Assembly (NCBI GenBank): GCA_016234495.1 | Contig: JACRBI010000049.1 | Coordinates: 1 to 64,000 of the forward strand | DNA: 64,000 bases | DNA from: Chloroflexota bacterium | GTDB lineage: Bacteria > Chloroflexota > Anaerolineae > Anaerolineales > Villigracilaceae | Direction of reading: 5' to 3' | Shown: positions 1 to 64,000 of the stretch, one piece after another | How positions within the stretch are numbered: position 1 is the first letter of the stretch | How the letters are laid out: the number at the start of each line of letters is the position of its first letter | Program-made: the position numbers and the translations under genes | Notes under the pieces: generated by a model | Seen by the model: the letters and a program-made list of their open reading frames with translations, nothing else | What the model was told of the DNA's origin: nothing | Databases searched by the model: none

Positions 1-141
1 AAACAGACATTTGTATTTACCGGCGGCGAGATCGTCAATGAGTTTCTCATGTCTACGGGGTATTTGGCCGGAGCGCACGAAGAGCAGTGTCCTGTTTTTC
101 GGACGGTGGCAAGCCTGCGTCCAGCGTGGATGCGAAAATAA
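1..141 (+). CDS. tag: DNA-3-methyladenine glycosylase I, C-terminal end (partial)
   Basis: The open frame runs in from the left edge and stops at 139-141, leaving 46 residues. They match the end of the Tag family, which excises 3-methyladenine from alkylated DNA in base excision repair. The segment FTGGEIVNEFLMSTGY followed by GAHEEQCP carries the HxxxC pair that supplies two zinc ligands in Tag. It is absent from the ORF track because its start lies outside the window. The following kinase gene starts 6 bp downstream, so the two may be co-transcribed. Identification is from the motif only. Confidence 0.8.
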   Translation, partial: KQTFVFTGGEIVNEFLMSTGYLAGAHEEQCPVFRTVASLRPAWMRK

Positions 142-147
142 TTCACC

Positions 148-1170
148 ATGACCGCGCAGCCAACCTTCATCATCGCCGGGAAACTTAATCGCGAATACAT
201 CCTGCCTCCGCTGGGGCTGGGTCATGCGCTTTTGGATTCGCCCGGCGGGAGTTTGCTTTATGCCGCGGGCGGGCTGGCCGTTTGGAATTCGAACGCGGGA
301 ATGATTGGACGCGTGGGTGAAGATTATCCGCATCAATGGCTGCGCGATCTCGAGGGGCGCGGTTTCGACACGCGCGGCATTCAGGTCATCCGCGATTCGC
401 AAAACATGGACCTGCGCGCTTTCATTGCATACACCGATAATTTTGAACGAAGCCAGTCCAACGCGGTTTCACATTTTGTGCGGCGGCAGCTTACATTTCC
501 CAAATCCCTGCTTGGTTATCAGGCGCCTGAATCTTCGCGCAAAGATTCGCGTGAACCCGAGCCAGCTTCGCCTGCCGCGCTGGATGTGCCAAAGGAATAT
601 TGGGATGTCTGCCATGTGCATCTCTGCCCCTTTGACTTTGTCAGCCAGAGTCAGATGGTCAACCTCTTCAAAGGCGGAGTCAACCAGACCGTCAGCCTGG
701 ATCCTGCTCCCGGCTATATGATGCCTTCCTTTTGGCGTGATCTGAGGCTGGTGCTGCAAGGCGTTACGATCTTCCAGCCATCGGAGGAGGAAATGCGCGC
801 GCTCTTTTGGGGCGAGACCAACGACCTGTGGGAGATGGCGCTCAAGATCAGCGAGTACGGTCCGCAGATCATCGTCATCAAGCGCGGCACGCACGGGCAG
901 ATGATTTACGATGTGGCGGGAAATCATCGTTATGAAGTGCCTGCCTATCCTTCGCGGGTGGCAGACCCAACCGGAATTGGCGATGCCTATTGCGGTGGAT
1001 TTTTGGCGGGCTTCCAATTAACGAATGATCCCTTAATGGCGGGGTTGTATGGAAGTGTCTCTGCTTCGCTAAAAATAGAAGGGAGCGGACCATTTTATCC
1101 GCTGGATGTGATGCCCGGTCTGGCCGAGGCGCGCCTGCGTTCCCTGAAAGATATGGCGAGGGAAGTTTAA
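148..1170 (+). CDS. PfkB-family carbohydrate kinase
   Basis: A 340-residue protein of the ribokinase/PfkB family, cytosolic kinases that phosphorylate sugars or nucleosides with ATP. The C-terminal signature DPTGIGDAYCGGF (about residues 274-286) holds the anion-hole glycines and the catalytic Asp of the GxGD motif. The N-terminal half has the family glycine motif, seen here as GGSLLYAAGGLAVW. There is a roughly 25-residue insertion rich in Pro, Ser and Arg near residue 135. The substrate cannot be read from the sequence. There is no clear Shine-Dalgarno sequence before the ATG; the gene lies 6 bp after tag. Confidence 0.85.
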   Translation: MTAQPTFIIAGKLNREYILPPLGLGHALLDSPGGSLLYAAGGLAVWNSNAGMIGRVGEDYPHQWLRDLEGRGFDTRGIQVIRDSQNMDLRAFIAYTDNFERSQSNAVSHFVRRQLTFPKSLLGYQAPESSRKDSREPEPASPAALDVPKEYWDVCHVHLCPFDFVSQSQMVNLFKGGVNQTVSLDPAPGYMMPSFWRDLRLVLQGVTIFQPSEEEMRALFWGETNDLWEMALKISEYGPQIIVIKRGTHGQMIYDVAGNHRYEVPAYPSRVADPTGIGDAYCGGFLAGFQLTNDPLMAGLYGSVSASLKIEGSGPFYPLDVMPGLAEARLRSLKDMAREV

Positions 1171-1254
1171 ATTCAAGGATGAAGGACAAAGTAATCTATT
1201 AAAAGTTTACGACTTCTCAAAATAGGTTGGCACGTTTTCAAATTTGAAGTAAAG

Positions 1255-1335
1255 CTTAACGCGAATTTCGCTAATGGGCGAATGACGCGAACGTTTAAAA
1301 AAAATGGCGAAATTCATCAAATTCGCTAAAAAACC
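1255..1335. repeat. Dispersed palindromic repeat, TTAACGCGAATT type
   Basis: This intergenic stretch begins CTTAACGCGAATTTCGCTAA and contains inverted partner words such as GGCGAAATTC and AAATTCGCTAA. The same words recur at 4358-4427, 44485-44546, 48184-48222 and 48655-48694. It fills most of the 233-bp gap between the kinase and the peptidase; nothing else was recognised there. Confidence 0.6.
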
Positions 1336-1403
1336 GTTCGATTGAAGAAATGAAAATTGTCATCACTTACAAAGTAACCACTACCGAATTATGATGGATA
1401 AAC

Positions 1404-2534
1404 ATGCAACCTGTAACCTTCCCACCTTCCAACTTAATCGACCTTGCGATTCAAGTTCAACAGATTCCCGCGCCTACATTTTCCGAAGGGCTGCGCGCTG
1501 AATTCGTGCGCGGACTTTTTGTCAACGAGGGGATTCAAGATATTTCGATTGATGCAACGGGGAATGTTTATGCGCGACTGGCGGGCAAACAGAAAAAAGC
1601 GAAACCGCTGATCGTCTCTGCCCATTTGGATACTGTCTTTCCAAACAGCATCAACTTGCAGGCGAAGAAGGAAGCGGGGAAGATCATTGCGCCGGGCATC
1701 GGAGATAATTCGCTGGGCGTGGCGGCGTTGATCGGAATCCTGTGGTCTTTGCGTGAAAGAAAAATTGACTTGCCGCATGATGTTTGGTTCGTGGCGAATG
1801 TCGGTGAGGAAGGTCTCGGTGACTTGTGCGGAATGCGCGCCGTTGTGGATCGTTTCGGCGACGACGTGATCGGCTATCTTGTTTTGGAGGGACTCGCGCT
1901 TGGGCACGTCTATCATCGCGCGATCGGGGTGCGGCGCTATCGCATCACTGCCAGAACCGCAGGCGGACATTCCTGGTCTGATTACGGTCAGCCTTCGGCG
2001 GTGCATGAACTGGCGGCGTTGATTACAAAATTGACGGCGATCCGTCTGCCGCGCGAGCCGCGCACCACGATGAACGTTGGCACGTTTGGCGGCGGGACGG
2101 GAATCAACGTGCTTGCTTCTGAAGCAAAATGCGACCTGGATCTGCGTTCGGAGGATTCGCAATTGCTGGAAAATCTAATTCATCAGGTGGAAGAATTATT
2201 CCGCCGTGCAGATCGTGACGGGGTGAAGGTTCTGGCAGAAATCATTGGTCAGCGCCCCGCAGGTGAAATTCCCGCCGCGCATCCGCTGGTGAAACTGGCG
2301 GTAAATTGCTTGCATGAACAGGGATTGAGCGCAGGGCTGACGGCAGGTTCAACTGACGCGAACATTCCGTTGAGTCGCGGCATTCCAGCCGTTGTCATGG
2401 GAATCACCAGCGGCGGCGGCGCTCATACCACTCACGAATACATTGATATTGACCCGATTGAAAAAGGCATGAAGAGTGTGATTCGGTTTGTGGAATTAGT
2501 TGGGGGAGAAAAGGGATTAGGAATTAGGGATTAG
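1404..2534 (+). CDS. M20-family metallopeptidase
   Basis: A 376-residue protein of the M20/M25/M40 amidohydrolase family, cytosolic di-zinc enzymes that cleave small peptides or acylated amino acids. Zinc and catalytic motifs are visible: SAHLDTVF (about residues 71-78), GDNSLGVAALIG (metal-bridging Asp), the catalytic Glu pair in ANVGEEGLGDLCG, and a C-terminal GGGAHTTHEY that supplies the last histidine ligand. The dimerisation domain between them has AGGHSWSDYG. There is no signal peptide. The peptide specificity (PepT-like or other) cannot be decided. The 3' end runs into a short GGGATTAGGAATTAGG tract. Confidence 0.88.
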   Translation: MQPVTFPPSNLIDLAIQVQQIPAPTFSEGLRAEFVRGLFVNEGIQDISIDATGNVYARLAGKQKKAKPLIVSAHLDTVFPNSINLQAKKEAGKIIAPGIGDNSLGVAALIGILWSLRERKIDLPHDVWFVANVGEEGLGDLCGMRAVVDRFGDDVIGYLVLEGLALGHVYHRAIGVRRYRITARTAGGHSWSDYGQPSAVHELAALITKLTAIRLPREPRTTMNVGTFGGGTGINVLASEAKCDLDLRSEDSQLLENLIHQVEELFRRADRDGVKVLAEIIGQRPAGEIPAAHPLVKLAVNCLHEQGLSAGLTAGSTDANIPLSRGIPAVVMGITSGGGAHTTHEYIDIDPIEKGMKSVIRFVELVGGEKGLGIRD

Positions 2535-2577
2535 GAGTTGTAAATCGCCGTAGCAGTCTTCCGCACTTTGCCTTCCG

Positions 2578-4290
2578 CTATTTCAATCCCGTTACTTCAA
2601 AAACATCGATTCGATGGGTCTTGCCTTTCAGATCCATTTCCTCATGAGGCACAACCCTGACATCTTCTTTGACCCGCTCATAGGCTTCCTTGCTGATTAG
2701 AATTTGATTCTTCGCCGAGTTTTCCTGAATGCGTTTTGCCACATTGACGTTGTCACTGATTGCGGTGTATTCAAGCCGTTTTTCGGTTCCGATCAAACCC
2801 AGGACCGCTTCGCCAAAATGGATGCCCGCGCCAAAAGAAAGATGTTCGTCTTCGGGCAAAACTTTGTAAAGCTCCTCGACCGAGTCGCGTAATGCCAGCG
2901 CGGCTTTGACAGCGCGCAGGGTGTGATCTTCCTGTTGAATGGGGGCGTTGAACCATGCCATGATCGCATCGCCCATGAACTTGTCAATTGTGCCTTCCTG
3001 TGAAAGCACAGCATCTGCCATGGCGGCGAGATAACGGTTCAAAGTCAGCACCAATTTTTCAGGTGATAACTTTTCGCTGTAGGTGGTAAATCCGCGGATG
3101 TCTGCAAACAGCACGGTGATGTTTGCGCGTTTGCCGCCAAGCTGCAAACTGTTCGGGTCGAGTTGTTCGATCACAGCCGGCGAGACCATGCGCTCGAAGA
3201 GTCTGCGCTGGGCTTCAAGTTTTTTGCGCTCGGTCAGGTCGTCGAGGACGATGGCGACGCCCTGCGTCTTCTGGCTTGAATCTTTGAGCGGCGAAAAATT
3301 CAAACGCCAGTTTACATTTCCGCGCGAAGGCAGGTTGTGGCTGACCTCAAGGTCAATGATGGGTCTTTCGGTTGCGCGCACCTCCCTCAGATGCGGCGCG
3401 ATGAATCTCGAAACGGAAGCAAGCACCTCGTTAAGATGATGACCGAGAATCTCCGGCGCGGTATGTCCGATGATGGTCTGCGCGGCTCGATTCGCCAGCG
3501 TGACCTGGTCCTGCACATCGGCGGTGATGACTCCGCTGGCGATGGATGCGAAAACCGATTCCATCAAATTCTTGAGTCCGGTTACTTCTTCGAGCGAATG
3601 TTTGAGCGAGGAAAATAAACGCGCGTTCTCGATGGCGACCGCGGCCTGATTTGCAAATGCCACCAAAAGGTCTTTTTCAGAATCGGCAAAGATGCCCGCG
3701 CGGATGCGGTTGTCGGCATAGATCACACCGATGAGTTCGTTCTTTGCTTTGAGCGGCACGCATAAAATGGAACGCAGGTTGAAGGCCACGATGCTTTCCT
3801 GCCCGATGAAGCGATTGTCTTCCTGCGCATTCGTGGTGAGGATCGGCTCGCCGCTTTCGATGACGCGTCCCACGATCGAACGGCTGACGGTCAACTCGGA
3901 CGGGTTGATGGATTCCATTTCCCAGTTGCGTCCCATGCGCGTGACCATGTCGCCTTTGTCGTCGCGCAGCATTAGGAAGCCGCGTTCGGCGCGTGTCAGG
4001 CGCACGATATTGTCCATCACGATCCGCAGTACTTCGTCGAGTTCGAGCGATGAGTTGATGACCTGTCCCGTATCGGCCAGCGCCAGCATGTTGCTGTGTT
4101 CTTTTTGGAAGGCTTCGATCTTTCCGCTGATGATCGGAAGCGTGGTTTCCAGGAAGTGTAATTCTTCGATCGTGCCTCTGGGCAGTCTGAGCCTGCTTGC
4201 TTCGAGTTCGACGCGAATTTTTTCCGCCAGCAGGCCGAGGGAATGTAGTTGTTCGTGGACAGTTGTAGGGCGGGTTTGATCTGGGTTCAT
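2578..4290 (-). CDS. GAF-PAS class III adenylate cyclase
   Basis: A 570-residue soluble nucleotide cyclase. Order: N-terminal coiled region (1-70), GAF domain (about 75-225), PAS domain (about 238-355), short linker, then a class III cyclase catalytic domain (about 385-560). The catalytic domain shows ITVLFADIRGFTTYSE with the first metal-binding Asp, KFMGDAIMAWF with the substrate Lys and second metal Asp, and EYTAISDNVNVAKR. The Lys in KFMGD favours ATP over GTP, so cAMP is the expected product. It probably converts a signal sensed by GAF/PAS into cAMP. No partner gene lies next to it; it is convergent with the M20 peptidase. Confidence 0.9.
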   Translation of the reverse strand: MNPDQTRPTTVHEQLHSLGLLAEKIRVELEASRLRLPRGTIEELHFLETTLPIISGKIEAFQKEHSNMLALADTGQVINSSLELDEVLRIVMDNIVRLTRAERGFLMLRDDKGDMVTRMGRNWEMESINPSELTVSRSIVGRVIESGEPILTTNAQEDNRFIGQESIVAFNLRSILCVPLKAKNELIGVIYADNRIRAGIFADSEKDLLVAFANQAAVAIENARLFSSLKHSLEEVTGLKNLMESVFASIASGVITADVQDQVTLANRAAQTIIGHTAPEILGHHLNEVLASVSRFIAPHLREVRATERPIIDLEVSHNLPSRGNVNWRLNFSPLKDSSQKTQGVAIVLDDLTERKKLEAQRRLFERMVSPAVIEQLDPNSLQLGGKRANITVLFADIRGFTTYSEKLSPEKLVLTLNRYLAAMADAVLSQEGTIDKFMGDAIMAWFNAPIQQEDHTLRAVKAALALRDSVEELYKVLPEDEHLSFGAGIHFGEAVLGLIGTEKRLEYTAISDNVNVAKRIQENSAKNQILISKEAYERVKEDVRVVPHEEMDLKGKTHRIDVFEVTGLK

Positions 4291-4357
4291 GGAGTGTTCA
4301 GTTGAAATTTCAGAGGTTGATTCTTATCTTAGGACTTACGCAGTTCAAAATATTTTA

Positions 4358-4427
4358 GCCACTAATTTCGCGAATTTGCACGAATTATTTAAGAAATTAG
4401 CGAAAATTCGTGTAATTCGCGGCTGGC
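4358..4427. repeat. Palindromic repeat, CGCGAATT type
   Basis: An imperfect hairpin running GCCACTAATTTCGCGAATT ... AATTCGTGTAATTCGCGGCTGGC between two gene ends. It shares its core words with the repeat at 1255-1335. Confidence 0.55.
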
Positions 4428-4451
4428 CTTGTGGTCTTGCGTATATCCCGT

Positions 4452-6767
4452 CTAATTGTATCCCAAGATGAAGAACTTAACCCGCAGGAACAATATCTGA
4501 TACAGGATGCGCCACGCCGAGCGGCGGGTGAGCGATGCGTCGCCGGCGCGGCGGCTGAACATGGCGGATTGATGCTCGCGCAATAAAATTTCTATGGCGG
4601 GCGCGGCTGAGGGGAGAATCTCCGTCAGGGTTTTGGCGCGCTCTGCCGGCGTGGCGTGAAGCGGCTGCGGCTTTTCCATCCAGCGCAGGGCAGTGTTGAC
4701 GCTTTGAAATGACCGTTCGATCGAGGTCAGGGAATTCCAACGGATCCAGCGATTCAGCCAGGCTGGCGTCTCCCATCCATTTCGTTCGGCCACATTTTTG
4801 AGGATCTGCGCTGTTTGCACGTTTGGCGCGAAGCGTCTCTTGAGGAGGAAGGCGATCAGCGCCAGAGATGCCGCGCCTGCCGCGAGACTGATCCAGATGA
4901 TTTGAACGCGCGTCAGGGCTATGACGGGTTGGTTGGTTTCTTCGCCTGACAGAGGCTTGTCCTGTGTGATCGGGTCAACTTCAGGCGCGGCTGGCAGAGG
5001 AGGAATTGCGAGTACAGGATCGATCCGTTCTGCCGGGCGGTCGAGCGGCTCCTGGTTGCCGGTCGGCTCGAACTCGACCCAGCCATAATTTGGAAAATAA
5101 ACTTCAGGCCAGGCGTGCGCGTCACGCTCGCGGACGGTGTAAAAGGTGTTTTGTAAATTCGCTTCGCCCTGCGCAAATCCCACCGCCAGCCGCGCGGGGA
5201 TGCCGATGGAGCGCAGCATCAAAACTTCTGTGCTGGCGTAATAATTGCAAAAGCCCTGTTTAACGTCAAATAAAAAATATTCCAGGGCGTCGGTGGTTCC
5301 TTCGGGGAAAGAGATGGAAGGCTTGTATTCGATCTCTGAGCGCAGATAGTTTGTGATCGCCGCCGCCTTGTCGTAGGGCGTTTCTTTATTGGCTGTGATG
5401 TCAAAAGCCAGCGATTGAATCCGTACCGAGAAATTCGGCGGTAGCTGCAAATATCTGTCCGTCACCCAGGCGGGATATTCCTCACCGCTTGTCCGCAGAT
5501 CGGCAATGGTCGGATTTGCCATGAGCGCTTTGACATGATAACTGTCCCCCGCTTCCAACTTCGGCGACGCCTGCACCGCCAAAATATCCAGAGTCTCCGC
5601 TGCGGGGATTTGCTTGTAAACGATGTTGGCAGGGTGACTGACAAACAACGGCTGCGCGGCAGAGTAAAGGATGGTCTGTCCCTTGAGGTACACATTGAAT
5701 GTAAAGTTCAAACTTGAACGATGATCCATATCGGGGATGCTGAAATCGCCGTCCTGCGGTTCGTAGTTCAAGCCCCCTACATCCGTTGTGACCCAGCGTC
5801 CGTTTTCAAAGGTGTCATACACTCTGCCGCGCCAGTACAGCCGCGGATATTCCGTCACAGCCGCCGGCACATAAACAAGGAACGCCACCGCCGCGCTTTG
5901 TTTTGCGCGCGTGCCCAGCGACAATTCATTGCGATAAAAATCGCTGACGGGCAGGTTCTCCTTTTTTGCCGCCGCGAAAATATTTTCCATGCGTTCGTTC
6001 TTCGGGAAAATTTTGTTGGATATCCTTTGCCAGGCTGTCCGCGCCTGTGTGTTGTACGTCAGGGCGGATGGGGCAGCCCATGCCAGCAGAATCAAGACCG
6101 CCGCGCTGACCATGATCGTGTTGTTAAAATCCATTCCGCTTTCGGCGGAGATTTGCACATGCCGCTCGCGCCAGTTTTTTTGGTCAACCAGATATTTTTG
6201 CCGTCCCAGCAAAAGCAACGCCACGAAAATATACAGCCCAAACATCCAGCTAAAATCCCGCGTGGTGTAGTGATTGAGGTAAATTACGAACATCAAAATG
6301 CCGCTTGGCAGAACAGCAGCCAGCGCGTTGGCATAGCGCGTCAGATAATAACCGCTGACGAGCGCGGCGAACCAATACGGGATGCAGAACATCGCCACAA
6401 AGAACAGCGGATCTTTGACCGGTCTGCCGGCGCTGAATTCGCTCAGCCCGAGCAGAATCCGCCCGGCCAGCACAGCCAGCCTGTCACCGAGGTAGGCTTC
6501 CTCCTCCCCAAACTCGATCATGCCAAGCAACTGCCATGTCAAAAGCGCGAGCATGTACCCGACTGCCAGAATATTCACGCCGCGCTTTTGAAATTTACTT
6601 TGCCCCAGCGCCAGCCCAACCAGCAAACCGAGCAGCGCAACACTGCGGACGTATTCAAGTCCATCTGTCCAGCCAGTGGACTGCAAACGCCAGGCGGAGA
6701 ACAGAGTTGCCAGAAATAAAAATACGGCAGAAGGCAGATCCCACCAGCGCGCGGATGATTTTTCCAT
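4452..6767 (-). CDS. TgpA-like membrane transglutaminase-domain protein
   Basis: 771 residues from the ATG at 6767; the ORF track start (TTG at 6803) adds 12 residues and runs into the divergent gene's upstream region. The N-terminal third has several membrane segments (about residues 15-230). A large extracytoplasmic region follows, with a transglutaminase-like core: QGFCNYYASTEVLMLRSIGIPARL carries the catalytic Cys, RDAHAWPEVYFPNYGWVEFEPT the His and Asp. After a Pro-rich linker comes a single membrane helix (about residue 625) and a cytoplasmic tail with DUF4129 character. This is the TgpA architecture, of poorly known physiological substrate. The usual MoxR and DUF58 partners are not adjacent. 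Confidence 0.85.
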   Translation of the reverse strand: MEKSSARWWDLPSAVFLFLATLFSAWRLQSTGWTDGLEYVRSVALLGLLVGLALGQSKFQKRGVNILAVGYMLALLTWQLLGMIEFGEEEAYLGDRLAVLAGRILLGLSEFSAGRPVKDPLFFVAMFCIPYWFAALVSGYYLTRYANALAAVLPSGILMFVIYLNHYTTRDFSWMFGLYIFVALLLLGRQKYLVDQKNWRERHVQISAESGMDFNNTIMVSAAVLILLAWAAPSALTYNTQARTAWQRISNKIFPKNERMENIFAAAKKENLPVSDFYRNELSLGTRAKQSAAVAFLVYVPAAVTEYPRLYWRGRVYDTFENGRWVTTDVGGLNYEPQDGDFSIPDMDHRSSLNFTFNVYLKGQTILYSAAQPLFVSHPANIVYKQIPAAETLDILAVQASPKLEAGDSYHVKALMANPTIADLRTSGEEYPAWVTDRYLQLPPNFSVRIQSLAFDITANKETPYDKAAAITNYLRSEIEYKPSISFPEGTTDALEYFLFDVKQGFCNYYASTEVLMLRSIGIPARLAVGFAQGEANLQNTFYTVRERDAHAWPEVYFPNYGWVEFEPTGNQEPLDRPAERIDPVLAIPPLPAAPEVDPITQDKPLSGEETNQPVIALTRVQIIWISLAAGAASLALIAFLLKRRFAPNVQTAQILKNVAERNGWETPAWLNRWIRWNSLTSIERSFQSVNTALRWMEKPQPLHATPAERAKTLTEILPSAAPAIEILLREHQSAMFSRRAGDASLTRRSAWRILYQILFLRVKFFILGYN

Positions 6768-6829
6768 CCTTTGAGTGTACAATAAATGCCGCAGGTACGT
6801 CAATTCAAAAAGCAGTTCTGGAGGATGGT

Positions 6830-7804
6830 ATGCAATCGTTAATCGACTTTGGCATTTCTCTCATCGTCGCACTTCAAAGCATGGGCGATTGGCTGATCGC
6901 CCCCATGAAATTTTTTAGTTACCTCGGCAACGAGGAATTCTTTTTGCTTGTCCTGCCGCTGCTCTACTGGAGCGTTGATTCCGCGCTTGGCTTGCGGGTC
7001 GGCGTGATTCTTGTGACGAGTAATCTATTCAACAATGTCTTCAAACTGATCTTTGCCGGGCCGCGCCCGTATTGGGTCAGTTCGCATGTTCGCGCGCTGT
7101 GGACAGAAACATCCTTCGGCATTCCCTCCGGGCACGCGCAAAATGCGGTCACTGTTTGGGGGATGATCGCCGCCTATTACAAGCGGACCTGGGTCTGGGC
7201 GACTGCCATCGCGCTCATCTTCCTGATCGGTTTTTCGCGCATCTTCCTCGCCGCGCATTTCCCGCACGACGTGGTCTTCGGTTGGCTGTTAGGCGCGATT
7301 CTCCTGTGGGCATTCATGCGTTTCTGGGAGCCGATTGCAGCCCGTGTCAACCAAAAAACTTTGGCGCAAAAAATATTAATTGCTTTCATTACATCCATGC
7401 TTTTCATCGCACTTGGATTTGGCGCGACGAGTTTGCGGAGCGGATTTCAAATCCCTCAAACGTGGATGGATAATGCGCGCCTCGCCGGCGACGAATTGCC
7501 TGATCCTGTTGACCCAAACAGTACCTTCACCTCAGCAGGGACTTTCTTCGGGCTGGCAGCCGGCGCAGCGTGGATCCTGTCTCTTGGCGGGTATCAGGCC
7601 GCAGGTCCGATTCAGAAGCGCGCCATTCGTTACGTCATCGGCCTGGTCGGAGTCCTCATCCTTTATATGGGACTTGGTCAAATCTTCCCGCGCGATCCCG
7701 ACCTGATTTCCTACGCCCTGCGCTTTGTGCGTTACACGCTGATCGGTTTTTGGGTGGCGGGCGGCGCGCCGTGGGTCTTCAAGAAAATTAAACTCGCGGA
7801 GTGA
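6830..7804 (+). CDS. PAP2-family membrane phosphatase
   Basis: The ORF track begins at 6536, but the ATG at 6830 has a strong ribosome site (GGAGG, 5 nt before) and gives a 324-residue membrane protein. The three phosphatase motifs are intact: KLIFAGPRPYW, IPSGHAQNAV and SRIFLAAHFPHDVVFG (acid-base and nucleophile histidines). About eight membrane segments follow. The family dephosphorylates lipid phosphates such as undecaprenyl pyrophosphate or phosphatidate at the outer membrane face. It heads a plus-strand run of envelope polysaccharide genes, which favours a lipid-carrier role; this is inference. Confidence 0.88.
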   Translation: MQSLIDFGISLIVALQSMGDWLIAPMKFFSYLGNEEFFLLVLPLLYWSVDSALGLRVGVILVTSNLFNNVFKLIFAGPRPYWVSSHVRALWTETSFGIPSGHAQNAVTVWGMIAAYYKRTWVWATAIALIFLIGFSRIFLAAHFPHDVVFGWLLGAILLWAFMRFWEPIAARVNQKTLAQKILIAFITSMLFIALGFGATSLRSGFQIPQTWMDNARLAGDELPDPVDPNSTFTSAGTFFGLAAGAAWILSLGGYQAAGPIQKRAIRYVIGLVGVLILYMGLGQIFPRDPDLISYALRFVRYTLIGFWVAGGAPWVFKKIKLAE

Positions 7805-7818
7805 TTCGAAGTTCATTC

Positions 7819-9045
7819 ATGAAAATTTTGCTGCTCAACCAAGCCTTCGTCTCGCCGGACGAGCCGGGGCATACGCGCCATTTTGAGATGGCGCAATTCT
7901 TGCGCGCGCGCGGACATGAGTTGGTGATCGTCGCCAGTGATTTGAATTATCAAACGGGACAGCGCACGGTGGAGCGGCGCGGACTCTTTGCCGAGCAGGT
8001 CATTGACGGCGTGCGGATTCTGCGCGCGTATATTTTCCCCGCGCTGCATCGCAGTTATTTTTGGCGCATCATTTCGTTCTTTAGTTTTATGTTCAGCTCG
8101 GTGTGGACTGCGCTGACCGTGAAAGATGCGGACATCATCATGGGCACCACGCCGCCAATCTTTCAGGCTGTCTCTGCCTGGGTCGTGGCTTTGATTCGGC
8201 GCAAGCCGTTCCTGCTCGAAGTGCGCGACCTGTGGCCTGAGTTCGGCGTCAGCATGGGCGTGCTGAAGAATCCGATCGTGATCGCGCTCGCGCGCTGGCT
8301 TGAAAACTTTTTGTATGCGCGCGCCACACATATTCTCGTCAATTCACCGGCGTACAAGGAATATATGCTCGGCAAAGGCGTGCCTGAAAACAAAGTCACC
8401 TACATTCCCTACGGCACAGATGTGGATATGTTCAACCCCGATGTGGACGGTTCATCCATTCGCGCGAAGTTGGAGTTGGAAAATAAATTTGTTGTGCTTT
8501 ACGCGGGCGCGCTCGGGCAGGCGAATGACATTGATACCATTCTGCGCGCGGCAGAAAGATTGAAGCCGCACGACAAAATTTGCTTTGTCCTGTTTGGCGA
8601 TGGCAAGGAACGTACGCGGCTCGAATCTGAATCAAGGCGAAAGAATTTATCGAATGTCATCTTTGCCGGTGTTTGCCCCAAGAAGGAAATGCCGCTCGTG
8701 ATCGCCTCTTCTGATGTGTGCCTCGCGATCCTTCAGGATATTCCCATGTTCCGCACCACCTACCCGAACAAGGTTTTTGATTACATGGCCGCTGCGCGCG
8801 CGACTGTGCTGGTCATTGACGGTGTTGTGCGTGATGTGATCGAATCTTCCGACGGTGGTGTGTTCATCCAGCCGGGCGACGATGAGCAGCTTGCTGAAAC
8901 GATCCGCGATCTGGCAAATGCTCCGCAGCGCGTGAAGCAAATGGGATTGAACGCGCGCGCATACCTGGTGAAGCATCTTGACCGCCGCGATAAATTAGAT
9001 GAAACGCTCACCTTGCTTAAATCATTAACCACAAAGGAGCACTAA
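7819..9045 (+). CDS. Glycosyltransferase family 4 (WbuB/WcaI-like)
   Basis: 408 residues from the ATG at 7819 (a GTG at 7801 overlaps the previous stop; the ATG starts the usual MKILLLNQAF strand). Two Rossmann-like lobes: the N-terminal acceptor lobe with the PDEPGHTRHFEMAQFL loop, and the GT-B donor lobe with VLYAGALGQANDIDTILRAAE and the later PNKVFDYMAAARATV, in place of the usual E-x7-E. It probably adds a sugar during capsule or exopolysaccharide synthesis on the inner membrane. The last residues (TTKEH) are encoded by a palindromic repeat that supplies the stop codon. Confidence 0.87.
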   Translation: MKILLLNQAFVSPDEPGHTRHFEMAQFLRARGHELVIVASDLNYQTGQRTVERRGLFAEQVIDGVRILRAYIFPALHRSYFWRIISFFSFMFSSVWTALTVKDADIIMGTTPPIFQAVSAWVVALIRRKPFLLEVRDLWPEFGVSMGVLKNPIVIALARWLENFLYARATHILVNSPAYKEYMLGKGVPENKVTYIPYGTDVDMFNPDVDGSSIRAKLELENKFVVLYAGALGQANDIDTILRAAERLKPHDKICFVLFGDGKERTRLESESRRKNLSNVIFAGVCPKKEMPLVIASSDVCLAILQDIPMFRTTYPNKVFDYMAAARATVLVIDGVVRDVIESSDGGVFIQPGDDEQLAETIRDLANAPQRVKQMGLNARAYLVKHLDRRDKLDETLTLLKSLTTKEH

Positions 9046-9090
9046 GGGTCACAAAGAAAACCTTTGTGTTACTTCGTGACCCTTCGTGGT
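9028..9090. repeat. Palindromic repeat, ACCACGAAGG type
   Basis: The sequence ACCACAAAGGAGCACTAAGG ... CCTTCGTGGT forms an inverted repeat that contains the stop codon of the glycosyltransferase and ends 10 bp before the next start. Close relatives lie at 31627-31697 and 36042-36102. Confidence 0.75.
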
Positions 9091-9100
9091 TGATTCTTTT

Positions 9101-9958
9101 ATGAAAATATTTGTCACAGGCGCGACGGGATTTACCGGCTCACGTGTCATCCCCATATTATTGCAAAACGGATTTGAAGTCCGCTGTCTTTACCGCGCGA
9201 CGAGTGACCGCTCGCTTCTTCCCCAGCCCGAAATTGAGTGGGCGTTAGGGGATGTCTCCGACACTCAAGCCTTATCCGCTTCGATGCGCGGCATGGATGC
9301 CCTCGTCAATATTGCCTCGCTCGGCTTCGGCCACGCGGATTCGATCATCGCGTCTGCCAAAGCGGCCGGGGTCAAGCGCGCGCTCTTCATCAGCACCACA
9401 GCCATCTTCACACAGTTGAATGCGGACAGTAAATCCGTGCGCATGGCAGCCGAGACAGCCATCCAAAACAGCGGACTGGACTTCACCATCCTGCGCCCGA
9501 CCATGATCTACGGCAGCCCGCGCGACCGCAACATGTGGCGGCTGATTCGCCTGCTACGAATTACGCCCATCATGCCCATCTTCGGCGACGGCGAGTCTTT
9601 GCAGCAGCCCATCTATGTGGACGATGTGGCGCAAGCCGTGCTTCGCGCCTTGCAAACGGATGCAACCATCGGCAAAAGTTATAACATCGCCGGCAAAGAT
9701 TCTCTGACCTACAACCAGGTGATTGACACAGTAGCGTCTGCTCTCGGTAGGCGCGTCTGGAAACTTCACCTGCCGTTTATGCCGATTGTCCGTGTGTTGC
9801 AATTTACTGAACGGTTGGGCCTTCGCCTGCCCATCAAATCTGAGCAGGTGTTGCGCCTGAACGAGAACAAGGATTTTTCCTACGCAGAAGCGCAAAGGGA
9901 CTTTGGGTTTAGTCCGCGCGAGTTTGAACAGGGGATAAAACTGGAGTTGACGGGTTAG
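9101..9958 (+). CDS. NAD-dependent epimerase/dehydratase-like SDR
   Basis: 285 residues from the ATG at 9101, which starts the canonical MKIFVTGATGFTGSRV dinucleotide-binding strand (TGxxGxxG). The ORF track adds five residues encoded by the upstream repeat. The extended-SDR middle has FISTTAIFTQL and FTILRPTMIYGSPRDRNMW. The usual catalytic YxxxK is not present where expected; the stretch reads SKSVRMAAETAI, as in atypical SDRs. The protein may therefore bind NAD(P) and modify a nucleotide sugar by a different residue set, or not be an epimerase. It lies between two polysaccharide genes. Confidence 0.8.
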   Translation: MKIFVTGATGFTGSRVIPILLQNGFEVRCLYRATSDRSLLPQPEIEWALGDVSDTQALSASMRGMDALVNIASLGFGHADSIIASAKAAGVKRALFISTTAIFTQLNADSKSVRMAAETAIQNSGLDFTILRPTMIYGSPRDRNMWRLIRLLRITPIMPIFGDGESLQQPIYVDDVAQAVLRALQTDATIGKSYNIAGKDSLTYNQVIDTVASALGRRVWKLHLPFMPIVRVLQFTERLGLRLPIKSEQVLRLNENKDFSYAEAQRDFGFSPREFEQGIKLELTG

Positions 9959-9985
9959 TCCGCTTGAGCGGGCTTGGTAGGAATA

Positions 9986-10027
9986 GCCCGACGGTTTTGC
10001 AAAGCACCCTTTAGGGCATCGTCGGGC
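9986..10027. repeat. Palindromic hairpin GCCCGACG/CGTCGGGC
   Basis: A perfect 8-bp outer stem with a partly paired loop, 28 bp after the SDR stop and upstream of the next start. No T-run follows, so it is more like a repeat element than a rho-independent terminator. Confidence 0.5.
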
Positions 10028-10113
10028 GGGATCAACGGGCGGATCAATGCTTGTCGAAACAGAATCAACTTCCAGTTAATCGCGAGCCGAAAATCTCGTT
10101 TACAATAATTCCA

Positions 10114-11133
10114 ATGAATCAAATCATCATCTTTATCCTCCTCACCATCCTTTCCTACATCCTCGTTCATTTGATTCGCCGCCGGGTGGTGAAGGGACAA
10201 CTGCTTGACCATCCCAACGACCGCAGTATGCACCTGATGCCCACACCGCGCGGCGGTGGGCTGGCGATCGTTGTCATTGTTTTGGTGACGGCCATTTGGT
10301 TTGCGCGCGAAACCGACCTGACTCACAGCCTGATCTATATCACCTGCGGCGTGGTCATCGCGTGGATGGGCTGGCGCGATGATGTCCAATCGCTTTCACA
10401 TAGATTTCGTTTTGCGGTGCAGGGAATGATCGCGGTGATTTCCATTTTAGGGATGGGATATTTCAAGTCGGTTACGATCCCGTTGTTCGGCGTGCTGCAA
10501 CTTGGCGTGGTTGGAATCATCATCACATTTTTGTGGATCGTTGGTTTGACAAACGCCTATAACTTCATGGACGGCATTGACGGCATGGCAGGCGGCGTTG
10601 CGTTCAGTGCCGGGCTGGGCTGGATGATGCTTTCTTCCGCAGGCGGGCAGTGGGGAAACCCCTTTGTATTTTGGCTCGCGCTCTCGATTGCCGCAGGCAG
10701 TTTTGGTTTTCTCGGACACAACTGGCAGCCGGCAAAAATATTCATGGGCGACGTTGCCAGCACATTTCTCGGTTACAGTTTTGCAGTGTTGCCATTGCTC
10801 TCTGCTGACAAGGGCGGCGATGCCCTGATGCTCGGCACGCTGCTGATGTGGACCTTCATCATGGATGCGGGTCTGACGTTCATCAACCGCCTGCTCAAAG
10901 GTGAAAAAGTTTTTTCGGCGCATCGCTCGCATTTATTTCAATGCCTCGTCATCGGCGGTTATTCACACGCAATGGTCAGCTCGTTGTATATTCTTTTGAC
11001 CTTGTTCGCGGGTTTACTTTCGTACGTCTGGGCGCGCGGACATCAGATCGCCGCGCCGTTCATCTTTTTGGGATTACCGCTTATTTGGATTTTCCTGTCC
11101 CGTCACGCTTCCCGATTAAGAAATGTTAACTAA
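10114..11133 (+). CDS. WecA/MraY-family polyprenyl-phosphate sugar-1-phosphate transferase
   Basis: 339 residues from the ATG at 10114; the ORF track start is a TTG 63 bp earlier in non-conserved sequence. It is a polytopic inner-membrane enzyme with about ten helices. Family motifs: HPNDRSMHLMPTPRGGG (first cytoplasmic loop), WRDDVQSLSHR (Mg-binding DD), NAYNFMDGIDGMAGG (catalytic Asp loop) and HRSHLFQ (His motif). It transfers a sugar-1-phosphate, probably an N-acetylhexosamine, from UDP to undecaprenyl phosphate, the first step of O-antigen or capsule synthesis; the HRxHxFQ form resembles WbpL/WecA rather than MraY. It overlaps the heparinase gene by 11 bp. Confidence 0.88.
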   Translation: MNQIIIFILLTILSYILVHLIRRRVVKGQLLDHPNDRSMHLMPTPRGGGLAIVVIVLVTAIWFARETDLTHSLIYITCGVVIAWMGWRDDVQSLSHRFRFAVQGMIAVISILGMGYFKSVTIPLFGVLQLGVVGIIITFLWIVGLTNAYNFMDGIDGMAGGVAFSAGLGWMMLSSAGGQWGNPFVFWLALSIAAGSFGFLGHNWQPAKIFMGDVASTFLGYSFAVLPLLSADKGGDALMLGTLLMWTFIMDAGLTFINRLLKGEKVFSAHRSHLFQCLVIGGYSHAMVSSLYILLTLFAGLLSYVWARGHQIAAPFIFLGLPLIWIFLSRHASRLRNVN

Positions 11134-13273
11134 GCTCCGAACACTCGCTTCGCTCTACCGTCAGCTTGGCCTGCGCTGGTTGACATTTCGCCTCACTTAC
11201 GCATTCCGCCTCCGTAGCGGACTCGTCCGCCTGCAAACGCCGCAATACAAATGGGCAGACCGCCCGCTCAAGTATTGGCTCAGACCGAGCATCCCCTCCG
11301 AGCCAGGTGCCTATGCCGGATGGCGCAAACAAAATGCCCCCAATTTTTTTGCGTCTGTAGGAGCAAGTTTACCCCGCCCAAATTACGGTAACAACGCCAT
11401 CGAAGAAGCCGACCGAATTCTCAACGGCGAAATCAAATACTTTTCCCACAAATACCATCAAGCGGGCTTTCCACCTAACTGGAATGATGTCACCCTGAGC
11501 GATAGTGAAGAGTCACTACCGACATCAAAAGAGATTCTTCGGTCGCGAAGAACGCTCCCTCAGAATGACAAGAATAGACACTGGTCGCAAATCTCCGACG
11601 ACTCTGAAACCGATATCAAATTCACCTGGGAGCCGAACCGCTTTGCCTTCGTCTATACCCTCGTCCGCGCCCACGCCGCCACAGGTGACGAAAAATATCC
11701 GCAAGCCTTCTGGCAGTTGATTCAAGACTGGGCAAAGCACAACCCGCCCAACACCGGCGCCAACTGGAAAGACGGGCAGGAGATCGCGCTGCGCCTCATG
11801 GCATGGACATTCGGCTTTTACGCATTTATCAATTCCCCTTCGACGACACCTGAACGAATTTCCCAATTTGCCCTGTACGTCGCCGCCCAGGCCGAGCGGA
11901 TTAATAAAAACATCGCCTACGCCATATCCACGCGCAGCAACCACAGCGTCAGCGAAGCCTTTGGTCTGTGGCTGGTGGGACTGCTCTTCCCTGAATTGAA
12001 AGACGCCGAAAAATATTTTTCAACAGGTCGTGACCTGCTTGAACATGAAGCCGTCAATCAAATTTTCCCCGATGGCAGTTATTCGATGTACTCGCTCAAC
12101 TATCATCGCTTCATTTTGCATATTTATTTGTATGCCATCCAACTAGGCAACCTCAACAAATCTCCATTCTCTAATCATCTACTCTCTTCTCTTTCCAACT
12201 CCATCGCTTATCTTTCCCGCCTCATTGACCCGCAGACAGGGCAAATGCCTGTTTACGGCTCGAACGATGGCGCGCTCGTCCTGCCGTTGAACAACTGCGA
12301 CTCCACCGATTACCGTCCGCTGCTACAGTTGGGTTCCGTCACCATCAATGGTCAGCGCATGTTCGAGGCCGGCGAATGGGATGAGGATGTGTTTTGGTTA
12401 TGCGGAGAGCAGTTTACCGCGAAGGACGCGAAGGATTCGAAGAAAGAAGAAAGCGATGTCCTGAGTTTACCGAAGGAAAGAAAGAATCCTGACGACCTTC
12501 GCGTGCTTCGCGGTGAATCATCTTTCCCCAATGGCGGCACATACATCCTGCGCGGCGCGAACAGCAAAGCCGTCATCCGCTGCACAGACTTTCAAGAACG
12601 CCCCTCCCACGCGGACCAACTCCATGTTGACCTGTGGATGGGAAAACATAACATCGCCTGTGATGCAGGGACATATTTATACAGCGGCGAAGGTATCTGG
12701 CGCAACGGACTCGCGCGCACCTCCACCCACAACACGGTCACTGTGGATGGAAAAGACCAAATGACAATGGTCAGCCGCTTCACATGGACGAACTGGGCGA
12801 AGGGCAATGTCTTCGAGCACACCGATAATCTCTGGCAGGGCGGGCACGATGGCTATAAACCTGTCACACACAAGCGCACGGTCATGGCGCTTGATGGGGA
12901 TCGCTGGCTGGTGATCGATGAACTCGATTCAAACGAGCCGCATCATTATTCTTTGCACTGGCTGCTGAATGATGCGCCCTTTGAAGAAAATAAAAACTCG
13001 ATTCACTTAAAGTATGAATCGAGCGTCTTCAAAATTCAAACAGGTTTATTGAACGGCGAAGGAAAATTTTCCATCGTCCGCGCCGACCCGAACAGCACAC
13101 GCGGCTGGCGCTCAAAATATTACGGTCACAAAGAACCTGCCATTTCTGCGATGCTGGAGACAGATCAATCCCATGCGGTCTTTTGGACTTTCTTTGGATT
13201 TGAAAACGATGCAGTTGAATTGAACGGATCTTCGCTGCAAGTAAACTCACGACGATGGACGATTGACCATTGA
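11123..13273 (+). CDS. Heparinase II/III-family protein with two in-frame repeat insertions
   Basis: 716 residues. The N-terminal part is an alpha-helical toroid (about residues 70-360, e.g. TGANWKDGQEIALRLMAWTF), followed by a heparinase II/III beta-sandwich domain (about residues 465-700, e.g. HADQLHVDLWMGKHNIACDAGTY and ARTSTHNTVTVDG). Such enzymes eliminate or hydrolyse uronic-acid polysaccharides; context suggests processing of the polymer made by the upstream genes. No signal peptide is evident. Two stretches (about residues 123-150 and 432-464) are translated palindromic repeats with low-complexity charged sequence; they are described separately. The frame stays open through both. The start overlaps the WecA-like gene by 11 bp. 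Confidence 0.85.
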   Translation: MLTKLRTLASLYRQLGLRWLTFRLTYAFRLRSGLVRLQTPQYKWADRPLKYWLRPSIPSEPGAYAGWRKQNAPNFFASVGASLPRPNYGNNAIEEADRILNGEIKYFSHKYHQAGFPPNWNDVTLSDSEESLPTSKEILRSRRTLPQNDKNRHWSQISDDSETDIKFTWEPNRFAFVYTLVRAHAATGDEKYPQAFWQLIQDWAKHNPPNTGANWKDGQEIALRLMAWTFGFYAFINSPSTTPERISQFALYVAAQAERINKNIAYAISTRSNHSVSEAFGLWLVGLLFPELKDAEKYFSTGRDLLEHEAVNQIFPDGSYSMYSLNYHRFILHIYLYAIQLGNLNKSPFSNHLLSSLSNSIAYLSRLIDPQTGQMPVYGSNDGALVLPLNNCDSTDYRPLLQLGSVTINGQRMFEAGEWDEDVFWLCGEQFTAKDAKDSKKEESDVLSLPKERKNPDDLRVLRGESSFPNGGTYILRGANSKAVIRCTDFQERPSHADQLHVDLWMGKHNIACDAGTYLYSGEGIWRNGLARTSTHNTVTVDGKDQMTMVSRFTWTNWAKGNVFEHTDNLWQGGHDGYKPVTHKRTVMALDGDRWLVIDELDSNEPHHYSLHWLLNDAPFEENKNSIHLKYESSVFKIQTGLLNGEGKFSIVRADPNSTRGWRSKYYGHKEPAISAMLETDQSHAVFWTFFGFENDAVELNGSSLQVNSRRWTIDH
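11489..11570. repeat. Palindromic repeat inside the heparinase frame, GTCACCCTGAGCG type
   Basis: The DNA runs GTCACCCTGAGCGATAG ... GAGATTCTTCGG ... CCTCAGAATGACA, with inverted ends (GTCACCCTGAG against CTCAGAATGAC). This is an element type normally found between genes. Here it is read in frame as VTLSDSEESLPTSKEILRS and onward. Confidence 0.75.
12416..12514. repeat. Palindromic repeat inside the heparinase frame, ACCGCGAAGG type
   Basis: Exactly 99 bp (33 codons) bounded by ACCGCGAAGGACGCGAAGG and its inverted partner CCTTCGCGTGCTTCGCGGT. It begins on a codon boundary and is read as TAKDAKDSKKEES through LRVLRG, between the helical and beta-sandwich domains. Confidence 0.8.
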
Positions 13274-13301
13274 CCATCAAGCCACCGTCCATCGTCTGTT
13301 G

Positions 13302-14477
13302 TCAATCGTCTGCCCGCTGCAAAATATGACTGACCGCAGTGGATGCCGGCCCGCCAAGCGACTGGATGAGTCCATAGGTTGCGCCTGCAATCTGGTTCGC
13401 TCCTGCCTGACCCCGTAACTGGGTCACTGCTTCGACGGCTTGATACACCCCGGCAGCGCCGCCGGGGAATCCGCGCGCTTTCATGCCGCCCATCGTGGCG
13501 CAGGGAATCTTTCCTTTCAAGCCAATTTCATTTTCTGCGGCGAGCTTCCAGCCTTTGCCTTTAATTGCAAACCCGACCGCTTCCAAAGATAGCGCGGCGA
13601 AAATGCTGAACGCGTCGTGATATTCGAAGAAGTCGATTTGATCCAAAATGATTCCCGCCTGTTTCATGGCTTTGCCTGCGGAAATTTGCGCGGTGTCAAA
13701 ATATAAAATATCTTTTCTATCGTGCAATGCCAATGTGTCAGAGGATGCGGCGGAGCCGGCGATCTTCACGAGTGGACGCGAAGCGTGCCAATTGGACGGA
13801 AGCAGCTCGCGGCGAGTCAGAACGAGCGCGGCAGCGCCATCCGCATTGGGGGCTACGTCAAACATATTGATCGGGTCGCTGACCATATCCGCTTTGTGAT
13901 ATGTCTCAGGCTTGATCGCTTTTCTAAACATGGCATTTTTATTTGCAACGCCGTTCGTGTGGGCGGTCAATGCAAAATTTGCAAACCCATCGGCGGGAAC
14001 ATTGTTTTCAAACATGTAACGCTTCATCAACAGCGCGGCTTGCGCGGTGGGGTTCATGCCTTGCACGGCTTCAAAATCAGAATCGGATGTAGTGGCAAGC
14101 GCCTCATCAACCACTGCGCCGATCTTGTCTGTGAATTTTTCAACACCGACGACGAGCGCCGCATCGACCATGCCGCTGGCAACTGCGAGGTAACCCTGAC
14201 GGAGTGCCGCCCCGCCGGATGCTCCCGCGGCTTCAAGGGTGACGGCTTCGATGCCGGTCAGCCCGGCGTAATCCGCGATGAGCGCGCCAAGGTGTGCCTG
14301 CCCTGAAAGATTCGGCGCGAGCATATTGCCGACGAATAATGCCTGCGGTTTGATGCCGCCCGCGTCCGCGTCTTTAAGCGCGGCTTGAATGGCGTCGAGA
14401 GCGAGATCGCGCAGACTGATCTCCCAATGCTCGCCGACTTCTGTTTGTCCGATACCTGCGATGACGACTTCTGTCAT
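13302..14477 (-). CDS. Thiolase-like protein lacking the catalytic Cys and GHP His
   Basis: 391 residues aligning end to end with archaeal-type acetyl-CoA C-acetyltransferases, which condense two acetyl-CoA molecules and sit beside HMG-CoA synthase. MTEVVIAGIGQTEVGEHW and the ADYAGLTGIEAVTLEAAGASGG region are recognisable. However, the nucleophile region that normally reads EAACASGG reads EAAGASGG (codon GGA), and the C-terminal GHP-type motif reads KARGFPGGAAG. The middle HDAFSIFAALSLE histidine is kept. By motif it should not perform the normal Claisen chemistry; a structural or different catalytic role is possible. The usual OB-fold DUF35 partner is not seen. It lies 84 bp after HMG-CoA synthase on the same strand. 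Confidence 0.85.
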   Translation of the reverse strand: MTEVVIAGIGQTEVGEHWEISLRDLALDAIQAALKDADAGGIKPQALFVGNMLAPNLSGQAHLGALIADYAGLTGIEAVTLEAAGASGGAALRQGYLAVASGMVDAALVVGVEKFTDKIGAVVDEALATTSDSDFEAVQGMNPTAQAALLMKRYMFENNVPADGFANFALTAHTNGVANKNAMFRKAIKPETYHKADMVSDPINMFDVAPNADGAAALVLTRRELLPSNWHASRPLVKIAGSAASSDTLALHDRKDILYFDTAQISAGKAMKQAGIILDQIDFFEYHDAFSIFAALSLEAVGFAIKGKGWKLAAENEIGLKGKIPCATMGGMKARGFPGGAAGVYQAVEAVTQLRGQAGANQIAGATYGLIQSLGGPASTAVSHILQRADD

Positions 14478-14494
14478 GAATGCTCCGTTGAAAA

Positions 14495-14558
14495 AGGTAA
14501 TTAGTAATTGGGTAATTAGGGTTTTCCTAATAGCTTGGTTACTAATCCCTAATTACCT
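14495..14558. repeat. Inverted repeat of AGGTAATTAG words
   Basis: AGGTAATTAGTAATTGGGTA ... TACTAATCCCTAATTACCT forms a long imperfect hairpin that fills the gap between HMG-CoA synthase and the thiolase-like gene. Confidence 0.65.
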
Positions 14559-14561
14559 GAT

Positions 14562-15641
14562 TTACTTCATTGCCAACTTGCCGCGATAGCGGACATAGGT
14601 TGCGTAATCAATTTCAGTTCTGCGGGAAATATATTCCTGCGTTTTCGCGGCGAGACTCTGGCGGGCGGACACTTTGTCAGTGACGAGAATATCGAAGGCG
14701 TCGGACCCTGCGCCAGAGCCGAAAGAGACGACGAGGATTCTGTCACCGGGCTGGGCGATGTCGAGAGTCGCAGTCAGGCCGATCATGGCTGCGCCGGCGT
14801 AGGTATTCCCGATCGTGTGGACTAAAAGCCCGGGCTGAATCTGCTCGGCAGAAAATCCGAGTTGACCTGCGACACGCTGCGGAAATTTTGTATTCGGCTG
14901 GTGAAAGACCGCCCACTTGTAATCTTTGGCGGTTGTGCCAGATGCTTCCATCAAATGAGTTGCGGCTTCGGTGATGTGCTTGAAGTAGGCAGGCTCGCCT
15001 GTGAAGCGCATTCCGTGCTCGGGATATTTCTGGTATTCGCGCCGCCAGAAATCGGGCGTGTCGGTGACGTAGGAATACGAGGCATTGATGATTGCCAGCG
15101 ACTCTTCGGCGGGGCCGAGGATGTACGCGCCGCCGCCTGCGCCGGCGGTGTATTCGAGCGCGTCACCGGGCTTGCCTTGCGCCGTGTCCATGCCGATGGC
15201 CATGGCGTAACGTCCCATGCCTGAGCCGACCAAGCCCATTGCGGCGACAAGGGCTTCGGTGCCGGCTTTGCAGGCGAATTCCCAGTCGGCGGCTTGCGTG
15301 TTGGGGACGGCGCCAATCGCTTCGGCAACCAACGTTGAAGTTGGTTTGACCGCATATGGATGCGACTCTGACCCGACCCAGACCGCCCGCAGTTCTGTCG
15401 GGTCAATTTGTGCGCGGAGCATGGCATTGCGCGCCGCTTCGATCGACATGGTGATGACGTCTTCATCGAGGCCGGGCACAGCTTTCTCTTTGATGGGAAG
15501 TCCTGTGGTTTTGCCTGTCCATACGCGTGCGACTTCTTTGGCGGGCAGGCGGTATCGTGGCACGTATGCGCCATAGCCGATAATGCCGACGGGTTTGACG
15601 GGTTTTAGGAGGGTGGGGGAGTGAGGTTGAGGGGTTGTCAT
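14562..15641 (-). CDS. Hydroxymethylglutaryl-CoA synthase (archaeal type)
   Basis: 359 residues. It condenses acetyl-CoA with acetoacetyl-CoA to HMG-CoA in the mevalonate pathway. The initial-condensing fold is clear: [16 protein letters not shown] at the N-terminus, catalytic Cys in [12 protein letters not shown], catalytic His in [12 protein letters not shown], and the late [12 protein letters not shown] glycine-rich loop. All catalytic residues seem present, unlike in the neighbouring thiolase-like protein. The first 15 residues are Pro/Thr-rich and not part of the fold. It is in the same orientation as HMG-CoA reductase but separated from it by four short genes and a repeat. Confidence 0.92.
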
Positions 15642-15711
15642 TAAATATCCTTGCGTTGATCGCTTTGCTTTATAAGAATGGTTTTTATAAGTTCTTCTTT
15701 TTTTCGGATTG

Positions 15712-15902
15712 CTTTACACATACCAAAACTTTGAGGTCAACCTTGCCTGCCTGAAAGACCTGACAGGTCTCCACGAGGGGCTGGTCAATCGTGACTTGTG
15801 TTCGCACAAGAATTGCGGTCGGCACGGTACTGATGAAACCTGTCAGGTCTGTGGTTACACATACCAAAACTTTGACTTCAACCCCGCCTGCTTGAAAACC
15901 TC
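15712..15902. repeat. Duplicated gene 3' end with ACCTGACAGGT palindromes
   Basis: About 45 bp of the 3' end of the MerB-like gene (plus-strand word TTACACATACCAAAACTTTGA) occurs twice, at about 15714-15756 and 15855-15900, in the same orientation. Between the copies are two ACCTG(A/T)CAGGT palindromes and a perfect CTTGTG-TTCG-CACAAG hairpin (15795-15810). The downstream copy is not part of any recognised gene. Confidence 0.7.
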
Positions 15903-16532
15903 TGCCACCTGTTCAACGCTTCGCCCATGAAAATCCACGGACAGGCGGTTGTGATACCAGAGTTTGGACAAGTCCCAAACTTGTTGAATGGTCAGGATTT
16001 CTCCGCGTTTGAGATTGTTTCGCTTACACCACTTGTCAATTAATTCCTCCGACTGGAAGAGAAGCATCGTCGCTCAGGTGAAGACCAAGTCATCGTACCA
16101 GCGGGCGAAGGGCAGGGGGAAATGCACGAGTAATTGGTGATTGGTAATTGGAGATTGAGTAAGTTCTCCATTTTTAATTTCCAGGAGAATTGTTTCGTCG
16201 CTTTCCGTGCAAACCGCGTCAATGACCGCGTCGCAATGCAGAGCGGCAGGGATTCCAAGCATGTCCCAGGCGCAATTGGCGAAGTAGGTCTTCCCGTTCG
16301 CATGGACTTTGAAATCCGTGGGAATGCCAGAGAACGGGTTTGCCATGCGAATGGTCAAGGTGTTTGGTTCAAGGAAGAAGGCATGGCGGTTATGTAATTC
16401 TTTGTAGTATTCGCTGGCTTCTTCGGTTGAAATGTCAAAGTGCGCGGCGGTAACGTCCACGCTTGGCGGATGGGTGGTGTCCGCGAAGTGACTGTAGATA
16501 AAAGCGCGAGTTTGCCAGAGAAGGTCTACCAT
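15855..16532 (-). CDS. Predicted selenoprotein, MerB (alkylmercury lyase)-like
   Basis: The ORF track splits this into two ORFs (16074-16532 and 15855-16067). They are in the same frame, separated by one UGA (16076-16074) and two sense codons. Read through, it is a 225-residue protein with Sec at about position 153. The first half has a winged-helix-like start and FANCAWDMLG, matching the CxxD (Cys96/Asp99) catalytic motif of MerB. The UGA follows WYDDLVFT and precedes ATMLLFQSEELIDKW, which aligns with the second catalytic cysteine region (Cys159) of MerB. The C-terminal AGLKSKFW resembles the usual end of this family. A SECIS-like hairpin follows the UGA, and selA is in this window. A nonsense mutation is the alternative. 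The start overlaps the previous ORF by 7 bp. Confidence 0.75.
16045..16060 (-). promoter_or_regulatory. Candidate bacterial SECIS hairpin
   Basis: On the minus strand, 13 nt after the UGA, comes UCUUCC-AGUC-GGAGGA: a six-pair stem with one G-U pair and a four-base loop with G at the second position. The UGA-to-loop distance is 19 nt. This fits the general rules for bacterial SECIS elements (hairpin just downstream, small loop with an early G). The pairing is from inspection; the same bases also encode conserved residues. Confidence 0.6.
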
Positions 16533-16717
16533 TTTCGCGGTGTATCTCCTTTTTCGATTTCTTCTTTTGCTCGGGCGAGTGTTTTATTCCACATAATGTC
16601 AAAAGTTACTCGGGTAATGCCGAATGGATAGCCGCCAAATGCGCCGACAATCATATAGGACGCGCCGATTTCATCCAATGCCTTGACGATTTGCACATAA
16701 AACGAAACTGCCGTCAT
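16526..16717 (-). pseudogene. Nucleotidyltransferase-like remnant with internal deletion
   Basis: 63 residues. The first 40 (ALDEIGASYMIVGAFGGYPF, then GITRVTFDI) look like the start of a minimal nucleotidyltransferase of the kind paired with small proteins in toxin-antitoxin-like operons. The remainder, MWNKTLARAKEEIEKGD, looks like a C-terminal tail. The Asp-rich catalytic centre that should follow VTFDI is missing, suggesting an in-frame deletion of the core. It overlaps its neighbours by 4 and 7 bp, so it still sits in a coupled operon. It could also be a genuine small protein. Confidence 0.5.
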
Positions 16718-16977
16718 TTGACCTCCATTCGGACGGGCGTTAAGTATGCCAATACTTTCATGTTGATTTCAGACATGGATAATTCAGGGAATTTTTTTTG
16801 AAACGTGCCGCGCAATGCGGCCATTGCAAACTCCTGCGCGTTCAAACCAGGGATCAGGCGTTTTTCAAACGGCATGTTTGCCAGCAACTTCATTTGCACC
16901 CAATCAATGGGATCGAATCCATCCACGATAGCGGAGATTTCTTCGGGAGTGAGGGGTTTTCTTTCGGTCATCTTCAA
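16714..16977 (-). CDS. Small hypothetical protein, 87 residues
   Basis: No family recognised with confidence. It is soluble, beginning MKMTERKPLTPEEISAIVDGF and containing LSMSEINMKVLAYLTPVRME. It overlaps HMG-CoA reductase (ATGA, 4 bp) upstream and the nucleotidyltransferase remnant (4 bp) downstream, so it is translationally coupled to both. Such pairs of a small protein and a nucleotidyltransferase are common in mobile gene sets; that relation is inferred from context only. Confidence 0.6.
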   Translation of the reverse strand: MKMTERKPLTPEEISAIVDGFDPIDWVQMKLLANMPFEKRLIPGLNAQEFAMAALRGTFQKKFPELSMSEINMKVLAYLTPVRMEVK

Positions 16978-18263
16978 CCTTCAACCTTCAACTCTTTCAG
17001 AATCTCTTCCGCACGATCCACACGCACGACCTTCTCCATCACCATTTGACTGGCAACCTTCTCGATCAACTCGCCGGATGCGCCAGCGGCGATGGCAACC
17101 TGCCTTGCGTGCAGGGACATATGTCCGCGTTGGATGCCTTCGGTGGCGAGCGCGCGCAGGGCTGCCATGTTTTGCGCGAGGCCGACCGAGACGATGATCT
17201 CAGCCAATTCGGAGGCGGTCTTGACGCCCATTAACTTGACTGCAGCTTGCGCCGCCGGGTGGACTTTGGTCGCGCCGCCGACGATTCCCACTGCCATTGG
17301 CATTTCCAGCGTGCCGACGAGGTTGCCGTCTTTGTCCTTGCCCCACGTGGACAGGGAAGTGTATCTACCAGAACGGGCGGCGTATGCGTGCGCACCTGCC
17401 TCTATGGCGCGCCAGTCATTGCCGGTGGCGATGACGACCGAGTCCACGCCGTTCATGATGCCCTTGTTATGGGTTGCCGCGCGATAGGGGTCTGACGCGG
17501 CGAAGGCATACGCGGCGATAATGCCGTCGCGCACGGTCTCGCCTTTGAAGGATTCAAAACCGACGGTCAACTCACTGACGGGGATGGTACAGCGCACACG
17601 GGCAATTCTTCTGTCAGCCAGATTGGACAAAATCTTCAGGTGAACTTTTCCGCCGGTGATTTCTTCAATTCGCGGCGCGAGTTTTTCACAAGCCGTGTTG
17701 ACCGCGTTCGCGCCCATCGCGTCGCGCACATCATAGATGAGGTGAATGACGATGAACGGCCCAATGGCGGATTCTTCGATCATACGCACTTCAAGGTCAC
17801 GCGCGCCGCCGCCGAATTTTTTCAGGATCGGGTCAATCGCATCGGCGACAGCGAGTAATTCGGCTTTGTGCTCGTATATTTTCAGCCGCGCTTCGTTCAT
17901 GTTGACCACGTTGATTAACTGCATCTGACCGATCATCAGCGGCTCGGTGGTGGTGGCTGTAAATCCGCCGCCGGCGCGGGCGAGCTTTGCCATGAAGGAC
18001 GCGCCTGCCACAACGGACGGTTCCTCCACCACGAAGGGCACCAGCACGTCGCGCCCGTTGACCAAGAAGTTCAGTCCGATACCGACGGGCAGCGCGTACA
18101 TGCCGATCACATTTTCGATCATGTGGTCGGCTGATTCAGCGGAGAGTCCGCCGGTGGTAAACGGGAGCAGGTCTTCGGGCGTCCGATGCGCTGCGTCTGC
18201 AAGTTTGGCGCGGCGTTCGTCGAGGGTCAGGTTGTAAAATCCAGAGATGCGGGAATTGGTCAT
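16974..18263 (-). CDS. mvaA: Class II hydroxymethylglutaryl-CoA reductase
   Basis: 429 residues from the ATG at 18263; the ORF track uses a TTG 48 bp earlier. It interconverts HMG-CoA and mevalonate with NAD(P)H. The dimer motif ENVIG is present (in MIENVIGMYALPVG), as are EEPSVVAGASFMAKLA (catalytic Glu), DAMGANAVNTACEKL (catalytic Asp), TGNDWRAIEAGAHAYA and the C-terminal HMSLHARQVAIAAGA with the catalytic His. The short N-terminus without a membrane anchor marks the class II form. With HMG-CoA synthase on the same strand, a biosynthetic mevalonate role for isoprenoids is more likely than mevalonate catabolism. It is the first gene of the run; the next ORF overlaps it by 4 bp. Confidence 0.93.
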   Translation of the reverse strand: MTNSRISGFYNLTLDERRAKLADAAHRTPEDLLPFTTGGLSAESADHMIENVIGMYALPVGIGLNFLVNGRDVLVPFVVEEPSVVAGASFMAKLARAGGGFTATTTEPLMIGQMQLINVVNMNEARLKIYEHKAELLAVADAIDPILKKFGGGARDLEVRMIEESAIGPFIVIHLIYDVRDAMGANAVNTACEKLAPRIEEITGGKVHLKILSNLADRRIARVRCTIPVSELTVGFESFKGETVRDGIIAAYAFAASDPYRAATHNKGIMNGVDSVVIATGNDWRAIEAGAHAYAARSGRYTSLSTWGKDKDGNLVGTLEMPMAVGIVGGATKVHPAAQAAVKLMGVKTASELAEIIVSVGLAQNMAALRALATEGIQRGHMSLHARQVAIAAGASGELIEKVASQMVMEKVVRVDRAEEILKELKVEG

Positions 18264-18339
18264 GTGAGTTGATTCCAAGTATAGGTTTGGCCGCCTTTCA
18301 AATTCTATCAAAAAGCAACGGATTGATTATAATGTCTGT

Positions 18340-20043
18340 ATGCTGCTCACCCGTGAACAATTGCAGGATCGTTTATTTGCGCTTCACCGCGCAAGTTTGG
18401 AATTGGTAAGGGATGTTTCGCTTGAGAGCCTGCTTGAGCGAATTGCGACCACGGCTTGTGAGCAGGCCGGCGCGCGTTATGCTGCGCTGGGGGTTTTGGA
18501 TGACAATGGCGACCTAAAGCAATTCATCTCGGTCGGCATGACCGATTCGCAAATTAAAAAAATATCACATCCGCCTGTCGGGCATGGGTTGATCGGCGAG
18601 TTGATGGATACCGAAATTCCCCTGCGCATCCCGGTCATCTCGGAGCACCCGCATTCTGTGGGGTTTCCCGCACATCACCCAAAGATGAATTCTTTTTTGG
18701 GCGTCCCGATTCGCGCGGGTGATATTCAACTTGGGCAGATCTACCTGACCGATAAAGTAGACTCTTTTGAATTTTCTGCGGATGATGAAATGATCATCCA
18801 GATGCTTGCCACATACGCCGCCACTGCGCTGCAAAATGCGCGGCTGTATGAGCAGATGCGGGAACGCGACCTGGCATTGACCCGCCGCAATGTGGATATG
18901 GGCCTGCTCAATGGCATCGCATCCACCCTGACCTCGAGCCTGGAACTGGACGAGATTCTTAACAAGACCCTTGGGCTTGTGATGAATTATATGAAAGTCG
19001 AAGCGGGTGAGATTTTTCTTTTGGAAGAGGATAAGACAACCCTGCGCATGGTGCTGCATCGCGGGCAGGCGGCAGAGGCTTTCTGGACGGCGAATGTTTT
19101 TCAGGTGGGCGAGGGCTATCCCGGAATTGTTGCGCGGAATCGCAAACCGATGATCGGCACGCATCTGGCGAGCGATACGAACTTCCTGCGCGAGAAAGTG
19201 GTGCAGGCGGGCTTTCAGCAGATCGCGTGCATTCCGCTGCTTTCCGGCGAAAACCTGATGGGCGTGATGAGCGTCGCCACCCGCGCCACAGACCCGTTCG
19301 ATGAAAGAAATATCCAACTGCTGACGGCCGTCGGCACCTGGGCGGGGCTTGCGATAGAAAATGCGCGGCTGCACGCCAATGCGCGCCGCCTCGCCGTGCT
19401 CGAAGAACGCGACCGCATCGGCATGGATCTGCACGACGGCATCATTCAATCCATTTATGGGGTGGGGCTGGCGCTTGAAGGCGCAAAGCTTTCATTGAGC
19501 GATGATCCGAAATCTGCAAAGGAGCAGATTCGGCATTCGATCAACGGATTGAATCAGGCGATACGCGATATCCGCGCATACATCCTTGACCTGCGTCCCC
19601 GTCAGCTTGGCAACGAAGGTTTGCTGATGGGCATCAAGCGCCTGATCGCGGAGTACCGCGCGCATACTTTTTCTGAGGTGAACTTCACCGGCCCTGATTC
19701 AGATATGAAGGATTTGCCGCACACGCAATCGCTCGCGCTGTTCCATATTTGTCAGGAGGCATTGGCAAACGCGGCGAAACATGCCAAGGCAAAGAATGTG
19801 CAAATTGTAGTATGGACTACCAATGACCGCGCTTTGCTGGAAATAAAAGATGACGGCAAAGGCTTTGACCTGGATAAAATGCAGGCGTCCATTGGGCATG
19901 GCCTGGCGAATATGCAAACGCGCGCACATGCTGTCGGCGGGGATATTGATATTTCGTCTGTAAAGGGGGAGGGAACGACCATTCTGGTGTGGGTTCCGCG
20001 CACAGTGGGGCATCATTCAGCGCGCACAGATTCAAGCCTTTAG
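18340..20043 (+). CDS. GAF-GAF sensor histidine kinase (NarX/DegS type)
   Basis: 567 residues, no membrane segments. Two GAF domains (about residues 18-168 and 185-345) precede a HisKA_3 dimerisation domain with the phospho-acceptor in GMDLHDGIIQSIYGVGL (about residue 367) and a HATPase with LFHICQEALANAAKHAKAKN (N box) and GKGFD and GHGLANM glycine boxes. It should autophosphorylate in response to a small ligand or redox cue and pass phosphate to a LuxR/NarL-type regulator. No such regulator is adjacent. Its 3' end overlaps the convergent uup gene by 12 bp. Confidence 0.9.
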   Translation: MLLTREQLQDRLFALHRASLELVRDVSLESLLERIATTACEQAGARYAALGVLDDNGDLKQFISVGMTDSQIKKISHPPVGHGLIGELMDTEIPLRIPVISEHPHSVGFPAHHPKMNSFLGVPIRAGDIQLGQIYLTDKVDSFEFSADDEMIIQMLATYAATALQNARLYEQMRERDLALTRRNVDMGLLNGIASTLTSSLELDEILNKTLGLVMNYMKVEAGEIFLLEEDKTTLRMVLHRGQAAEAFWTANVFQVGEGYPGIVARNRKPMIGTHLASDTNFLREKVVQAGFQQIACIPLLSGENLMGVMSVATRATDPFDERNIQLLTAVGTWAGLAIENARLHANARRLAVLEERDRIGMDLHDGIIQSIYGVGLALEGAKLSLSDDPKSAKEQIRHSINGLNQAIRDIRAYILDLRPRQLGNEGLLMGIKRLIAEYRAHTFSEVNFTGPDSDMKDLPHTQSLALFHICQEALANAAKHAKAKNVQIVVWTTNDRALLEIKDDGKGFDLDKMQASIGHGLANMQTRAHAVGGDIDISSVKGEGTTILVWVPRTVGHHSARTDSSL

Positions 20044-21867
20044 TTTTTCCAACTCTTCCCAGCGGTGATACGCATTTGCAAGTTCATCGTGTAATTGATT
20101 TAACTTGTCCACTGTGGATGTGATCTCGGCACCGTCGCGTTGATAGAAGGATGCATCGGCCATTGCTGCTGTAAGTTCATGAATTTCTGTTTCCAGTGAT
20201 TCGATGCGCTGGGGGAGTTCGGCGAGTTCCTGCTGTTGCGCTTCGAGCGCGCGTTGTTCCTTGTACGTTAATTTGCGCGGAGCGGACGAATCTTTCGGCG
20301 CTGATTCTGTTTGGGATGTTGAAGCAGGATTCGGCGCGCGCGACGCGGTCTTTTCCAACGGGTCAGCCTGTTTCTTCCACTCATCATATCCGCCCACTGT
20401 TTCTGTGACTTTGCCATTTCCATCCATTGCAAGCGTGCTGGTGACGATGTTATTTAAAAATGCGCGGTCGTGGCTGACCAGTAAAAGTGTGCCATCATAT
20501 TCAAGCAAAAGTTCTTCGAGGATTTCCAGCGTTTCCACATCGAGGTCGTTGGTGGGTTCATCCAGCACGAGCAGATTCGCGGAACGGGCAAAGAGCCGCG
20601 CCAAAAGCAGACGATTGCGCTCGCCGCCCGAAAGCGCGCTGATGGGCGCGTTGACCCGCTCACGCGTGAAAAGAAAATCTTCGAGATAGCCCATCAGGTT
20701 GCGCGCGCGCCCATTGATCGTGACCGTGTCGCGTCCCTGCCCGACGTTATCCAAAATGGATTTGCTGTCATCGAGCTGCGCGCGCAGTTGATCGAAATAC
20801 GCGATCTCCAAATTCGTGCCGTATTCAACATTTCCAGTTTGCGGAGTTAATTCGTTGAGCAGTAAACGCAGCAATGTAGTTTTGCCCGAACCGTTCGGGC
20901 CAATGATGCCGACCTTGTCGCCGCGTTGAATCGTTGTAGTGAAATCACTGACGATGGGCTGATCCCCAAATGAATAGCTGACGTTCTCAACTTCAATCAC
21001 AAGTTTGCCCGAACGCTTCTCGGCTTGAATTTGCATCTTCACTTTGCCGGGGCGTTCACGCCGCTCAAGCCTTTGTTCGCGCAGACGTTTCAATGCGCGG
21101 ACTCGTCCTTCGTTGCGCGTGCGCCGCGCTTCGATGCCTTTGCGAATCCACGCTTCTTCCTGCGCCAGTTTTTTATCGAAGAGGATGTTCTGCTCCGCTT
21201 CGGCATTGAGCATGGCTTCCCTGCGTTCAAGGAAGGTGGTGTAACTGCAATCCCAATCGAAGAGATGACCGCGATCGAGTTCAATGATGCGGGTGGTTAA
21301 CTTTTGCAGAAAGACGCGGTCATGCGTGACGAATAATAATGTGCCGCCCCAGCGCTTTAGAAAATCTTCGAGCCATTGGATCGAGTCAATGTCGAGGTGA
21401 TTGGTGGGTTCATCGAGCAGAAGCAGTTCGGGCTTGCGGACAAGTCCGCGCGCGAGCATGACGCGGCGTTTCATGCCAGCAGACAGCGTTTCAAAACGCG
21501 AGTCAGAATGCGCGTCCAAATTCATGCGCGAGATGACCTGCTCCACTTGCAGTTGTCCCTGCCAGTGATGGTCGTCTGTTTTCTTGGGAGAGTCGAGTCC
21601 GCTTGCGACGATGTCGAATACTTTGCCTGACACATTCGCGGGAACTTCCTGCGGTAAATATGCTGTGCGTAAATTTTGCTGGCGGGCGATGGTTCCGCTT
21701 AACGGTGAAATATCCCCATTGACCAACTTGAGCAAAGTGGATTTTCCCGCGCCGTTGTGTCCCAACAGACCGACCCATTCGCCCTGTTCGATCTGCAAGT
21801 TGATCTCGTCCAGTAGGCGCGGTCCGCCAAAGCCGAGACTCACATCCTGTAAACTGATTAATGCCAT
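20032..21867 (-). CDS. uup: ABC-F ATPase, Uup type
   Basis: 611 residues with two ABC cassettes and no membrane part. The first has Walker A GHNGAGKSTLLKL, signature LSAGMKRRVMLA and Walker B LLLLDEPTNHLD; the second has GPNGSGKTTLLRL, LSGGERNRLLLA and NLLVLDEPTNDLD. The linker region is rich in Arg/Lys (about residues 240-300). The C-terminal tail starts RKLTYKEQRALEAQQQE and forms a coiled coil, as in Uup. ABC-F proteins act on ribosomes or, for Uup, on branched DNA intermediates; the role is by family only. Confidence 0.9.
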   Translation of the reverse strand: MALISLQDVSLGFGGPRLLDEINLQIEQGEWVGLLGHNGAGKSTLLKLVNGDISPLSGTIARQQNLRTAYLPQEVPANVSGKVFDIVASGLDSPKKTDDHHWQGQLQVEQVISRMNLDAHSDSRFETLSAGMKRRVMLARGLVRKPELLLLDEPTNHLDIDSIQWLEDFLKRWGGTLLFVTHDRVFLQKLTTRIIELDRGHLFDWDCSYTTFLERREAMLNAEAEQNILFDKKLAQEEAWIRKGIEARRTRNEGRVRALKRLREQRLERRERPGKVKMQIQAEKRSGKLVIEVENVSYSFGDQPIVSDFTTTIQRGDKVGIIGPNGSGKTTLLRLLLNELTPQTGNVEYGTNLEIAYFDQLRAQLDDSKSILDNVGQGRDTVTINGRARNLMGYLEDFLFTRERVNAPISALSGGERNRLLLARLFARSANLLVLDEPTNDLDVETLEILEELLLEYDGTLLLVSHDRAFLNNIVTSTLAMDGNGKVTETVGGYDEWKKQADPLEKTASRAPNPASTSQTESAPKDSSAPRKLTYKEQRALEAQQQELAELPQRIESLETEIHELTAAMADASFYQRDGAEITSTVDKLNQLHDELANAYHRWEELEKLKA

Positions 21868-21982
21868 AGGGGGGAGAATATACTATGAAAAATGAAAGAA
21901 TGGATAAAAAAAAGTGGTCAGGGCCGCTGCTTGATTAGAAGAGAAAAAGGAATAGAAATATTTCCACCCACCCAATGCGTGC

Positions 21983-23023
21983 TTATTCGCCTCTCTTATT
22001 TCTGGAAATATTGTAATTTGCACTTCCGTTTGAAATTATTATGGAATTGCCTTGCCATTCAAGTGAAATTTTTTGTGGCGATTGGATTTCTAAATCATCT
22101 ACAAGTTTGATTGCGGGCTTAATATAGTTCTCAATAAAGATTGACATGACATTACCAGCTTGTTGCTCCATATGTTCCCATGCCTGTTCCCCTTGAAAAA
22201 GGAAACCACCGCATTCAATATATTTTTCAGATAATTCTGCAAGCCTGTTCGATGGGGTTGGGTCTAAAACCAATAATACAGGCGTATAACCTGCGGCTTG
22301 ACATTCCACAGGAAAAGATAATTCTTCCGTAAACCTGCCTTGACCGCTGGCGGCAATGGTTACTCGTAATTTAAGTTCGTAGGCTGTGTTCGTATCTGCG
22401 ATGAGACAATCAACTTGCCTTCCGTTATTTGTAGGATTTCCGTTTTCGTCAATTCGTTTGACTGGCGAGTTTTTTGCCCCGACTGTTTCACCGCCTAAAC
22501 TGCTGGCTAAAATCGGCTCGAATAAATAACCCGTTTCTTGTGCAGACCGATTGTCAATATCGTAAATCCATTTTCTCCAAGTCATCCAATTGGCTAATAG
22601 TTCGATATCGCACGCGCCATACTCCAAAAGAATTCTTGGTCCTATTTGTTCCATTGTTGGAATCGGCTGATTTGATAATATCCTTTTGAATTTGATTCGC
22701 CTTCTGTGCAAAGCGCATAAGTTACCAATGAACAAAGCAAAGTCTGGGTCTTTGTTGAAACAGGCTGACAACATTGAGAGAATATTTTCTGAGGCAATAT
22801 CGGTTGCAAGATATTCAAACCAGTCCAAATTAATTTCATAATAATTTAGTGATGGAAGAGAGATTTGTTCGATACCCAATTCGTCAAATGACCAGTTGAG
22901 GTCATGAAGTGCCAGAGTAATTAATGCGTAAATTTCACTATCAGAAATAGCAACCTGCGCTTCACCAGTCCCGTGAATTCTGCATTTTGTGTATAGGTTC
23001 TTGATGAAAACGGAGTTGCTCAT
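21983..23023 (-). CDS. Putative type II restriction endonuclease
   Basis: 346 residues; base composition visibly AT-richer than its flanks. Ten bp downstream of a C5 cytosine methyltransferase gene, which by itself suggests the cognate nuclease. A plausible PD-(D/E)xK core is GRQVDCLIADTNTAYELKLRV (Asp ... Glu-x-Lys), about residues 203-223, followed by GQGRFTEELSFPVE. I suspect an ApaLI-like family but cannot establish it. Recognition sequence unknown. Confidence 0.7.
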   Translation of the reverse strand: MSNSVFIKNLYTKCRIHGTGEAQVAISDSEIYALITLALHDLNWSFDELGIEQISLPSLNYYEINLDWFEYLATDIASENILSMLSACFNKDPDFALFIGNLCALHRRRIKFKRILSNQPIPTMEQIGPRILLEYGACDIELLANWMTWRKWIYDIDNRSAQETGYLFEPILASSLGGETVGAKNSPVKRIDENGNPTNNGRQVDCLIADTNTAYELKLRVTIAASGQGRFTEELSFPVECQAAGYTPVLLVLDPTPSNRLAELSEKYIECGGFLFQGEQAWEHMEQQAGNVMSIFIENYIKPAIKLVDDLEIQSPQKISLEWQGNSIIISNGSANYNISRNKRGE

Positions 23024-23033
23024 AGCCTGCCTT

Positions 23034-24308
23034 TTAAAATAACGTGAGCTGTAGTTCTTTGCTTTTCAATGTCTCAAGCAATTCTTTTGTTTTAAGTAAT
23101 GCAGGACTCATGCCTTCAGTCTTTGTAAGTGAAAAGTCTATAAGCTCACCGCCATCATTCACATTGCCTTCGTTCGCAAATCCATAATCATTTTTGATAT
23201 GTTCCGCGAAAATTCTAGCGAGAAGGGGAGGGATGGCATTTCCAATCTGCTGGATTTTTTCAGCGTCGCTGCCTTCAAAAACAAATGAATCTGGAAAGGT
23301 CTGAATTCTTGCAGATTCCCGAATTGTTAATGGGCGATTTTGGACAGGGTGAATGAATTCTCTTGTAGATGCTCCAGTAATGGTAAGGCTTGGCTCGTCA
23401 TATATCAACCTTTTAATACCAGAAGGCGCTCCACCACGTTTAGCACTTGGCGTACCATCTTGTACCCTTCGGTTTGCTCGTCTTTGGAAAGATTCGTGTT
23501 GTAACTCCAAGGGCAAGTCTTTCATGGTTTGACCTTGCTTTAAGAGTCTGATGCGTTCAAGTTGAATCTTGGTTAAATAAACTGCAAAATGGTCGGTTAC
23601 AAATTTTGCGTCATTTCTCAGTTGTTCATCCCACTCGCTGATGGGGGCGGCGGGGTAATTGATTAACTGTTTGCTTCCTTTTGTGGGTTCTGGCAATCCT
23701 GAAATTGTATGTTTTAGGGTAATGTCCGAATTTCTAAAAATTTTCCCTTTAACTTTTATGGTTGGCTCTGGTAAATCAAAATCAATTCCTAATCTATTTC
23801 CGATGACAAATACTCTTTTCCTTCGTTGAGGAACACCATATTCATGGGCGTATATCTTTTCAACTCTGATTTTGTATCCCAAGTCAATAAAGGCTTTCGT
23901 CGCTTCATATAGATAATTTCCATTATCTGCTGTTAATAAGCCTTCCACATTTTCCATCAAAAACCATTTTGGCTTGATTCTATCTAACGCGCTTACATAA
24001 CTTTTTAGTAAAGTATTACGCGGGTCATCCCAAAATCTTAATCCTGCGGTGGAAAACCCCTGACATGGGGGACCGCCAATTAAAAAATCCAATTCCCCTA
24101 CACCTATATTCAAATCGTTTAATAATTTGTCAAAATCAATTTGGTTAATATCTGCCGCTAAAATTTTTGTTGTAGGGAAATTTCTTTTGTACGTTTCAAG
24201 AGCGGCATTATCAATATCTGTGGCAAAAATAATGTCATAATCGGCTTTTTCAAAGCCTAACGAACAACCACCTGCGCCACAAAATAAACTTATTGCCTTG
24301 GGTTTCAT
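23034..24308 (-). CDS. DNA (cytosine-5) methyltransferase
   Basis: 424 residues with the ordered motifs of C5 methyltransferases: motif I SLFCGAGGCSLGFEKA (AdoMet binding), motif IV GGPPCQGFSTAG with the catalytic Cys, motif VI MENVEGL, motif VIII PQRRKRVFVIGN, target-recognition region about residues 190-320, and motif X IQQIGNAIPPLLA. It protects host DNA from the nuclease encoded just downstream. AT-rich codon use suggests acquisition by transfer. Starts at ATG 24308; no clear upstream regulator (C protein) gene is seen. Confidence 0.93.
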   Translation of the reverse strand: MKPKAISLFCGAGGCSLGFEKADYDIIFATDIDNAALETYKRNFPTTKILAADINQIDFDKLLNDLNIGVGELDFLIGGPPCQGFSTAGLRFWDDPRNTLLKSYVSALDRIKPKWFLMENVEGLLTADNGNYLYEATKAFIDLGYKIRVEKIYAHEYGVPQRRKRVFVIGNRLGIDFDLPEPTIKVKGKIFRNSDITLKHTISGLPEPTKGSKQLINYPAAPISEWDEQLRNDAKFVTDHFAVYLTKIQLERIRLLKQGQTMKDLPLELQHESFQRRANRRVQDGTPSAKRGGAPSGIKRLIYDEPSLTITGASTREFIHPVQNRPLTIRESARIQTFPDSFVFEGSDAEKIQQIGNAIPPLLARIFAEHIKNDYGFANEGNVNDGGELIDFSLTKTEGMSPALLKTKELLETLKSKELQLTLF

Positions 24309-24482
24309 GTTTTTACTGATTCCTGAAAAAGTTTTCTGCTTTCTTTCAATAATAAAGCGTTTTTGCAGAGTGGTTACTAACTTTGCAATATACCAAATAC
24401 AAACTTATGCGGAATCACCATTTCCTGCGCTGACGCCAACTATACAACCAATCCAATTGCTTGGCAACACTTCTTACTTTTT

Positions 24483-24590
24483 ACTTCTCACTCCCCAACT
24501 CCTTCAAAAACTTTTCCTTATTCGCTGAGCGCGCCGCCTTTCCGCTGGACGTTTTCGCGATCCATTTTTCGCCAAACACCTTGGCAAGCC
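24483..24590 (-). pseudogene. Fragment of a fatty-acyl-AMP ligase 3' end (copy a)
   Basis: Minus-strand translation gives KVFGEKWIAKTSSGKAARSA and on to KFLKELGSEK and a stop. This matches the C-terminus of the ligase encoded at 25855-27540, with several substitutions. It is not an open gene upstream and abuts the VOC stop codon. The rest of the 282-bp gap (24309-24482) holds nothing I recognise apart from possible promoter sequence for the methyltransferase. Confidence 0.75.
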
Positions 24591-24989
24591 TCAATCGCGA
24601 TAATCCCCGACATAAAACTCAACTTGAATATTATCCGGGTCGCGGAAGCAAACATAGTCGCTTTGCCCGTCCGGGTCAAATTCGATGCCCGCTGTGTGAA
24701 TCCCCAACTCCTTGAGTATTACCATCAAGCCATGTAATTGCTCGTGTGATTCGACTGCAAATCCCACGTGATCAAGCCCAAGGCGATTTTCATCAAAACG
24801 GTCATTTTCAAATACGGGCTTTAGGGAACGTTGAAAACAAAGCAGAAAATTTCCGCACGAGATCCAACGCACCTGTGGGTTTTCGCGCGAGGCTTTCACG
24901 CCGAGAATTTTTTCATAAAATTCGGCAGAACGGTTTGGGTCTGAAACCGTCAGAACAATATGATGAACACCGCGAATTTGCAGAGTCAT
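24591..24989 (-). CDS. VOC-family (glyoxalase/dioxygenase fold) protein
   Basis: 132 residues with two beta-alpha-beta-beta-beta modules. IRGVHHIVLTVSDPNRSAEFYEKILG begins the first module with a putative metal His, LGLDHVGFAVES the second with another His, and PDNIQVEFYVGDY supplies the usual final Glu. Members include glyoxalase I, fosfomycin-resistance proteins and dioxygenases; the substrate is not determinable. The gene is bracketed on both sides by fragments of the ligase 3' end and overlaps the upstream one by 4 bp. Confidence 0.85.
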   Translation of the reverse strand: MTLQIRGVHHIVLTVSDPNRSAEFYEKILGVKASRENPQVRWISCGNFLLCFQRSLKPVFENDRFDENRLGLDHVGFAVESHEQLHGLMVILKELGIHTAGIEFDPDGQSDYVCFRDPDNIQVEFYVGDYRD

Positions 24990-25189
24990 TGAATCACGGC
25001 CTGTTTTCCCAACTCCCTCAAAAACTTTTCCTTATTCGCCGACCTTGCCGTCTTGCCGCTGGAAGTTTTCACGATCCATTTTTCTCCAACCACCCTCACG
25101 TGCCTCAGCGCGATGGCTTCCTGCTCTGCGGGGTCGTCGCTTGCAAGAAAAAAGCGCAAGCCTAAATTCAGCCTGCGCTCACGGTTCAT
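24986..25189 (-). pseudogene. Truncated fatty-acyl-AMP ligase C-terminus (copy b)
   Basis: 67 residues. From DDPAEQEAIALRHVRVVGEK through KTSSGKTARSANKEKFLREL it is nearly identical to the last part of the ligase at 25855-27540, but 16 residues present in the ligase between PAEQE and AIALRH are missing. The catalytic lysine motif is kept but the adenylation core is absent, so it cannot be a working ligase. It is open and overlaps both neighbours by 4 bp, so it may be translated. Confidence 0.75.
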
Positions 25190-25398
25190 TGCGCGGCCTT
25201 ACGCCTTTTTTCGATCTCGCTCACAATATCATCAAGGGATTTATCCGCAAAAAGGACTTCCCGTTCCTGCGTATAATTTCCGTACCCTTGAGTAAATTGT
25301 TTGAGGAAGCGGACAGCATCAACTACGCCTAATTCTTTATAGAGCAGGCTGATTGCTTGTTGATTAATTTCGATTAGGGGTCTTGCGTCAGTAATCAT
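25186..25398 (-). CDS. Putative antitoxin of a PIN toxin pair
   Basis: 70 residues, hydrophilic, with a charged C-terminus (DDIVSEIEKRRKAAQ). It has no recognised domain. It overlaps the PIN-domain gene by 4 bp and is transcribed after it, which suggests a toxin-antitoxin pair with the toxin gene first. It could bind and neutralise the PIN protein and repress the promoter; this is inference from arrangement. Confidence 0.65.
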   Translation of the reverse strand: MITDARPLIEINQQAISLLYKELGVVDAVRFLKQFTQGYGNYTQEREVLFADKSLDDIVSEIEKRRKAAQ

Positions 25399-25835
25399 TT
25401 TTCAATCTCCTGAACCAAATCAACAGGATTTACCACTTTTACCATTAAATCCTGGACTCGCTTTGAACTTCGTAGTAATTTGTCATCGCATGTACAGAGA
25501 TAATCGGCGTTTCCTGCTTCTGCCAAAGCCAAGTGAAGTGCGTCAAGCGGCTTAATGCCAATTGTCATTAAATCTACCGCACGCAGCTTTTCCTTTTCAG
25601 TGACATTGATAACACTTTTTGCTTTTGCCAGGACAGCGAGTGTATGTTCTTTTCGTGTTGGCATTGAACTTTGTTCGCTTTCATAGAGCAAAGCTTCTGA
25701 TGAAAGCAATTCAACCTGTCCAATATCACAAAAGGTGATAATTCCAAGAACGGCTTCTGACTCTAATGCAATCCGAACTTGATTCGGGGTGTCAAGTGGT
25801 CTCTGAATAGCGCATAGGTCAAGGTAAATCTTCAC
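25395..25835 (-). CDS. PIN-domain protein, probable RNase toxin
   Basis: 146 residues. PIN ribonucleases coordinate Mg with conserved acidic residues: here MKIYLDLCAIQRPLD at the start, KPLDALHLALAEAGNADYL in the middle and CTCDDKLLR near the end. VapC-like proteins cleave tRNA or mRNA when freed from antitoxin. The gene sits between two copies of the ligase 3' end, with its antitoxin-like partner directly after it. Confidence 0.85.
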   Translation of the reverse strand: MKIYLDLCAIQRPLDTPNQVRIALESEAVLGIITFCDIGQVELLSSEALLYESEQSSMPTRKEHTLAVLAKAKSVINVTEKEKLRAVDLMTIGIKPLDALHLALAEAGNADYLCTCDDKLLRSSKRVQDLMVKVVNPVDLVQEIEK

Positions 25836-25854
25836 GGCGTTATTTTAACACTTT

Positions 25855-27540
25855 TTACTTTCCACTCCCCAACTCCCTCAAAAACTTCTCCTTATTCGCC
25901 GAACGCGCCGTCTTGCCGCTGGATGTTTTCACGATCCATTTTTCTCCAACCACCCTCACATGCCTCAGCGCGATGGCGGAGCTTTTTGTCACATGCTTGC
26001 GGATCGCGTCCGCGATGACTTCCTGCTCCGCGGGTTCTTCGCTGTCCACTTCGGCGATGATGACAACTTCCTCCGTCCCTGCGTCTTCATCGTACATGCC
26101 AAACGCCACCGTGCGGCCTGGGTGTACGCCGGGCACTTCACTGGTCAGCGCTTCGAGGTCCTGCGGATAAATATTTTTTCCGCCGACGATGATCATGTCC
26201 TTTTTGCGGCCCGAGACATACAACTCGCCGTCCGCGAGAAAACCGTAATCGCCGGTCATGTACCAGCCATCGCGCAGCGCCAACTCGGTCGCATCGGGAC
26301 GGTTGTAGTAACCTGTCAACATGCAGTCACTTTGCAGCATGATCTCACCGACGACTCGTTCGGGAATATCCATGCCATTTGAATCCACCACGCGGATTTT
26401 TGTGTTGGAGAGCGGACGTCCCGACGACATCACTTTCATTGACGAGCGACCAGCCACCGGCGGAGTCACGATGCGCTCCATCATGAAGGACTCGCGGTCG
26501 ATCTCAACGACAGTTGGTCCGGCTTCCAACAAGCTTTGAGTCACCCCGAAGACATTCTCCGCCATGGCATAGGATGTCTGTAAAGCCAGCGGATTCAGCC
26601 TGAACTTCTCGAACTTCTCCGCAAAGAGACGATGGCTTTCGGCGTGGACAGGCTCGGAGCAATTGATGATCGCGCGCCACGTGGAGAGATCGACGCCTTC
26701 GAGGTTTCGCTCGCGGATCTTGTTGGCGCAAAAGTTGTAGGCGAAATTTGGAAGCCAGCTTAATGTCCCTTTGTATTGCGAGACAGATTGCAGCAGCTTG
26801 TACGGAGCGCGCACCCAATCGAAAGGCGACAACTCAACGACTGGCACGCGCAGAAGGACTGGCATGAGGAAGCACGAGATCAATCCCATATCGTGATAGA
26901 GTGGCAGCCACGAAACGATGACATCTTTTTCAGGGTCAAGTTGAATGGCTGTGCTGTACGCCTCAAGTTGATTGAGAACAGCTTTGTGCGAGAGCGCCAC
27001 ACCTTTTTGCAGACCGGTTGTCCCCGAAGAATGCTGCAAGATGACAATATCTTCGGGCGCGGCCTGCATGCCTTGTAGAGAATCGAAATCAGGTTCAGCT
27101 TGCGGCTCAATGGTATTGGTTACGATGACTTTACGAATCGAGTCGCCGGGCGCGAGCGCCGAGCGCGCTTCAGATTCAAACTCTGCGGAGGTGATGATCG
27201 CAACTGGTTTTGTAATTGAGATTAGCGAAGCCAGATCGGCGCGGTATCTTTCGGGCGAAAGTTTTTCGCTCAAGAACGGCATGATCGCGGGAATCGCGCC
27301 GTGCAGAATCGCACCCCAAAAAGAGAAGACCAGATCCTGTCCGTGCTGAAGAATTAAGAGCACAACCTCGCCGGGCTTTATATCTTCGCGCGCATAAGTC
27401 AATGCATATTGATTCGCGCCGAGGATCAACTGGCGAAAGGTCAACTCCTGATCGGGCTGACTTGCGTGCTGCAAAACAATGCTCCTTTTTTCAGGGATTT
27501 CCAAAAAGGAGCGGTGTAGTAGGTTTGAGAGTGTGGTCAT
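25855..27540 (-). CDS. Fatty-acyl-AMP ligase (FAAL-like)
   Basis: 561 residues, soluble. Adenylation motifs: LQHSSGTTGLQKGVALSHKA (P-loop), SWLPLYHDMGLI (typical of FAAL/acyl-AMP ligases), WYMTGDYGFLADGELYVSGR and KDMIIVGGKNIYPQDLE, and C-terminal KTSSGKTARS with the catalytic Lys. It should activate a carboxylic acid, probably a fatty acid, as acyl-AMP and load it on the carrier protein encoded 30 bp upstream. In the operon it takes the place that DltA has in dlt clusters. Last gene of the acylation operon. Confidence 0.88.
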   Translation of the reverse strand: MTTLSNLLHRSFLEIPEKRSIVLQHASQPDQELTFRQLILGANQYALTYAREDIKPGEVVLLILQHGQDLVFSFWGAILHGAIPAIMPFLSEKLSPERYRADLASLISITKPVAIITSAEFESEARSALAPGDSIRKVIVTNTIEPQAEPDFDSLQGMQAAPEDIVILQHSSGTTGLQKGVALSHKAVLNQLEAYSTAIQLDPEKDVIVSWLPLYHDMGLISCFLMPVLLRVPVVELSPFDWVRAPYKLLQSVSQYKGTLSWLPNFAYNFCANKIRERNLEGVDLSTWRAIINCSEPVHAESHRLFAEKFEKFRLNPLALQTSYAMAENVFGVTQSLLEAGPTVVEIDRESFMMERIVTPPVAGRSSMKVMSSGRPLSNTKIRVVDSNGMDIPERVVGEIMLQSDCMLTGYYNRPDATELALRDGWYMTGDYGFLADGELYVSGRKKDMIIVGGKNIYPQDLEALTSEVPGVHPGRTVAFGMYDEDAGTEEVVIIAEVDSEEPAEQEVIADAIRKHVTKSSAIALRHVRVVGEKWIVKTSSGKTARSANKEKFLRELGSGK

Positions 27541-27548
27541 ATTTCGTT

Positions 27549-27573
27549 GGGGCGACGCAATGCGTCGCCCTTA
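27549..27573. repeat. GGGCGACGCA palindrome at the carrier protein 3' end
   Basis: GGGGCGACGCAATGCGTCGCCC is a perfect palindrome between the carrier protein and the ligase; it begins at the carrier protein's stop codon. Confidence 0.65.
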
Positions 27574-27816
27574 CATGCGCGAAGCGATCAACTCTGTCAG
27601 CTGGGATAAATTATCGAATGTCTGGGCATTCAACTCGGTATCCTCGATCCGCACCCCGAAGGTATCTTCCACAAATAATGCCAGGTCCATCAAACTAAAT
27701 GAATCAATTAATCCGCTGGAGATCAGGGCTTCGTCAGGTTTGATAACTTTGTTCGGCTGCTTCAAAATTTTTTCAGCAATGAATTTTGCCAGCGCCGATG
27801 TGATGTTTCCGGTCAT
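27571..27816 (-). CDS. Acyl carrier protein
   Basis: 81 residues forming a four-helix carrier. The phosphopantetheine serine is in SSGLIDSFSLMDLALFVED (about residue 39); acidic helix II follows, as in ACPs and DltC. Ribosome site AGGAG lies 6 nt before the ATG. Probably accepts the acyl group from the adjacent AMP ligase and presents it to the MBOAT protein at the membrane, by analogy with DltC. Confidence 0.9.
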   Translation of the reverse strand: MTGNITSALAKFIAEKILKQPNKVIKPDEALISSGLIDSFSLMDLALFVEDTFGVRIEDTELNAQTFDNLSQLTELIASRM

Positions 27817-27837
27817 GTGTTCTCCTATTTGTTATAT

Positions 27838-27930
27838 GTCATTGCGAGGGCATTCTTGGTCTTTGCCCGAAGCAATCTCCTACTCAATGGGAGATTGCTT
27901 CGTCGTGAAGAGCACCCTCCTCGCAACGAC
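27838..27930. repeat. GTCATTGCGAGG palindromic repeat
   Basis: GTCATTGCGAGGGC ... GAAGCAATCTCC ... GGAGATTGCTTCG ... CCTCGCAACGAC, a nested inverted repeat filling the space between an SGNH gene and the carrier protein. A second copy is at 54143-54232. Confidence 0.8.
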
Positions 27931-27935
27931 ATTGT

Positions 27936-28883
27936 TTATTTATTCAACCCGTTCCGCACGGCATCCAGCGTTTGCAAGGCAGTGAGATTCCTCCACGGCC
28001 AGGCGCGTTCCATGTTCGCGGGGTCGTCAAAGTAATAGCTTTTACCGATGGACAAATGGAACCCGTCATTCAGACTCAGGTCAAATCCGTTGTTGGGCAG
28101 GGGATGAGCCGCCGCCCAGAAATTCCAAAGTGGAATATCGTATTCGTTGGCGATCGCGGCGATCTCGGCATTGATGCTGTGATTGCCTTCAATATTATCC
28201 GCTTTGGTGGCGAGAATCGGCACCACGCCCTGCGAAATGCTGTACTCCACGATCTGCCGCATGTAGGTCCCATATTTTTCAGCGGACTGCTGATTGAAAT
28301 TCGTCTCCATGCTGATGACGATCACAGACGGGTGATTCAATCGAATCTCGCAAGCCAGCGGGTTTTCACTTTTCTCGCATTGATCTGGATCAGCCCGCAG
28401 CGGAGAGAGAACCGCCGCCACATTGAATCCATCTTTAACCGCCAAACTCTGCCGCGAGAATGAGCCGTGATAATAATCAATCGTGGATTGCAGGTAGGCA
28501 TAATCTGATCCGAGGCTGTATTGTTTGGGATGGTCGAAGCCGACCAGAAAGAAGTCAGTGCTGACCTGGCAGTCGCCAACTTTTGAAAAGGCGTTGGGAT
28601 CATTGCCGAGTTTAAGCCCGCGGCGATAGATTTCGATCACTGTCTCGCTGACCGACGGGACGATTGGAAGAGTCATCCATTCATCCGCTGCGAGTGTCGG
28701 GCGCGGCGCGGAAGTGGGCGCTGCCGCCTTCGTCGCTGATTGAACAACTGTCGGCGCAGATTGACCCGGCGTGGCGGTCTTGTCTTTGTGAACCGGCGCG
28801 ACTGTTGTTTGAATTGCATCCGCGCCGCAGGCAGAGATCAGCAAGGCCGCCGCGCACAGAATCAAGAATTTAACTTTAAACAT
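27936..28883 (-). CDS. SGNH-like lipoprotein with GDC motif
   Basis: 315 residues. Lipobox LLISACG (about residues 14-20) predicts a lipid-anchored exported protein; a Pro/Ala/Thr-rich linker follows to about residue 70. The block I motif where SGNH hydrolases have GDS reads FSKVGDCQVS, so a Cys would replace the nucleophile; the last motif SLNDGFHLS keeps Asp and His. It sits in the acylation operon directly after another SGNH gene, where a DltD-like transfer or release role is plausible. Whether the Cys is catalytic is unknown. Confidence 0.78.
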   Translation of the reverse strand: MFKVKFLILCAAALLISACGADAIQTTVAPVHKDKTATPGQSAPTVVQSATKAAAPTSAPRPTLAADEWMTLPIVPSVSETVIEIYRRGLKLGNDPNAFSKVGDCQVSTDFFLVGFDHPKQYSLGSDYAYLQSTIDYYHGSFSRQSLAVKDGFNVAAVLSPLRADPDQCEKSENPLACEIRLNHPSVIVISMETNFNQQSAEKYGTYMRQIVEYSISQGVVPILATKADNIEGNHSINAEIAAIANEYDIPLWNFWAAAHPLPNNGFDLSLNDGFHLSIGKSYYFDDPANMERAWPWRNLTALQTLDAVRNGLNK

Positions 28884-28897
28884 TCCTACTCCAAAAT

Positions 28898-29992
28898 TTA
28901 TTTACATGCCGCTGTAATGACAGGTGCAATTTTCCATGTCAGCACAGCCTCGCCCTGCGGCGTGAGATGGATCGCGCTGTTGGTAAATTCTCCCGCAGGC
29001 ACGGCATCCCAAAGATCGACATAAGCCCAATTATTCTTCAGGCTCAATTCGCTCATCATCGAACGATATTGATCATACGCCCAGCGCGGATAAAAGAAAT
29101 TATAGCGGATGTCGCTGTTTTTTCCTGCGCTGATCATCATCGGCTCATTGACAATGACGATCGGCGTATCGCCCGCCATTTTGATTCCAGTTTCGAGCGC
29201 ATTGAGCGCAAGCGAATTTTTGTCCAGCACGGGCGGCTCGAACCCGTGAAATTTCTGGTCGGCTTCAAGGTCAGTTTGCGCGGGTTCATAATCCGGCGGG
29301 TAAACCTGGTCAATGCCGGTCGCAGCCCACATCACGCCGTAGATCTGCAGGCGGAAGACATCTGCAAGCGCTCTCTGCTTCCCGATGATGGTACTCTCCC
29401 AAAATGAGTCCCGGCTAAAAGCAGGGTCATTCGCATCTACCTTAAGCCCGGAGCTGTTTGCCAGACGAAGGAGAGACTCCTCGTTGTTGGCGACCAACGG
29501 CGAAGCGATCTGCTTCTCCATTGGGAATGCTTCCAATGTCGTCAGCCAGATGACAAGGTCTGGCTGATACTCCAGCGCGCGCGAAAGAAGCAGCAGGTCT
29601 TTCGTCAACGAAATGGTCGGATACCCAAGGTTGTAAACACGGACATTTTTCCCGCAGGCAGAAATCTTCGCAGAATTAAGCTGGCCGGCGAGAGTCTCTT
29701 CGGGCTTGAGCAGCGTCCCCCAAACAGATGAATCGCCGATGAGTATCACGCGGAAATCATCATCTTGCTTTTCATCGCCGTTGATCTTGTGCGAAGCGAA
29801 CATCGCGTCCAGGTCAAACAAGCTGAGGTTATACGCTTCGGCGGAGTTCTCACCGAATGGCAATCGCTCCCGCCCGGGGAAGAGGATGTTATAGGCAGAC
29901 AACTTCCCCATTGCCGGCGGGAAGAAAGCGAACAACAGGTTGAGGATAATAAAAAGGGACAAGCCTTTGAGGATGATATTAAGTGTTTTCAT
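28898..29992 (-). CDS. Membrane-anchored SGNH-family protein (DltD/AlgX-like position)
   Basis: 364 residues. An N-terminal helix (about residues 7-27) anchors an extracytoplasmic domain. RVILIGDSSVWGTLL carries the GDS nucleophile; YNLGYPTISLTKDLLLL and VIWLTTLEAFP follow; the C-terminal block reads FTNSAIHLTPQGEAVL, with His present but Ser three residues before it where Asp is usual. Next to the MBOAT gene, such proteins (DltD, AlgJ/AlgX) complete acyl transfer to a polymer. The gene lies 58 bp after the MBOAT gene on the same strand. Confidence 0.8.
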   Translation of the reverse strand: MKTLNIILKGLSLFIILNLLFAFFPPAMGKLSAYNILFPGRERLPFGENSAEAYNLSLFDLDAMFASHKINGDEKQDDDFRVILIGDSSVWGTLLKPEETLAGQLNSAKISACGKNVRVYNLGYPTISLTKDLLLLSRALEYQPDLVIWLTTLEAFPMEKQIASPLVANNEESLLRLANSSGLKVDANDPAFSRDSFWESTIIGKQRALADVFRLQIYGVMWAATGIDQVYPPDYEPAQTDLEADQKFHGFEPPVLDKNSLALNALETGIKMAGDTPIVIVNEPMMISAGKNSDIRYNFFYPRWAYDQYRSMMSELSLKNNWAYVDLWDAVPAGEFTNSAIHLTPQGEAVLTWKIAPVITAACK

Positions 29993-30050
29993 AAAATCTC
30001 ATTTACGCAGGTCACAGTCACTTTCGCGAAGCGTGTGACTGTCACCTTGA

Positions 30051-31496
30051 TTAACGTAAACCAAATAATTTCAAAAATACCTGCATCGAAGTGGAAGTTG
30101 ACGACAGGGCAAAGAATATCCAGCCAAGTGAGACGAAGTGAAAGGTAACGACAACTCCGACGGCATTCAACAGCGACTTGCGAAACGGAGTCACAGCCCA
30201 CTCCCCAGCGCGGACTTTGGTCATGTCGCCCCAGCGGTTGTGGATGAACAAGCCAAGCCCGTGCCACAGCCCCCACAGCGTGAAATTCCATGTGACGCCG
30301 TGCCAGAAGCCGATCAACAGCATCGTGGCGACTTGGGTCAGCGCGATCATGGCCGGCGCGGGCAACGGCTTTTCCCACGACCTCAGCCAGCGCGTGACCG
30401 GGTTGAAAAAATAAGCGCGGAACCATTGCGTCAATGTCATGTGCCAGTTGTTCCAGAACTGGGTCAGGTTGGGTTTGAGATATGGGGAGGCGAAGTTTTC
30501 GGGCAGGTTGATTCCGAGCAGGCGGGCAATGCCGAGCGCGATGTCGGTATAGCCGCTGAAGTCGAAGTAGATCTGGAATGCGTACGCGTAAAGCACAATC
30601 CACATCCAGCCGACAGATTTAACTTGCAGCGCATTCGTTTCGTTCAAGGCGATTAAGGCGAGAGCATCGGCCACGACAAATTTTTTGAACAAGCCAAGCA
30701 TGAAGCGCTGGCTTGCAATTAATAGTTCATCGTTTCCAAGCGCAGATGGTTTGCGCAGGTCTTTGATGAATCGTTCAATGCGGTCAATGGGACCGGCGGT
30801 GAAGGCCGGGTAGAAAATAACGTAGGTCACGTACTCGGCCAGGTCAACTGCGGGAAGGCGCCCCATTTGCCGGTCGCGCAATGTGTGGATGATACGGAAT
30901 GCTACGTAGGAGAATCCAAGCCAGCGGAAGTCAGTAATGCGCGACGAGAAAACGTCCTGTCCCGTGAGCGAGCGGAGAAAGTAAACGAGCCAGTAGGATA
31001 GGTCGGGAATTTTGATGAGCAGGAAAAGCCCAATGGTCAGGAGCAGACCGGCCGTCACCCACAGGGGGCTGCGCCAGAATGATGCGCTGAACTTCGTCAG
31101 ACGAGATAAGGCTGAGAGAGTCAGTCCGGCCACGAAAAGAATCGCGATGGTAATTTCGATTTGAGGCGGGCGGGATGGGGTGAGGAGCGAGACGAAAGGC
31201 AGGAAGCGGGTCAGGTTGAGGAGCAGAATTGTGCAGGCCAGAATTCCAGCGGTGATCCAGTTCTTTTTTTCGCGGCGCGATTCTTCGGCGGCAGTGATGT
31301 GCCAACTGAAAACTGTGATGATGAGCGTCGCAACGGGAATCCAAAAATCGAATCCGCGCAGGGGCAGGGACGGCTGCAGCCAGAAGATGACGAGTGTGCT
31401 TGCAATAAGCAGGAAGTACACGCGGCCGCGTTCGCGCATGACCAGCCCCCAGAATAATGCCGCCGCCGCGACGATCAGGATTTGAACGATCGTCAT
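30051..31496 (-). CDS. MBOAT O-acyltransferase (DltB/AlgI-like)
   Basis: 481 residues, about eleven membrane segments. The MBOAT core is intact: WNNWHMTLTQWFRAYFF and LLIGFWHGVTWNFTLWGLWHG, with the conserved catalytic His in the second. IYFDFSGYTDIALGIARLLG precedes. DltB and AlgI relay acyl groups across the membrane to envelope polymers. The start lies 1 bp after the stop of the DltX-like microprotein gene, so translation is likely coupled. Confidence 0.9.
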   Translation of the reverse strand: MTIVQILIVAAAALFWGLVMRERGRVYFLLIASTLVIFWLQPSLPLRGFDFWIPVATLIITVFSWHITAAEESRREKKNWITAGILACTILLLNLTRFLPFVSLLTPSRPPQIEITIAILFVAGLTLSALSRLTKFSASFWRSPLWVTAGLLLTIGLFLLIKIPDLSYWLVYFLRSLTGQDVFSSRITDFRWLGFSYVAFRIIHTLRDRQMGRLPAVDLAEYVTYVIFYPAFTAGPIDRIERFIKDLRKPSALGNDELLIASQRFMLGLFKKFVVADALALIALNETNALQVKSVGWMWIVLYAYAFQIYFDFSGYTDIALGIARLLGINLPENFASPYLKPNLTQFWNNWHMTLTQWFRAYFFNPVTRWLRSWEKPLPAPAMIALTQVATMLLIGFWHGVTWNFTLWGLWHGLGLFIHNRWGDMTKVRAGEWAVTPFRKSLLNAVGVVVTFHFVSLGWIFFALSSTSTSMQVFLKLFGLR

Positions 31497-31497
31497 G

Positions 31498-31614
31498 CTA
31501 AAAGCCCTGATAGATCCAGGTTGGGCTGCTGTCTGCGGTGAAGATGACGAGCGCGATCAGAATCAGGCAGAAGAGGAGGGCGAAGAGGTTTTCGCGGGAA
31601 AGGATGCGTTTCAT
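31498..31614 (-). CDS. DltX-like 38-residue membrane microprotein
   Basis: Not in the ORF track because of length. ATG at 31614, stop TAG at 31500-31498, one base before the MBOAT start. The peptide has a short basic start (MKRILSREN), one membrane helix (about residues 9-26) and the C-terminus PTWIYQGF. DltX of Gram-positive dlt operons is likewise a short single-helix protein ending in an aromatic-Ile-Tyr-x-x-Phe motif whose Tyr has been implicated in acyl relay by DltB. Position, topology and C-terminal motif all agree; homology is inferred, as so short a protein cannot be proven related by eye. First gene of the operon. Confidence 0.75.
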   Translation of the reverse strand: MKRILSRENLFALLFCLILIALVIFTADSSPTWIYQGF

Positions 31615-31626
31615 AAAAAATTCTTA

Positions 31627-31697
31627 ACCACGAAGAGCACAAAGTGACACGAAGGAAAACCTTAAAACCTTTGTGACCCTTAGTGACCCTTTGTGGT
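31627..31697. repeat. Palindromic repeat, ACCACGAAGG type
   Basis: ACCACGAAGAGCACAAAGTG ... CCCTTTGTGGT inverted repeat between the lipoprotein gene and the acylation operon, covering the operon's immediate upstream region. Confidence 0.75.
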
Positions 31698-31704
31698 GAT
31701 GCTC

Positions 31705-32085
31705 TTAACGGACTCCGCAGACAAGCCAGTCGCCGCCCTGTTCAACGACCTGATAGGTGCGGGTGGACAGGTCGAGTTCTTGATTCTCGCCGTTGTAGCT
31801 GAGGATCATTTTACCCGCGCAATTGACGAGGGTCATCTGGCCATCTGTGCCCATTTCCTGACAGGCAAATCCTTCCAGAGTTGATGTCACAGCCTGGAGT
31901 GAATCCAGTTCGATCAGCGCATCCGATTCCCATTCGGCGCAGGATAGCGCGGACAGTTTATCGGCGTCGTTGGCAACGATCGCATTGACGTAGCCTTCGA
32001 CTGCTCCGACCGCAGGGTTTGACGACGCGCAGGCTGATAACATGATGCCAAGTCCGACTATACAAACGATTAAAAGTTTTTTCAT
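31705..32085 (-). CDS. Small lipoprotein of unknown function
   Basis: 126 residues. Signal sequence with lipobox IMLSACA (about residues 14-20). The mature part has an NTF2/SnoaL-like pattern (AVEGYVNAIVANDADKLSAL ... TYQVVEQGGDWLVCG) and four further cysteines that may form disulphides outside the membrane. No specific function is recognised. Same orientation as the acylation operon but separated from it by a repeat. Confidence 0.75.
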   Translation of the reverse strand: MKKLLIVCIVGLGIMLSACASSNPAVGAVEGYVNAIVANDADKLSALSCAEWESDALIELDSLQAVTSTLEGFACQEMGTDGQMTLVNCAGKMILSYNGENQELDLSTRTYQVVEQGGDWLVCGVR

Positions 32086-32208
32086 GAAATTCTCCGTGAT
32101 TGTTGAAAAACAATGGCGGATTATAGCATGGAGATATTTGCGGGAATATCTTTTCCCTTCTGTGTGGGTTTTACTACCAGACTACCAAACTAAACCAGGA
32201 GTTTCCCC

Positions 32209-32910
32209 TTGAATAATTACATCGCCCTCGTCATTACCTTTGCCCTGTCGCTGATATTTCTGCGCTCAATGGACTTCATCGCCCACCGCGGATGGATGGA
32301 CAGCAAACTCAGCCGCAAGATCATCCACATCGGCACGGGGCTGCTGTTCGTGCTGTGCTGGCTGCTTTTCAAAGACACGCCCGATGCGCGCTGGCTGGCG
32401 GCGCTCGTGCCGTTTGCAATCACTGTCCAATTTGCGTTGATCGGGCTGGGCGTCATCAAGGATGAAGCCTCTGTCAAATCCATGTCCCGCACAGGCGACC
32501 CGCGGGAAATTTTACGCGGTCCGCTATTTTACGGGATCATGTTCGTGGCGCTGACCTTGATCTACTGGAAGGATTCTCCCATTGGCATCATCGCCTTAAT
32601 GATGATGTGCGGCGGCGATGGCATTGCCGACATCGTCGGGCGGCGCGTCGCTTCGCCGAAACTGGCATGGAGCGCAGAAAAGTCCATTGCGGGAACTGTC
32701 GGCGTTTTTGCAGGCGGCTGGGTGATGTCGGTTGTAATCATCTTTGTATATATTCAAGCCGGCGTTTTCCCCGCGCCAATCACCGCTTACATTTTCCCAA
32801 TTACGGCCATTGCGCTGGCAGGCTCGTTGATCGAGTCACTGCACTTCAAGGATATTGACAACGTCACAATGACTCTGGCTTCGGCGCTGATCGGGAGTTT
32901 GTTTTTCTAA
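32209..32910 (+). CDS. Phytol/dolichol-kinase-like membrane protein
   Basis: 233 residues, about seven membrane segments. A TTG start is supported by AGGAG seven bases before it; no in-frame ATG is that well placed. Motifs KIIHIGTGLLFVL, FYGIMFVALTL, MMCGGDGIADIVGRR and AWSAEKSIAGTVGVFAGG match the CTP-dependent polyprenol kinase / phosphatidate cytidylyltransferase group (VTE5-like). It may phosphorylate an isoprenoid alcohol, which would fit a mevalonate-using cell, but the substrate is not shown by sequence. Confidence 0.8.
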   Translation: MNNYIALVITFALSLIFLRSMDFIAHRGWMDSKLSRKIIHIGTGLLFVLCWLLFKDTPDARWLAALVPFAITVQFALIGLGVIKDEASVKSMSRTGDPREILRGPLFYGIMFVALTLIYWKDSPIGIIALMMMCGGDGIADIVGRRVASPKLAWSAEKSIAGTVGVFAGGWVMSVVIIFVYIQAGVFPAPITAYIFPITAIALAGSLIESLHFKDIDNVTMTLASALIGSLFF

Positions 32911-32986
32911 CGAACCTGTGCCGCGACATTTTGTACTTTTCCAAATTAAACGAGCAATAAACCTAATCTGTAAAACCCGATGCCTA

Positions 32987-33043
32987 ACCACGGAGGCACG
33001 GAGAAAACCTATTAAAAACTCCGTGCCTCAGTGTCTCCGTGGT
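32987..33043. repeat. Palindromic repeat, ACCACGGAGG type
   Basis: ACCACGGAGGCACGGAG ... CTCCGTGCCTCAGTG ... CTCCGTGGT between two convergent gene ends; relative at 52938-53005. Confidence 0.75.
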
Positions 33044-33114
33044 TCAAAATGAATTGAAAGGATTGCTCGATTTAATTGTTAATCTGCAATATGTCGCGAT
33101 TTTTGCGCAAGGCG

Positions 33115-33849
33115 CTACTCTTCATCATTCTTCAAAATCATCACCCGAAAGGCCTCGGCGAACTCGAGGCCTTTTTCTTTGCCTTCTTCCATAGCCCACT
33201 CGCGAATCCATTGATCCACTTCGTGCGTATCCGACTGGCTGATGTGCTTCTTCAGCGCTTCGATCTTGATGTCAATCGTCCCGCTGATATCCACCCACGT
33301 ATCGGATTTTTCTGCGCCGTGGATGTACAGCCGTTTGACATCATGCGGATCATGCCCCGCTTCGAGCAGGTCGGTGAAAATAAGCCTTGTTCCAGCGGAC
33401 GGGAAGACCGCGTACACGGCGGCTTCTGCGGCGGCGCGATGGTCCGGGTGGTTGATGTATCCGTTCCCGTAGAACCAGCCCGCAGGGTCGCCGGTGACGA
33501 CTGCGTCAGGTTTATAGATGCGGATGAGCCGAGTCAACTCCTTGCGTAATGCAAGGCTCGCGACGAGTTCTCCATCCGGATAATGCAGGAAGACCGTTTC
33601 AGAAATTCCAAGCACGGCATTCGCGGCTTGCTGTTCCGCCTCGCGCAGTTTTGCAAGTTCGGGTTTATAGTCTGCGCCTTTGGTGACATTGTTCGACCCG
33701 GCGTCGCCGCTGGTGATGACGACCGAAATGACCTTGCATCCCGCTTTGGCCCATTTCGCCAGAGTGCCCGCAACGGTAAAATCCTGGTCGTCAGGGTGGG
33801 CTTGAATGGACATTGCAATTTTTGGGAGATATTCTTTTTCGTTGGACAT
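33115..33849 (-). CDS. PIG-L-family deacetylase
   Basis: 244 residues, cytosolic. Zinc-binding motifs of the LmbE/PIG-L fold: SIQAHPDDQDFTVAG (first His, Asp pair) and YINHPDHRAAAEAAVYAV (second His). The family removes N-acetyl groups from N-acetylglucosamine-type conjugates such as mycothiol or bacillithiol precursors or glycolipids. The substrate here is undetermined; no thiol-synthesis neighbour is present. Confidence 0.88.
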   Translation of the reverse strand: MSNEKEYLPKIAMSIQAHPDDQDFTVAGTLAKWAKAGCKVISVVITSGDAGSNNVTKGADYKPELAKLREAEQQAANAVLGISETVFLHYPDGELVASLALRKELTRLIRIYKPDAVVTGDPAGWFYGNGYINHPDHRAAAEAAVYAVFPSAGTRLIFTDLLEAGHDPHDVKRLYIHGAEKSDTWVDISGTIDIKIEALKKHISQSDTHEVDQWIREWAMEEGKEKGLEFAEAFRVMILKNDEE

Positions 33850-34165
33850 GGGCGTGATTTTACCCGAAGTAACGCAGGGGCGGCCCGCCCGCCAATAACA
33901 AGTTCGCCTGCATAATCATGAAGGGTCGCCCTTGCAAATCAGGAATTGAATCGTAGTAAAATAGAACGTACATTCTACTGACCCTGCGCCAGAATCGAAA
34001 GAGCCGGGGTCGCCTGCCCCGGCTCTTTCTTCTTACAAAGGAGGAGAAGAGAAATCACCTTACGCCCGTAACTTTATCACGCGTCATCAAATAGTGCTTG
34101 ACGCATACCCTACGCCAATCAAACGATTACACAACGGTTTTTATTAACCTTTTCTAAGGAGAAAC
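33850..34165. other. Intergenic region with GC-rich hairpin and orphan Shine-Dalgarno
   Basis: 316 bp between divergent genes. A strong hairpin AAAGAGCCGGGG ... CCCCGGCTCTTTCTT lies at 33998-34034 and looks like a rho-independent terminator on the plus strand, with no plus-strand gene before it, so it may end a short leader transcript. It is followed by AAAGGAGGAG at 34036-34045 with no start codon at a usable distance. The ABC gene has its own site (AAGGAG at 34157-34162). Confidence 0.55.
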
Positions 34166-35185
34166 ATGTCCAACTCGCTCGCAATTGAAACCCAGGGGCT
34201 TGGCCGCATCTACAAACTGCGCGGCAGTAAAAAGGAAAAGCGCAAGGAACTCGTCGCTTTGCAGGATGTCAGCTTGACGGTTCAACGCGGAGAATTGTTC
34301 GGACTCCTTGGCCCGAACGGCGCCGGCAAAACGACCCTGATCAAAGTGCTGACCACGCTTCTTTCTCCGACCTCGGGCTGGGCGCGCGTTGCAGGAGCAG
34401 ACGTCCACGCTGAACCAAACCTTGTGCGCCCGCGCATCAACATGGTTTCAGGCGGCGAGTCTTCCGGTTATGGGCTGCTGACCGTCAAAGAGAATCTGTG
34501 GATGTTCTCGCAGTTTTACGGCGCGCCGTCAAAGGAAGCCAATGAACGAATCGAAGCCCTGCTGGAAATGGTCGGCATGAAAGACAGGATGCACACAAAA
34601 TCATCCGACCTCTCGACAGGCCTGCGCCAGAAGATGAACATCGTGCGCGGATTTCTGACCGACCCCGAGGTCTTGTTCCTCGACGAGCCGACACTTGGGC
34701 TTGATGTGGGCGCATCGCGCGATGTGCGCAAATTCATCCTCGAGTGGCTGAAAGCAGACAGGGAACGCACGCTCCTGCTCACTACGCATTACATGGTCGA
34801 AGCGGACGAGTTGTGCGACCGCGTGGCCATCATCAACAAGGGACGTGTGCTGGCTTGCGATACGCCGTCCGCGTTGAAACAACGGCTGCAAAAGGATGTG
34901 ACCTTCGAGATCGAGACGAGTCCGCTCAATGGGCTGACTCCGCAAATGATGGAGTCCCAGCCCGAGGTTAAGAAAGCCGCGCTGACCGACATCGAAGGCG
35001 GCGCGCGTTGGAAGTTGTCGCTCGTGGAAGAATCCGCACTGGCGCGAGTCTTTAATCTATTTGCACAAAAAGAGATCAAGGTAATGAATCTCAACAAACG
35101 CCAGCCGACGCTCGAAGATGTGTTCGTGGATTTGGTCGGGCGCAGCATGGCAGAGGAGGAGAGCAATGAACAATCAGCAGGGTAG
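34166..35185 (+). CDS. ABC-2 transporter ATP-binding protein
   Basis: 339 residues, one cassette: Walker A GLLGPNGAGKTTLIKVL (about residues 49-65), signature DLSTGLRQKMNIVRGF, Walker B EVLFLDEPTLGLDVG, switch His in LLLTTHYMVEADELCD. A C-terminal extension of about 90 residues follows, of the DrrA/NatA kind. It powers export by the two permeases encoded downstream; the substrate (drug, lipid or polysaccharide) is unknown. Its last 20 bp overlap the first permease. Confidence 0.92.
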   Translation: MSNSLAIETQGLGRIYKLRGSKKEKRKELVALQDVSLTVQRGELFGLLGPNGAGKTTLIKVLTTLLSPTSGWARVAGADVHAEPNLVRPRINMVSGGESSGYGLLTVKENLWMFSQFYGAPSKEANERIEALLEMVGMKDRMHTKSSDLSTGLRQKMNIVRGFLTDPEVLFLDEPTLGLDVGASRDVRKFILEWLKADRERTLLLTTHYMVEADELCDRVAIINKGRVLACDTPSALKQRLQKDVTFEIETSPLNGLTPQMMESQPEVKKAALTDIEGGARWKLSLVEESALARVFNLFAQKEIKVMNLNKRQPTLEDVFVDLVGRSMAEEESNEQSAG

Positions 35186-36035
35186 GGGCGAGGCATTGAC
35201 TCGCCCGTATTCGCGCAAAGATATTGGCTGGCGCTTGTTTTTGAAGACCATCATCGCCCGCGCCTATCCGCGTTTGATCGGGCAGCAACGCGAAGTTTCG
35301 TGGCTTGTCTTCGATGTGGTCATGCCGATGCTGGGCGTGATCGCTTATGTGCTGGTCTACCGCGCATTGAACGCTCCCGAGGACTATATCGGCTTCGTGG
35401 TGATGGGCGGCGCAATGACCGCCTTTTGGATGAACGTGCTGTGGAGCATGTCCAGCCAGTTGTATTGGGAAAAGGAACAAGGCAACCTCGCGTTGTACAT
35501 CATGGCGCCGAATTCGATGATGGCGATTCTGCTCGGCATGGCGTTGGGCGGAATGCTGGCAACCGCCATGCGCGCCGTGGCTGTGACCCTGCTTGGCTCA
35601 TTCATGTTCGGTGTGACGTATGAAGTGACAAGTTACTTTCAATTGTTTTCTGTTTTCATGCTGGCGATGGCGGCATTGTACGGCATGGGCATGATGATGG
35701 CTTCAGCGTTCCTGCTGTTTGGGCGCGAAGCCTGGCACATGGCGAACCTCGCGCAGGAGCCGATCTTCCTTGCTTCGGGATTTTACTTCCCGATCAAGTC
35801 GCTGCCGTTCTGGGTGGCGGCGGGCGCTTCGATCATCCCGCTTACGCTCGGAATGGATGCGATGCGCCAGTTGATCTTCCCTTCGGGATTCCAGTTTGGC
35901 TTCATGACCGTGCGGCTGGAGATCATCATTCTGGCTGTGCTTTCGGTGGTGTTCATTGTGACGGCAAAAGTGCTGCTGGCTTACATCGAAAAAATCGCAG
36001 TCAGAGAAGGAAGAATTACGGAGAGTAGAAGATAG
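35166..36035 (+). CDS. ABC-2 type transporter permease 1
   Basis: 289 residues from the ATG at 35166, which has GAGGAGG about 8 bases before it; the ORF track starts 48 bp earlier inside the ATPase gene. Six membrane segments, ABC-2 fold (e.g. MAALYGMGMMMASAFLLFGR and LAQEPIFLASGFYFPIKSLP). The first residues (QGRGEALTRPYS) are encoded by a GGGGCGAGGC ... GCCC palindrome at about 35184-35206, so the N-terminus appears repeat-derived. Pairs with the permease at 36117. Confidence 0.88.
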   Translation: MNNQQGRGEALTRPYSRKDIGWRLFLKTIIARAYPRLIGQQREVSWLVFDVVMPMLGVIAYVLVYRALNAPEDYIGFVVMGGAMTAFWMNVLWSMSSQLYWEKEQGNLALYIMAPNSMMAILLGMALGGMLATAMRAVAVTLLGSFMFGVTYEVTSYFQLFSVFMLAMAALYGMGMMMASAFLLFGREAWHMANLAQEPIFLASGFYFPIKSLPFWVAAGASIIPLTLGMDAMRQLIFPSGFQFGFMTVRLEIIILAVLSVVFIVTAKVLLAYIEKIAVREGRITESRR

Positions 36036-36041
36036 TTCTTA

Positions 36042-36102
36042 ACCACGAAGGTACACAAAGGTTTAATGGTTTTCCTTAGTGACACTTTGTGTCCTTTGTG
36101 GT
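36042..36102. repeat. Palindromic repeat, ACCACGAAGG type
   Basis: ACCACGAAGGTACACAAAGG ... GTGTCCTTTGTGGT, filling the 81-bp gap between the two permease genes inside one operon. Confidence 0.78.
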
Positions 36103-36116
36103 GAGAAAGGATAATT

Positions 36117-36971
36117 ATGCAAACATCAACTTCATGGCGTTCGTTTCGGATGGCGGCCTGGCTGGGCTGGCTGATCGAGTCCAATTGGACTGACCCATTC
36201 CTGTTCGCGATCTATTCCATCGTCAAGCCGCTTTCGGGCGCGGCGATTCTGGTCATCATGTACGGCATCATTTCGGGCGGCAACTTCAACACGCCGTTGT
36301 TCCCGTACATTTACCTCGGCAATGCCTTTTACATTTACGTCGGCGCGGTGATGACGGGAGTCTCCTGGGCGGTGGTGGATGACCGCGAGCATTACAAAAC
36401 TCTCAAATACATGTACATCGCCCCGATCTATATTCCCGTTTATCTTTTGGGGCGGGGCGTGGCGCGTTTTATCACCGGTTCGATCGCGGTGTTCATTACG
36501 ATCGTGGCGGGCGTATTATTTTTGAAAGTGCCGCTGCACTGGGCGGAAATAAACTGGGGACTCTTCTTCGTGACCTTGATCCTCGGGGTGGTGATGCTCG
36601 CGCTGCTGGGCCTGCTGTTGGCTGGCATCACGTTGACGGTGGCCCGCCACGAAGGCTTTATCGGCGAGGCGACTGCCGGCGCGTTGTATATTTTCAGCGG
36701 CGCTGTCTTCCCGCTGGATGTGCTGCCCGAGTGGATTCGTCCGATCGGGTATTTCATGCCGACCACCTACTGGCTCGAACTGCTGCGCCGCTCGCTGGTC
36801 GGGAACGTGGCGCAGGCCTTCCCGACTCTCGCAAATTTCAGCAACCTGCAGATCCTCGGCATCCTGCTGGGGTTGAGCATCTTCTTCGGCGTGGTCAGCA
36901 TTTGGGTGTTCAGGTATTGTGACAGCGTCGCGCGCGAACGCGGGCTGATCGACCGCACGACGAATTATTAG
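36117..36971 (+). CDS. ABC-2 type transporter permease 2
   Basis: 284 residues, six membrane segments. Contains the ABC-2 pattern AGALYIFSGAVFPLDVLPEWIRPIGYFMP before the last helices. It probably forms a heterodimeric channel with permease 1, driven by the ATPase at 34166. Ribosome site GAAAGGA lies about 6 bp before the ATG. A terminator follows its stop. Confidence 0.88.
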   Translation: MQTSTSWRSFRMAAWLGWLIESNWTDPFLFAIYSIVKPLSGAAILVIMYGIISGGNFNTPLFPYIYLGNAFYIYVGAVMTGVSWAVVDDREHYKTLKYMYIAPIYIPVYLLGRGVARFITGSIAVFITIVAGVLFLKVPLHWAEINWGLFFVTLILGVVMLALLGLLLAGITLTVARHEGFIGEATAGALYIFSGAVFPLDVLPEWIRPIGYFMPTTYWLELLRRSLVGNVAQAFPTLANFSNLQILGILLGLSIFFGVVSIWVFRYCDSVARERGLIDRTTNY

Positions 36972-36988
36972 CGGCTGAAAAAATAAAC

Positions 36989-37026
36989 AAAAAGACTCCC
37001 GTCTTTGAAAACGGGAGTCTTTTTTT
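36989..37026. terminator. Bidirectional rho-independent terminator
   Basis: AAAAAGACTCCCGT-loop-ACGGGAGTCTTTTTT between the convergent permease and hybrid kinase genes. The A-tract and T-tract on either side let it work in both directions. Confidence 0.88.
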
Positions 37027-37027
37027 G

Positions 37028-40000
37028 TTATTCACTTGCAGGACGCTCCATAAACTTTTCGATCATTTGTTTCAGCACCTTCAAGCGGACGGGTTTGCTC
37101 AGGTACTCGTTCATGCCTGCGGCGAGACAGCGCTCACGGTCGCCGGGCATGGCAAAGGCGGTGAGCGCGATGATCGGAACAGAATCAAACCTCGGGTCGG
37201 AGCGGAGGCGGTGCGTGGCTTCGAATCCGTTAACGCGCGGCATTTGCAGGTCCATTAAAATGACATCCGGTAAAATTTCCGCGGCTTTGGCGAGCGTTTC
37301 TTCTCCGTCTCTGGTCGTGAAAACCTGATAGCCGCAATGTCCGAGGTAATCTTCCACGATCATCACGTTGGCATCGTTGTCATCTGCGAGCAACACCTTC
37401 CCCAAAAAGACCGGCGCCGCAGTTTCAATCACAATGTTTCTGCTTTCATCGCTGATTGGATCAAGTGCCTCCTTTTCTTCGGGAGTTTGTTTCCACGGCA
37501 GGGTAAAGGCAAAGCAGCTTCCCACGCCGACTTCACTTTGCAGGGTGATCGTCCCGCCGTGCATCTCAACCAGTTTTTTCACCAGCATCAATCCCAACCC
37601 TGTGCCTTCATACTGACGTGACAAACTGCTGTCCACCTGTACAAAAGGCTTGAATAATTTTTGCATGTCTCCGGAGGCGATGCCAATGCCAGTATCTGTG
37701 ACGGAAAAGCGCATCAGTCCTGCTTTTGCATCGGCTTGCACATCGAGTTTGACCGTGCCGTTTTCCGGGGTGAACTTGACTGCGTTGTTCAGCAGGTTGA
37801 CGAGAATCTGTTTCAGGCGTTTTGAATCAGCGAAGACGGTTGACGCGGCCGGCGCGACGGTATGTTCCAGAGTAATGGATTTCTTGCCCGCCAGATGTTT
37901 GACAAAGACCAGACTCGCGAGGCAGATATCATTGACTGCGATGTTTTCCGGACGCAATTCAAACTTGCCCGATTCGATCTTGGACACATCGAGAATGTCG
38001 TTGATCAACCCGAGCAGATGCTCGCCGCTCGAGCGGATCATATCCAGCGCCTGTTCCTGCCTCTGGTTCAACGGGCCGCGCACTCCCTCCAGCAGGGTCT
38101 CGGAAAAACCGATGATGCCGTTGAGCGGCGTGCGCAATTCATGGCTCATGTTGGCGAGGAACTCGTCCTTGGCGCGGTTGGCGCGGACCAGTTCAATGGT
38201 ACGTTCCTCCACCCGTAATTCCAATTCATTGGCGTATTGACGGATCAAATCCTCATTATGCTTGCGTTCGGTAACATCCTGAAGAAATCCAATCGAACTG
38301 ATGGCAATGCCGTTCTCATCGAAGATTGGGATGGATAGATCGGTGATCCAGCGTTTTGTTCCATCCTTGGCGAGGATGAGGTTGTCACAGCGCCAGTTAG
38401 GTAGTTGACCCGCCAGCATTAATTTGGCGGCGTCATTGATGGATAAATGAGACACTTCTCCAAGCATACGGGCTTCCAGTTCGAGCGAAGTGTAAAGCTC
38501 CGGGGTCATTTCTTCCGCAGGGTATCCAGTCAATGCAAGGATTCCCTCCCCCATATAGGAATATGAAAACGTCTTAAAGTCCATCTGGTAGGGCACGGAG
38601 CCGGATGCCTCGGCAGCCCGCCGGAAGCGATCTTCACTTTCCTTGATGGCTTTCTCAGCCCGCCTGCGTTCGGTGATATCTTCCAACATGCACAGGTGGC
38701 GCGGATGATGTTGATCTTCAAACTTTAACGGGGCAATGATCATATTTACCCAGACGGCTGTTTCATCGGGGCGGAGGAAGCGCTTTTCCATCTGGTATCC
38801 GTTTATCTTGCCCTGATTCAACAAGGCCATTTTATTCAAGTCAGCCTGCACATCGTCGGGGTGGGTGATTTTCATCCAGTCAATATTCGGCACTTCCTCC
38901 ATTGACATGCCGATAATCTCCGTGAAGCGGGGATTGACCTCGTCAATTCTTCCCGTGATCGAGTCGGTCAAGGCGATACCCAAAGGCGCCTGCAGGAACA
39001 TGGTTCTGAATCGTTCTTCGCTTGACTTCAGCGCCTCCTCTGCCAGCTTGCGCTCGGTGATATCCTGTGCCGCGCCAATGAAATGTGTCACCAGCCCGCT
39101 TTCGTCGCGCACCGATCCCCCAATATTATTTAACCAACGTATCTCGCCATCTTTTCGAATGATACGGTATGCAATTGCGTCAACCTTTTCGCCGGTATCA
39201 TTGCGACGGTTGCGCTCTTCTAATATGTGGCGATCGTCGGGATGAACAATGGAACCCATTCCGTTTTTAAATTCCGGGTCGGTGGATACATAACCAGTGA
39301 TTTTTGAAAACGCCTCAGTTGTCCATTCGCGGTTATAGGTCCCGTCTGACTCGAGGCGGAAGGAATAAGCATAATCGGAAGTCAGGTTTGAAACAACGCG
39401 ATAGCGCTGCTCACTTTGTTTGAGCGCATCCTCCGCCTGCTTGCGCTCGGTGGTGTCGATCATTGAAATGATCACCCTGGATAAGGGATTTTCGCGGTCA
39501 GGGACGGCCCGCCAGTTCAGGTCAATATTGCGCGACCCGCCGTCCACCGTGCGAATAACTCCCTCCCACCCGAAATTGGTCTTGCCTTCGGCCACATTGA
39601 CAAGCTCATTTTGGAATTGTTGAATGGGCTCCCCTTTTAATAATTCTGCTATATTCCCGAGCAGGTCGCCTTTATTCTGCGCGTTAAATAATTTTAATGC
39701 CGCCTTGTTGACATCCAACACTTTCACAAGGGATGCGAATTCAAGCACCAATTGGGGGCGCAGGTCAAAATATTCTTTGAAGTCTGTCACCCCTGACTCG
39801 CGCAAATGGTCGAAGCGTTGCTTGATGTCTGTAAAATCCTCTTCCCAAAGCGCGATGGGCGAGTCTTCAAACAAACTGCGGTAGCGCGTTTCGTTTGCGC
39901 TTAATGCCAACTCTGCCTGCTTGCGCTCGGTGATGTCCACGTACATGGCGCGCGTGCCGAGGATGTTTCCCTGCGAATCGTTTTCAGCCACCGCAGTCAG

Positions 40001-43000
40001 CATGGTATGGATCAGCCGTCCGTCGCGGGTGACGAGCTCGCGCTCCTCGGCGTGCAGGAAGGATGTCATTGCGCGCTGGTAACCGCCGCCCTCCATCAGC
40101 GCCATGCGCGAATCGGGTGAGTAAAAATCACCCAGAGGACGTCCCATCACTTCGGCGCGGGAGTATCCCGTCGCTTGTAAAAAGGCCTGATTACATTCAG
40201 TAATGATCGGGGTGCCCGCTTCGCTGCGTGTGCTGATGTACATCAGCGGCGCCTCTTCAAACAGGCTGTGATATCGCTCCTCAGCCCAACGCAATGCCTC
40301 CTCTGCCTGTTTGCGCTCGGTGACATCGCGCGCCACGGCAATGATGACTTTCTTTCCAAAATATGTGCCGGCTGTCAGGCTCACATCCTTGGGGAAGATC
40401 GAACCGTCCTTGCGTAATCCCCAAAATTCAAATTGCTGCGGTTCGCCCTCGTACGCTTTGCGCACACATTCCACAACTGCGGCCAGGTCGTTTTTACCCG
40501 GCGCAGAGAGAAATTCCGGGGTGTGCCCGATGAACTCGCTTTTTGGGTATCCATACAGTTTTTCAGAAGACAGGTTCACGTCAAGGAAAAGCCCGTTCTC
40601 ATCCTGAATATAGACCGCCTCTGTGACGCTGTTGATGATCCCTTGATAGGTGGATTGCGACAGGCGCAGCTGCTCCTCGGCCTGCTTGCGGGCTGAAATA
40701 TCTTCGACCATGCCCTCGAAATAGAGCAGATTCCCTTCTGCATCCAGCACCGAGCGGACACTTTCCGAAACCCAGATCACGCTTCCATCTTTACGACGGG
40801 CCTGATACTCGAACCCGGAGAGATTCCCACCCTGTTCTTTTAACAAGCGGACATGTTCAGCGCGTATCTCGGGGCTGGTGTACACCTGTCGCGCAGTATC
40901 GGTGACGCCTGCGATCAGGTCTGACGGAGAATCATAGCCCCACATGCGCGCCAGCGCCGGGTTGGCGATAAGGAAGCGCCCTTCAGGCGTGCTTTGAAAT
41001 ATTCCTTCCAAAGAATTCTCGAAGATGGCGCGGTATTTTTCTTCAACCTGCCTGCGCGCGGCAAGTTCGTCCTGAAGTTTTTGCATCAATCCCACATTTT
41101 GCAAACTGACAGCCACCTGCGAGGCGAATGCTTCCACCGATGGCAGGTCATTTTCAGTTAAGTTCGAGCCGCCGATGGTCATCATTCCCAAAGCTAAATC
41201 GCTCACATGCAAAGGAGCCATAATCCCCCGCTCAATTTGCAGCACACGTGTCAGTTGTCCTGCCAGCGGGCGGAAAATCCCCGGCAGCGCCTCTGCGATC
41301 ATGTCGCCTGTCCAATCCACAAATCTTGGCTTCCTTGAGGCAATGACTTGTCCGTAAGCAGATTCTTCCGAAATTGGCAGGCGATAATCTTGCAGCGAAA
41401 TCCCCAGCAGTTTCTCGCCAGAGGCGATGATCTTCGAGGCAAAGGCGGTGTAATTGATTGCCAGATGGCTGGTATCCTGATCAAAGGTAAGGATGGTGAC
41501 CGTAAGTCCGAGCCTTTTCAATTGCTCGCCCACAGCCTGATATATCTCTTCAGGCGTGCGCGCCTGTTGGATGGGCTGCGCAGCCTGGCTGAGCGCCAGC
41601 AAAAGTTCATGGCTGTGGTGCAAGGCCTCCTCTGCTCGTTTGCGCTCGGTGATATCCTCCACCATGCCTTCGTAAAATATTTCCCTGCTGACCTCATCTT
41701 GAATGGCACGGGCGCTTTCGCGCACAAAAATGAAAGAGCCGTCTTTGCGCTTCCAGGCAGATTCCATGCCACGCACGACCCCATCCTGTTTGATCCTGCG
41801 CAGGAATTCAGAGCGGGGGTGGTTTGGATCGTAGCCGGTTTTCTCAAGGTCGCGGCTGGCAAGTTCCTCAAAACTTTCATATCCCAACATGCGCACCAAA
41901 GCCGGATTGGCCATCAAAATGCGGCCGTCAACCGTGGTACGGTACATGCCAATAGTGGCGTTTTCATACAGCCCCCGGTAGCGTTCTTCGCTTTCTTTGA
42001 GCAGGCGCTCAGCCTGTTCGCGTTTGGTGATGTCGCGTCCGCCGAAAATGGCACCACCTCTTTGACCGCGTTCATCCAGAAGGGGATTAATGGTCGTCTC
42101 AAGCCAGAGGTAATGTCCAGCCGCGTGACGGAAGCGAAATTTAACCAACTCCGGTAATTTCCCTGATGTCAATTCTTTTCTGGCAGCAAGCGCTCTTTCC
42201 AAATCTTCCGGGTGAATATAACCAAGGAGCTCCCTGCCCAATAAATCTTCCGGCAAGTATCCCAGTACAGTTTTATGTGAAGGGCTGACGTATCGAAAGA
42301 TTCCACCCGTATCCACTTGGCTGACCATATCAAGCATGTTATCGGTTATGAGCCGCAGGCGTTCTTCATTCCTGCGCAGCGTTTCCTCCATCTGCTTGCG
42401 CTCGGTCAAGTCAATGCCGATCGATTGGAATTCGATTAGCCTGCCATCGACATCCAGAATGGGGGTATCAATCCACTGATAATAGCGCTCGCTGCCACCC
42501 TCAACCTTTACGGTGTGTTCATAGGTGACTGTTTCCGGGTTTTCAACCACTTTTCTATAAAAAGCGGCAGTGGTTTCGCGGGTTTCTTCGGGTAAATAAT
42601 CAACCCATTTTTGCCCTGCCACATCGCCTTGAACACTGAATATCCCGCGGTAGCTTTCGTTGGCATAGATCAGGGTGGTATCAGGCAGCCAGCGGCAAAG
42701 GCTGACATCCATGGCGTTCACGAGGCTGCGATACAGTTCTTCACTCTCGCGCAGGGTTTTCTCCGCAGTCTTGTGCCCGGTAATATCCCTGAGTACTGAT
42801 TGTGTGCCGGTAATTTTCCCCGTTTCGTCTGTAATCGCAATGACATCCACTTCGATCCAAAATTTTTCCCCGCTCTTTCGGATACCCTCATATTCAAAAT
42901 GTGATGGGACATCCTCCCCGCGTACACGGCGGTTGTGTCGCTCGCGCAGTTCAGCCCGCCACTCGGGTGCAATGTAATCTTCAAGCCTGACATGATGCAG

Positions 43001-44062
43001 TTCATCCTGCTGGAAACCGTACAGGTCACAGAACCGTTCATTGGCAAAGATAATATTTCCGTCAATATCATCCACGATCAAGGCATCATTAATATGCTCA
43101 ACCACCCGGCGGAATTTTTCCTCGCTGGCTTTGAGCGCCTCTTCCGCCAATTTGCGCTCGCTGATATCGCGCGCAATACTTTGAATGTGAAGCGGCTGTC
43201 CGCCTGCATCGCGCACCAATTCCAAATTAATCTCAACCGGCAGCAAGGCTCCATCCTTGCGGCGGAAGACACGTTCATATACCGGTATTTGCTCACCGTT
43301 TAATAACCGCTCAAGTTTCTGCCTGCTTTGTGGTAATTCATTGGATGTGTCAACAACTGAAATCTGCTGAATTTCATCAAGACCGTACCCGAGCATTTCT
43401 GCAGCGCGGCGGTTGGCCGCCTGATGCCGCCCCTGCAGATCCAAAATGAAAACCGCATCATGCGATTGGTCAAATAATGAACGATACCGAATTTCAGCCT
43501 GGCGCTGGGCATCCTCAGCCTGCCTGCGCTCGGTAATATCGCGGGCAATGGCATGTACAAGCGGAGCCGGCAGCCCCTCAACTTGCAGGGTGTTGTTATA
43601 TTCCAAATAGCGGATTTCCCCTTCGGCGGTTTGAATTTTAAGAACGCCGCGCGCCTGTTTATTCAATTTCACATGCTCGAGGTACGCGCCAAATTTATGA
43701 CGCACATCCGGCGCAAGCACCTCACGCAGATTCATTTTCAACAAGGCTTTATTCGAGTACCCCGAAAGGCGCGTTCCAGCCTCGTTGACAAAGAGCAGCT
43801 TTCCGTCCATGTCGTGCGTGCAGATCAGGTCCTGACTGTGCTTCATCAAATCCGTTAATTGACGAAGAACCGCATCAGACTTAACCCGCGCCTGATTCAG
43901 CGCTTCAATTTGAGTCTTTAATTGAGCCTGATTCTCCTGCGGCTCATGCGCGTACTGTGGACCGTCCCGGCTGGCTTTGGGGAGAGCTTGCGCGGATTCC
44001 TTTTTTTTCGGTTTTGGGCGGCGTTCACCTGTATTTGTTTTTTTGTCAGCCTTCATGAGCAC
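37028..44062 (-). CDS. Giant multi-PAS hybrid histidine kinase
   Basis: 2344 residues with no membrane segment. I count 13 PAS/PAC-type units, each closing with a DITERKxAEEAL-like linker: six before a GAF domain (roughly residues 830-1000) and seven after it. A HisKA domain follows with MSHELRTPLNGIIGFSE (about residue 1965), then HATPase boxes (NLLNNAVKFTPENG, DTGIGI, GTGLGL) and a C-terminal receiver domain with DDNDANVM and the phospho-acceptor in VILMDLQMPRVNG. It should integrate several cytosolic signals and relay phosphate internally; the final output protein is not adjacent. PAS unit 10 has an unusual insertion (HLRESGVTDFKEYFDLRPQ). The gene is one uninterrupted frame. Confidence 0.92.
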   Translation of the reverse strand: MLMKADKKTNTGERRPKPKKKESAQALPKASRDGPQYAHEPQENQAQLKTQIEALNQARVKSDAVLRQLTDLMKHSQDLICTHDMDGKLLFVNEAGTRLSGYSNKALLKMNLREVLAPDVRHKFGAYLEHVKLNKQARGVLKIQTAEGEIRYLEYNNTLQVEGLPAPLVHAIARDITERRQAEDAQRQAEIRYRSLFDQSHDAVFILDLQGRHQAANRRAAEMLGYGLDEIQQISVVDTSNELPQSRQKLERLLNGEQIPVYERVFRRKDGALLPVEINLELVRDAGGQPLHIQSIARDISERKLAEEALKASEEKFRRVVEHINDALIVDDIDGNIIFANERFCDLYGFQQDELHHVRLEDYIAPEWRAELRERHNRRVRGEDVPSHFEYEGIRKSGEKFWIEVDVIAITDETGKITGTQSVLRDITGHKTAEKTLRESEELYRSLVNAMDVSLCRWLPDTTLIYANESYRGIFSVQGDVAGQKWVDYLPEETRETTAAFYRKVVENPETVTYEHTVKVEGGSERYYQWIDTPILDVDGRLIEFQSIGIDLTERKQMEETLRRNEERLRLITDNMLDMVSQVDTGGIFRYVSPSHKTVLGYLPEDLLGRELLGYIHPEDLERALAARKELTSGKLPELVKFRFRHAAGHYLWLETTINPLLDERGQRGGAIFGGRDITKREQAERLLKESEERYRGLYENATIGMYRTTVDGRILMANPALVRMLGYESFEELASRDLEKTGYDPNHPRSEFLRRIKQDGVVRGMESAWKRKDGSFIFVRESARAIQDEVSREIFYEGMVEDITERKRAEEALHHSHELLLALSQAAQPIQQARTPEEIYQAVGEQLKRLGLTVTILTFDQDTSHLAINYTAFASKIIASGEKLLGISLQDYRLPISEESAYGQVIASRKPRFVDWTGDMIAEALPGIFRPLAGQLTRVLQIERGIMAPLHVSDLALGMMTIGGSNLTENDLPSVEAFASQVAVSLQNVGLMQKLQDELAARRQVEEKYRAIFENSLEGIFQSTPEGRFLIANPALARMWGYDSPSDLIAGVTDTARQVYTSPEIRAEHVRLLKEQGGNLSGFEYQARRKDGSVIWVSESVRSVLDAEGNLLYFEGMVEDISARKQAEEQLRLSQSTYQGIINSVTEAVYIQDENGLFLDVNLSSEKLYGYPKSEFIGHTPEFLSAPGKNDLAAVVECVRKAYEGEPQQFEFWGLRKDGSIFPKDVSLTAGTYFGKKVIIAVARDVTERKQAEEALRWAEERYHSLFEEAPLMYISTRSEAGTPIITECNQAFLQATGYSRAEVMGRPLGDFYSPDSRMALMEGGGYQRAMTSFLHAEERELVTRDGRLIHTMLTAVAENDSQGNILGTRAMYVDITERKQAELALSANETRYRSLFEDSPIALWEEDFTDIKQRFDHLRESGVTDFKEYFDLRPQLVLEFASLVKVLDVNKAALKLFNAQNKGDLLGNIAELLKGEPIQQFQNELVNVAEGKTNFGWEGVIRTVDGGSRNIDLNWRAVPDRENPLSRVIISMIDTTERKQAEDALKQSEQRYRVVSNLTSDYAYSFRLESDGTYNREWTTEAFSKITGYVSTDPEFKNGMGSIVHPDDRHILEERNRRNDTGEKVDAIAYRIIRKDGEIRWLNNIGGSVRDESGLVTHFIGAAQDITERKLAEEALKSSEERFRTMFLQAPLGIALTDSITGRIDEVNPRFTEIIGMSMEEVPNIDWMKITHPDDVQADLNKMALLNQGKINGYQMEKRFLRPDETAVWVNMIIAPLKFEDQHHPRHLCMLEDITERRRAEKAIKESEDRFRRAAEASGSVPYQMDFKTFSYSYMGEGILALTGYPAEEMTPELYTSLELEARMLGEVSHLSINDAAKLMLAGQLPNWRCDNLILAKDGTKRWITDLSIPIFDENGIAISSIGFLQDVTERKHNEDLIRQYANELELRVEERTIELVRANRAKDEFLANMSHELRTPLNGIIGFSETLLEGVRGPLNQRQEQALDMIRSSGEHLLGLINDILDVSKIESGKFELRPENIAVNDICLASLVFVKHLAGKKSITLEHTVAPAASTVFADSKRLKQILVNLLNNAVKFTPENGTVKLDVQADAKAGLMRFSVTDTGIGIASGDMQKLFKPFVQVDSSLSRQYEGTGLGLMLVKKLVEMHGGTITLQSEVGVGSCFAFTLPWKQTPEEKEALDPISDESRNIVIETAAPVFLGKVLLADDNDANVMIVEDYLGHCGYQVFTTRDGEETLAKAAEILPDVILMDLQMPRVNGFEATHRLRSDPRFDSVPIIALTAFAMPGDRERCLAAGMNEYLSKPVRLKVLKQMIEKFMERPASE

Positions 44063-44704
44063 ACCTCTTGCCTGTTTTGGAACTATTAATCAAGTGGAAG
44101 AAGTTAAGAGTTAAGAAGAATAAACACCGAAAATAACCATTGCTGTGAAAATAAATCTTGAGCCCGCTTTTTTATATGCAAATTCTGAAGATATTACCCG
44201 CAGTTGCTGAAAAATACCCTCACAAAAATCGCTTAAAGCGAGTATAGCACCAATGAAGTTACAGTGAGTATTCCTCCATATAAAAATTCCCTAAACTTTA
44301 ATTGCGCAGATTTTTTTTTCAATTCCAGCCGCCTCAGCCCTCGGAGCAGGGAGTCGAACGCTACGCGTCCTGGCTTTCGGGCAAAATCGTTAGGTTTTGC
44401 AGCCCAGGCTGACAACCTTTGCATGAATACTTCATGGACATGGTTTTTCCAAGGTCGCTTGACATCTTTTTAATTTTATAGCAAGGCTTAACGCGAAAAG
44501 CGCAAATTTGGCGAATGTTCGCGAAAATCAATAAGAAATTCGCGTCACACCGCATGATTTGCCTGGCAAATCACGCGCGGCGCACACTTGCCCCTTCGGC
44601 ATCGCTCCGCGAATGCGAAGCCGATGTGGCGGGCAGTGCCAGGGAGTGTTCGCGTTAAGATTTTCCTGACCTTGAAAAAGCCATGCTTCAGGGAAATTTG
44701 TGTA

Positions 44705-44733
44705 TTGGCAAAGAAAAACTTTTGTAGTAATAT
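44705..44733 (+). promoter_or_regulatory. Sigma-70-like promoter of the ammonia-lyase
   Basis: TTGGCA, a 17-base spacer and TAATAT, about 100 bp before the start codon. Predicted transcription start near 44740, at the foot of the leader hairpin. Confidence 0.6.
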
Positions 44734-44739
44734 TTGTCT

Positions 44740-44778
44740 GCCCGTCGTTAGGATGCCCCCCTCATCCTGGCGACGGGT
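44740..44778 (+). promoter_or_regulatory. Leader hairpin of the ammonia-lyase
   Basis: CCCGTCGTTAGGATG-loop-CATCCTGGCGACGGG followed by TATTTTGTTT, a stable stem with a T-rich tail just inside the predicted transcript. It could act as an attenuator or a 5' stabiliser. Confidence 0.5.
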
Positions 44779-44834
44779 ATTTTGTTTGCCTGCGGTGGGA
44801 GTACAATTAAGCCATCCCATTCAGGAGAACATCC

Positions 44835-46358
44835 ATGACCATCGTACTTGACGGCTCGTCTCTCACGATTGAAAAACTTGTCTCTATTGCACGCTTCAAT
44901 GAAAAGGTTGCACTTGCCCCCGAAGCTTTGGAACGCATCAAAATTTGCCGCGCCATGCTCGAGGATAAACTCGCCAAAAAAGAGATCATGTACGGCACGA
45001 ACACCGGTATCGGCGAATTCTCTGAAACGATGCTCACCGATGAGCAGGTAAAGGAATTTCAAAAGTACCTCGTCTACAACCATGCGGCTGGGATCGGAGA
45101 CCCGGCGCCCATTGAACATGTCCGCGCGGCGCTGGCGGGAAGAATCAATGTTCATGCCCACGGGAATTCCGGCTGCAGACCCGAGATCACTCTAACACTG
45201 GTGGAGATGCTTAATAAAGGCGTCACACCAGTTGTTTGTCAAAAAGGATCAGTAGGCGCAAGCGGCGATCTTGCGCCGATGGCGCAAGCGGCCCTGCTCC
45301 TCATGGGTGAAGGAGAAGCCTTTTTTAACGGCGAACGACTCACAGGTCACGAAGCGATGCGCAAGGCTGGGATCGAAGTCCCCGGCTTGCAGGCAAGAGA
45401 CGGTCTGGCCGCGATCAATGGATCGAATCTGCTGACAGCCATGTCCGCGATTCATATTTTTGACATGGAAAGATTCCTCAGGCAGGCAGAGATCGCCGCA
45501 GCGATGTCGATTGAGGCGCTGCTTGGAAACATGAAACCGTATAACACCAAACTGCATGAACTGCGCGGATTTGCCGGCGCGATCACGTCTGCAAAAAATA
45601 TTGCGAAGGTGATCGAAGGCTCAGACTTGACGACCGGCAAAATGAAAACAAAAGTGCAGGATGCCTACTCGATGCGTTCGTCGCCGCAGGTGATCGGCAC
45701 GGCGCGCGATGCGATCGCGTTTGCGCGCACGCAGGTTGAAATTGAATTGAACGGCGTGGGCGATAACCCGATCTTCGTGCCCGAGATGAATCTCACTTTG
45801 ACCGGCGCGAACTTTCAGGGTTCGCCTGTTTCGCTTCCAATGGACATGGCAGGCGCGGCCATCACGATGATCTGTGTTTTATCTGAACGCAGGCTTAATC
45901 GTTTGACCAACCCCGCGCTGTCACAAGGCTTGCCTGATTTTCTGGCGCATGAGCCGGGTTTCTACTCTGGCATGATGCTCAGCCAATACACCGCCGATCA
46001 TTTGATCGTCGAACAAAGGATTTTGTCTGCGCCTGCTTCGATCCAATCCATCCCCGCCGCGGCAGACCAGGAGGATTTTGTTTCGATGGGCATGAACACC
46101 GCGCTCAAGAATGGACAGATTCTCGATAACGCCTACGGCGTGCTGGGCATTGAATTCATGGCCGCCGCGCAGGCGCTTGACTTCCGTGAGTTCACGCCCG
46201 GCAAGGGGTCGCTCAAAGCGCGCGAAGTGATTCGCCGTCATGTGGACCATCTCGAAGTGGATCGCCCGCTTTACAACGACCATAATAAGATGAAAGCTCT
46301 GGTAAAGTCTGGTGAGATTTTGGAAGAAGTGGAAAAAACAATTGGAAGTTTGGGATAG
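44835..46358 (+). CDS. Histidine/aromatic amino acid ammonia-lyase
   Basis: 507 residues. The MIO prosthetic group forms from Ala-Ser-Gly in GSVGASGDLAPMAQ (about residue 141); YGTNTGIGEFSE holds the catalytic Tyr loop, and QEDFVSMGMNTALKNGQILDNAYGVL the distal active-site part. The substrate-selecting position reads YNHAAGIGD; a His here is found in both histidine and tyrosine ammonia-lyases, so the substrate is not settled. No other hut genes are adjacent, which weakens a simple histidine-utilisation role. Ribosome site AGGAG 7 bases before the ATG. Confidence 0.87.
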   Translation: MTIVLDGSSLTIEKLVSIARFNEKVALAPEALERIKICRAMLEDKLAKKEIMYGTNTGIGEFSETMLTDEQVKEFQKYLVYNHAAGIGDPAPIEHVRAALAGRINVHAHGNSGCRPEITLTLVEMLNKGVTPVVCQKGSVGASGDLAPMAQAALLLMGEGEAFFNGERLTGHEAMRKAGIEVPGLQARDGLAAINGSNLLTAMSAIHIFDMERFLRQAEIAAAMSIEALLGNMKPYNTKLHELRGFAGAITSAKNIAKVIEGSDLTTGKMKTKVQDAYSMRSSPQVIGTARDAIAFARTQVEIELNGVGDNPIFVPEMNLTLTGANFQGSPVSLPMDMAGAAITMICVLSERRLNRLTNPALSQGLPDFLAHEPGFYSGMMLSQYTADHLIVEQRILSAPASIQSIPAAADQEDFVSMGMNTALKNGQILDNAYGVLGIEFMAAAQALDFREFTPGKGSLKAREVIRRHVDHLEVDRPLYNDHNKMKALVKSGEILEEVEKTIGSLG

Positions 46359-46429
46359 TCCCCAATTTATCTGGGCGCAGAAGAACAAGGCGAAAAGATG
46401 AGATTTATTCTACGGGTATAATTCGTTCA

Positions 46430-46846
46430 ATGGACACGCACAAAAACACATTTCGCTTTTATCTGCCATCCACGCTCGCCCTCGCCATCTCCGGCTGGGG
46501 CGGGCTGGCTGCGCTGTTTTATTTTTCACTTCCATTCGTCTGGTCACGCTGGGGATTCTTTGTTCTGGGCATCATGGCGCTGACCGGCACCGCGCTGCCG
46601 ATCGTATTTTTCCTGAACCAGCGATTCCCAAGCGACCCGCCGGCCGAATCAAATGTCATCCTGCGCGAAGCGGTCTGGGTGGGCGTGTACTTCGCCACGC
46701 TTGCGTGGCTTCAACTGGGGCGGCTTGTTACAATTTATGTGATCCTCGGTCTCGCAGCCGGCTTGATCGCCACCGAATATTTCATCCGCCTGCGTGAAAA
46801 AGCAAATTGGAAACAACCCGCAATTCCCGATGACAAATCTTCGTGA
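46430..46846 (+). CDS. Small integral membrane protein
   Basis: 138 residues with four predicted membrane helices in two hairpins (about residues 16-65 and 85-125) and a charged C-terminus. No family recognised. It overlaps selA by 17 bp and so is probably co-transcribed with it. Confidence 0.65.
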   Translation: MDTHKNTFRFYLPSTLALAISGWGGLAALFYFSLPFVWSRWGFFVLGIMALTGTALPIVFFLNQRFPSDPPAESNVILREAVWVGVYFATLAWLQLGRLVTIYVILGLAAGLIATEYFIRLREKANWKQPAIPDDKSS

Positions 46847-48188
46847 CCTTCCTTCTGTTGAACAATTATTACAGACCCAAACCGCCGCGGAATTGATCGC
46901 GCGCTTCGGCAGACCTTTGACATTGACTGCCATCCGTTCGACATTGGACGAAGCCCGCGCGCGCTTCAAACTTAACCCCGAGCCTGCCCTGCCCTCAAGT
47001 GAATTGATCCTCGCCCAAACAGAATCGGCCCTGGCCGCGTGGACGAAGCCGACCCTGCTCCCGGTCATCAACGCCACGGGCGTCATTCTGCACACGAACC
47101 TCGGGCGCGCACCGCTCAGCACGGCAACCATCCACGCCATGGATGTGGTCTCGCGCGGGTATTCCAACCTTGAATACGATCTCGAAAAAGGCGCGCGCGG
47201 TTCACGGCTGATCCATGCCGAAGCTGTTTTGCAAAAGTTGACAGGTGCGGAATCCGCGCTGGTGGTGAACAACAATGCCTCCGCTGTCTTGCTGGTCTTA
47301 TCGGCGCTGGCGAATAAACAGCGCGTCATCATTTCGCGCTCGCAACTGGTGGAGATCGGCGGCGGCTTCCGCGTGCCGGATGTGATGAAACAGTCCGGCG
47401 CAAAACTCGTGGAAGTGGGTACGACCAACCGCGTCCACTTGCGGGACTACGCAGATGCCTTGAATGAATCGACTGCGCTCGTCATGCGGGCTCATCCGTC
47501 CAACTTTAAGATCGTCGGCTTTACCGAAGAACCGGAATTAAAGGAAATTGTCGAAGCTGCACATCAAGCAGGCGTCTTCGTTGTAGACGACCTCGGTTCC
47601 GGAGCGCTGCTCGATACCGCCAAATACGGTCTCGCCCACGAGCCAACCGTGCAAGAGTCGCTCTCCGCTGGTGTGGATATCGTCTGCTTTTCGGGCGATA
47701 AACTGATTGGCGGTCCGCAGGCGGGGATCATCGTTGGGAAGAAGGTACTGATCGACAGGATAAAGAAACATCCGCTGGCGCGCGCTGTCCGCGCGGACAA
47801 GGTTTGCCTGGCGGGAGTCAGCGCTACGCTTTTGCATTACCTCAAGGATGACGCGGAGCGGGAAATCCCGATCTGGAAGATGATGTCGCTGACGCTGAAT
47901 CAGGTCAAAGGGCGGGCGGAAGCGTGGAAAAATGAATTAGGTCAGGGCGATGTTGTGGAGGGCGAATCCACTGTGGGAGGAGGCAGTCTCCCGGGTGAAT
48001 CATTCAAAACGTATTTGCTCTCGCTGGAAGTAAAATCGCCGGACAAGTTTTTGAAGAAACTGCGCAAACAGCATCCGCCGATCGTAGCGCGGACTGAAAA
48101 TGACAGGGTGCTGCTCGACCCGCGCACGGTTTTACCGGAGCAGGAAGGCGCCTTGCTGGTTGGGTTGAAAAACGCACTAAAGGCTTAA
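46830..48188 (+). CDS. selA: L-seryl-tRNA(Sec) selenium transferase
   Basis: 452 residues from the ATG at 46830 (the ORF track uses a GTG 36 bp earlier); this matches the usual SelA length and start (LRDLPSVEQLLQ). A PLP enzyme that converts Ser-tRNA(Sec) to Sec-tRNA(Sec) with selenophosphate. VINATGVILHTNLGRAPLS, SNLEYDLEKGARGSR, VVDDLGSGALLDTAKYGL and the PLP-lysine motif FSGDKLIGGPQAG are all present. It shows that the organism makes selenocysteine. selB, selD and the Sec tRNA are not recognised in this window. The stop codon lies at the edge of a TTAACGCGAATT repeat. Confidence 0.93.
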   Translation: MTNLRDLPSVEQLLQTQTAAELIARFGRPLTLTAIRSTLDEARARFKLNPEPALPSSELILAQTESALAAWTKPTLLPVINATGVILHTNLGRAPLSTATIHAMDVVSRGYSNLEYDLEKGARGSRLIHAEAVLQKLTGAESALVVNNNASAVLLVLSALANKQRVIISRSQLVEIGGGFRVPDVMKQSGAKLVEVGTTNRVHLRDYADALNESTALVMRAHPSNFKIVGFTEEPELKEIVEAAHQAGVFVVDDLGSGALLDTAKYGLAHEPTVQESLSAGVDIVCFSGDKLIGGPQAGIIVGKKVLIDRIKKHPLARAVRADKVCLAGVSATLLHYLKDDAEREIPIWKMMSLTLNQVKGRAEAWKNELGQGDVVEGESTVGGGSLPGESFKTYLLSLEVKSPDKFLKKLRKQHPPIVARTENDRVLLDPRTVLPEQEGALLVGLKNALKA

Positions 48189-48222
48189 CGCGAATTACAC
48201 GAATTTTCGAATTTCGCGAAAG
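48184..48222. repeat. Left inverted repeat flanking the GxxExxY gene
   Basis: CTTAACGCGAATTACACGAA and onward; reversed and complemented it resembles the repeat at 48655-48694. Includes the selA stop codon. Confidence 0.7.
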
Positions 48223-48230
48223 GAGTTTTT

Positions 48231-48656
48231 GTGGGTGAGATTATAGAAAAAGATTTATCATATTTGATTATGCAAGCTGCATATGAAGCGCATAATAATT
48301 TAGGGCCGGGATTTCCAGAAAAGATTTACGAAGAGGCTATGGTTAGAGAATTAATGGCACGAAAGATCGAAGTACAAAGACAGAAAAAAGTTGTAGTAAA
48401 TTACAAAGGAGAACCGCTCGGCGAATTTGCTTTGGATTTACTTGCCAACCAAAGAATTATCCTTGAATTGAAAGCAGTTTCTGAAATTTTGCGAGTCCAT
48501 GAACAACAGGCATTATCATATCTCAAGGCAACGGAACTTCTGCTTGCCATTGTCATCAACTTTGGCGCAGAAAGTGTTCAATCGAGTCGTGTCGTGAATA
48601 CAAAAGGCAAAGCCGCCCTTCCGCGCAAGCCTCAAATTCGGCATATCCTAAAATAA
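48231..48656 (+). CDS. GxxExxY-family protein
   Basis: 141 residues; GTG start with AGGAG five bases before it. The name-giving motif is in NNLGPGFPEKIYEEAM. A PD-(D/E)xK-like core is plausible in GEFALDLLANQRIILELKAV (Asp ... Glu-x-Lys), so a nuclease-related role is possible; the family has no settled function. The gene is AT-richer than its neighbours and bounded on both sides by inverted copies of one repeat, which suggests insertion as a cassette between selA and the M24 peptidase. Confidence 0.85.
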   Translation: MGEIIEKDLSYLIMQAAYEAHNNLGPGFPEKIYEEAMVRELMARKIEVQRQKKVVVNYKGEPLGEFALDLLANQRIILELKAVSEILRVHEQQALSYLKATELLLAIVINFGAESVQSSRVVNTKGKAALPRKPQIRHILK

Positions 48657-48694
48657 ATTCGCGCCATTCGCTAATTCGAGAAATTCGCGTTAAA
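48655..48694. repeat. Right inverted repeat flanking the GxxExxY gene
   Basis: AAATTCGCGCCATTCGCTAA ... AATTCGCGTTAAAG, the inverted counterpart of 48184-48222; it overlaps the stop codon of the gene. Confidence 0.7.
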
Positions 48695-48720
48695 GAATTG
48701 TTGAATTAAAAAGGAAAACT

Positions 48721-49974
48721 ATGAAATCAGATCTTGATGCCCTCATGAAAGCCAGAAATCTGGATGCGATCATTGTGTTCGGGAATGCCGAGCACAATCC
48801 GCCGATGTATTATTTGACCGGCGGCGGACACGTCAGCCATGCGACGATCATCAAAAAACGCGGTGAAGAAGCCGTCTTCTTTTTCGGCGACATGGAACGC
48901 GATGAAGCCGCCAAAAGCGGATTGAAGTTGATTCCCTACAGCAAATATGATTATGTGGCCTTAATGAAAAAAGCGGACGGTGACGGTCTGCTGGCGGGTG
49001 CATTGCGCTGCGAGTTGATGCTCAACGATGCAGGTGTGACCTCGGGCCGCGTCGGAATTTACGGGACGTACGACCTCAGCGCAACCTTTGGGATGCTCTC
49101 GCATTTGCAAAGACTGCTGCCGGGCATTGAGTTTGTCGGTGAGGCACGCGAAGATTCGATCTTCATGCGCGTGATGGAAACCAAGGACGAAGCCGAAGTG
49201 GAGCGCATCCGCAGGATGGGGAAGGTCACAACAACTGTGGTCGGCAAGGTCGCAAACTTCCTGACTTCGTGCAATGTCAACGCGGACGAAGTTTTACTGA
49301 ACGAAGACGGCTCCCTGCTGACGGTTGGAGATGTCCACTCGAAGGTCCGTTTGTGGGTGGCAGAACAGGGCGCAGAATTGCCCTCGGGCTTCATTTTCGC
49401 CATCGGACGCGATGCGGGCGTGCCGCACTCTGCCGGCAACCCAACCGACTTGATGAAACTCGGACAGACCATCGTCTTCGATATTTATCCCGCCGAAGCG
49501 GGCGGCGGATATTATTACGACTTCACCCGCACCTGGAGTTTGGGATATGCAACTCCCGAAGCGCAGGCTCTCTTTGACCAGGTGAAGGAAATCTTCGAAA
49601 AACTGAACGACAACTTCGACCTGAACGCGCCGTTCAAAAACTACCACCAAATGACCTGTGAATATTTTGAGTCAAAAGGGCACCAGACGCCGCTGAACAC
49701 CAAAGCGCCCGTGGAAGGTTATGTCCACAGTCTGGGGCACGGCGTGGGATTAAACATCCACGAACGTCCATTCAGCAGCCTGTTGAACAGCGATGACCAC
49801 CGGCTCAAGCCCGGTGTTGTCATCACTTCCGAACCGGGTTTGTATTACCCGGAAAAAGGCATGGGCTTCCGCATTGAAGACACGCTTTGGGTGCGTCCCG
49901 ATGGAAAGATGGAAACCCTCGCCGAGTACCCATATGATTTTGTCCTGCCGATGAAGAAGTGGAAAAAGAAATGA
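48721..49974 (+). CDS. M24-family metallopeptidase (Xaa-Pro peptidase-like)
   Basis: 417 residues. An N-terminal creatinase-like domain (1-170) precedes the pita-bread catalytic domain. Metal ligands: Asp in TIVFDIYPAE, Asp in YYYDFTRTWS, His in HSLGHGVGLNIHE, Glu in SEPGLYYPE and Glu in FRIEDTLWV. It removes N-terminal residues before proline or acts on related substrates in the cytosol. Its last four bases overlap the tsaD start (ATGA). Confidence 0.88.
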   Translation: MKSDLDALMKARNLDAIIVFGNAEHNPPMYYLTGGGHVSHATIIKKRGEEAVFFFGDMERDEAAKSGLKLIPYSKYDYVALMKKADGDGLLAGALRCELMLNDAGVTSGRVGIYGTYDLSATFGMLSHLQRLLPGIEFVGEAREDSIFMRVMETKDEAEVERIRRMGKVTTTVVGKVANFLTSCNVNADEVLLNEDGSLLTVGDVHSKVRLWVAEQGAELPSGFIFAIGRDAGVPHSAGNPTDLMKLGQTIVFDIYPAEAGGGYYYDFTRTWSLGYATPEAQALFDQVKEIFEKLNDNFDLNAPFKNYHQMTCEYFESKGHQTPLNTKAPVEGYVHSLGHGVGLNIHERPFSSLLNSDDHRLKPGVVITSEPGLYYPEKGMGFRIEDTLWVRPDGKMETLAEYPYDFVLPMKKWKKK

Positions 49975-50996
49975 ATCTAAAACCCGCCCGCGTGCTCGCT
50001 GTTGAAACCTCCTGTGACGAAACCGCCTGCGCCATCATTGAAAATGGCCGCGCACTGCTTTCATCCGTTGTCGCCTCGCAAATGGAAATCCATGCGCGTT
50101 ATGGCGGAGTCTTTCCCGAGGTCGCATCGCGCCAGCACGTGCTGAGCATCACGCCCGTCGTGGAGCAGGCGCTCGCGCAGGCGCACATGACCCTCACCGA
50201 CATTGACGCGCTGGCCGTCACGCAGGGACCCGGCCTCGCGGGTTCGCTGGTGGTAGGCATGAACATGGCCAAAGGACTCGCGCTTGGCACGGGGCTTCCG
50301 CTTGTAGGCGTGAATCATTTGGAAGGGCATCTTTACTCGGCCTGGGTCTACAACTCGGACGACATTGTCCCGCCCGAGCCGCAATTCCCTTTGATGGTAC
50401 TGCTCGTCTCAGGCGGACACTCTGAACTGAATCTCATGACCGATCATTTGACATATCAAAGGCTCGGATCAACCCTCGACGATGCGGCTGGTGAAGCCTT
50501 CGACAAAGTTGCCCGCCTGTTGGAACTCGGCTACCCCGGCGGACCCGCCGTTCAAAAAGCCGCCGAAGACGGCGACCCAAATCGGTTTAAATTTCCGCGC
50601 GCATGGCTGGAAGGTTCATGGGATTTTTCGTTCAGCGGATTGAAGACATCGGTCTTGTATGAAGTGCGTGAGTTGCAGAAGAAAAGCAGCACCCTGCCAG
50701 TTGCTGACCTGGCCGCGTCCTTCCAAAAGGCTGTGATCGATGTGCTTTTCACGAAGACCATGAATGCCGCGCGCGAGTTCGGGGCAAAGGAAATTCTGGT
50801 TGCCGGCGGGGTTTCGGCGAACCGTCCGCTGCGCCAGATATTCAAATCTCAAACTGAATTCCCGGTTCATATTCCCCCGTTGGCGCTTTGCACCGATAAC
50901 GCCGCCATGATCGCATCGGCCGGTTATTTCCGCTTTGCGCTTGGTCACGTCTCGCAAATGGATATGGATGTTTTGCCGACCTGGCCGCTTTCTTGA
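49971..50996 (+). CDS. tsaD: tRNA N6-adenosine threonylcarbamoyltransferase
   Basis: 341 residues from the ATG at 49971, which overlaps the upstream stop. It transfers the threonylcarbamoyl group to A37 of ANN-decoding tRNAs (t6A). LAVETSCDETACAI starts the ASKHA fold, the metal motif HLEGH is in GVNHLEGHLYSAW, and GGHSELNLM and DDAAGEAFDKVARLLEL follow. The partner tsaC, which makes threonylcarbamoyl-AMP, is the next gene, on the opposite strand; tsaB and tsaE are not in the window. Confidence 0.95.
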   Translation: MNLKPARVLAVETSCDETACAIIENGRALLSSVVASQMEIHARYGGVFPEVASRQHVLSITPVVEQALAQAHMTLTDIDALAVTQGPGLAGSLVVGMNMAKGLALGTGLPLVGVNHLEGHLYSAWVYNSDDIVPPEPQFPLMVLLVSGGHSELNLMTDHLTYQRLGSTLDDAAGEAFDKVARLLELGYPGGPAVQKAAEDGDPNRFKFPRAWLEGSWDFSFSGLKTSVLYEVRELQKKSSTLPVADLAASFQKAVIDVLFTKTMNAAREFGAKEILVAGGVSANRPLRQIFKSQTEFPVHIPPLALCTDNAAMIASAGYFRFALGHVSQMDMDVLPTWPLS

Positions 50997-51064
50997 CCGC
51001 AGACGATGGACGATGATACAGATGGTCTATCGTCAACCGTCCATGATCAAAGAATAAAAACACT

Positions 51065-51176
51065 GAACCGCCTTTGACTTGCCCAAGTCATCGGCGGTTC
51101 TGTATGGAGAATGTAATTCATATTATATGGGGCGACTTTAGCACAACCTGAGCCTTTATTAAGAATTGGATGAGAG
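51065..51176 (-). ncRNA. Structured tandem repeat unit 1, candidate small RNA
   Basis: On the minus strand: conserved CTCTCATCC, TCAGGT, GCTAAAGTCGC, TATAAT (51127-51122), AATTACATTCTCC, then a hairpin GAACCGCC-GA-TGACTT-GGGC-AAGTCA-AA-GGCGGTTC (51100-51065) followed by AGTGTTTTTATTC. This looks like a -10 box 22 bases before a terminator hairpin, i.e. a possible transcript of about 60 nt. Unit 2 repeats the plan. No known family recognised. Confidence 0.45.
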
Positions 51177-51250
51177 AATTTCTCAAATTTTCACACGGCC
51201 AGTAATCGTAGATGGTCTCAGAAGGATTTCGCGTTGTCGGATTTAAAGCT

Positions 51251-51369
51251 CAAACCCCGCTTCAGACTTGCCCAAGTCTGTCACGAGGTTTGTTGAGGGG
51301 AGAATGTAATTGTTATTATATCCAGCGACTTTAGCCAGACCTGAATAAAACTTAAATATCGGATGAGAG
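51251..51369 (-). ncRNA. Structured tandem repeat unit 2, candidate small RNA
   Basis: Same order of elements as unit 1: CTCTCATCC, TCAGGT, GCTAAAGTCGC, TATAAT (51320-51315), AATTACATTCTCC, and a hairpin with outer stem CAAACC/GGTTTG and inner CAGACTT-GGGC-AAGTCTG. The outer stem sequence differs from unit 1 but still pairs, while the inner loop is conserved. No strong T-run follows. Confidence 0.45.
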
Positions 51370-51372
51370 TTT

Positions 51373-51981
51373 TTACTTCAAAGCCGCCACCAATTCATCC
51401 AATGAAATTGGACCTTCGCGTAATATGACTGGAATATGTCCCGTGCAATCCACCAGCGTGGATGGGACTCCGCCCGGAGTCGTTCCGCCATCAAGGATCA
51501 ATGGGATGCGCCCGTTGAGTTGTTCGTAAACTTCCTGTGCAGAAGTTGGGTTTGCTCCGCCTGAAATGTTGGCCGAGGTGACTGCCATTGGACCGGCGGC
51601 GCGTAATAGCGCGAGCGCATCCGCATGATTTGGGATGCGGACTGCGACGGTGGAGGTGGCAGAAACTGCCAAAGGGAGAGTCTGCTTTTTGGGGACGATG
51701 CAGGTCAAGGGTCCGGGCCAGAAGCGGGCGGCAAAACGGATAGCCATGTCTGGGGTATTGTCCGCAACTTTTTCGAGGTCGCTCAAATCTCCGATCAAAA
51801 TTGGAATGGCTTTTTCGATGGGACGATTCTTTGCCAGGTAAATGCTGTTGATTGCGTCGTTGTTGAATGCGAGCGCGCCAAGCCCGTAGACGGTGTCGGT
51901 GGGGAAGGCGACGATGCCGCCGCTTCGTAAAATATTGAGCGCGGATCGAATCTCACTGGCAGGGATGATTTCTGTTTTCAT
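51373..51981 (-). CDS. tsaC: L-threonylcarbamoyladenylate synthase
   Basis: 202 residues of the YrdC/Sua5 core type. GGIVAFPTDTVYGLGA, KNRPIEKAIPILI, ARFWPGPLTCIVPKK and VTSANISGGANPTSAQEV are the nucleotide and threonine-binding motifs. It makes threonylcarbamoyl-AMP from Thr, bicarbonate and ATP for TsaD. It lacks the C-terminal Sua5 domain of the long form. Overlaps prmC by 4 bp. Confidence 0.93.
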   Translation of the reverse strand: MKTEIIPASEIRSALNILRSGGIVAFPTDTVYGLGALAFNNDAINSIYLAKNRPIEKAIPILIGDLSDLEKVADNTPDMAIRFAARFWPGPLTCIVPKKQTLPLAVSATSTVAVRIPNHADALALLRAAGPMAVTSANISGGANPTSAQEVYEQLNGRIPLILDGGTTPGGVPSTLVDCTGHIPVILREGPISLDELVAALK

Positions 51982-52862
51982 GGAAAGATGATTTCAAGCA
52001 GGCGGTCGCGGCCTGTCAGGTCTTGATGCAAATGGATGGTGACATCGGAAAAGGAATCGTAAGCGAGGCTGAGGGCTTGAACTCCGAGCGTGGCTTCGAT
52101 CTCGAGCAGCATCATGCCGTGCGGTGCGAGCCAGTCGGGGGCGAGTTTGAAAAGGCGGCGATATATTTCAAGACCGTCCGCGCCGCCGTCGAGAGCGAGC
52201 GTGGGTTCGCGGCCAAAGATGGGAAGTTGATGCAGCGTTTCGGTGGGGATGTAGGGCAGGTTGGCGCAAAGAAGATCAAATGCGGAATGCGGAATGCGGA
52301 ATGAAGAATTTGGGTATTCTGCATTCTGCATTTTGCGTTCTGACTTTGGGAGCAGATCACATTCCACAAAATTTATCTGGTGATGGACGTGGAATTTTTG
52401 CGCATTGCGCTTTGCCACTTCGAGCGCGGCAGGCGAAATGTCGGTGGCGAGGATTTGCGCATCTTCGATGTGCATGGCGATGGATGCGGCGATGATGCCG
52501 GAGCCTGTGCCAATATCTGCCACGCTTCGGGCTTCGGGACGGCTGGTCAGCCACGAGATTGCTTTTTCAACCAGCAGTTCGGTTTCGGGGCGCGGGATGA
52601 GGACGTCTTTGGTGATGTCGAAATCGAGGCCGAAGAATTCCCAGTGACCGAGGATGTAGGGCAGCGGCTCGCCCGCCGTCAGCCTTGAAAATGCCTCTGT
52701 CGCTGAATCAATTTGCGGCTGGGTCAGATGCGTTTCAAGATGGGCCAGCAGCCACGTGCGCGGATGTCCGATGACATGCGCGAGAATCAATTGCGCGTCG
52801 AGGTCAGTCGAATCGTTTTTAAGTTGGGAATTGAATTGCGTGAGCAGTTCACCGGCGTTCAT
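51978..52862 (-). CDS. prmC: Peptide chain release factor N5-glutamine methyltransferase
   Basis: 294 residues. An N-terminal helical domain precedes an AdoMet methyltransferase fold: VADIGTGSGIIAASIAMHI (motif I), ILATDISPAALEVAKRNA, and LLCANLPYIPTETL, where the usual NPPY reads NLPY. It methylates the Gln of the GGQ motif of release factors; prfA is the upstream gene. A stretch near residue 180 (KMQNAEYPNSSFRIPHSAF) is encoded by a palindromic repeat in frame. Overlaps tsaC by 4 bp. Confidence 0.9.
   Translation of the reverse strand: MNAGELLTQFNSQLKNDSTDLDAQLILAHVIGHPRTWLLAHLETHLTQPQIDSATEAFSRLTAGEPLPYILGHWEFFGLDFDITKDVLIPRPETELLVEKAISWLTSRPEARSVADIGTGSGIIAASIAMHIEDAQILATDISPAALEVAKRNAQKFHVHHQINFVECDLLPKSERKMQNAEYPNSSFRIPHSAFDLLCANLPYIPTETLHQLPIFGREPTLALDGGADGLEIYRRLFKLAPDWLAPHGMMLLEIEATLGVQALSLAYDSFSDVTIHLHQDLTGRDRLLEIIFP
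52281..52341. repeat. Palindromic repeat inside prmC
   Basis: TGCGGAATGCGGAATGCGG ... ATTCTGCATTCTGCATTTTG, an imperfect inverted repeat made of iterated GCGGAAT/ATTCTGC words, read in frame in prmC between the AdoMet-binding part and the NLPY motif. Confidence 0.75.
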
Positions 52863-52937
52863 ATTATTTCTTTGATGGCAAGCCTGCGCCGAATGCGGGA
52901 TTATTATTCATTTTGTTCTCCTGATCATTAAAGAATT

Positions 52938-53005
52938 ACCACGGAGGGCACAGAGTTCACGGAGATTCTTTCTAAAAATCTCAGTGCTCCCCGTGATCTC
53001 TGTGG
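52938..53005. repeat. Palindromic repeat, ACCACGGAGG type
   Basis: ACCACGGAGGGCACAGAG ... CTCCCCGTGATCTCTGTGG, between prfA and prmC. Confidence 0.7.
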
Positions 53006-53026
53006 CGAAAATGAACACGCTTATCG

Positions 53027-54103
53027 CTATTCGTCGTCGTCCACGCCGGTGGCGGCGAGACGTTCCGATTCGTCGCGGGTGGAGAGTTCGTCAATGAACT
53101 GGTCGATCGCGCCGTCCATGACCACGGGCAGGTTGTAATTGGACATGCCAATGCGGTGATCGGTGACGCGGCTCTGCGGATAATTATAGGTGCGGATCTT
53201 TTCCGAACGTTCGCCTGTGCCGACCTGTGAGCGGCGATCCGCTTCGAGTTCGGCGCGGCGTTTTTGTTCCTCGATCTCGTACAGGCGCGCGCGTAAAATG
53301 CTCAGGGCGCGTAATTTATTTTGCAGCTGCGAGCGTTCATCCTGACAGGTGACGATCATGCCGGTCGGTTTGTGATACAGGCGCACAGCGGTGGAATTCT
53401 TCTGCACGTTCTGCCCGCCTGCGCCGGAGGAGCGATAGACTTCGATCACGATGTCGCTTTCGGGGATGTCAATCTCTACGTCGTCCACTTCCGCGAGCAC
53501 GGTCACTGTGGCGGTGGAGGTGTGGATGCGTCCCTGCGATTCAGTTGTCGGCACGCGCTGAACGCGATGCACGCCTGACTCGTATTTTAGTTTTGAGTAC
53601 GCGCCTTTTCCCTTGACTTCAAAGATCACTTCCTTGAATCCGCCCACGCCAATGGCGCTTTCAGACATCAGTTCGATCTTCCATTTTTTGCCGTCTGCAT
53701 AGCGCGTGTACATGCGGAACAAGTCCGCCGCGAAGATGGCGGCTTCATCGCCGCCCGCGCCTGCGCGAATTTCAAAGATGACGTTCCTGTCATCGCGCGG
53801 GTCTTTGGGAATCAGCAACCCCTTGATCTCTTTTTCAAGGATGACGATCTTTGGGTTGAGTTCCTCCACATCGGCTTTTGCCAGCGCGATCAGCTCCGCA
53901 TCATTTTCGTTGATGATGATGGCTCTGGCTTCCTCGAGGCTTTTCATCGCCTGACGGTATTCGCGCGCCTTGGCGATCAGCGGCTCCAGGTCCACGCGCT
54001 CCTTGTTGATCTCACCTGCACGTTGATAGTCGCTGCCCACTTCGAGCAGTTCACTGCCTAGTTGTTCAAATCGTTCTTCGATGGCTTGTAATTTATCGAG
54101 CAT
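53027..54103 (-). CDS. prfA: Peptide chain release factor 1
   Basis: 358 residues. The GGQ catalytic motif is in SSGAGGQNVQKNSTAV; the stop-codon reading region has RVPTTESQGRIHTSTATV, of class-1 factor type, with the PxT tripeptide of RF1 probably in the preceding domain 2 segment. RF1 reads UAA and UAG and so would not compete for the UGA proposed as Sec above. First gene of a prfA-prmC-tsaC run, an order common in other bacteria. Confidence 0.93.
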   Translation of the reverse strand: MLDKLQAIEERFEQLGSELLEVGSDYQRAGEINKERVDLEPLIAKAREYRQAMKSLEEARAIIINENDAELIALAKADVEELNPKIVILEKEIKGLLIPKDPRDDRNVIFEIRAGAGGDEAAIFAADLFRMYTRYADGKKWKIELMSESAIGVGGFKEVIFEVKGKGAYSKLKYESGVHRVQRVPTTESQGRIHTSTATVTVLAEVDDVEIDIPESDIVIEVYRSSGAGGQNVQKNSTAVRLYHKPTGMIVTCQDERSQLQNKLRALSILRARLYEIEEQKRRAELEADRRSQVGTGERSEKIRTYNYPQSRVTDHRIGMSNYNLPVVMDGAIDQFIDELSTRDESERLAATGVDDDE

Positions 54104-54142
54104 GAAAATTCCTCACACTTGCACCGTACGCCAGTGCGGCGT

Positions 54143-54232
54143 GTCATTGCGAGGAGTGTTTTTGCGACGAAGCAATCTCCTTGTTGGTTGGAGGTTGCCT
54201 CGGGCTAAAAACAAGAGCACCCTCGCAACGAC
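54143..54232. repeat. GTCATTGCGAGG palindromic repeat
   Basis: GTCATTGCGAGGAGTG ... GACGAAGCAATCTCC ... GGAGGTTGCCTCG ... CCTCGCAACGAC, upstream of prfA. Same family as 27838-27930. Confidence 0.8.
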
Positions 54233-54303
54233 ATTTTTATATTTTTACGAAATAAAGCGCGGCATATCAAGCCGCGCGTGAAGAGGTAACACCTTGGGGC
54301 GGG

Positions 54304-54447
54304 CTAGTAATTTGCTACTGCCGAAAGCACCATGGAGAGAATGAGAAGGATCGCAAAAACTGCAAACAGAATCTGTGCTGATTTGTTTGCCCGCGGATTC
54401 TCTGCGATTTTGGTTTGTTTTTTGTTTTTAGAAATTTTTCCAGACAT
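54304..54447 (-). CDS. Small single-helix membrane protein (47 residues)
   Basis: Too short for the ORF track. The first 24 residues are basic and polar (MSGKISKNKKQTK), followed by one hydrophobic helix ILFAVFAILLILSMVLSAVA at the very C-terminus, a tail-anchored arrangement. It lies 18 bp after the response regulator on the same strand. No confident family; the composition and clean start argue that it is real. Confidence 0.6.
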   Translation of the reverse strand: MSGKISKNKKQTKIAENPRANKSAQILFAVFAILLILSMVLSAVANY

Positions 54448-54465
54448 GTTGTACTCGCTTGCTTA

Positions 54466-54843
54466 TTAAATGATATGTTTGTAAAAGGCCTGTGACATTA
54501 CCTTTTCAAGTTCCTCAATTGTAACAGGCTTCATCACGTATCCGTCCGCGCCGAGCAGCATAGCCTTATCCACGGTCACATCGGCGGCTTCGGAGGAAAG
54601 CATGATGACCGGCAGGCTCTTCCACTCCCGGCGCCGGCGCAAAAACTCCAGCATATCCAGCCCGCTGACTTCCGGCATGTTGATGTCGAGGATCATCATG
54701 TCCGGTCTGCCGCCTGCAAGCAACGCCTGCGCGGCAATGCGCGCATGGAGGAAATGCCTCGTTTCGCAGTCCAGCAGGCTGAGCATCAGAGTGATCGCGC
54801 GGCCCATTTCTTCGTCATCATCAACGATCCAGATTTTTTTCAT
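54466..54843 (-). CDS. Single-domain response regulator
   Basis: 125 residues, a receiver domain alone. WIVDDDEEMGRAI has the acidic pocket, MMILDINMPEVSG the phospho-acceptor Asp, PVIMLSSEA the switch Ser and YVMKPVTIEE the Lys. With no output domain it must act by protein contact or within a phosphorelay. It overlaps the end of uvrC by 4 bp; a functional link to excision repair is not evident. Confidence 0.9.
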   Translation of the reverse strand: MKKIWIVDDDEEMGRAITLMLSLLDCETRHFLHARIAAQALLAGGRPDMMILDINMPEVSGLDMLEFLRRRREWKSLPVIMLSSEAADVTVDKAMLLGADGYVMKPVTIEELEKVMSQAFYKHII

Positions 54844-56717
54844 TCGAGGTGTGCCTTAATGCTTTCCGCCGCGCTGATATTCATACCTTTGACCGCGGCC
54901 AGGTCTTCAATGCCTGCCTCTCTAATCTTATCCATGGAACCGAAATGTTTCAAGAGCGCTTTTCGGCGCGCAGGCCCAATGCCCGGGATAGAATCAAGCT
55001 GCGAAGCAAGACCCTGCTTCGAGCGGCGTGCGCGATGCGCCGTGATCCCAAAGCGATGCGCCTCGTCGCGAATCCGCTGCACGAGATACAGTCCCTGCGA
55101 ATGACGCGGCAAAATCAACGGCTGGCTGTTGTGCGGGAAGAAAATTTCCTCCTCCTGTTTGGCAAGGCCGACTACCGGCACTTTGCCAAACAAATCAAAT
55201 TCTTCGAGGACTTTGACCACACGTCCGAGTTGACCTTTACCGCCGTCAATGATGATGAGATCGGGGAGGAAGGAAAACGACGCATCCTTTTTCGCACCCG
55301 GGCTTGGTTCGGTTTCTTCGGCAGATCGCCACCTTTTGAATCGGCGCGTAAGCATTTCCTCCATCGACGCAAAGTCGTCGGGCGCGCCGATGCTCGTGCT
55401 GTCAATATTGAATTTGCGATAGAGATTCTTGGCGGGCGTGCCCTGCTCAAAGACGACCATCGCGCCGACAGTTGCCACGCCCTGCGTGTGACTGACATCG
55501 TAACACTCAATGCGGTTCGGCGGCGCGGACAATTTCAACGCTGTCTGTAATTCGCCCAGCGCCTGTTCCTGTTTGTGGGCATCTGCCTGCCATTGCGCGC
55601 GCAACGACTGTAAGGTTTCAGTTGCATTCTCGGCGGCCATGTTCACCAGGTCGTGCGGCTGACCATCCTTTGGCACGAAGAATTCCATTTTCCTGCCGCC
55701 GCGTTTTGAGCGGAGCCACTGGCTGATGATGCTGGCTTCCTCCACTTCAATTTCAGAGGGCAGCATCACTTGTTCGGGAATGTTCGCGGCTTCGGTATAA
55801 AACTGCTTGACGAACTCGGCCATCACTTCCTGGTCGGCTGTGTCTTCGGTGCCTTCGAGGATGAAGTATTCGCGGCCGATCAATTTCCCGCCGCGGATGA
55901 AGAAGATCTGCACGCAGGCTTCGCCATCAGAGCGCGCCATTGCCAAAACATCCGAGTCTTTGTAATCTGTCGCAAAGACGATCTTCTGCCTTTCGATAAT
56001 GGTCTGCATCGACTTGAGCTGGTCGCGCAGAGCGGCGGCTTTTTCAAAGCGCATGTCGTCGGCAGCCTTTTGCATTTCCGCTTGCAGGCGCATGACAATG
56101 CCTTCGCTGTTGCCGCTCAGGAACTCCATCAGGTCAGAGATCATTTGGCGGTAGCCTGCCTGAGTGACCGCCGCGATACAAGGGGCAGTACACAGCTTGA
56201 TGTCAAGATAAAGACACGCGCGTTTGTCGAGGCCGGTAATTTCGCGGTCACATGTCAGGTAGGGGAAGATTCGCCGCAGGGCTTCCAGTGTTTGATAAAC
56301 CGCCCATGCCGAAGTGTACGGCCCAAAATAGCGCGAGCCATCTTCAACCATTTGGCGGGTGACCGTCACTTTTGGATACGGTTCGTTCCAATGAATTTTT
56401 ATGTACGGATAGCGCTTGTCGTCTTTGAGGCGGATATTGTATTTGGGGCGGTGCTTCTTGATCAGGTTCATCTCAAGGATGAGCGCCTCAAGCTCCGAGC
56501 CGACCACGATCCATTCAATATCCACAATGTCGCGCACGAGACGGCGCGTCTTCGCATCGTGACTCGAGTCAGAATGGAAATACGACCGCACGCGGTTTTT
56601 CAAGCTGATGGCTTTGCCGACGTAAATAATTGTCCCCTCGGCGTTGCGGTAGAGATAACAGCCCGGTTTGGAAGGCAGTGTGGCAAGGATGCCTTGCAGT
56701 TTTTCAGAAATTTCCAT
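54840..56717 (-). CDS. uvrC: Excinuclease ABC subunit C
   Basis: 625 residues from the ATG at 56717; the ORF track start lies 95 codons upstream in non-family sequence. Domains: GIY-YIG nuclease at the start (LPSKPGCYLYRNAEGTIIYVGKA), UVR motif region about residues 200-235, RNase H-like C-terminal nuclease (IECYDVSHTQG, LIIDGGKGQLG) and helix-hairpin-helix at the end (LDSIPGIGPARRKALLKHFG). Makes both incisions in nucleotide excision repair with UvrA and UvrB, which are not in this window. Confidence 0.95.
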   Translation of the reverse strand: MEISEKLQGILATLPSKPGCYLYRNAEGTIIYVGKAISLKNRVRSYFHSDSSHDAKTRRLVRDIVDIEWIVVGSELEALILEMNLIKKHRPKYNIRLKDDKRYPYIKIHWNEPYPKVTVTRQMVEDGSRYFGPYTSAWAVYQTLEALRRIFPYLTCDREITGLDKRACLYLDIKLCTAPCIAAVTQAGYRQMISDLMEFLSGNSEGIVMRLQAEMQKAADDMRFEKAAALRDQLKSMQTIIERQKIVFATDYKDSDVLAMARSDGEACVQIFFIRGGKLIGREYFILEGTEDTADQEVMAEFVKQFYTEAANIPEQVMLPSEIEVEEASIISQWLRSKRGGRKMEFFVPKDGQPHDLVNMAAENATETLQSLRAQWQADAHKQEQALGELQTALKLSAPPNRIECYDVSHTQGVATVGAMVVFEQGTPAKNLYRKFNIDSTSIGAPDDFASMEEMLTRRFKRWRSAEETEPSPGAKKDASFSFLPDLIIIDGGKGQLGRVVKVLEEFDLFGKVPVVGLAKQEEEIFFPHNSQPLILPRHSQGLYLVQRIRDEAHRFGITAHRARRSKQGLASQLDSIPGIGPARRKALLKHFGSMDKIREAGIEDLAAVKGMNISAAESIKAHLE

Positions 56718-56739
56718 CGCGGTTGATTTTATCAAACAA

Positions 56740-56794
56740 GTAGGGGCGCAACACCTGCACTGCGCGCAGGCGCAAGTGTATATTGCGCCCCTAC
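56740..56794. repeat. GTAGGGGCGCA palindrome at the kinase 3' end
   Basis: GTAGGGGCGCAACACC ... TATTGCGCCCCTAC inverted repeat between uvrC and the histidine kinase; it includes the kinase stop codon. Confidence 0.7.
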
Positions 56795-57843
56795 GTTGGC
56801 AAATCAATAATGAACGTCGCGCCTTTGCCCACTTCACTTTGCGCTTCGATCGCCCCGTGATGCGCGAGGACAAGCTGCTTGGCGATGGCGAGGCCGAGCC
56901 CGGAGTTTGCCCGTTCTGTTCTGGATTTATCGCCGCGCCAGAATCTGTCGAAGATGAAGGGCAGATTCTCCGCGGGGATGCCTTGACCTGTATCTCGTAC
57001 AACGAATCTTACCCCGCCGTCAGTTGATTCTGTTTCGATTGAAATTCTTCCGCCCTGCGGTGTGTGTCGAATCGCGTTCGAGATTAAATTGGACAGCACT
57101 TGATTCAGACGGTCATAGTCCGCGGTCAATTCTTTGGCAGGGTCGTGAATCTTTGTTTGCAGGTCAATGCCGAGGGATGCAGCCTGGGCGGAAAAACTCG
57201 AAGTGAGATCAGTCAACAGGTCAGCCAGCAGGAAGCGGGTGGGGTGAAGCGGAAGTTGTCCCGCCTCCGCAAGCGACAGAGTCTGCAAGTCGTTCACGAG
57301 CCGCGCTAGGAATTTGGTTTCATCTAGCGTGTTATTGATGTGCGCGGGGGTCGGCTGATAAACGCCGTCAATGATGCCTTCGAGGTTGCCTTGAATGATG
57401 TGCAGCGGCGTGCGGAGTTCGTGCGCGATGTCGGCGGTCAGGTTGCGTCGCTGTTGGTCGGCGCGTTCGAGTTCGCCGACCATTTTGTTGAAGCGCTTGG
57501 TCAATTCATTAAACTGAGGCGAATCGCTTACGGGTACGCGTACGCTGAGATTTCCCTCTGCGATGGAGTCGATGGCGTTGAATATTTGGCCCATCGGTTT
57601 GCCGAAGCGAGTGTATAAATTGAAAGCTGTGAAGATCGCGAGGAGCGCCACTGCGAACGGCGCGCCGCACAGCAGAAGCCATATATTTTTAACTCCCGCG
57701 TATTCCGAAAAAATTAAATAGAGAGCGGCGGCGCTGCCTCCAATAAAAAGCGAGATGACGCTAAACAAGAAAAAGACAAACGGAATAAATCGACGACCGC
57801 CGCGCCATTTTCTTGGGGAGTGTGGGGGAGGGTGAGTGGACAT
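56791..57843 (-). CDS. Membrane sensor histidine kinase (HAMP-HisKA-HATPase)
   Basis: 350 residues. Two membrane helices near the N-terminus (about 20-45 and 55-78) with only a short external loop, HAMP domain (FGKPMGQIFNAIDSIAEGNL), HisKA with the acceptor in TADIAHELRTPLHIIQGNLE, then HATPase motifs (LISNAIRHTPQGG, DTGQGIP, GLGLAIAKQLV). The response regulator encoded just upstream is the likely partner. With so small a sensor loop it may sense the membrane or a partner protein. Confidence 0.92.
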   Translation of the reverse strand: MSTHPPPHSPRKWRGGRRFIPFVFFLFSVISLFIGGSAAALYLIFSEYAGVKNIWLLLCGAPFAVALLAIFTAFNLYTRFGKPMGQIFNAIDSIAEGNLSVRVPVSDSPQFNELTKRFNKMVGELERADQQRRNLTADIAHELRTPLHIIQGNLEGIIDGVYQPTPAHINNTLDETKFLARLVNDLQTLSLAEAGQLPLHPTRFLLADLLTDLTSSFSAQAASLGIDLQTKIHDPAKELTADYDRLNQVLSNLISNAIRHTPQGGRISIETESTDGGVRFVVRDTGQGIPAENLPFIFDRFWRGDKSRTERANSGLGLAIAKQLVLAHHGAIEAQSEVGKGATFIIDLPT

Positions 57844-57852
57844 GGGGAGTGT

Positions 57853-57898
57853 TGGTAAAAGGTAATTGGTAAGTGGTAATTACCAATTACCTTTTACC
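57853..57898. repeat. GGTAAAAGGTAATTGG inverted repeat
   Basis: GGTAAAAGGTAATTGGTAA and its near-perfect inverse TTACCAATTACCTTTTACC fill the gap between the response regulator and kinase genes, forming a long hairpin in the transcript. It overlaps the regulator's last codons. Confidence 0.75.
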
Positions 57899-58571
57899 TT
57901 TCTATAAAACGATAGCCAATTCCATATACCGTCTCGATCATGGATTCGCCTGATGCGGTTTCAAGTTTTTTGCGCAGGTTCTTGATGTGCGAGTCGACGC
58001 TGCGGTCAATGCTGGATGCGCCGCCGTGCAGGTCTTCGATCAACTGCTCGCGGGTGAGGGTTTGCCCGGGGCGGGCTGCCAGCAATTGCAGAAGTTTGAA
58101 TTCGTTGGGCGTGAGTTTGATCGGCGCGCCATTAACCGTAACGGAATATTTTTCCGAGTCGATCTCAAGCCCGCCGATGCGAATGATGGATGGTAATTTG
58201 ATCTCTCCGCGTGTTCTGCGCAGGAGAGCGCGCACACGCGCCACAAGCGTGCGCGGTGAAAATGGCTTGGTGATGTAATCGTCCGCGCCGATTTCGAGGC
58301 CGGTGACCTGATCCACCTCTTCAGCGAGGGCGGTCAGCATGATGATGGGCACGTCGCTTTCGCGGCGCAGGATACGGCAGACTTCGCGCCCGTCCATGCC
58401 GGGCAGCATCAGGTCGAGGATGATGAGATCGGGTTTTTCGCGGCGGGCAGTTGTCAGCGCAGATTGACCGTCACCTGCTGTGACGACTCGATAGCCGTTC
58501 TTCTCCAGATAGTCGCGTGTCAGGCGGACGATCTTGGGTTCGTCATCTACAACGAGAATGAGTTCGGTCAT
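57894..58571 (-). CDS. OmpR-family response regulator
   Basis: 225 residues. Receiver domain with LVVDDEPKIVRL, acceptor in LIILDLMLPGMDG and MLTALAEE, then an OmpR/PhoB winged helix (about residues 130-222) with LTPNEFKLLQLLAARPGQTL and SSIDRSVDSHIKNLRKKLE. Binds DNA as a dimer when phosphorylated by the kinase encoded downstream. Target genes unknown. Confidence 0.93.
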   Translation of the reverse strand: MTELILVVDDEPKIVRLTRDYLEKNGYRVVTAGDGQSALTTARREKPDLIILDLMLPGMDGREVCRILRRESDVPIIMLTALAEEVDQVTGLEIGADDYITKPFSPRTLVARVRALLRRTRGEIKLPSIIRIGGLEIDSEKYSVTVNGAPIKLTPNEFKLLQLLAARPGQTLTREQLIEDLHGGASSIDRSVDSHIKNLRKKLETASGESMIETVYGIGYRFIER

Positions 58572-58667
58572 GGGGAAAGTATAAAGGACACTTGCGCCGT
58601 ACGCCAGTGCAGGTGTGAGGGATGAAAGATGAAGGATGAAGAAAGAGGAAAGAGGGTTTGGAAAACC

Positions 58668-59630
58668 TCATGCGATTTTGATCACCACTTTTCCTCGGGC
58701 ATGTTCGGTCATCAGATATTTGATCGCTTTGGCTGTTTCGCTCAACGGGTAACTTTTGTCAATAATCGGAACGAGCTTGCCTGTTTCAAGTAGTTCTTTG
58801 AGAATCAACAGGTCTTGTTTAGGGGTCGTCGCGATTCCCATGAAACAGATCGTCCTGCTGCCAAGCCGCGAGATTAATGACCCCAGAAACATTGCCTGCA
58901 GAACTTGAGAGAAGGAACCTCCAGCCACGATGCAGATTCCCGTTGGGCTTAACGCTCTCCGGTAATTCAAAATCGGATGGTATCCGTTTACGGCCAGAAT
59001 CAAGTCATACTGCCGCCCGTTTTTGGTAAAGTCTTCGCGAGTGTAATCAATGACATGATCAGCGCCGATGGAACGCGCCATGTCAAAATTCCGCGTGCGG
59101 CACACGGCGGTTACTTCTGCGCCGTAGGATTTGGCGATTTGCACGGCAAATGTGCCCACGCCGCCAGATGCCCCGTCAATGAGGACCTTTTGCCCCGGTT
59201 GAACCTGCCCCTTGTCGCGCAGAGCCTGCAATGCGGTGAACGCCGCCACAGGCACAGACGCCGCCTGTTCGAAGGAGACATTGGCTGGTTTCAGCGCGAA
59301 TTTACTTTCACCATTGCAGGCATACTCGGCAAACGAGCCCGGGGCAACCCCGAACACCGCGTCACCCGGCTTAAACTCGGTGACGCTGCCGCCTACCGCT
59401 TCAACCGTCCCTGCAACGTCAGTCCCCAATTTCGGATCTCTGGGTTTGCGAAATCCTCCAAACAAGCGGCGAATGAGCGGCGACATTGAGAAGCCTCGCC
59501 ATTCCATCGCATTGACGGATGCAGCGTGGACTTTGACCAGCACTTGCTTCTCTGTGGGGATAGGCTTTTCAACTTCTTCAACCTGCAGGATTTCGGGCGG
59601 TCCATATTCGGTGTAGAGTATCGCTTTCAT
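58668..59630 (-). CDS. NAD(P)H-quinone-reductase-like MDR oxidoreductase
   Basis: 320 residues from the ATG at 59630 (the longer ORF runs into the gene upstream). Medium-chain reductase without the structural zinc cysteines. Starts MKAILYTEYGPPEILQVEE; nucleotide-binding motif VLIDGASGGVGTFAVQIAKS; C-terminal AIKYLMTEHARGKVVIKI. Likely reduces quinones or enones with NADPH. It lies 17 bp after the rhodanese gene and is probably co-transcribed. Confidence 0.88.
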   Translation of the reverse strand: MKAILYTEYGPPEILQVEEVEKPIPTEKQVLVKVHAASVNAMEWRGFSMSPLIRRLFGGFRKPRDPKLGTDVAGTVEAVGGSVTEFKPGDAVFGVAPGSFAEYACNGESKFALKPANVSFEQAASVPVAAFTALQALRDKGQVQPGQKVLIDGASGGVGTFAVQIAKSYGAEVTAVCRTRNFDMARSIGADHVIDYTREDFTKNGRQYDLILAVNGYHPILNYRRALSPTGICIVAGGSFSQVLQAMFLGSLISRLGSRTICFMGIATTPKQDLLILKELLETGKLVPIIDKSYPLSETAKAIKYLMTEHARGKVVIKIA

Positions 59631-59647
59631 GTTTGCCAGTCCATTAC

Positions 59648-60469
59648 CTATTTCTGCATCCAGACTTCCCATTTGCCGTTTCCATTCGTGGGCAGTCCTT
59701 CTCCGAGCCATTCATACAATGAGCCATCGTAGACCGCCACGTTTTCATGGCCTGTCATCAGATGTGCCGCCGCATTAACTGCCGCCGCGATCCCGCCGCC
59801 GCAGTAGGTGATGATGCGTTTACGCTGGGATATGTCGTTTAGTTGTTGCGCAAGTTTTTCATCAGGCTGGAAGTAATCCATACCCTGCATCATATCCCCC
59901 TGCATCAAATCCATGCAAGAGAGATTGATCGAGCCGGGGATGTGCCTGGCTTCAAAACTGACGGGCGGCAACACGTTCACGATGGCGACATCGCCATCAT
60001 CAGCGGATGCCAAAATCTCCTCTTTGACGGCGAACATACCCGGCCTGACCTGACCCTCAAAAGCGGACGGCTCATACTGACGGGACGCCTGCTCGATGTT
60101 TCCCCCGGCATTTTTCCACGCTGACAGTCCCCCGTTGAGAATCCGCACGTTATTGTGCCCCGCGTAGCGTAACACCCACCACGCGCGCACGGCATACGGA
60201 AGCATCCCGCACGCATACACAACCACCTCATCGTCATTCGAGATGCCGGCGTTTCCAATTTGCGTAGCCAGCAGTTCTTCGGGCGAAATTGTAGCCATAT
60301 ACGGGCTGTTGGGATCTGAAAACTTCGCGTGGTCAAAATATGCTGCGCCGGGAATGTGTCCCAGCAGATAGGCATCGTCGGTGATGGTCGCATCAAAGAT
60401 TCTGAGATTCTTATTTCCCAGCTTTTCCAACAGTTCATCGGCTTCGATCAGGATTTCTTTGCGGTTCAT
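59648..60469 (-). CDS. Tandem-rhodanese sulfurtransferase
   Basis: 273 residues from the ATG at 60469, which has GAGGAG six bases before it; the ORF track adds 51 non-conserved residues. Two rhodanese domains: the first (about 5-125) has VYACGMLPYAVRAWW, the second (about 150-265) has the catalytic loop IITYCGGGIAAA, so Cys is at the active site. Moves sulfane sulfur between donors such as thiosulfate or 3-mercaptopyruvate and a thiophile. Confidence 0.9.
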   Translation of the reverse strand: MNRKEILIEADELLEKLGNKNLRIFDATITDDAYLLGHIPGAAYFDHAKFSDPNSPYMATISPEELLATQIGNAGISNDDEVVVYACGMLPYAVRAWWVLRYAGHNNVRILNGGLSAWKNAGGNIEQASRQYEPSAFEGQVRPGMFAVKEEILASADDGDVAIVNVLPPVSFEARHIPGSINLSCMDLMQGDMMQGMDYFQPDEKLAQQLNDISQRKRIITYCGGGIAAAVNAAAHLMTGHENVAVYDGSLYEWLGEGLPTNGNGKWEVWMQK

Positions 60470-60582
60470 GGTTGCTCCTCCATTGGTTGGTTTTGGATTG
60501 TGCCCAGAATATATCAACTCTTTGTGGAGGAAATGTGGGGTTTTCAGTGAGAGAATGTGGAAGTGTGGGAGGAATAAAAGCA

Positions 60583-60619
60583 GAAAGAGGAAAGAAGTGT
60601 TAACCTTCTTTCCTCTTTC
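60583..60619 (-). terminator. Hairpin terminator after the His-rich protein
   Basis: On the minus strand GAAAGAGGAAAGAAG-loop-CTTCTTTCCTCTTTC then TGCTTTTATT. It follows the stop of the membrane protein gene. The AG-rich stem also resembles the simple repeats elsewhere in the window. Confidence 0.55.
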
Positions 60620-60632
60620 CATTTACTGCCTA

Positions 60633-61097
60633 TTATTCACTCTTCTTTTCTTCGGCAGGCTTGTCACCGTCTGCTGCGGGGGTTTCGCCATGCGCGCGCT
60701 TGTGCCACTCATTGAACATGGACGGAGCGCCATCTTTCCAATGTTTGCCCCAGGGTCCGTGGTGACCGTGATGTCCGCCATGCCACATCATGCGGCGGAA
60801 GAACATCATCTTCATGAAGCCGAAGAACAGGAACAGGAAGAAGATGCCGAAGCAGATTCCGCCGAATGGGGAGAACCCGAAATGATGTCCGTATGGGCGG
60901 ATGCCATAGCCGTAACCGTACATCATCGGCGGGACGGGCGCGGCCTGTCCGTTTTCAGCGGCTTTGGATATGGCAGTTGCCACAGCCGGGGCTTGTGATA
61001 TTCCCTGCGCCATACCGGCTTTATAAGCGAAAGCCCCGGCGCCGAGGATCAGTCCGGCGACGATCAAAAAAGCAAAGATGCGAAATGCGATTTTCAT
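60633..61097 (-). CDS. His- and Gly-rich membrane protein
   Basis: 154 residues. One N-terminal membrane helix (about 5-27), an Ala/Pro-rich linker, a YGYGYGIRPYGHHFG stretch, a second helix (about residues 80-97), then WHGGHHGHHGPWGKHW and an acidic end. The histidine cluster could bind metal ions. No family function recognised. Confidence 0.65.
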   Translation of the reverse strand: MKIAFRIFAFLIVAGLILGAGAFAYKAGMAQGISQAPAVATAISKAAENGQAAPVPPMMYGYGYGIRPYGHHFGFSPFGGICFGIFFLFLFFGFMKMMFFRRMMWHGGHHGHHGPWGKHWKDGAPSMFNEWHKRAHGETPAADGDKPAEEKKSE

Positions 61098-61335
61098 TTT
61101 TACCTCTCAAAATTGAATTGATTTGATTTGTTCTTACGCGCTAAATTTATCAATCCATTGTGGAGGAATTATGGATGAGCGCGGCAGGGTTTGTGGAGGC
61201 TGTGTAAGAGAAGTATCAGAAACCGGCCTGTAACTTTTCAGCCCAAATGGCATCTGATACAATGCGAGGCGGTAATAATGAACTTGAAAGCATCGTCTTG
61301 AAGATGGTTAAAAATAATTTCAGGAAAAAATAACA

Positions 61336-62277
61336 ATGTCCAACAACGAAAAACATGTAAAAGTACTGGTGCTCGGAGCAGGGCCGGCGGGACTATCCGC
61401 GGCGTTGTACGCGGCGCGCGCGGAACTTGAACCCGTGGTCTTGACCGGGATGCAGTTGGGCGGTCAGGCCGCGCTGACGCACACCATTGAAAACTACCCC
61501 GGCTTTCCCGAAGGCGTGGGCGGAGCGCAACTGGGCGAGTTGTTCCAGAAGCAGGCGGAACACTTCGGCGCGAAGGTTGAGTTTGACATGGCGCATGAAG
61601 TTGATTTTTCACAGCGCCCGTTCAAAGTGACAACCGACAATGGCGAGTACAAAGCCGACACCTTGATCCTCTCGACCGGCGCGAACCCGACTCACCTCAA
61701 CGTGCCCGGCGAAGTCGAGTTGACCGGCCGCGGCGTTTCCTACTGCGCCACCTGCGACGGCTGGTTTTTTAAAGACAAAAAAGTTGTCATCGTGGGCGGC
61801 GGCGACTCGGCGCTCGAAGAGGCGCTCTTCATCACGCGCTTCGCTTCCTCCGTGACCGTCATTCATCGCCGCGACGAATTCCGCGCCAGCACTATTTTGC
61901 AGAAACGCGCGAAGGAACACCCCAAGATGAACTTCATCCTCGACACCATCGTGACCGAAGTCGTCGGCACGGATAAAGTTGAAACGCTGAAGTTAAAGAA
62001 CGTGAAGACCGGCGCCGAATCCACTTTTGACACCGATGGCTTGTTCATCTTCATCGGCCACATCCCGAACTCGCAAATGTTCAAAGGCCAACTCGAAATG
62101 AGCGACCTCGGCTACGTCATCGTCAACGACAAAATGGAAACCAGTGTCGAGGGCGTGTACGCGGCAGGCGAGATTGCCGACCCGCATTTCCGGCAGGTGA
62201 TCACCTCGGCGGGGATGGGCGCCGCAGCAGCCATCCAGGCGACCAGACTCCTCGAAGCAGAATCAGAACAGGGCTAG
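61336..62277 (+). CDS. trxB: Thioredoxin reductase-like flavoprotein
   Basis: 313 residues. FAD-binding VLGAGPAGLSAALYAARAE, redox-active pair in SYCATCDGWFF, NADPH site VVIVGGGDSALEEALF and C-terminal FAD motif GVYAAGEIADPHFRQV. It should pass electrons from NADPH to thioredoxin or a similar carrier; no thioredoxin gene is adjacent. A terminator follows. Confidence 0.92.
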   Translation: MSNNEKHVKVLVLGAGPAGLSAALYAARAELEPVVLTGMQLGGQAALTHTIENYPGFPEGVGGAQLGELFQKQAEHFGAKVEFDMAHEVDFSQRPFKVTTDNGEYKADTLILSTGANPTHLNVPGEVELTGRGVSYCATCDGWFFKDKKVVIVGGGDSALEEALFITRFASSVTVIHRRDEFRASTILQKRAKEHPKMNFILDTIVTEVVGTDKVETLKLKNVKTGAESTFDTDGLFIFIGHIPNSQMFKGQLEMSDLGYVIVNDKMETSVEGVYAAGEIADPHFRQVITSAGMGAAAAIQATRLLEAESEQG

Positions 62278-62339
62278 GAAAGACCCGCATCAGACTTAGC
62301 CGGGAGCTGATCCCGTTTAAGAATCAGAATCCACACTGA

Positions 62340-63425
<1,086 letters not shown>

Positions 63426-63433
63426 TTTTGTTG

Positions 63434-63484
63434 AAGGTCGAAAGTCAAAGGTCATAGACCAGACTTTCGACCTTTGACTTTTGA
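63434..63484. repeat. GAAAGTCAAAGGTC inverted repeat
   Basis: AAGGTCGAAAGTCAAAGGTC ... GACTTTCGACCTTTGACTTT lies between mdh and citrate synthase; a hairpin without a T-run. Confidence 0.65.
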
Positions 63485-63503
63485 CTAATAAAAATAGGAG
63501 TTC

Positions 63504-64000
63504 ATGATGATTCTTCACGAAAAAATGTCTGCCCAGTTGCCCGCATGGCGCGAACGAATTAAGTCCCTTTCAAAGGAACATGCCGAAGTAAAAGTTGCGG
63601 AAGTCAATGTGGGGCAGATCGTCGGCGGGATGCGCGACATCAAATCCCTGCTTTCTGATATTTCCTATGTGGATCCAGCCGAAGGGATTCGTTTCCGCGG
63701 TTTGTCCATCCCTGAGTTGTTGAAAGCTTTGCCCAAAGGACGCGGCAACAAAATGCCGTTGGTCGGCGGATTGTATTACCTGTTGATGATCGGCGAAGTT
63801 CCCACCAAGGAACAGGCGCTCGAAGTGGAAGCCGAATGGGCCAAGCGCTCCAGCGTGCCTGATTATGTGTTCAAGATGCTCAAGACGATGCCGAAAGAGA
63901 CTCATCCGATGACGCTCTTCTCGCAGGCAGTTCTCGCGCTGCAGAACGGCTCGGTCTTCGCCAGCAAATATCACTCGATGAAGAAGGATCAATACTGGGA
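63504..64000 (+). CDS. Citrate synthase, eukaryotic type (5' part)
   Basis: Not in the ORF track because the gene runs off the right edge; 165 codons are visible. IVGGMRDIKSLLSDISYVDP, EGIRFRGLSIPELLKALP, YLLMIGEVPTKEQALEVEAEW and THPMTLFSQAVLALQ match citrate synthases of the type found in mitochondria. Two ATGs in a row (63504, 63507); AGGAG lies 3 or 6 bases before, favouring the second. With mdh it makes a short TCA-cycle unit. The catalytic region lies beyond the window. Confidence 0.9.
   Translation, partial: MMILHEKMSAQLPAWRERIKSLSKEHAEVKVAEVNVGQIVGGMRDIKSLLSDISYVDPAEGIRFRGLSIPELLKALPKGRGNKMPLVGGLYYLLMIGEVPTKEQALEVEAEWAKRSSVPDYVFKMLKTMPKETHPMTLFSQAVLALQNGSVFASKYHSMKKDQYW

Follow-up and report, generated by a model that had tools for sequence, protein, structure and literature searches.

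What does a 38-residue protein contribute to an MBOAT pathway when its frame ends one base ahead of the MBOAT gene and its last six residues recall DltX? The question is raised by a locus in a 64,000-nucleotide stretch of Chloroflexota DNA, analysed here as a whole and referred to as the window. A preliminary description of the window had reported an ATG-started frame of this length directly before the MBOAT gene, one membrane helix in its product, and an aromatic-Ile-Tyr-x-x-Phe motif at the C-terminus; all three are borne out, and the strand, which it had not named, is minus. The frame, hereafter X, runs from 31614 to 31498 (stop codon included), comprises 38 codons encoding MKRILSRENLFALLFCLILIALVIFTADSSPTWIYQGF, and is parted by a single base (31497) from the MBOAT ATG at 31496. 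The protein has one hydrophobic helix (residues 9–28; 19-residue Kyte-Doolittle maximum 2.77), and WIYQGF forms its last six residues (33–38; 31501..31518, minus strand), including the proposed shuttle residue Tyr35 (31510-31512, minus strand). Because the N-terminus is basic, the positive-inside rule suggests that the C-terminal tail should face outward. We propose that X is the detached acyl-shuttle subunit of an MBOAT–SGNH pathway, and put the probability of this reading at roughly 80%.

Automated annotation had been expected to miss so short a frame. No family in Pfam or NCBIfam searches gave X a name, so that it represents a small-protein family missed by profile libraries, but the expectation was too sweeping, as the frame is occasionally called, for instance as the 47-aa 'hypothetical protein' BCY19582.1 of a Leptolinea plasmid. 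On the 212-kb Leptolinea plasmid AP024711.1, a lipoprotein–X–MBOAT set occupies positions 7377-9356 (L158), and every member is annotated as a hypothetical protein.

X belongs to an operon of the order lipoprotein–X–MBOAT–SGNH1–SGNH2–acyl carrier protein (ACP)–fatty-acyl-AMP ligase (FAAL), all on the minus strand, as are the coordinates that follow, and the order from X to FAAL is retained in many relatives. The small lipoprotein upstream of X (31705..32085; 126 aa) adjoins X in most loci and matches no known family. The MBOAT (30051..31496) has a DltB-like fold without a C-terminal motif of its own; DltB structures rank first in a Foldseek search with its AlphaFold model, and it scores 218.2 bits against the DltB model TIGR04091 (cut-off 375). 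Its residues H352 (30441-30443) and H399 (30300-30302) are invariant and align, in an alignment to the solved DltB structures 6bug and 8jem, with His289 and His336, active-site residues of DltB (PMC11035591).

The next gene encodes SGNH1 (28898..29992), a GDSL/SGNH-type protein that we propose as the final acyltransferase and whose predicted structure has a membrane helix at the N-terminus and a soluble domain of the alpha/beta type. Its residues G86-D87-S88 and H342 are invariant, and Ser88 is the putative nucleophilic serine expected of MBOAT–SGNH systems; the canonical Asp three residues ahead of the His is not conserved. A profile search of the PDB found no relative of SGNH1 by sequence, and SGNH1 gave no match to DltD (PF04914). 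SGNH2 (27936..28883) is an SGNH-like lipoprotein in which G-D-C-Q (Cys105) replaces GDS, where the nucleophilic serine is expected, across 13 aligned sequences, C169 and C178 being invariant as well; it would be either a cysteine-nucleophile enzyme or a non-catalytic SGNH protein. The ACP (27571..27816; PP-binding, PF00550, E 1.4e-07) and the FAAL-type adenylating enzyme (25855..27540) are both kept in the operon, and are proposed to be, respectively, the acyl donor to the MBOAT and the enzyme that loads this donor. The best NCBIfam match of the ligase is PRK09192 fatty acyl-AMP ligase (348 bits, under the cut-off of 600), and its best PDB matches have 3kxw and the fatty acyl-adenylate ligase 3pbk at the top; judged by these matches, it appears nearest to FAALs, not to CoA ligases or amino-acid-activating domains. 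ACP or FAAL was not found near some X–MBOAT–SGNH1 loci, including the second such set in the window's genome (L048, G000:C21, ~6578-9196), where both are absent within the 18 kb examined.

The preliminary description had staked its claim on conservation of the frame and its motif in relatives with the same MBOAT gene, and the claim survived this comparison. Whole genomes yielded 30 loci of this MBOAT clade, among them the window's own, and at 29 of these an X-equivalent frame ends 0-31 nt upstream of the MBOAT; at the remaining locus (L019) the sequence where X is expected consists of Ns. All of these 29 short frames end in WIYQGF, save one that ends in WIYLGF; at one of the 29 loci (L022) the MBOAT reading frame is interrupted, giving two pieces. 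An alignment of 23 X sequences contains 10 invariant columns, six of which are P31, W33, I34, Y35, G37 and F38. Between X and its close relatives, synonymous sites are ~37-41% different and non-synonymous sites 3-8%, and because residues are kept while synonymous sites diverge, selection acts at the amino-acid level. The frame goes far beyond chance, and X is confirmed as a genuine gene under purifying selection.

A pattern scan of ~85,000 species genomes, independent of the whole-genome set, returned 326 matches, 305 of them relatives. The named records among the 80 that were listed are Chloroflexota; since the scan pattern itself included WIYQGF, the invariance of the motif in this 80-locus set is partly due to how the loci were selected. 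An MBOAT gene lies within ~140 nt of X in 70 of the 80 listed loci, and the other ten comprise two at a contig edge, one with an intervening gene, and seven in which X follows FAAL and the locus holds no MBOAT. In these seven (L088, L093, L098, L111, L120, L122 and L136), X comes directly after the FAAL gene, apart from any MBOAT, and in most of them the next genes, as judged by eye, are HypA/HypB-like and resemble hydrogenase-maturation genes.

The distribution of X follows that of its MBOAT. The MBOAT clade is present in 39 of 61 related genomes, and X in 37 of these 39 (in one, G017, as a partial frame running into N), while X is absent from all 22 related genomes without this clade. In the two clade-positive genomes without X (G041 and G059), it is not visible because a contig edge cuts the MBOAT. 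Three genomes have an MBOAT–SGNH1 pair without an adjacent X, which sits with FAAL at another locus; X therefore acts as a free-standing protein and not as a leader. The last point bears on a reading of the frame as an upstream ORF, either non-functional or regulatory: a leader peptide controlling MBOAT translation. Its shortness, together with a gap of 0-3 nt to the MBOAT start codon at many loci, would suit translational coupling, but the distance between the two varies up to ~140 nt, several genomes have X after the FAAL gene and far from any MBOAT, and the amino acids of X are kept while its synonymous sites diverge. On its separation from the MBOAT and the amino-acid-level selection, we rejected this explanation, which we consider barely conceivable.

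Consistent with a shuttle subunit, the hexapeptide that X carries is the one its MBOAT lacks. MBOATs of the X clade end in ...KLFG or similar, the tyrosine hexapeptide being absent from the C-terminus, whereas most other MBOATs encoded in these genomes have a terminal hexapeptide of their own, such as FIYFQF, FLYVQF or GIYGGF, and no X upstream. X and the fused-motif MBOATs are complementary: the hexapeptide is either on X or on the MBOAT tail. The window's genome holds two split-type and two fused-type MBOATs, the fused tails being FLYVQF and FVYFKF. Two loci that had seemed to be exceptions without motif and without X (L176 and L183) were dropped as such, as the MBOAT tree groups both with DltB and true dlt operons surround them. 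In this tree, the split, DltB and fused types form three separate groups (SH-aLRT 99, 97 and 95, respectively), whose branching order is left open because the tree is unrooted. Searching with the X profile picks up certain fused-MBOAT tails at the C-terminus, the best at E 4.6e-7 in a small set, while its matches to true DltX are non-significant (E 0.4-1.2). These matches hint that X is perhaps a detached fused-MBOAT tail, an origin that we hold tentatively because the compared segments are short and hydrophobic.

The system resembles the fused-tail PatA/PatB type in pairing an MBOAT with an SGNH protein and in having a tyrosine hexapeptide as the presumed acyl shuttle; unlike that type, it has the tail as a separate gene in an operon with ACP and FAAL. 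The donor of PatA is acetyl-CoA (PMC12148441). We had considered a rule by which the detached shuttle goes only with ACP/FAAL and the fused tail only with CoA, and dropped it, since at one locus (L166, in genome G035) a fused-tail MBOAT adjoins a FAAL gene that shares 63% identity with the FAAL of the window. FAAL feeding is therefore not limited to the detached type, and the detached shuttle is no simple consequence of ACP feeding.

X had been described as DltX-like, a comparison that holds for its role and not for its family membership or its pathway. DltX, from Bacillota and from two same-genus Chloroflexota genomes, is likewise a protein of ~40-50 aa with one helix and a tail resembling aromatic-Ile-Tyr-x-x-Phe, which reads FIYNEF in Listeria and FIYQGY in the two genomes of this genus. 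It too is the partner of a tail-less MBOAT and shares its operon with a carrier protein. The hexapeptide motif of DltX is FXYXXF (PMC12148441), and X has the same anatomy, a single helix with a hexapeptide of this type at the very end, W replacing the first F. The MBOAT partners are also alike in their fold, their aligned catalytic histidines and their lack of a tail. The genomic evidence strongly supports a DltX-like role for X, because the tail is conserved, X occurs strictly with a tail-less MBOAT, and the operon supplies an SGNH protein and a carrier.

Unlike DltX, X has a conserved RENLxALxLC...TADSxP segment, its MBOAT partner belongs to another clade, a FAAL-type ligase takes the place of DltA, and the X and DltX systems coexist in one genome. 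The DltX family model PF12459 matches none of 23 X sequences, and its best match in the window's genome scores 8.8 bits at an unrelated place; as a positive control, the same model gives the DltX proteins of the same genus 33.3 and 29.8 bits, above its cut-off of 25. These comparisons weigh on the alternative that X is a DltX orthologue and the operon a divergent D-alanylation (dlt) operon. The set of microprotein, MBOAT, SGNH protein, carrier and ligase does parallel dltXABCD, the C-terminal motifs are alike, and TIGR04091 matches the MBOAT at 218 bits. That score, however, is under the 375-bit cut-off for DltB, and the MBOAT falls in the split clade (SH-aLRT 99), apart from the DltB clade (97); the ligase scores at most 36.5 bits against DltA (cut-off 560), no DltA above cut-off occurs in the window's genome, and the dltA/dltB/dltC/dltD setting is replaced by one with a FAAL-type ligase and an SGNH1 that DltD does not match. 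Furthermore, two genomes of the same genus (G012 and G026) both carry X with its MBOAT and, separately, a true dlt locus. With PF12459 missing X and finding DltX in these same-genus X carriers, orthology was rejected, and a divergent dlt operon seems to us very improbable.

The true dlt loci of these two genomes contain DltA above cut-off in each, DltD by PF04914 (tested in G012), DltB by its place in the tree, a DltC-like ACP, and DltX by PF12459; each also has a second DltA-type gene, one of the two scoring above cut-off as well. In both loci (L194 in G012 and L195 in G026), the two dltA-type genes flank dltB.

The anatomy of the operon suggests how X would work as a shuttle. In the DltX and PatA systems, the MBOAT transfers the acyl group to the tyrosine of a C-terminal hexapeptide, from which it passes to an SGNH protein (PMC12148441), and the corresponding parts appear to be present here: an MBOAT with the catalytic-histidine region, a tyrosine hexapeptide on X, and an SGNH partner. 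The chemical steps, cargo and acceptor proposed here are inferred from this gene anatomy. The FAAL-type ligase would adenylate some carboxylic acid, in all probability a fatty acid or another acyl acid, and load it onto the ACP, from which the MBOAT would accept the acyl on the cytoplasmic side. The MBOAT tunnel, in the region of H352 and H399, would then pass it to Tyr35 in the extracytoplasmic WIYQGF of X; the acyl-tyrosine would swing to SGNH1, which is anchored in the membrane and whose Ser88 would take the acyl and hand it to an envelope polymer.

AlphaFold2 models were made for the related locus L108, with X and MBOAT, or X, MBOAT and SGNH1, as one chain in which the stop codons were read through. 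The pTM was 0.86 for X–MBOAT and 0.77 for X–MBOAT–SGNH1. The folds and the X helix (residues 7-25) were confident, while the motif and linkers, in models where X is tethered, had pLDDT below 50, so that the models speak neither for nor against insertion of the motif near H399; the tether may itself block such insertion. A second view of X is that of a small subunit with a structural or regulatory part in stabilising the MBOAT–SGNH complex, whose C-terminal tyrosine stays unacylated. In its favour, the models do not place the motif in the tunnel, acyl-Tyr35 is putative, a scaffolding function is common among small membrane proteins, and DltX itself has both DltB and DltD as binding partners (PMC12148441). 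A pure scaffold, however, would need no hexapeptide, and this is exactly what the X-clade MBOATs miss and the fused MBOATs carry; moreover, conservation in X peaks in its last residues (P31, W33, I34, Y35, G37 and F38). We therefore regard a scaffold with an idle tyrosine as unlikely, and prefer the acyl shuttle.

MBOAT–SGNH acyl-shuttle systems are already known; what is new is a putative detached shuttle in a Chloroflexota FAAL/ACP pathway. A 2025 study described non-Dlt MBOAT pathways as being without a DltX-like microprotein (PMC12148441), and X, with 305 loci found, is a widespread counter-example to that statement. A literature text search, which mostly did not extend to subscription journals and is weak evidence of absence, returned no paper in which DltX, MBOAT and Chloroflexi are brought together. 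The findings suggest that separate clades can differ in having the shuttle attached or detached, and that, besides D-alanylation, there is another system fed by acyl-ACP in a phylum with poorly known envelope chemistry. At about even odds, we would extend the shuttle reading to a second detached-shuttle pathway in the Chloroflexota, in which a free-standing tyrosine microprotein, possibly split from a fused MBOAT tail and not descended from DltX, moves a fatty acyl group from a FAAL-charged carrier across the membrane to an envelope polymer, while some species also have true D-alanylation. The X system also offers a natural setting in which the acyl-tyrosine mechanism can be tested on another cargo. 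Elsewhere in the window, a minus-strand frame of 2344 residues (37028-44062) appears, on sequence alone, to encode a sensor histidine kinase that has multiple PAS domains and a receiver domain.
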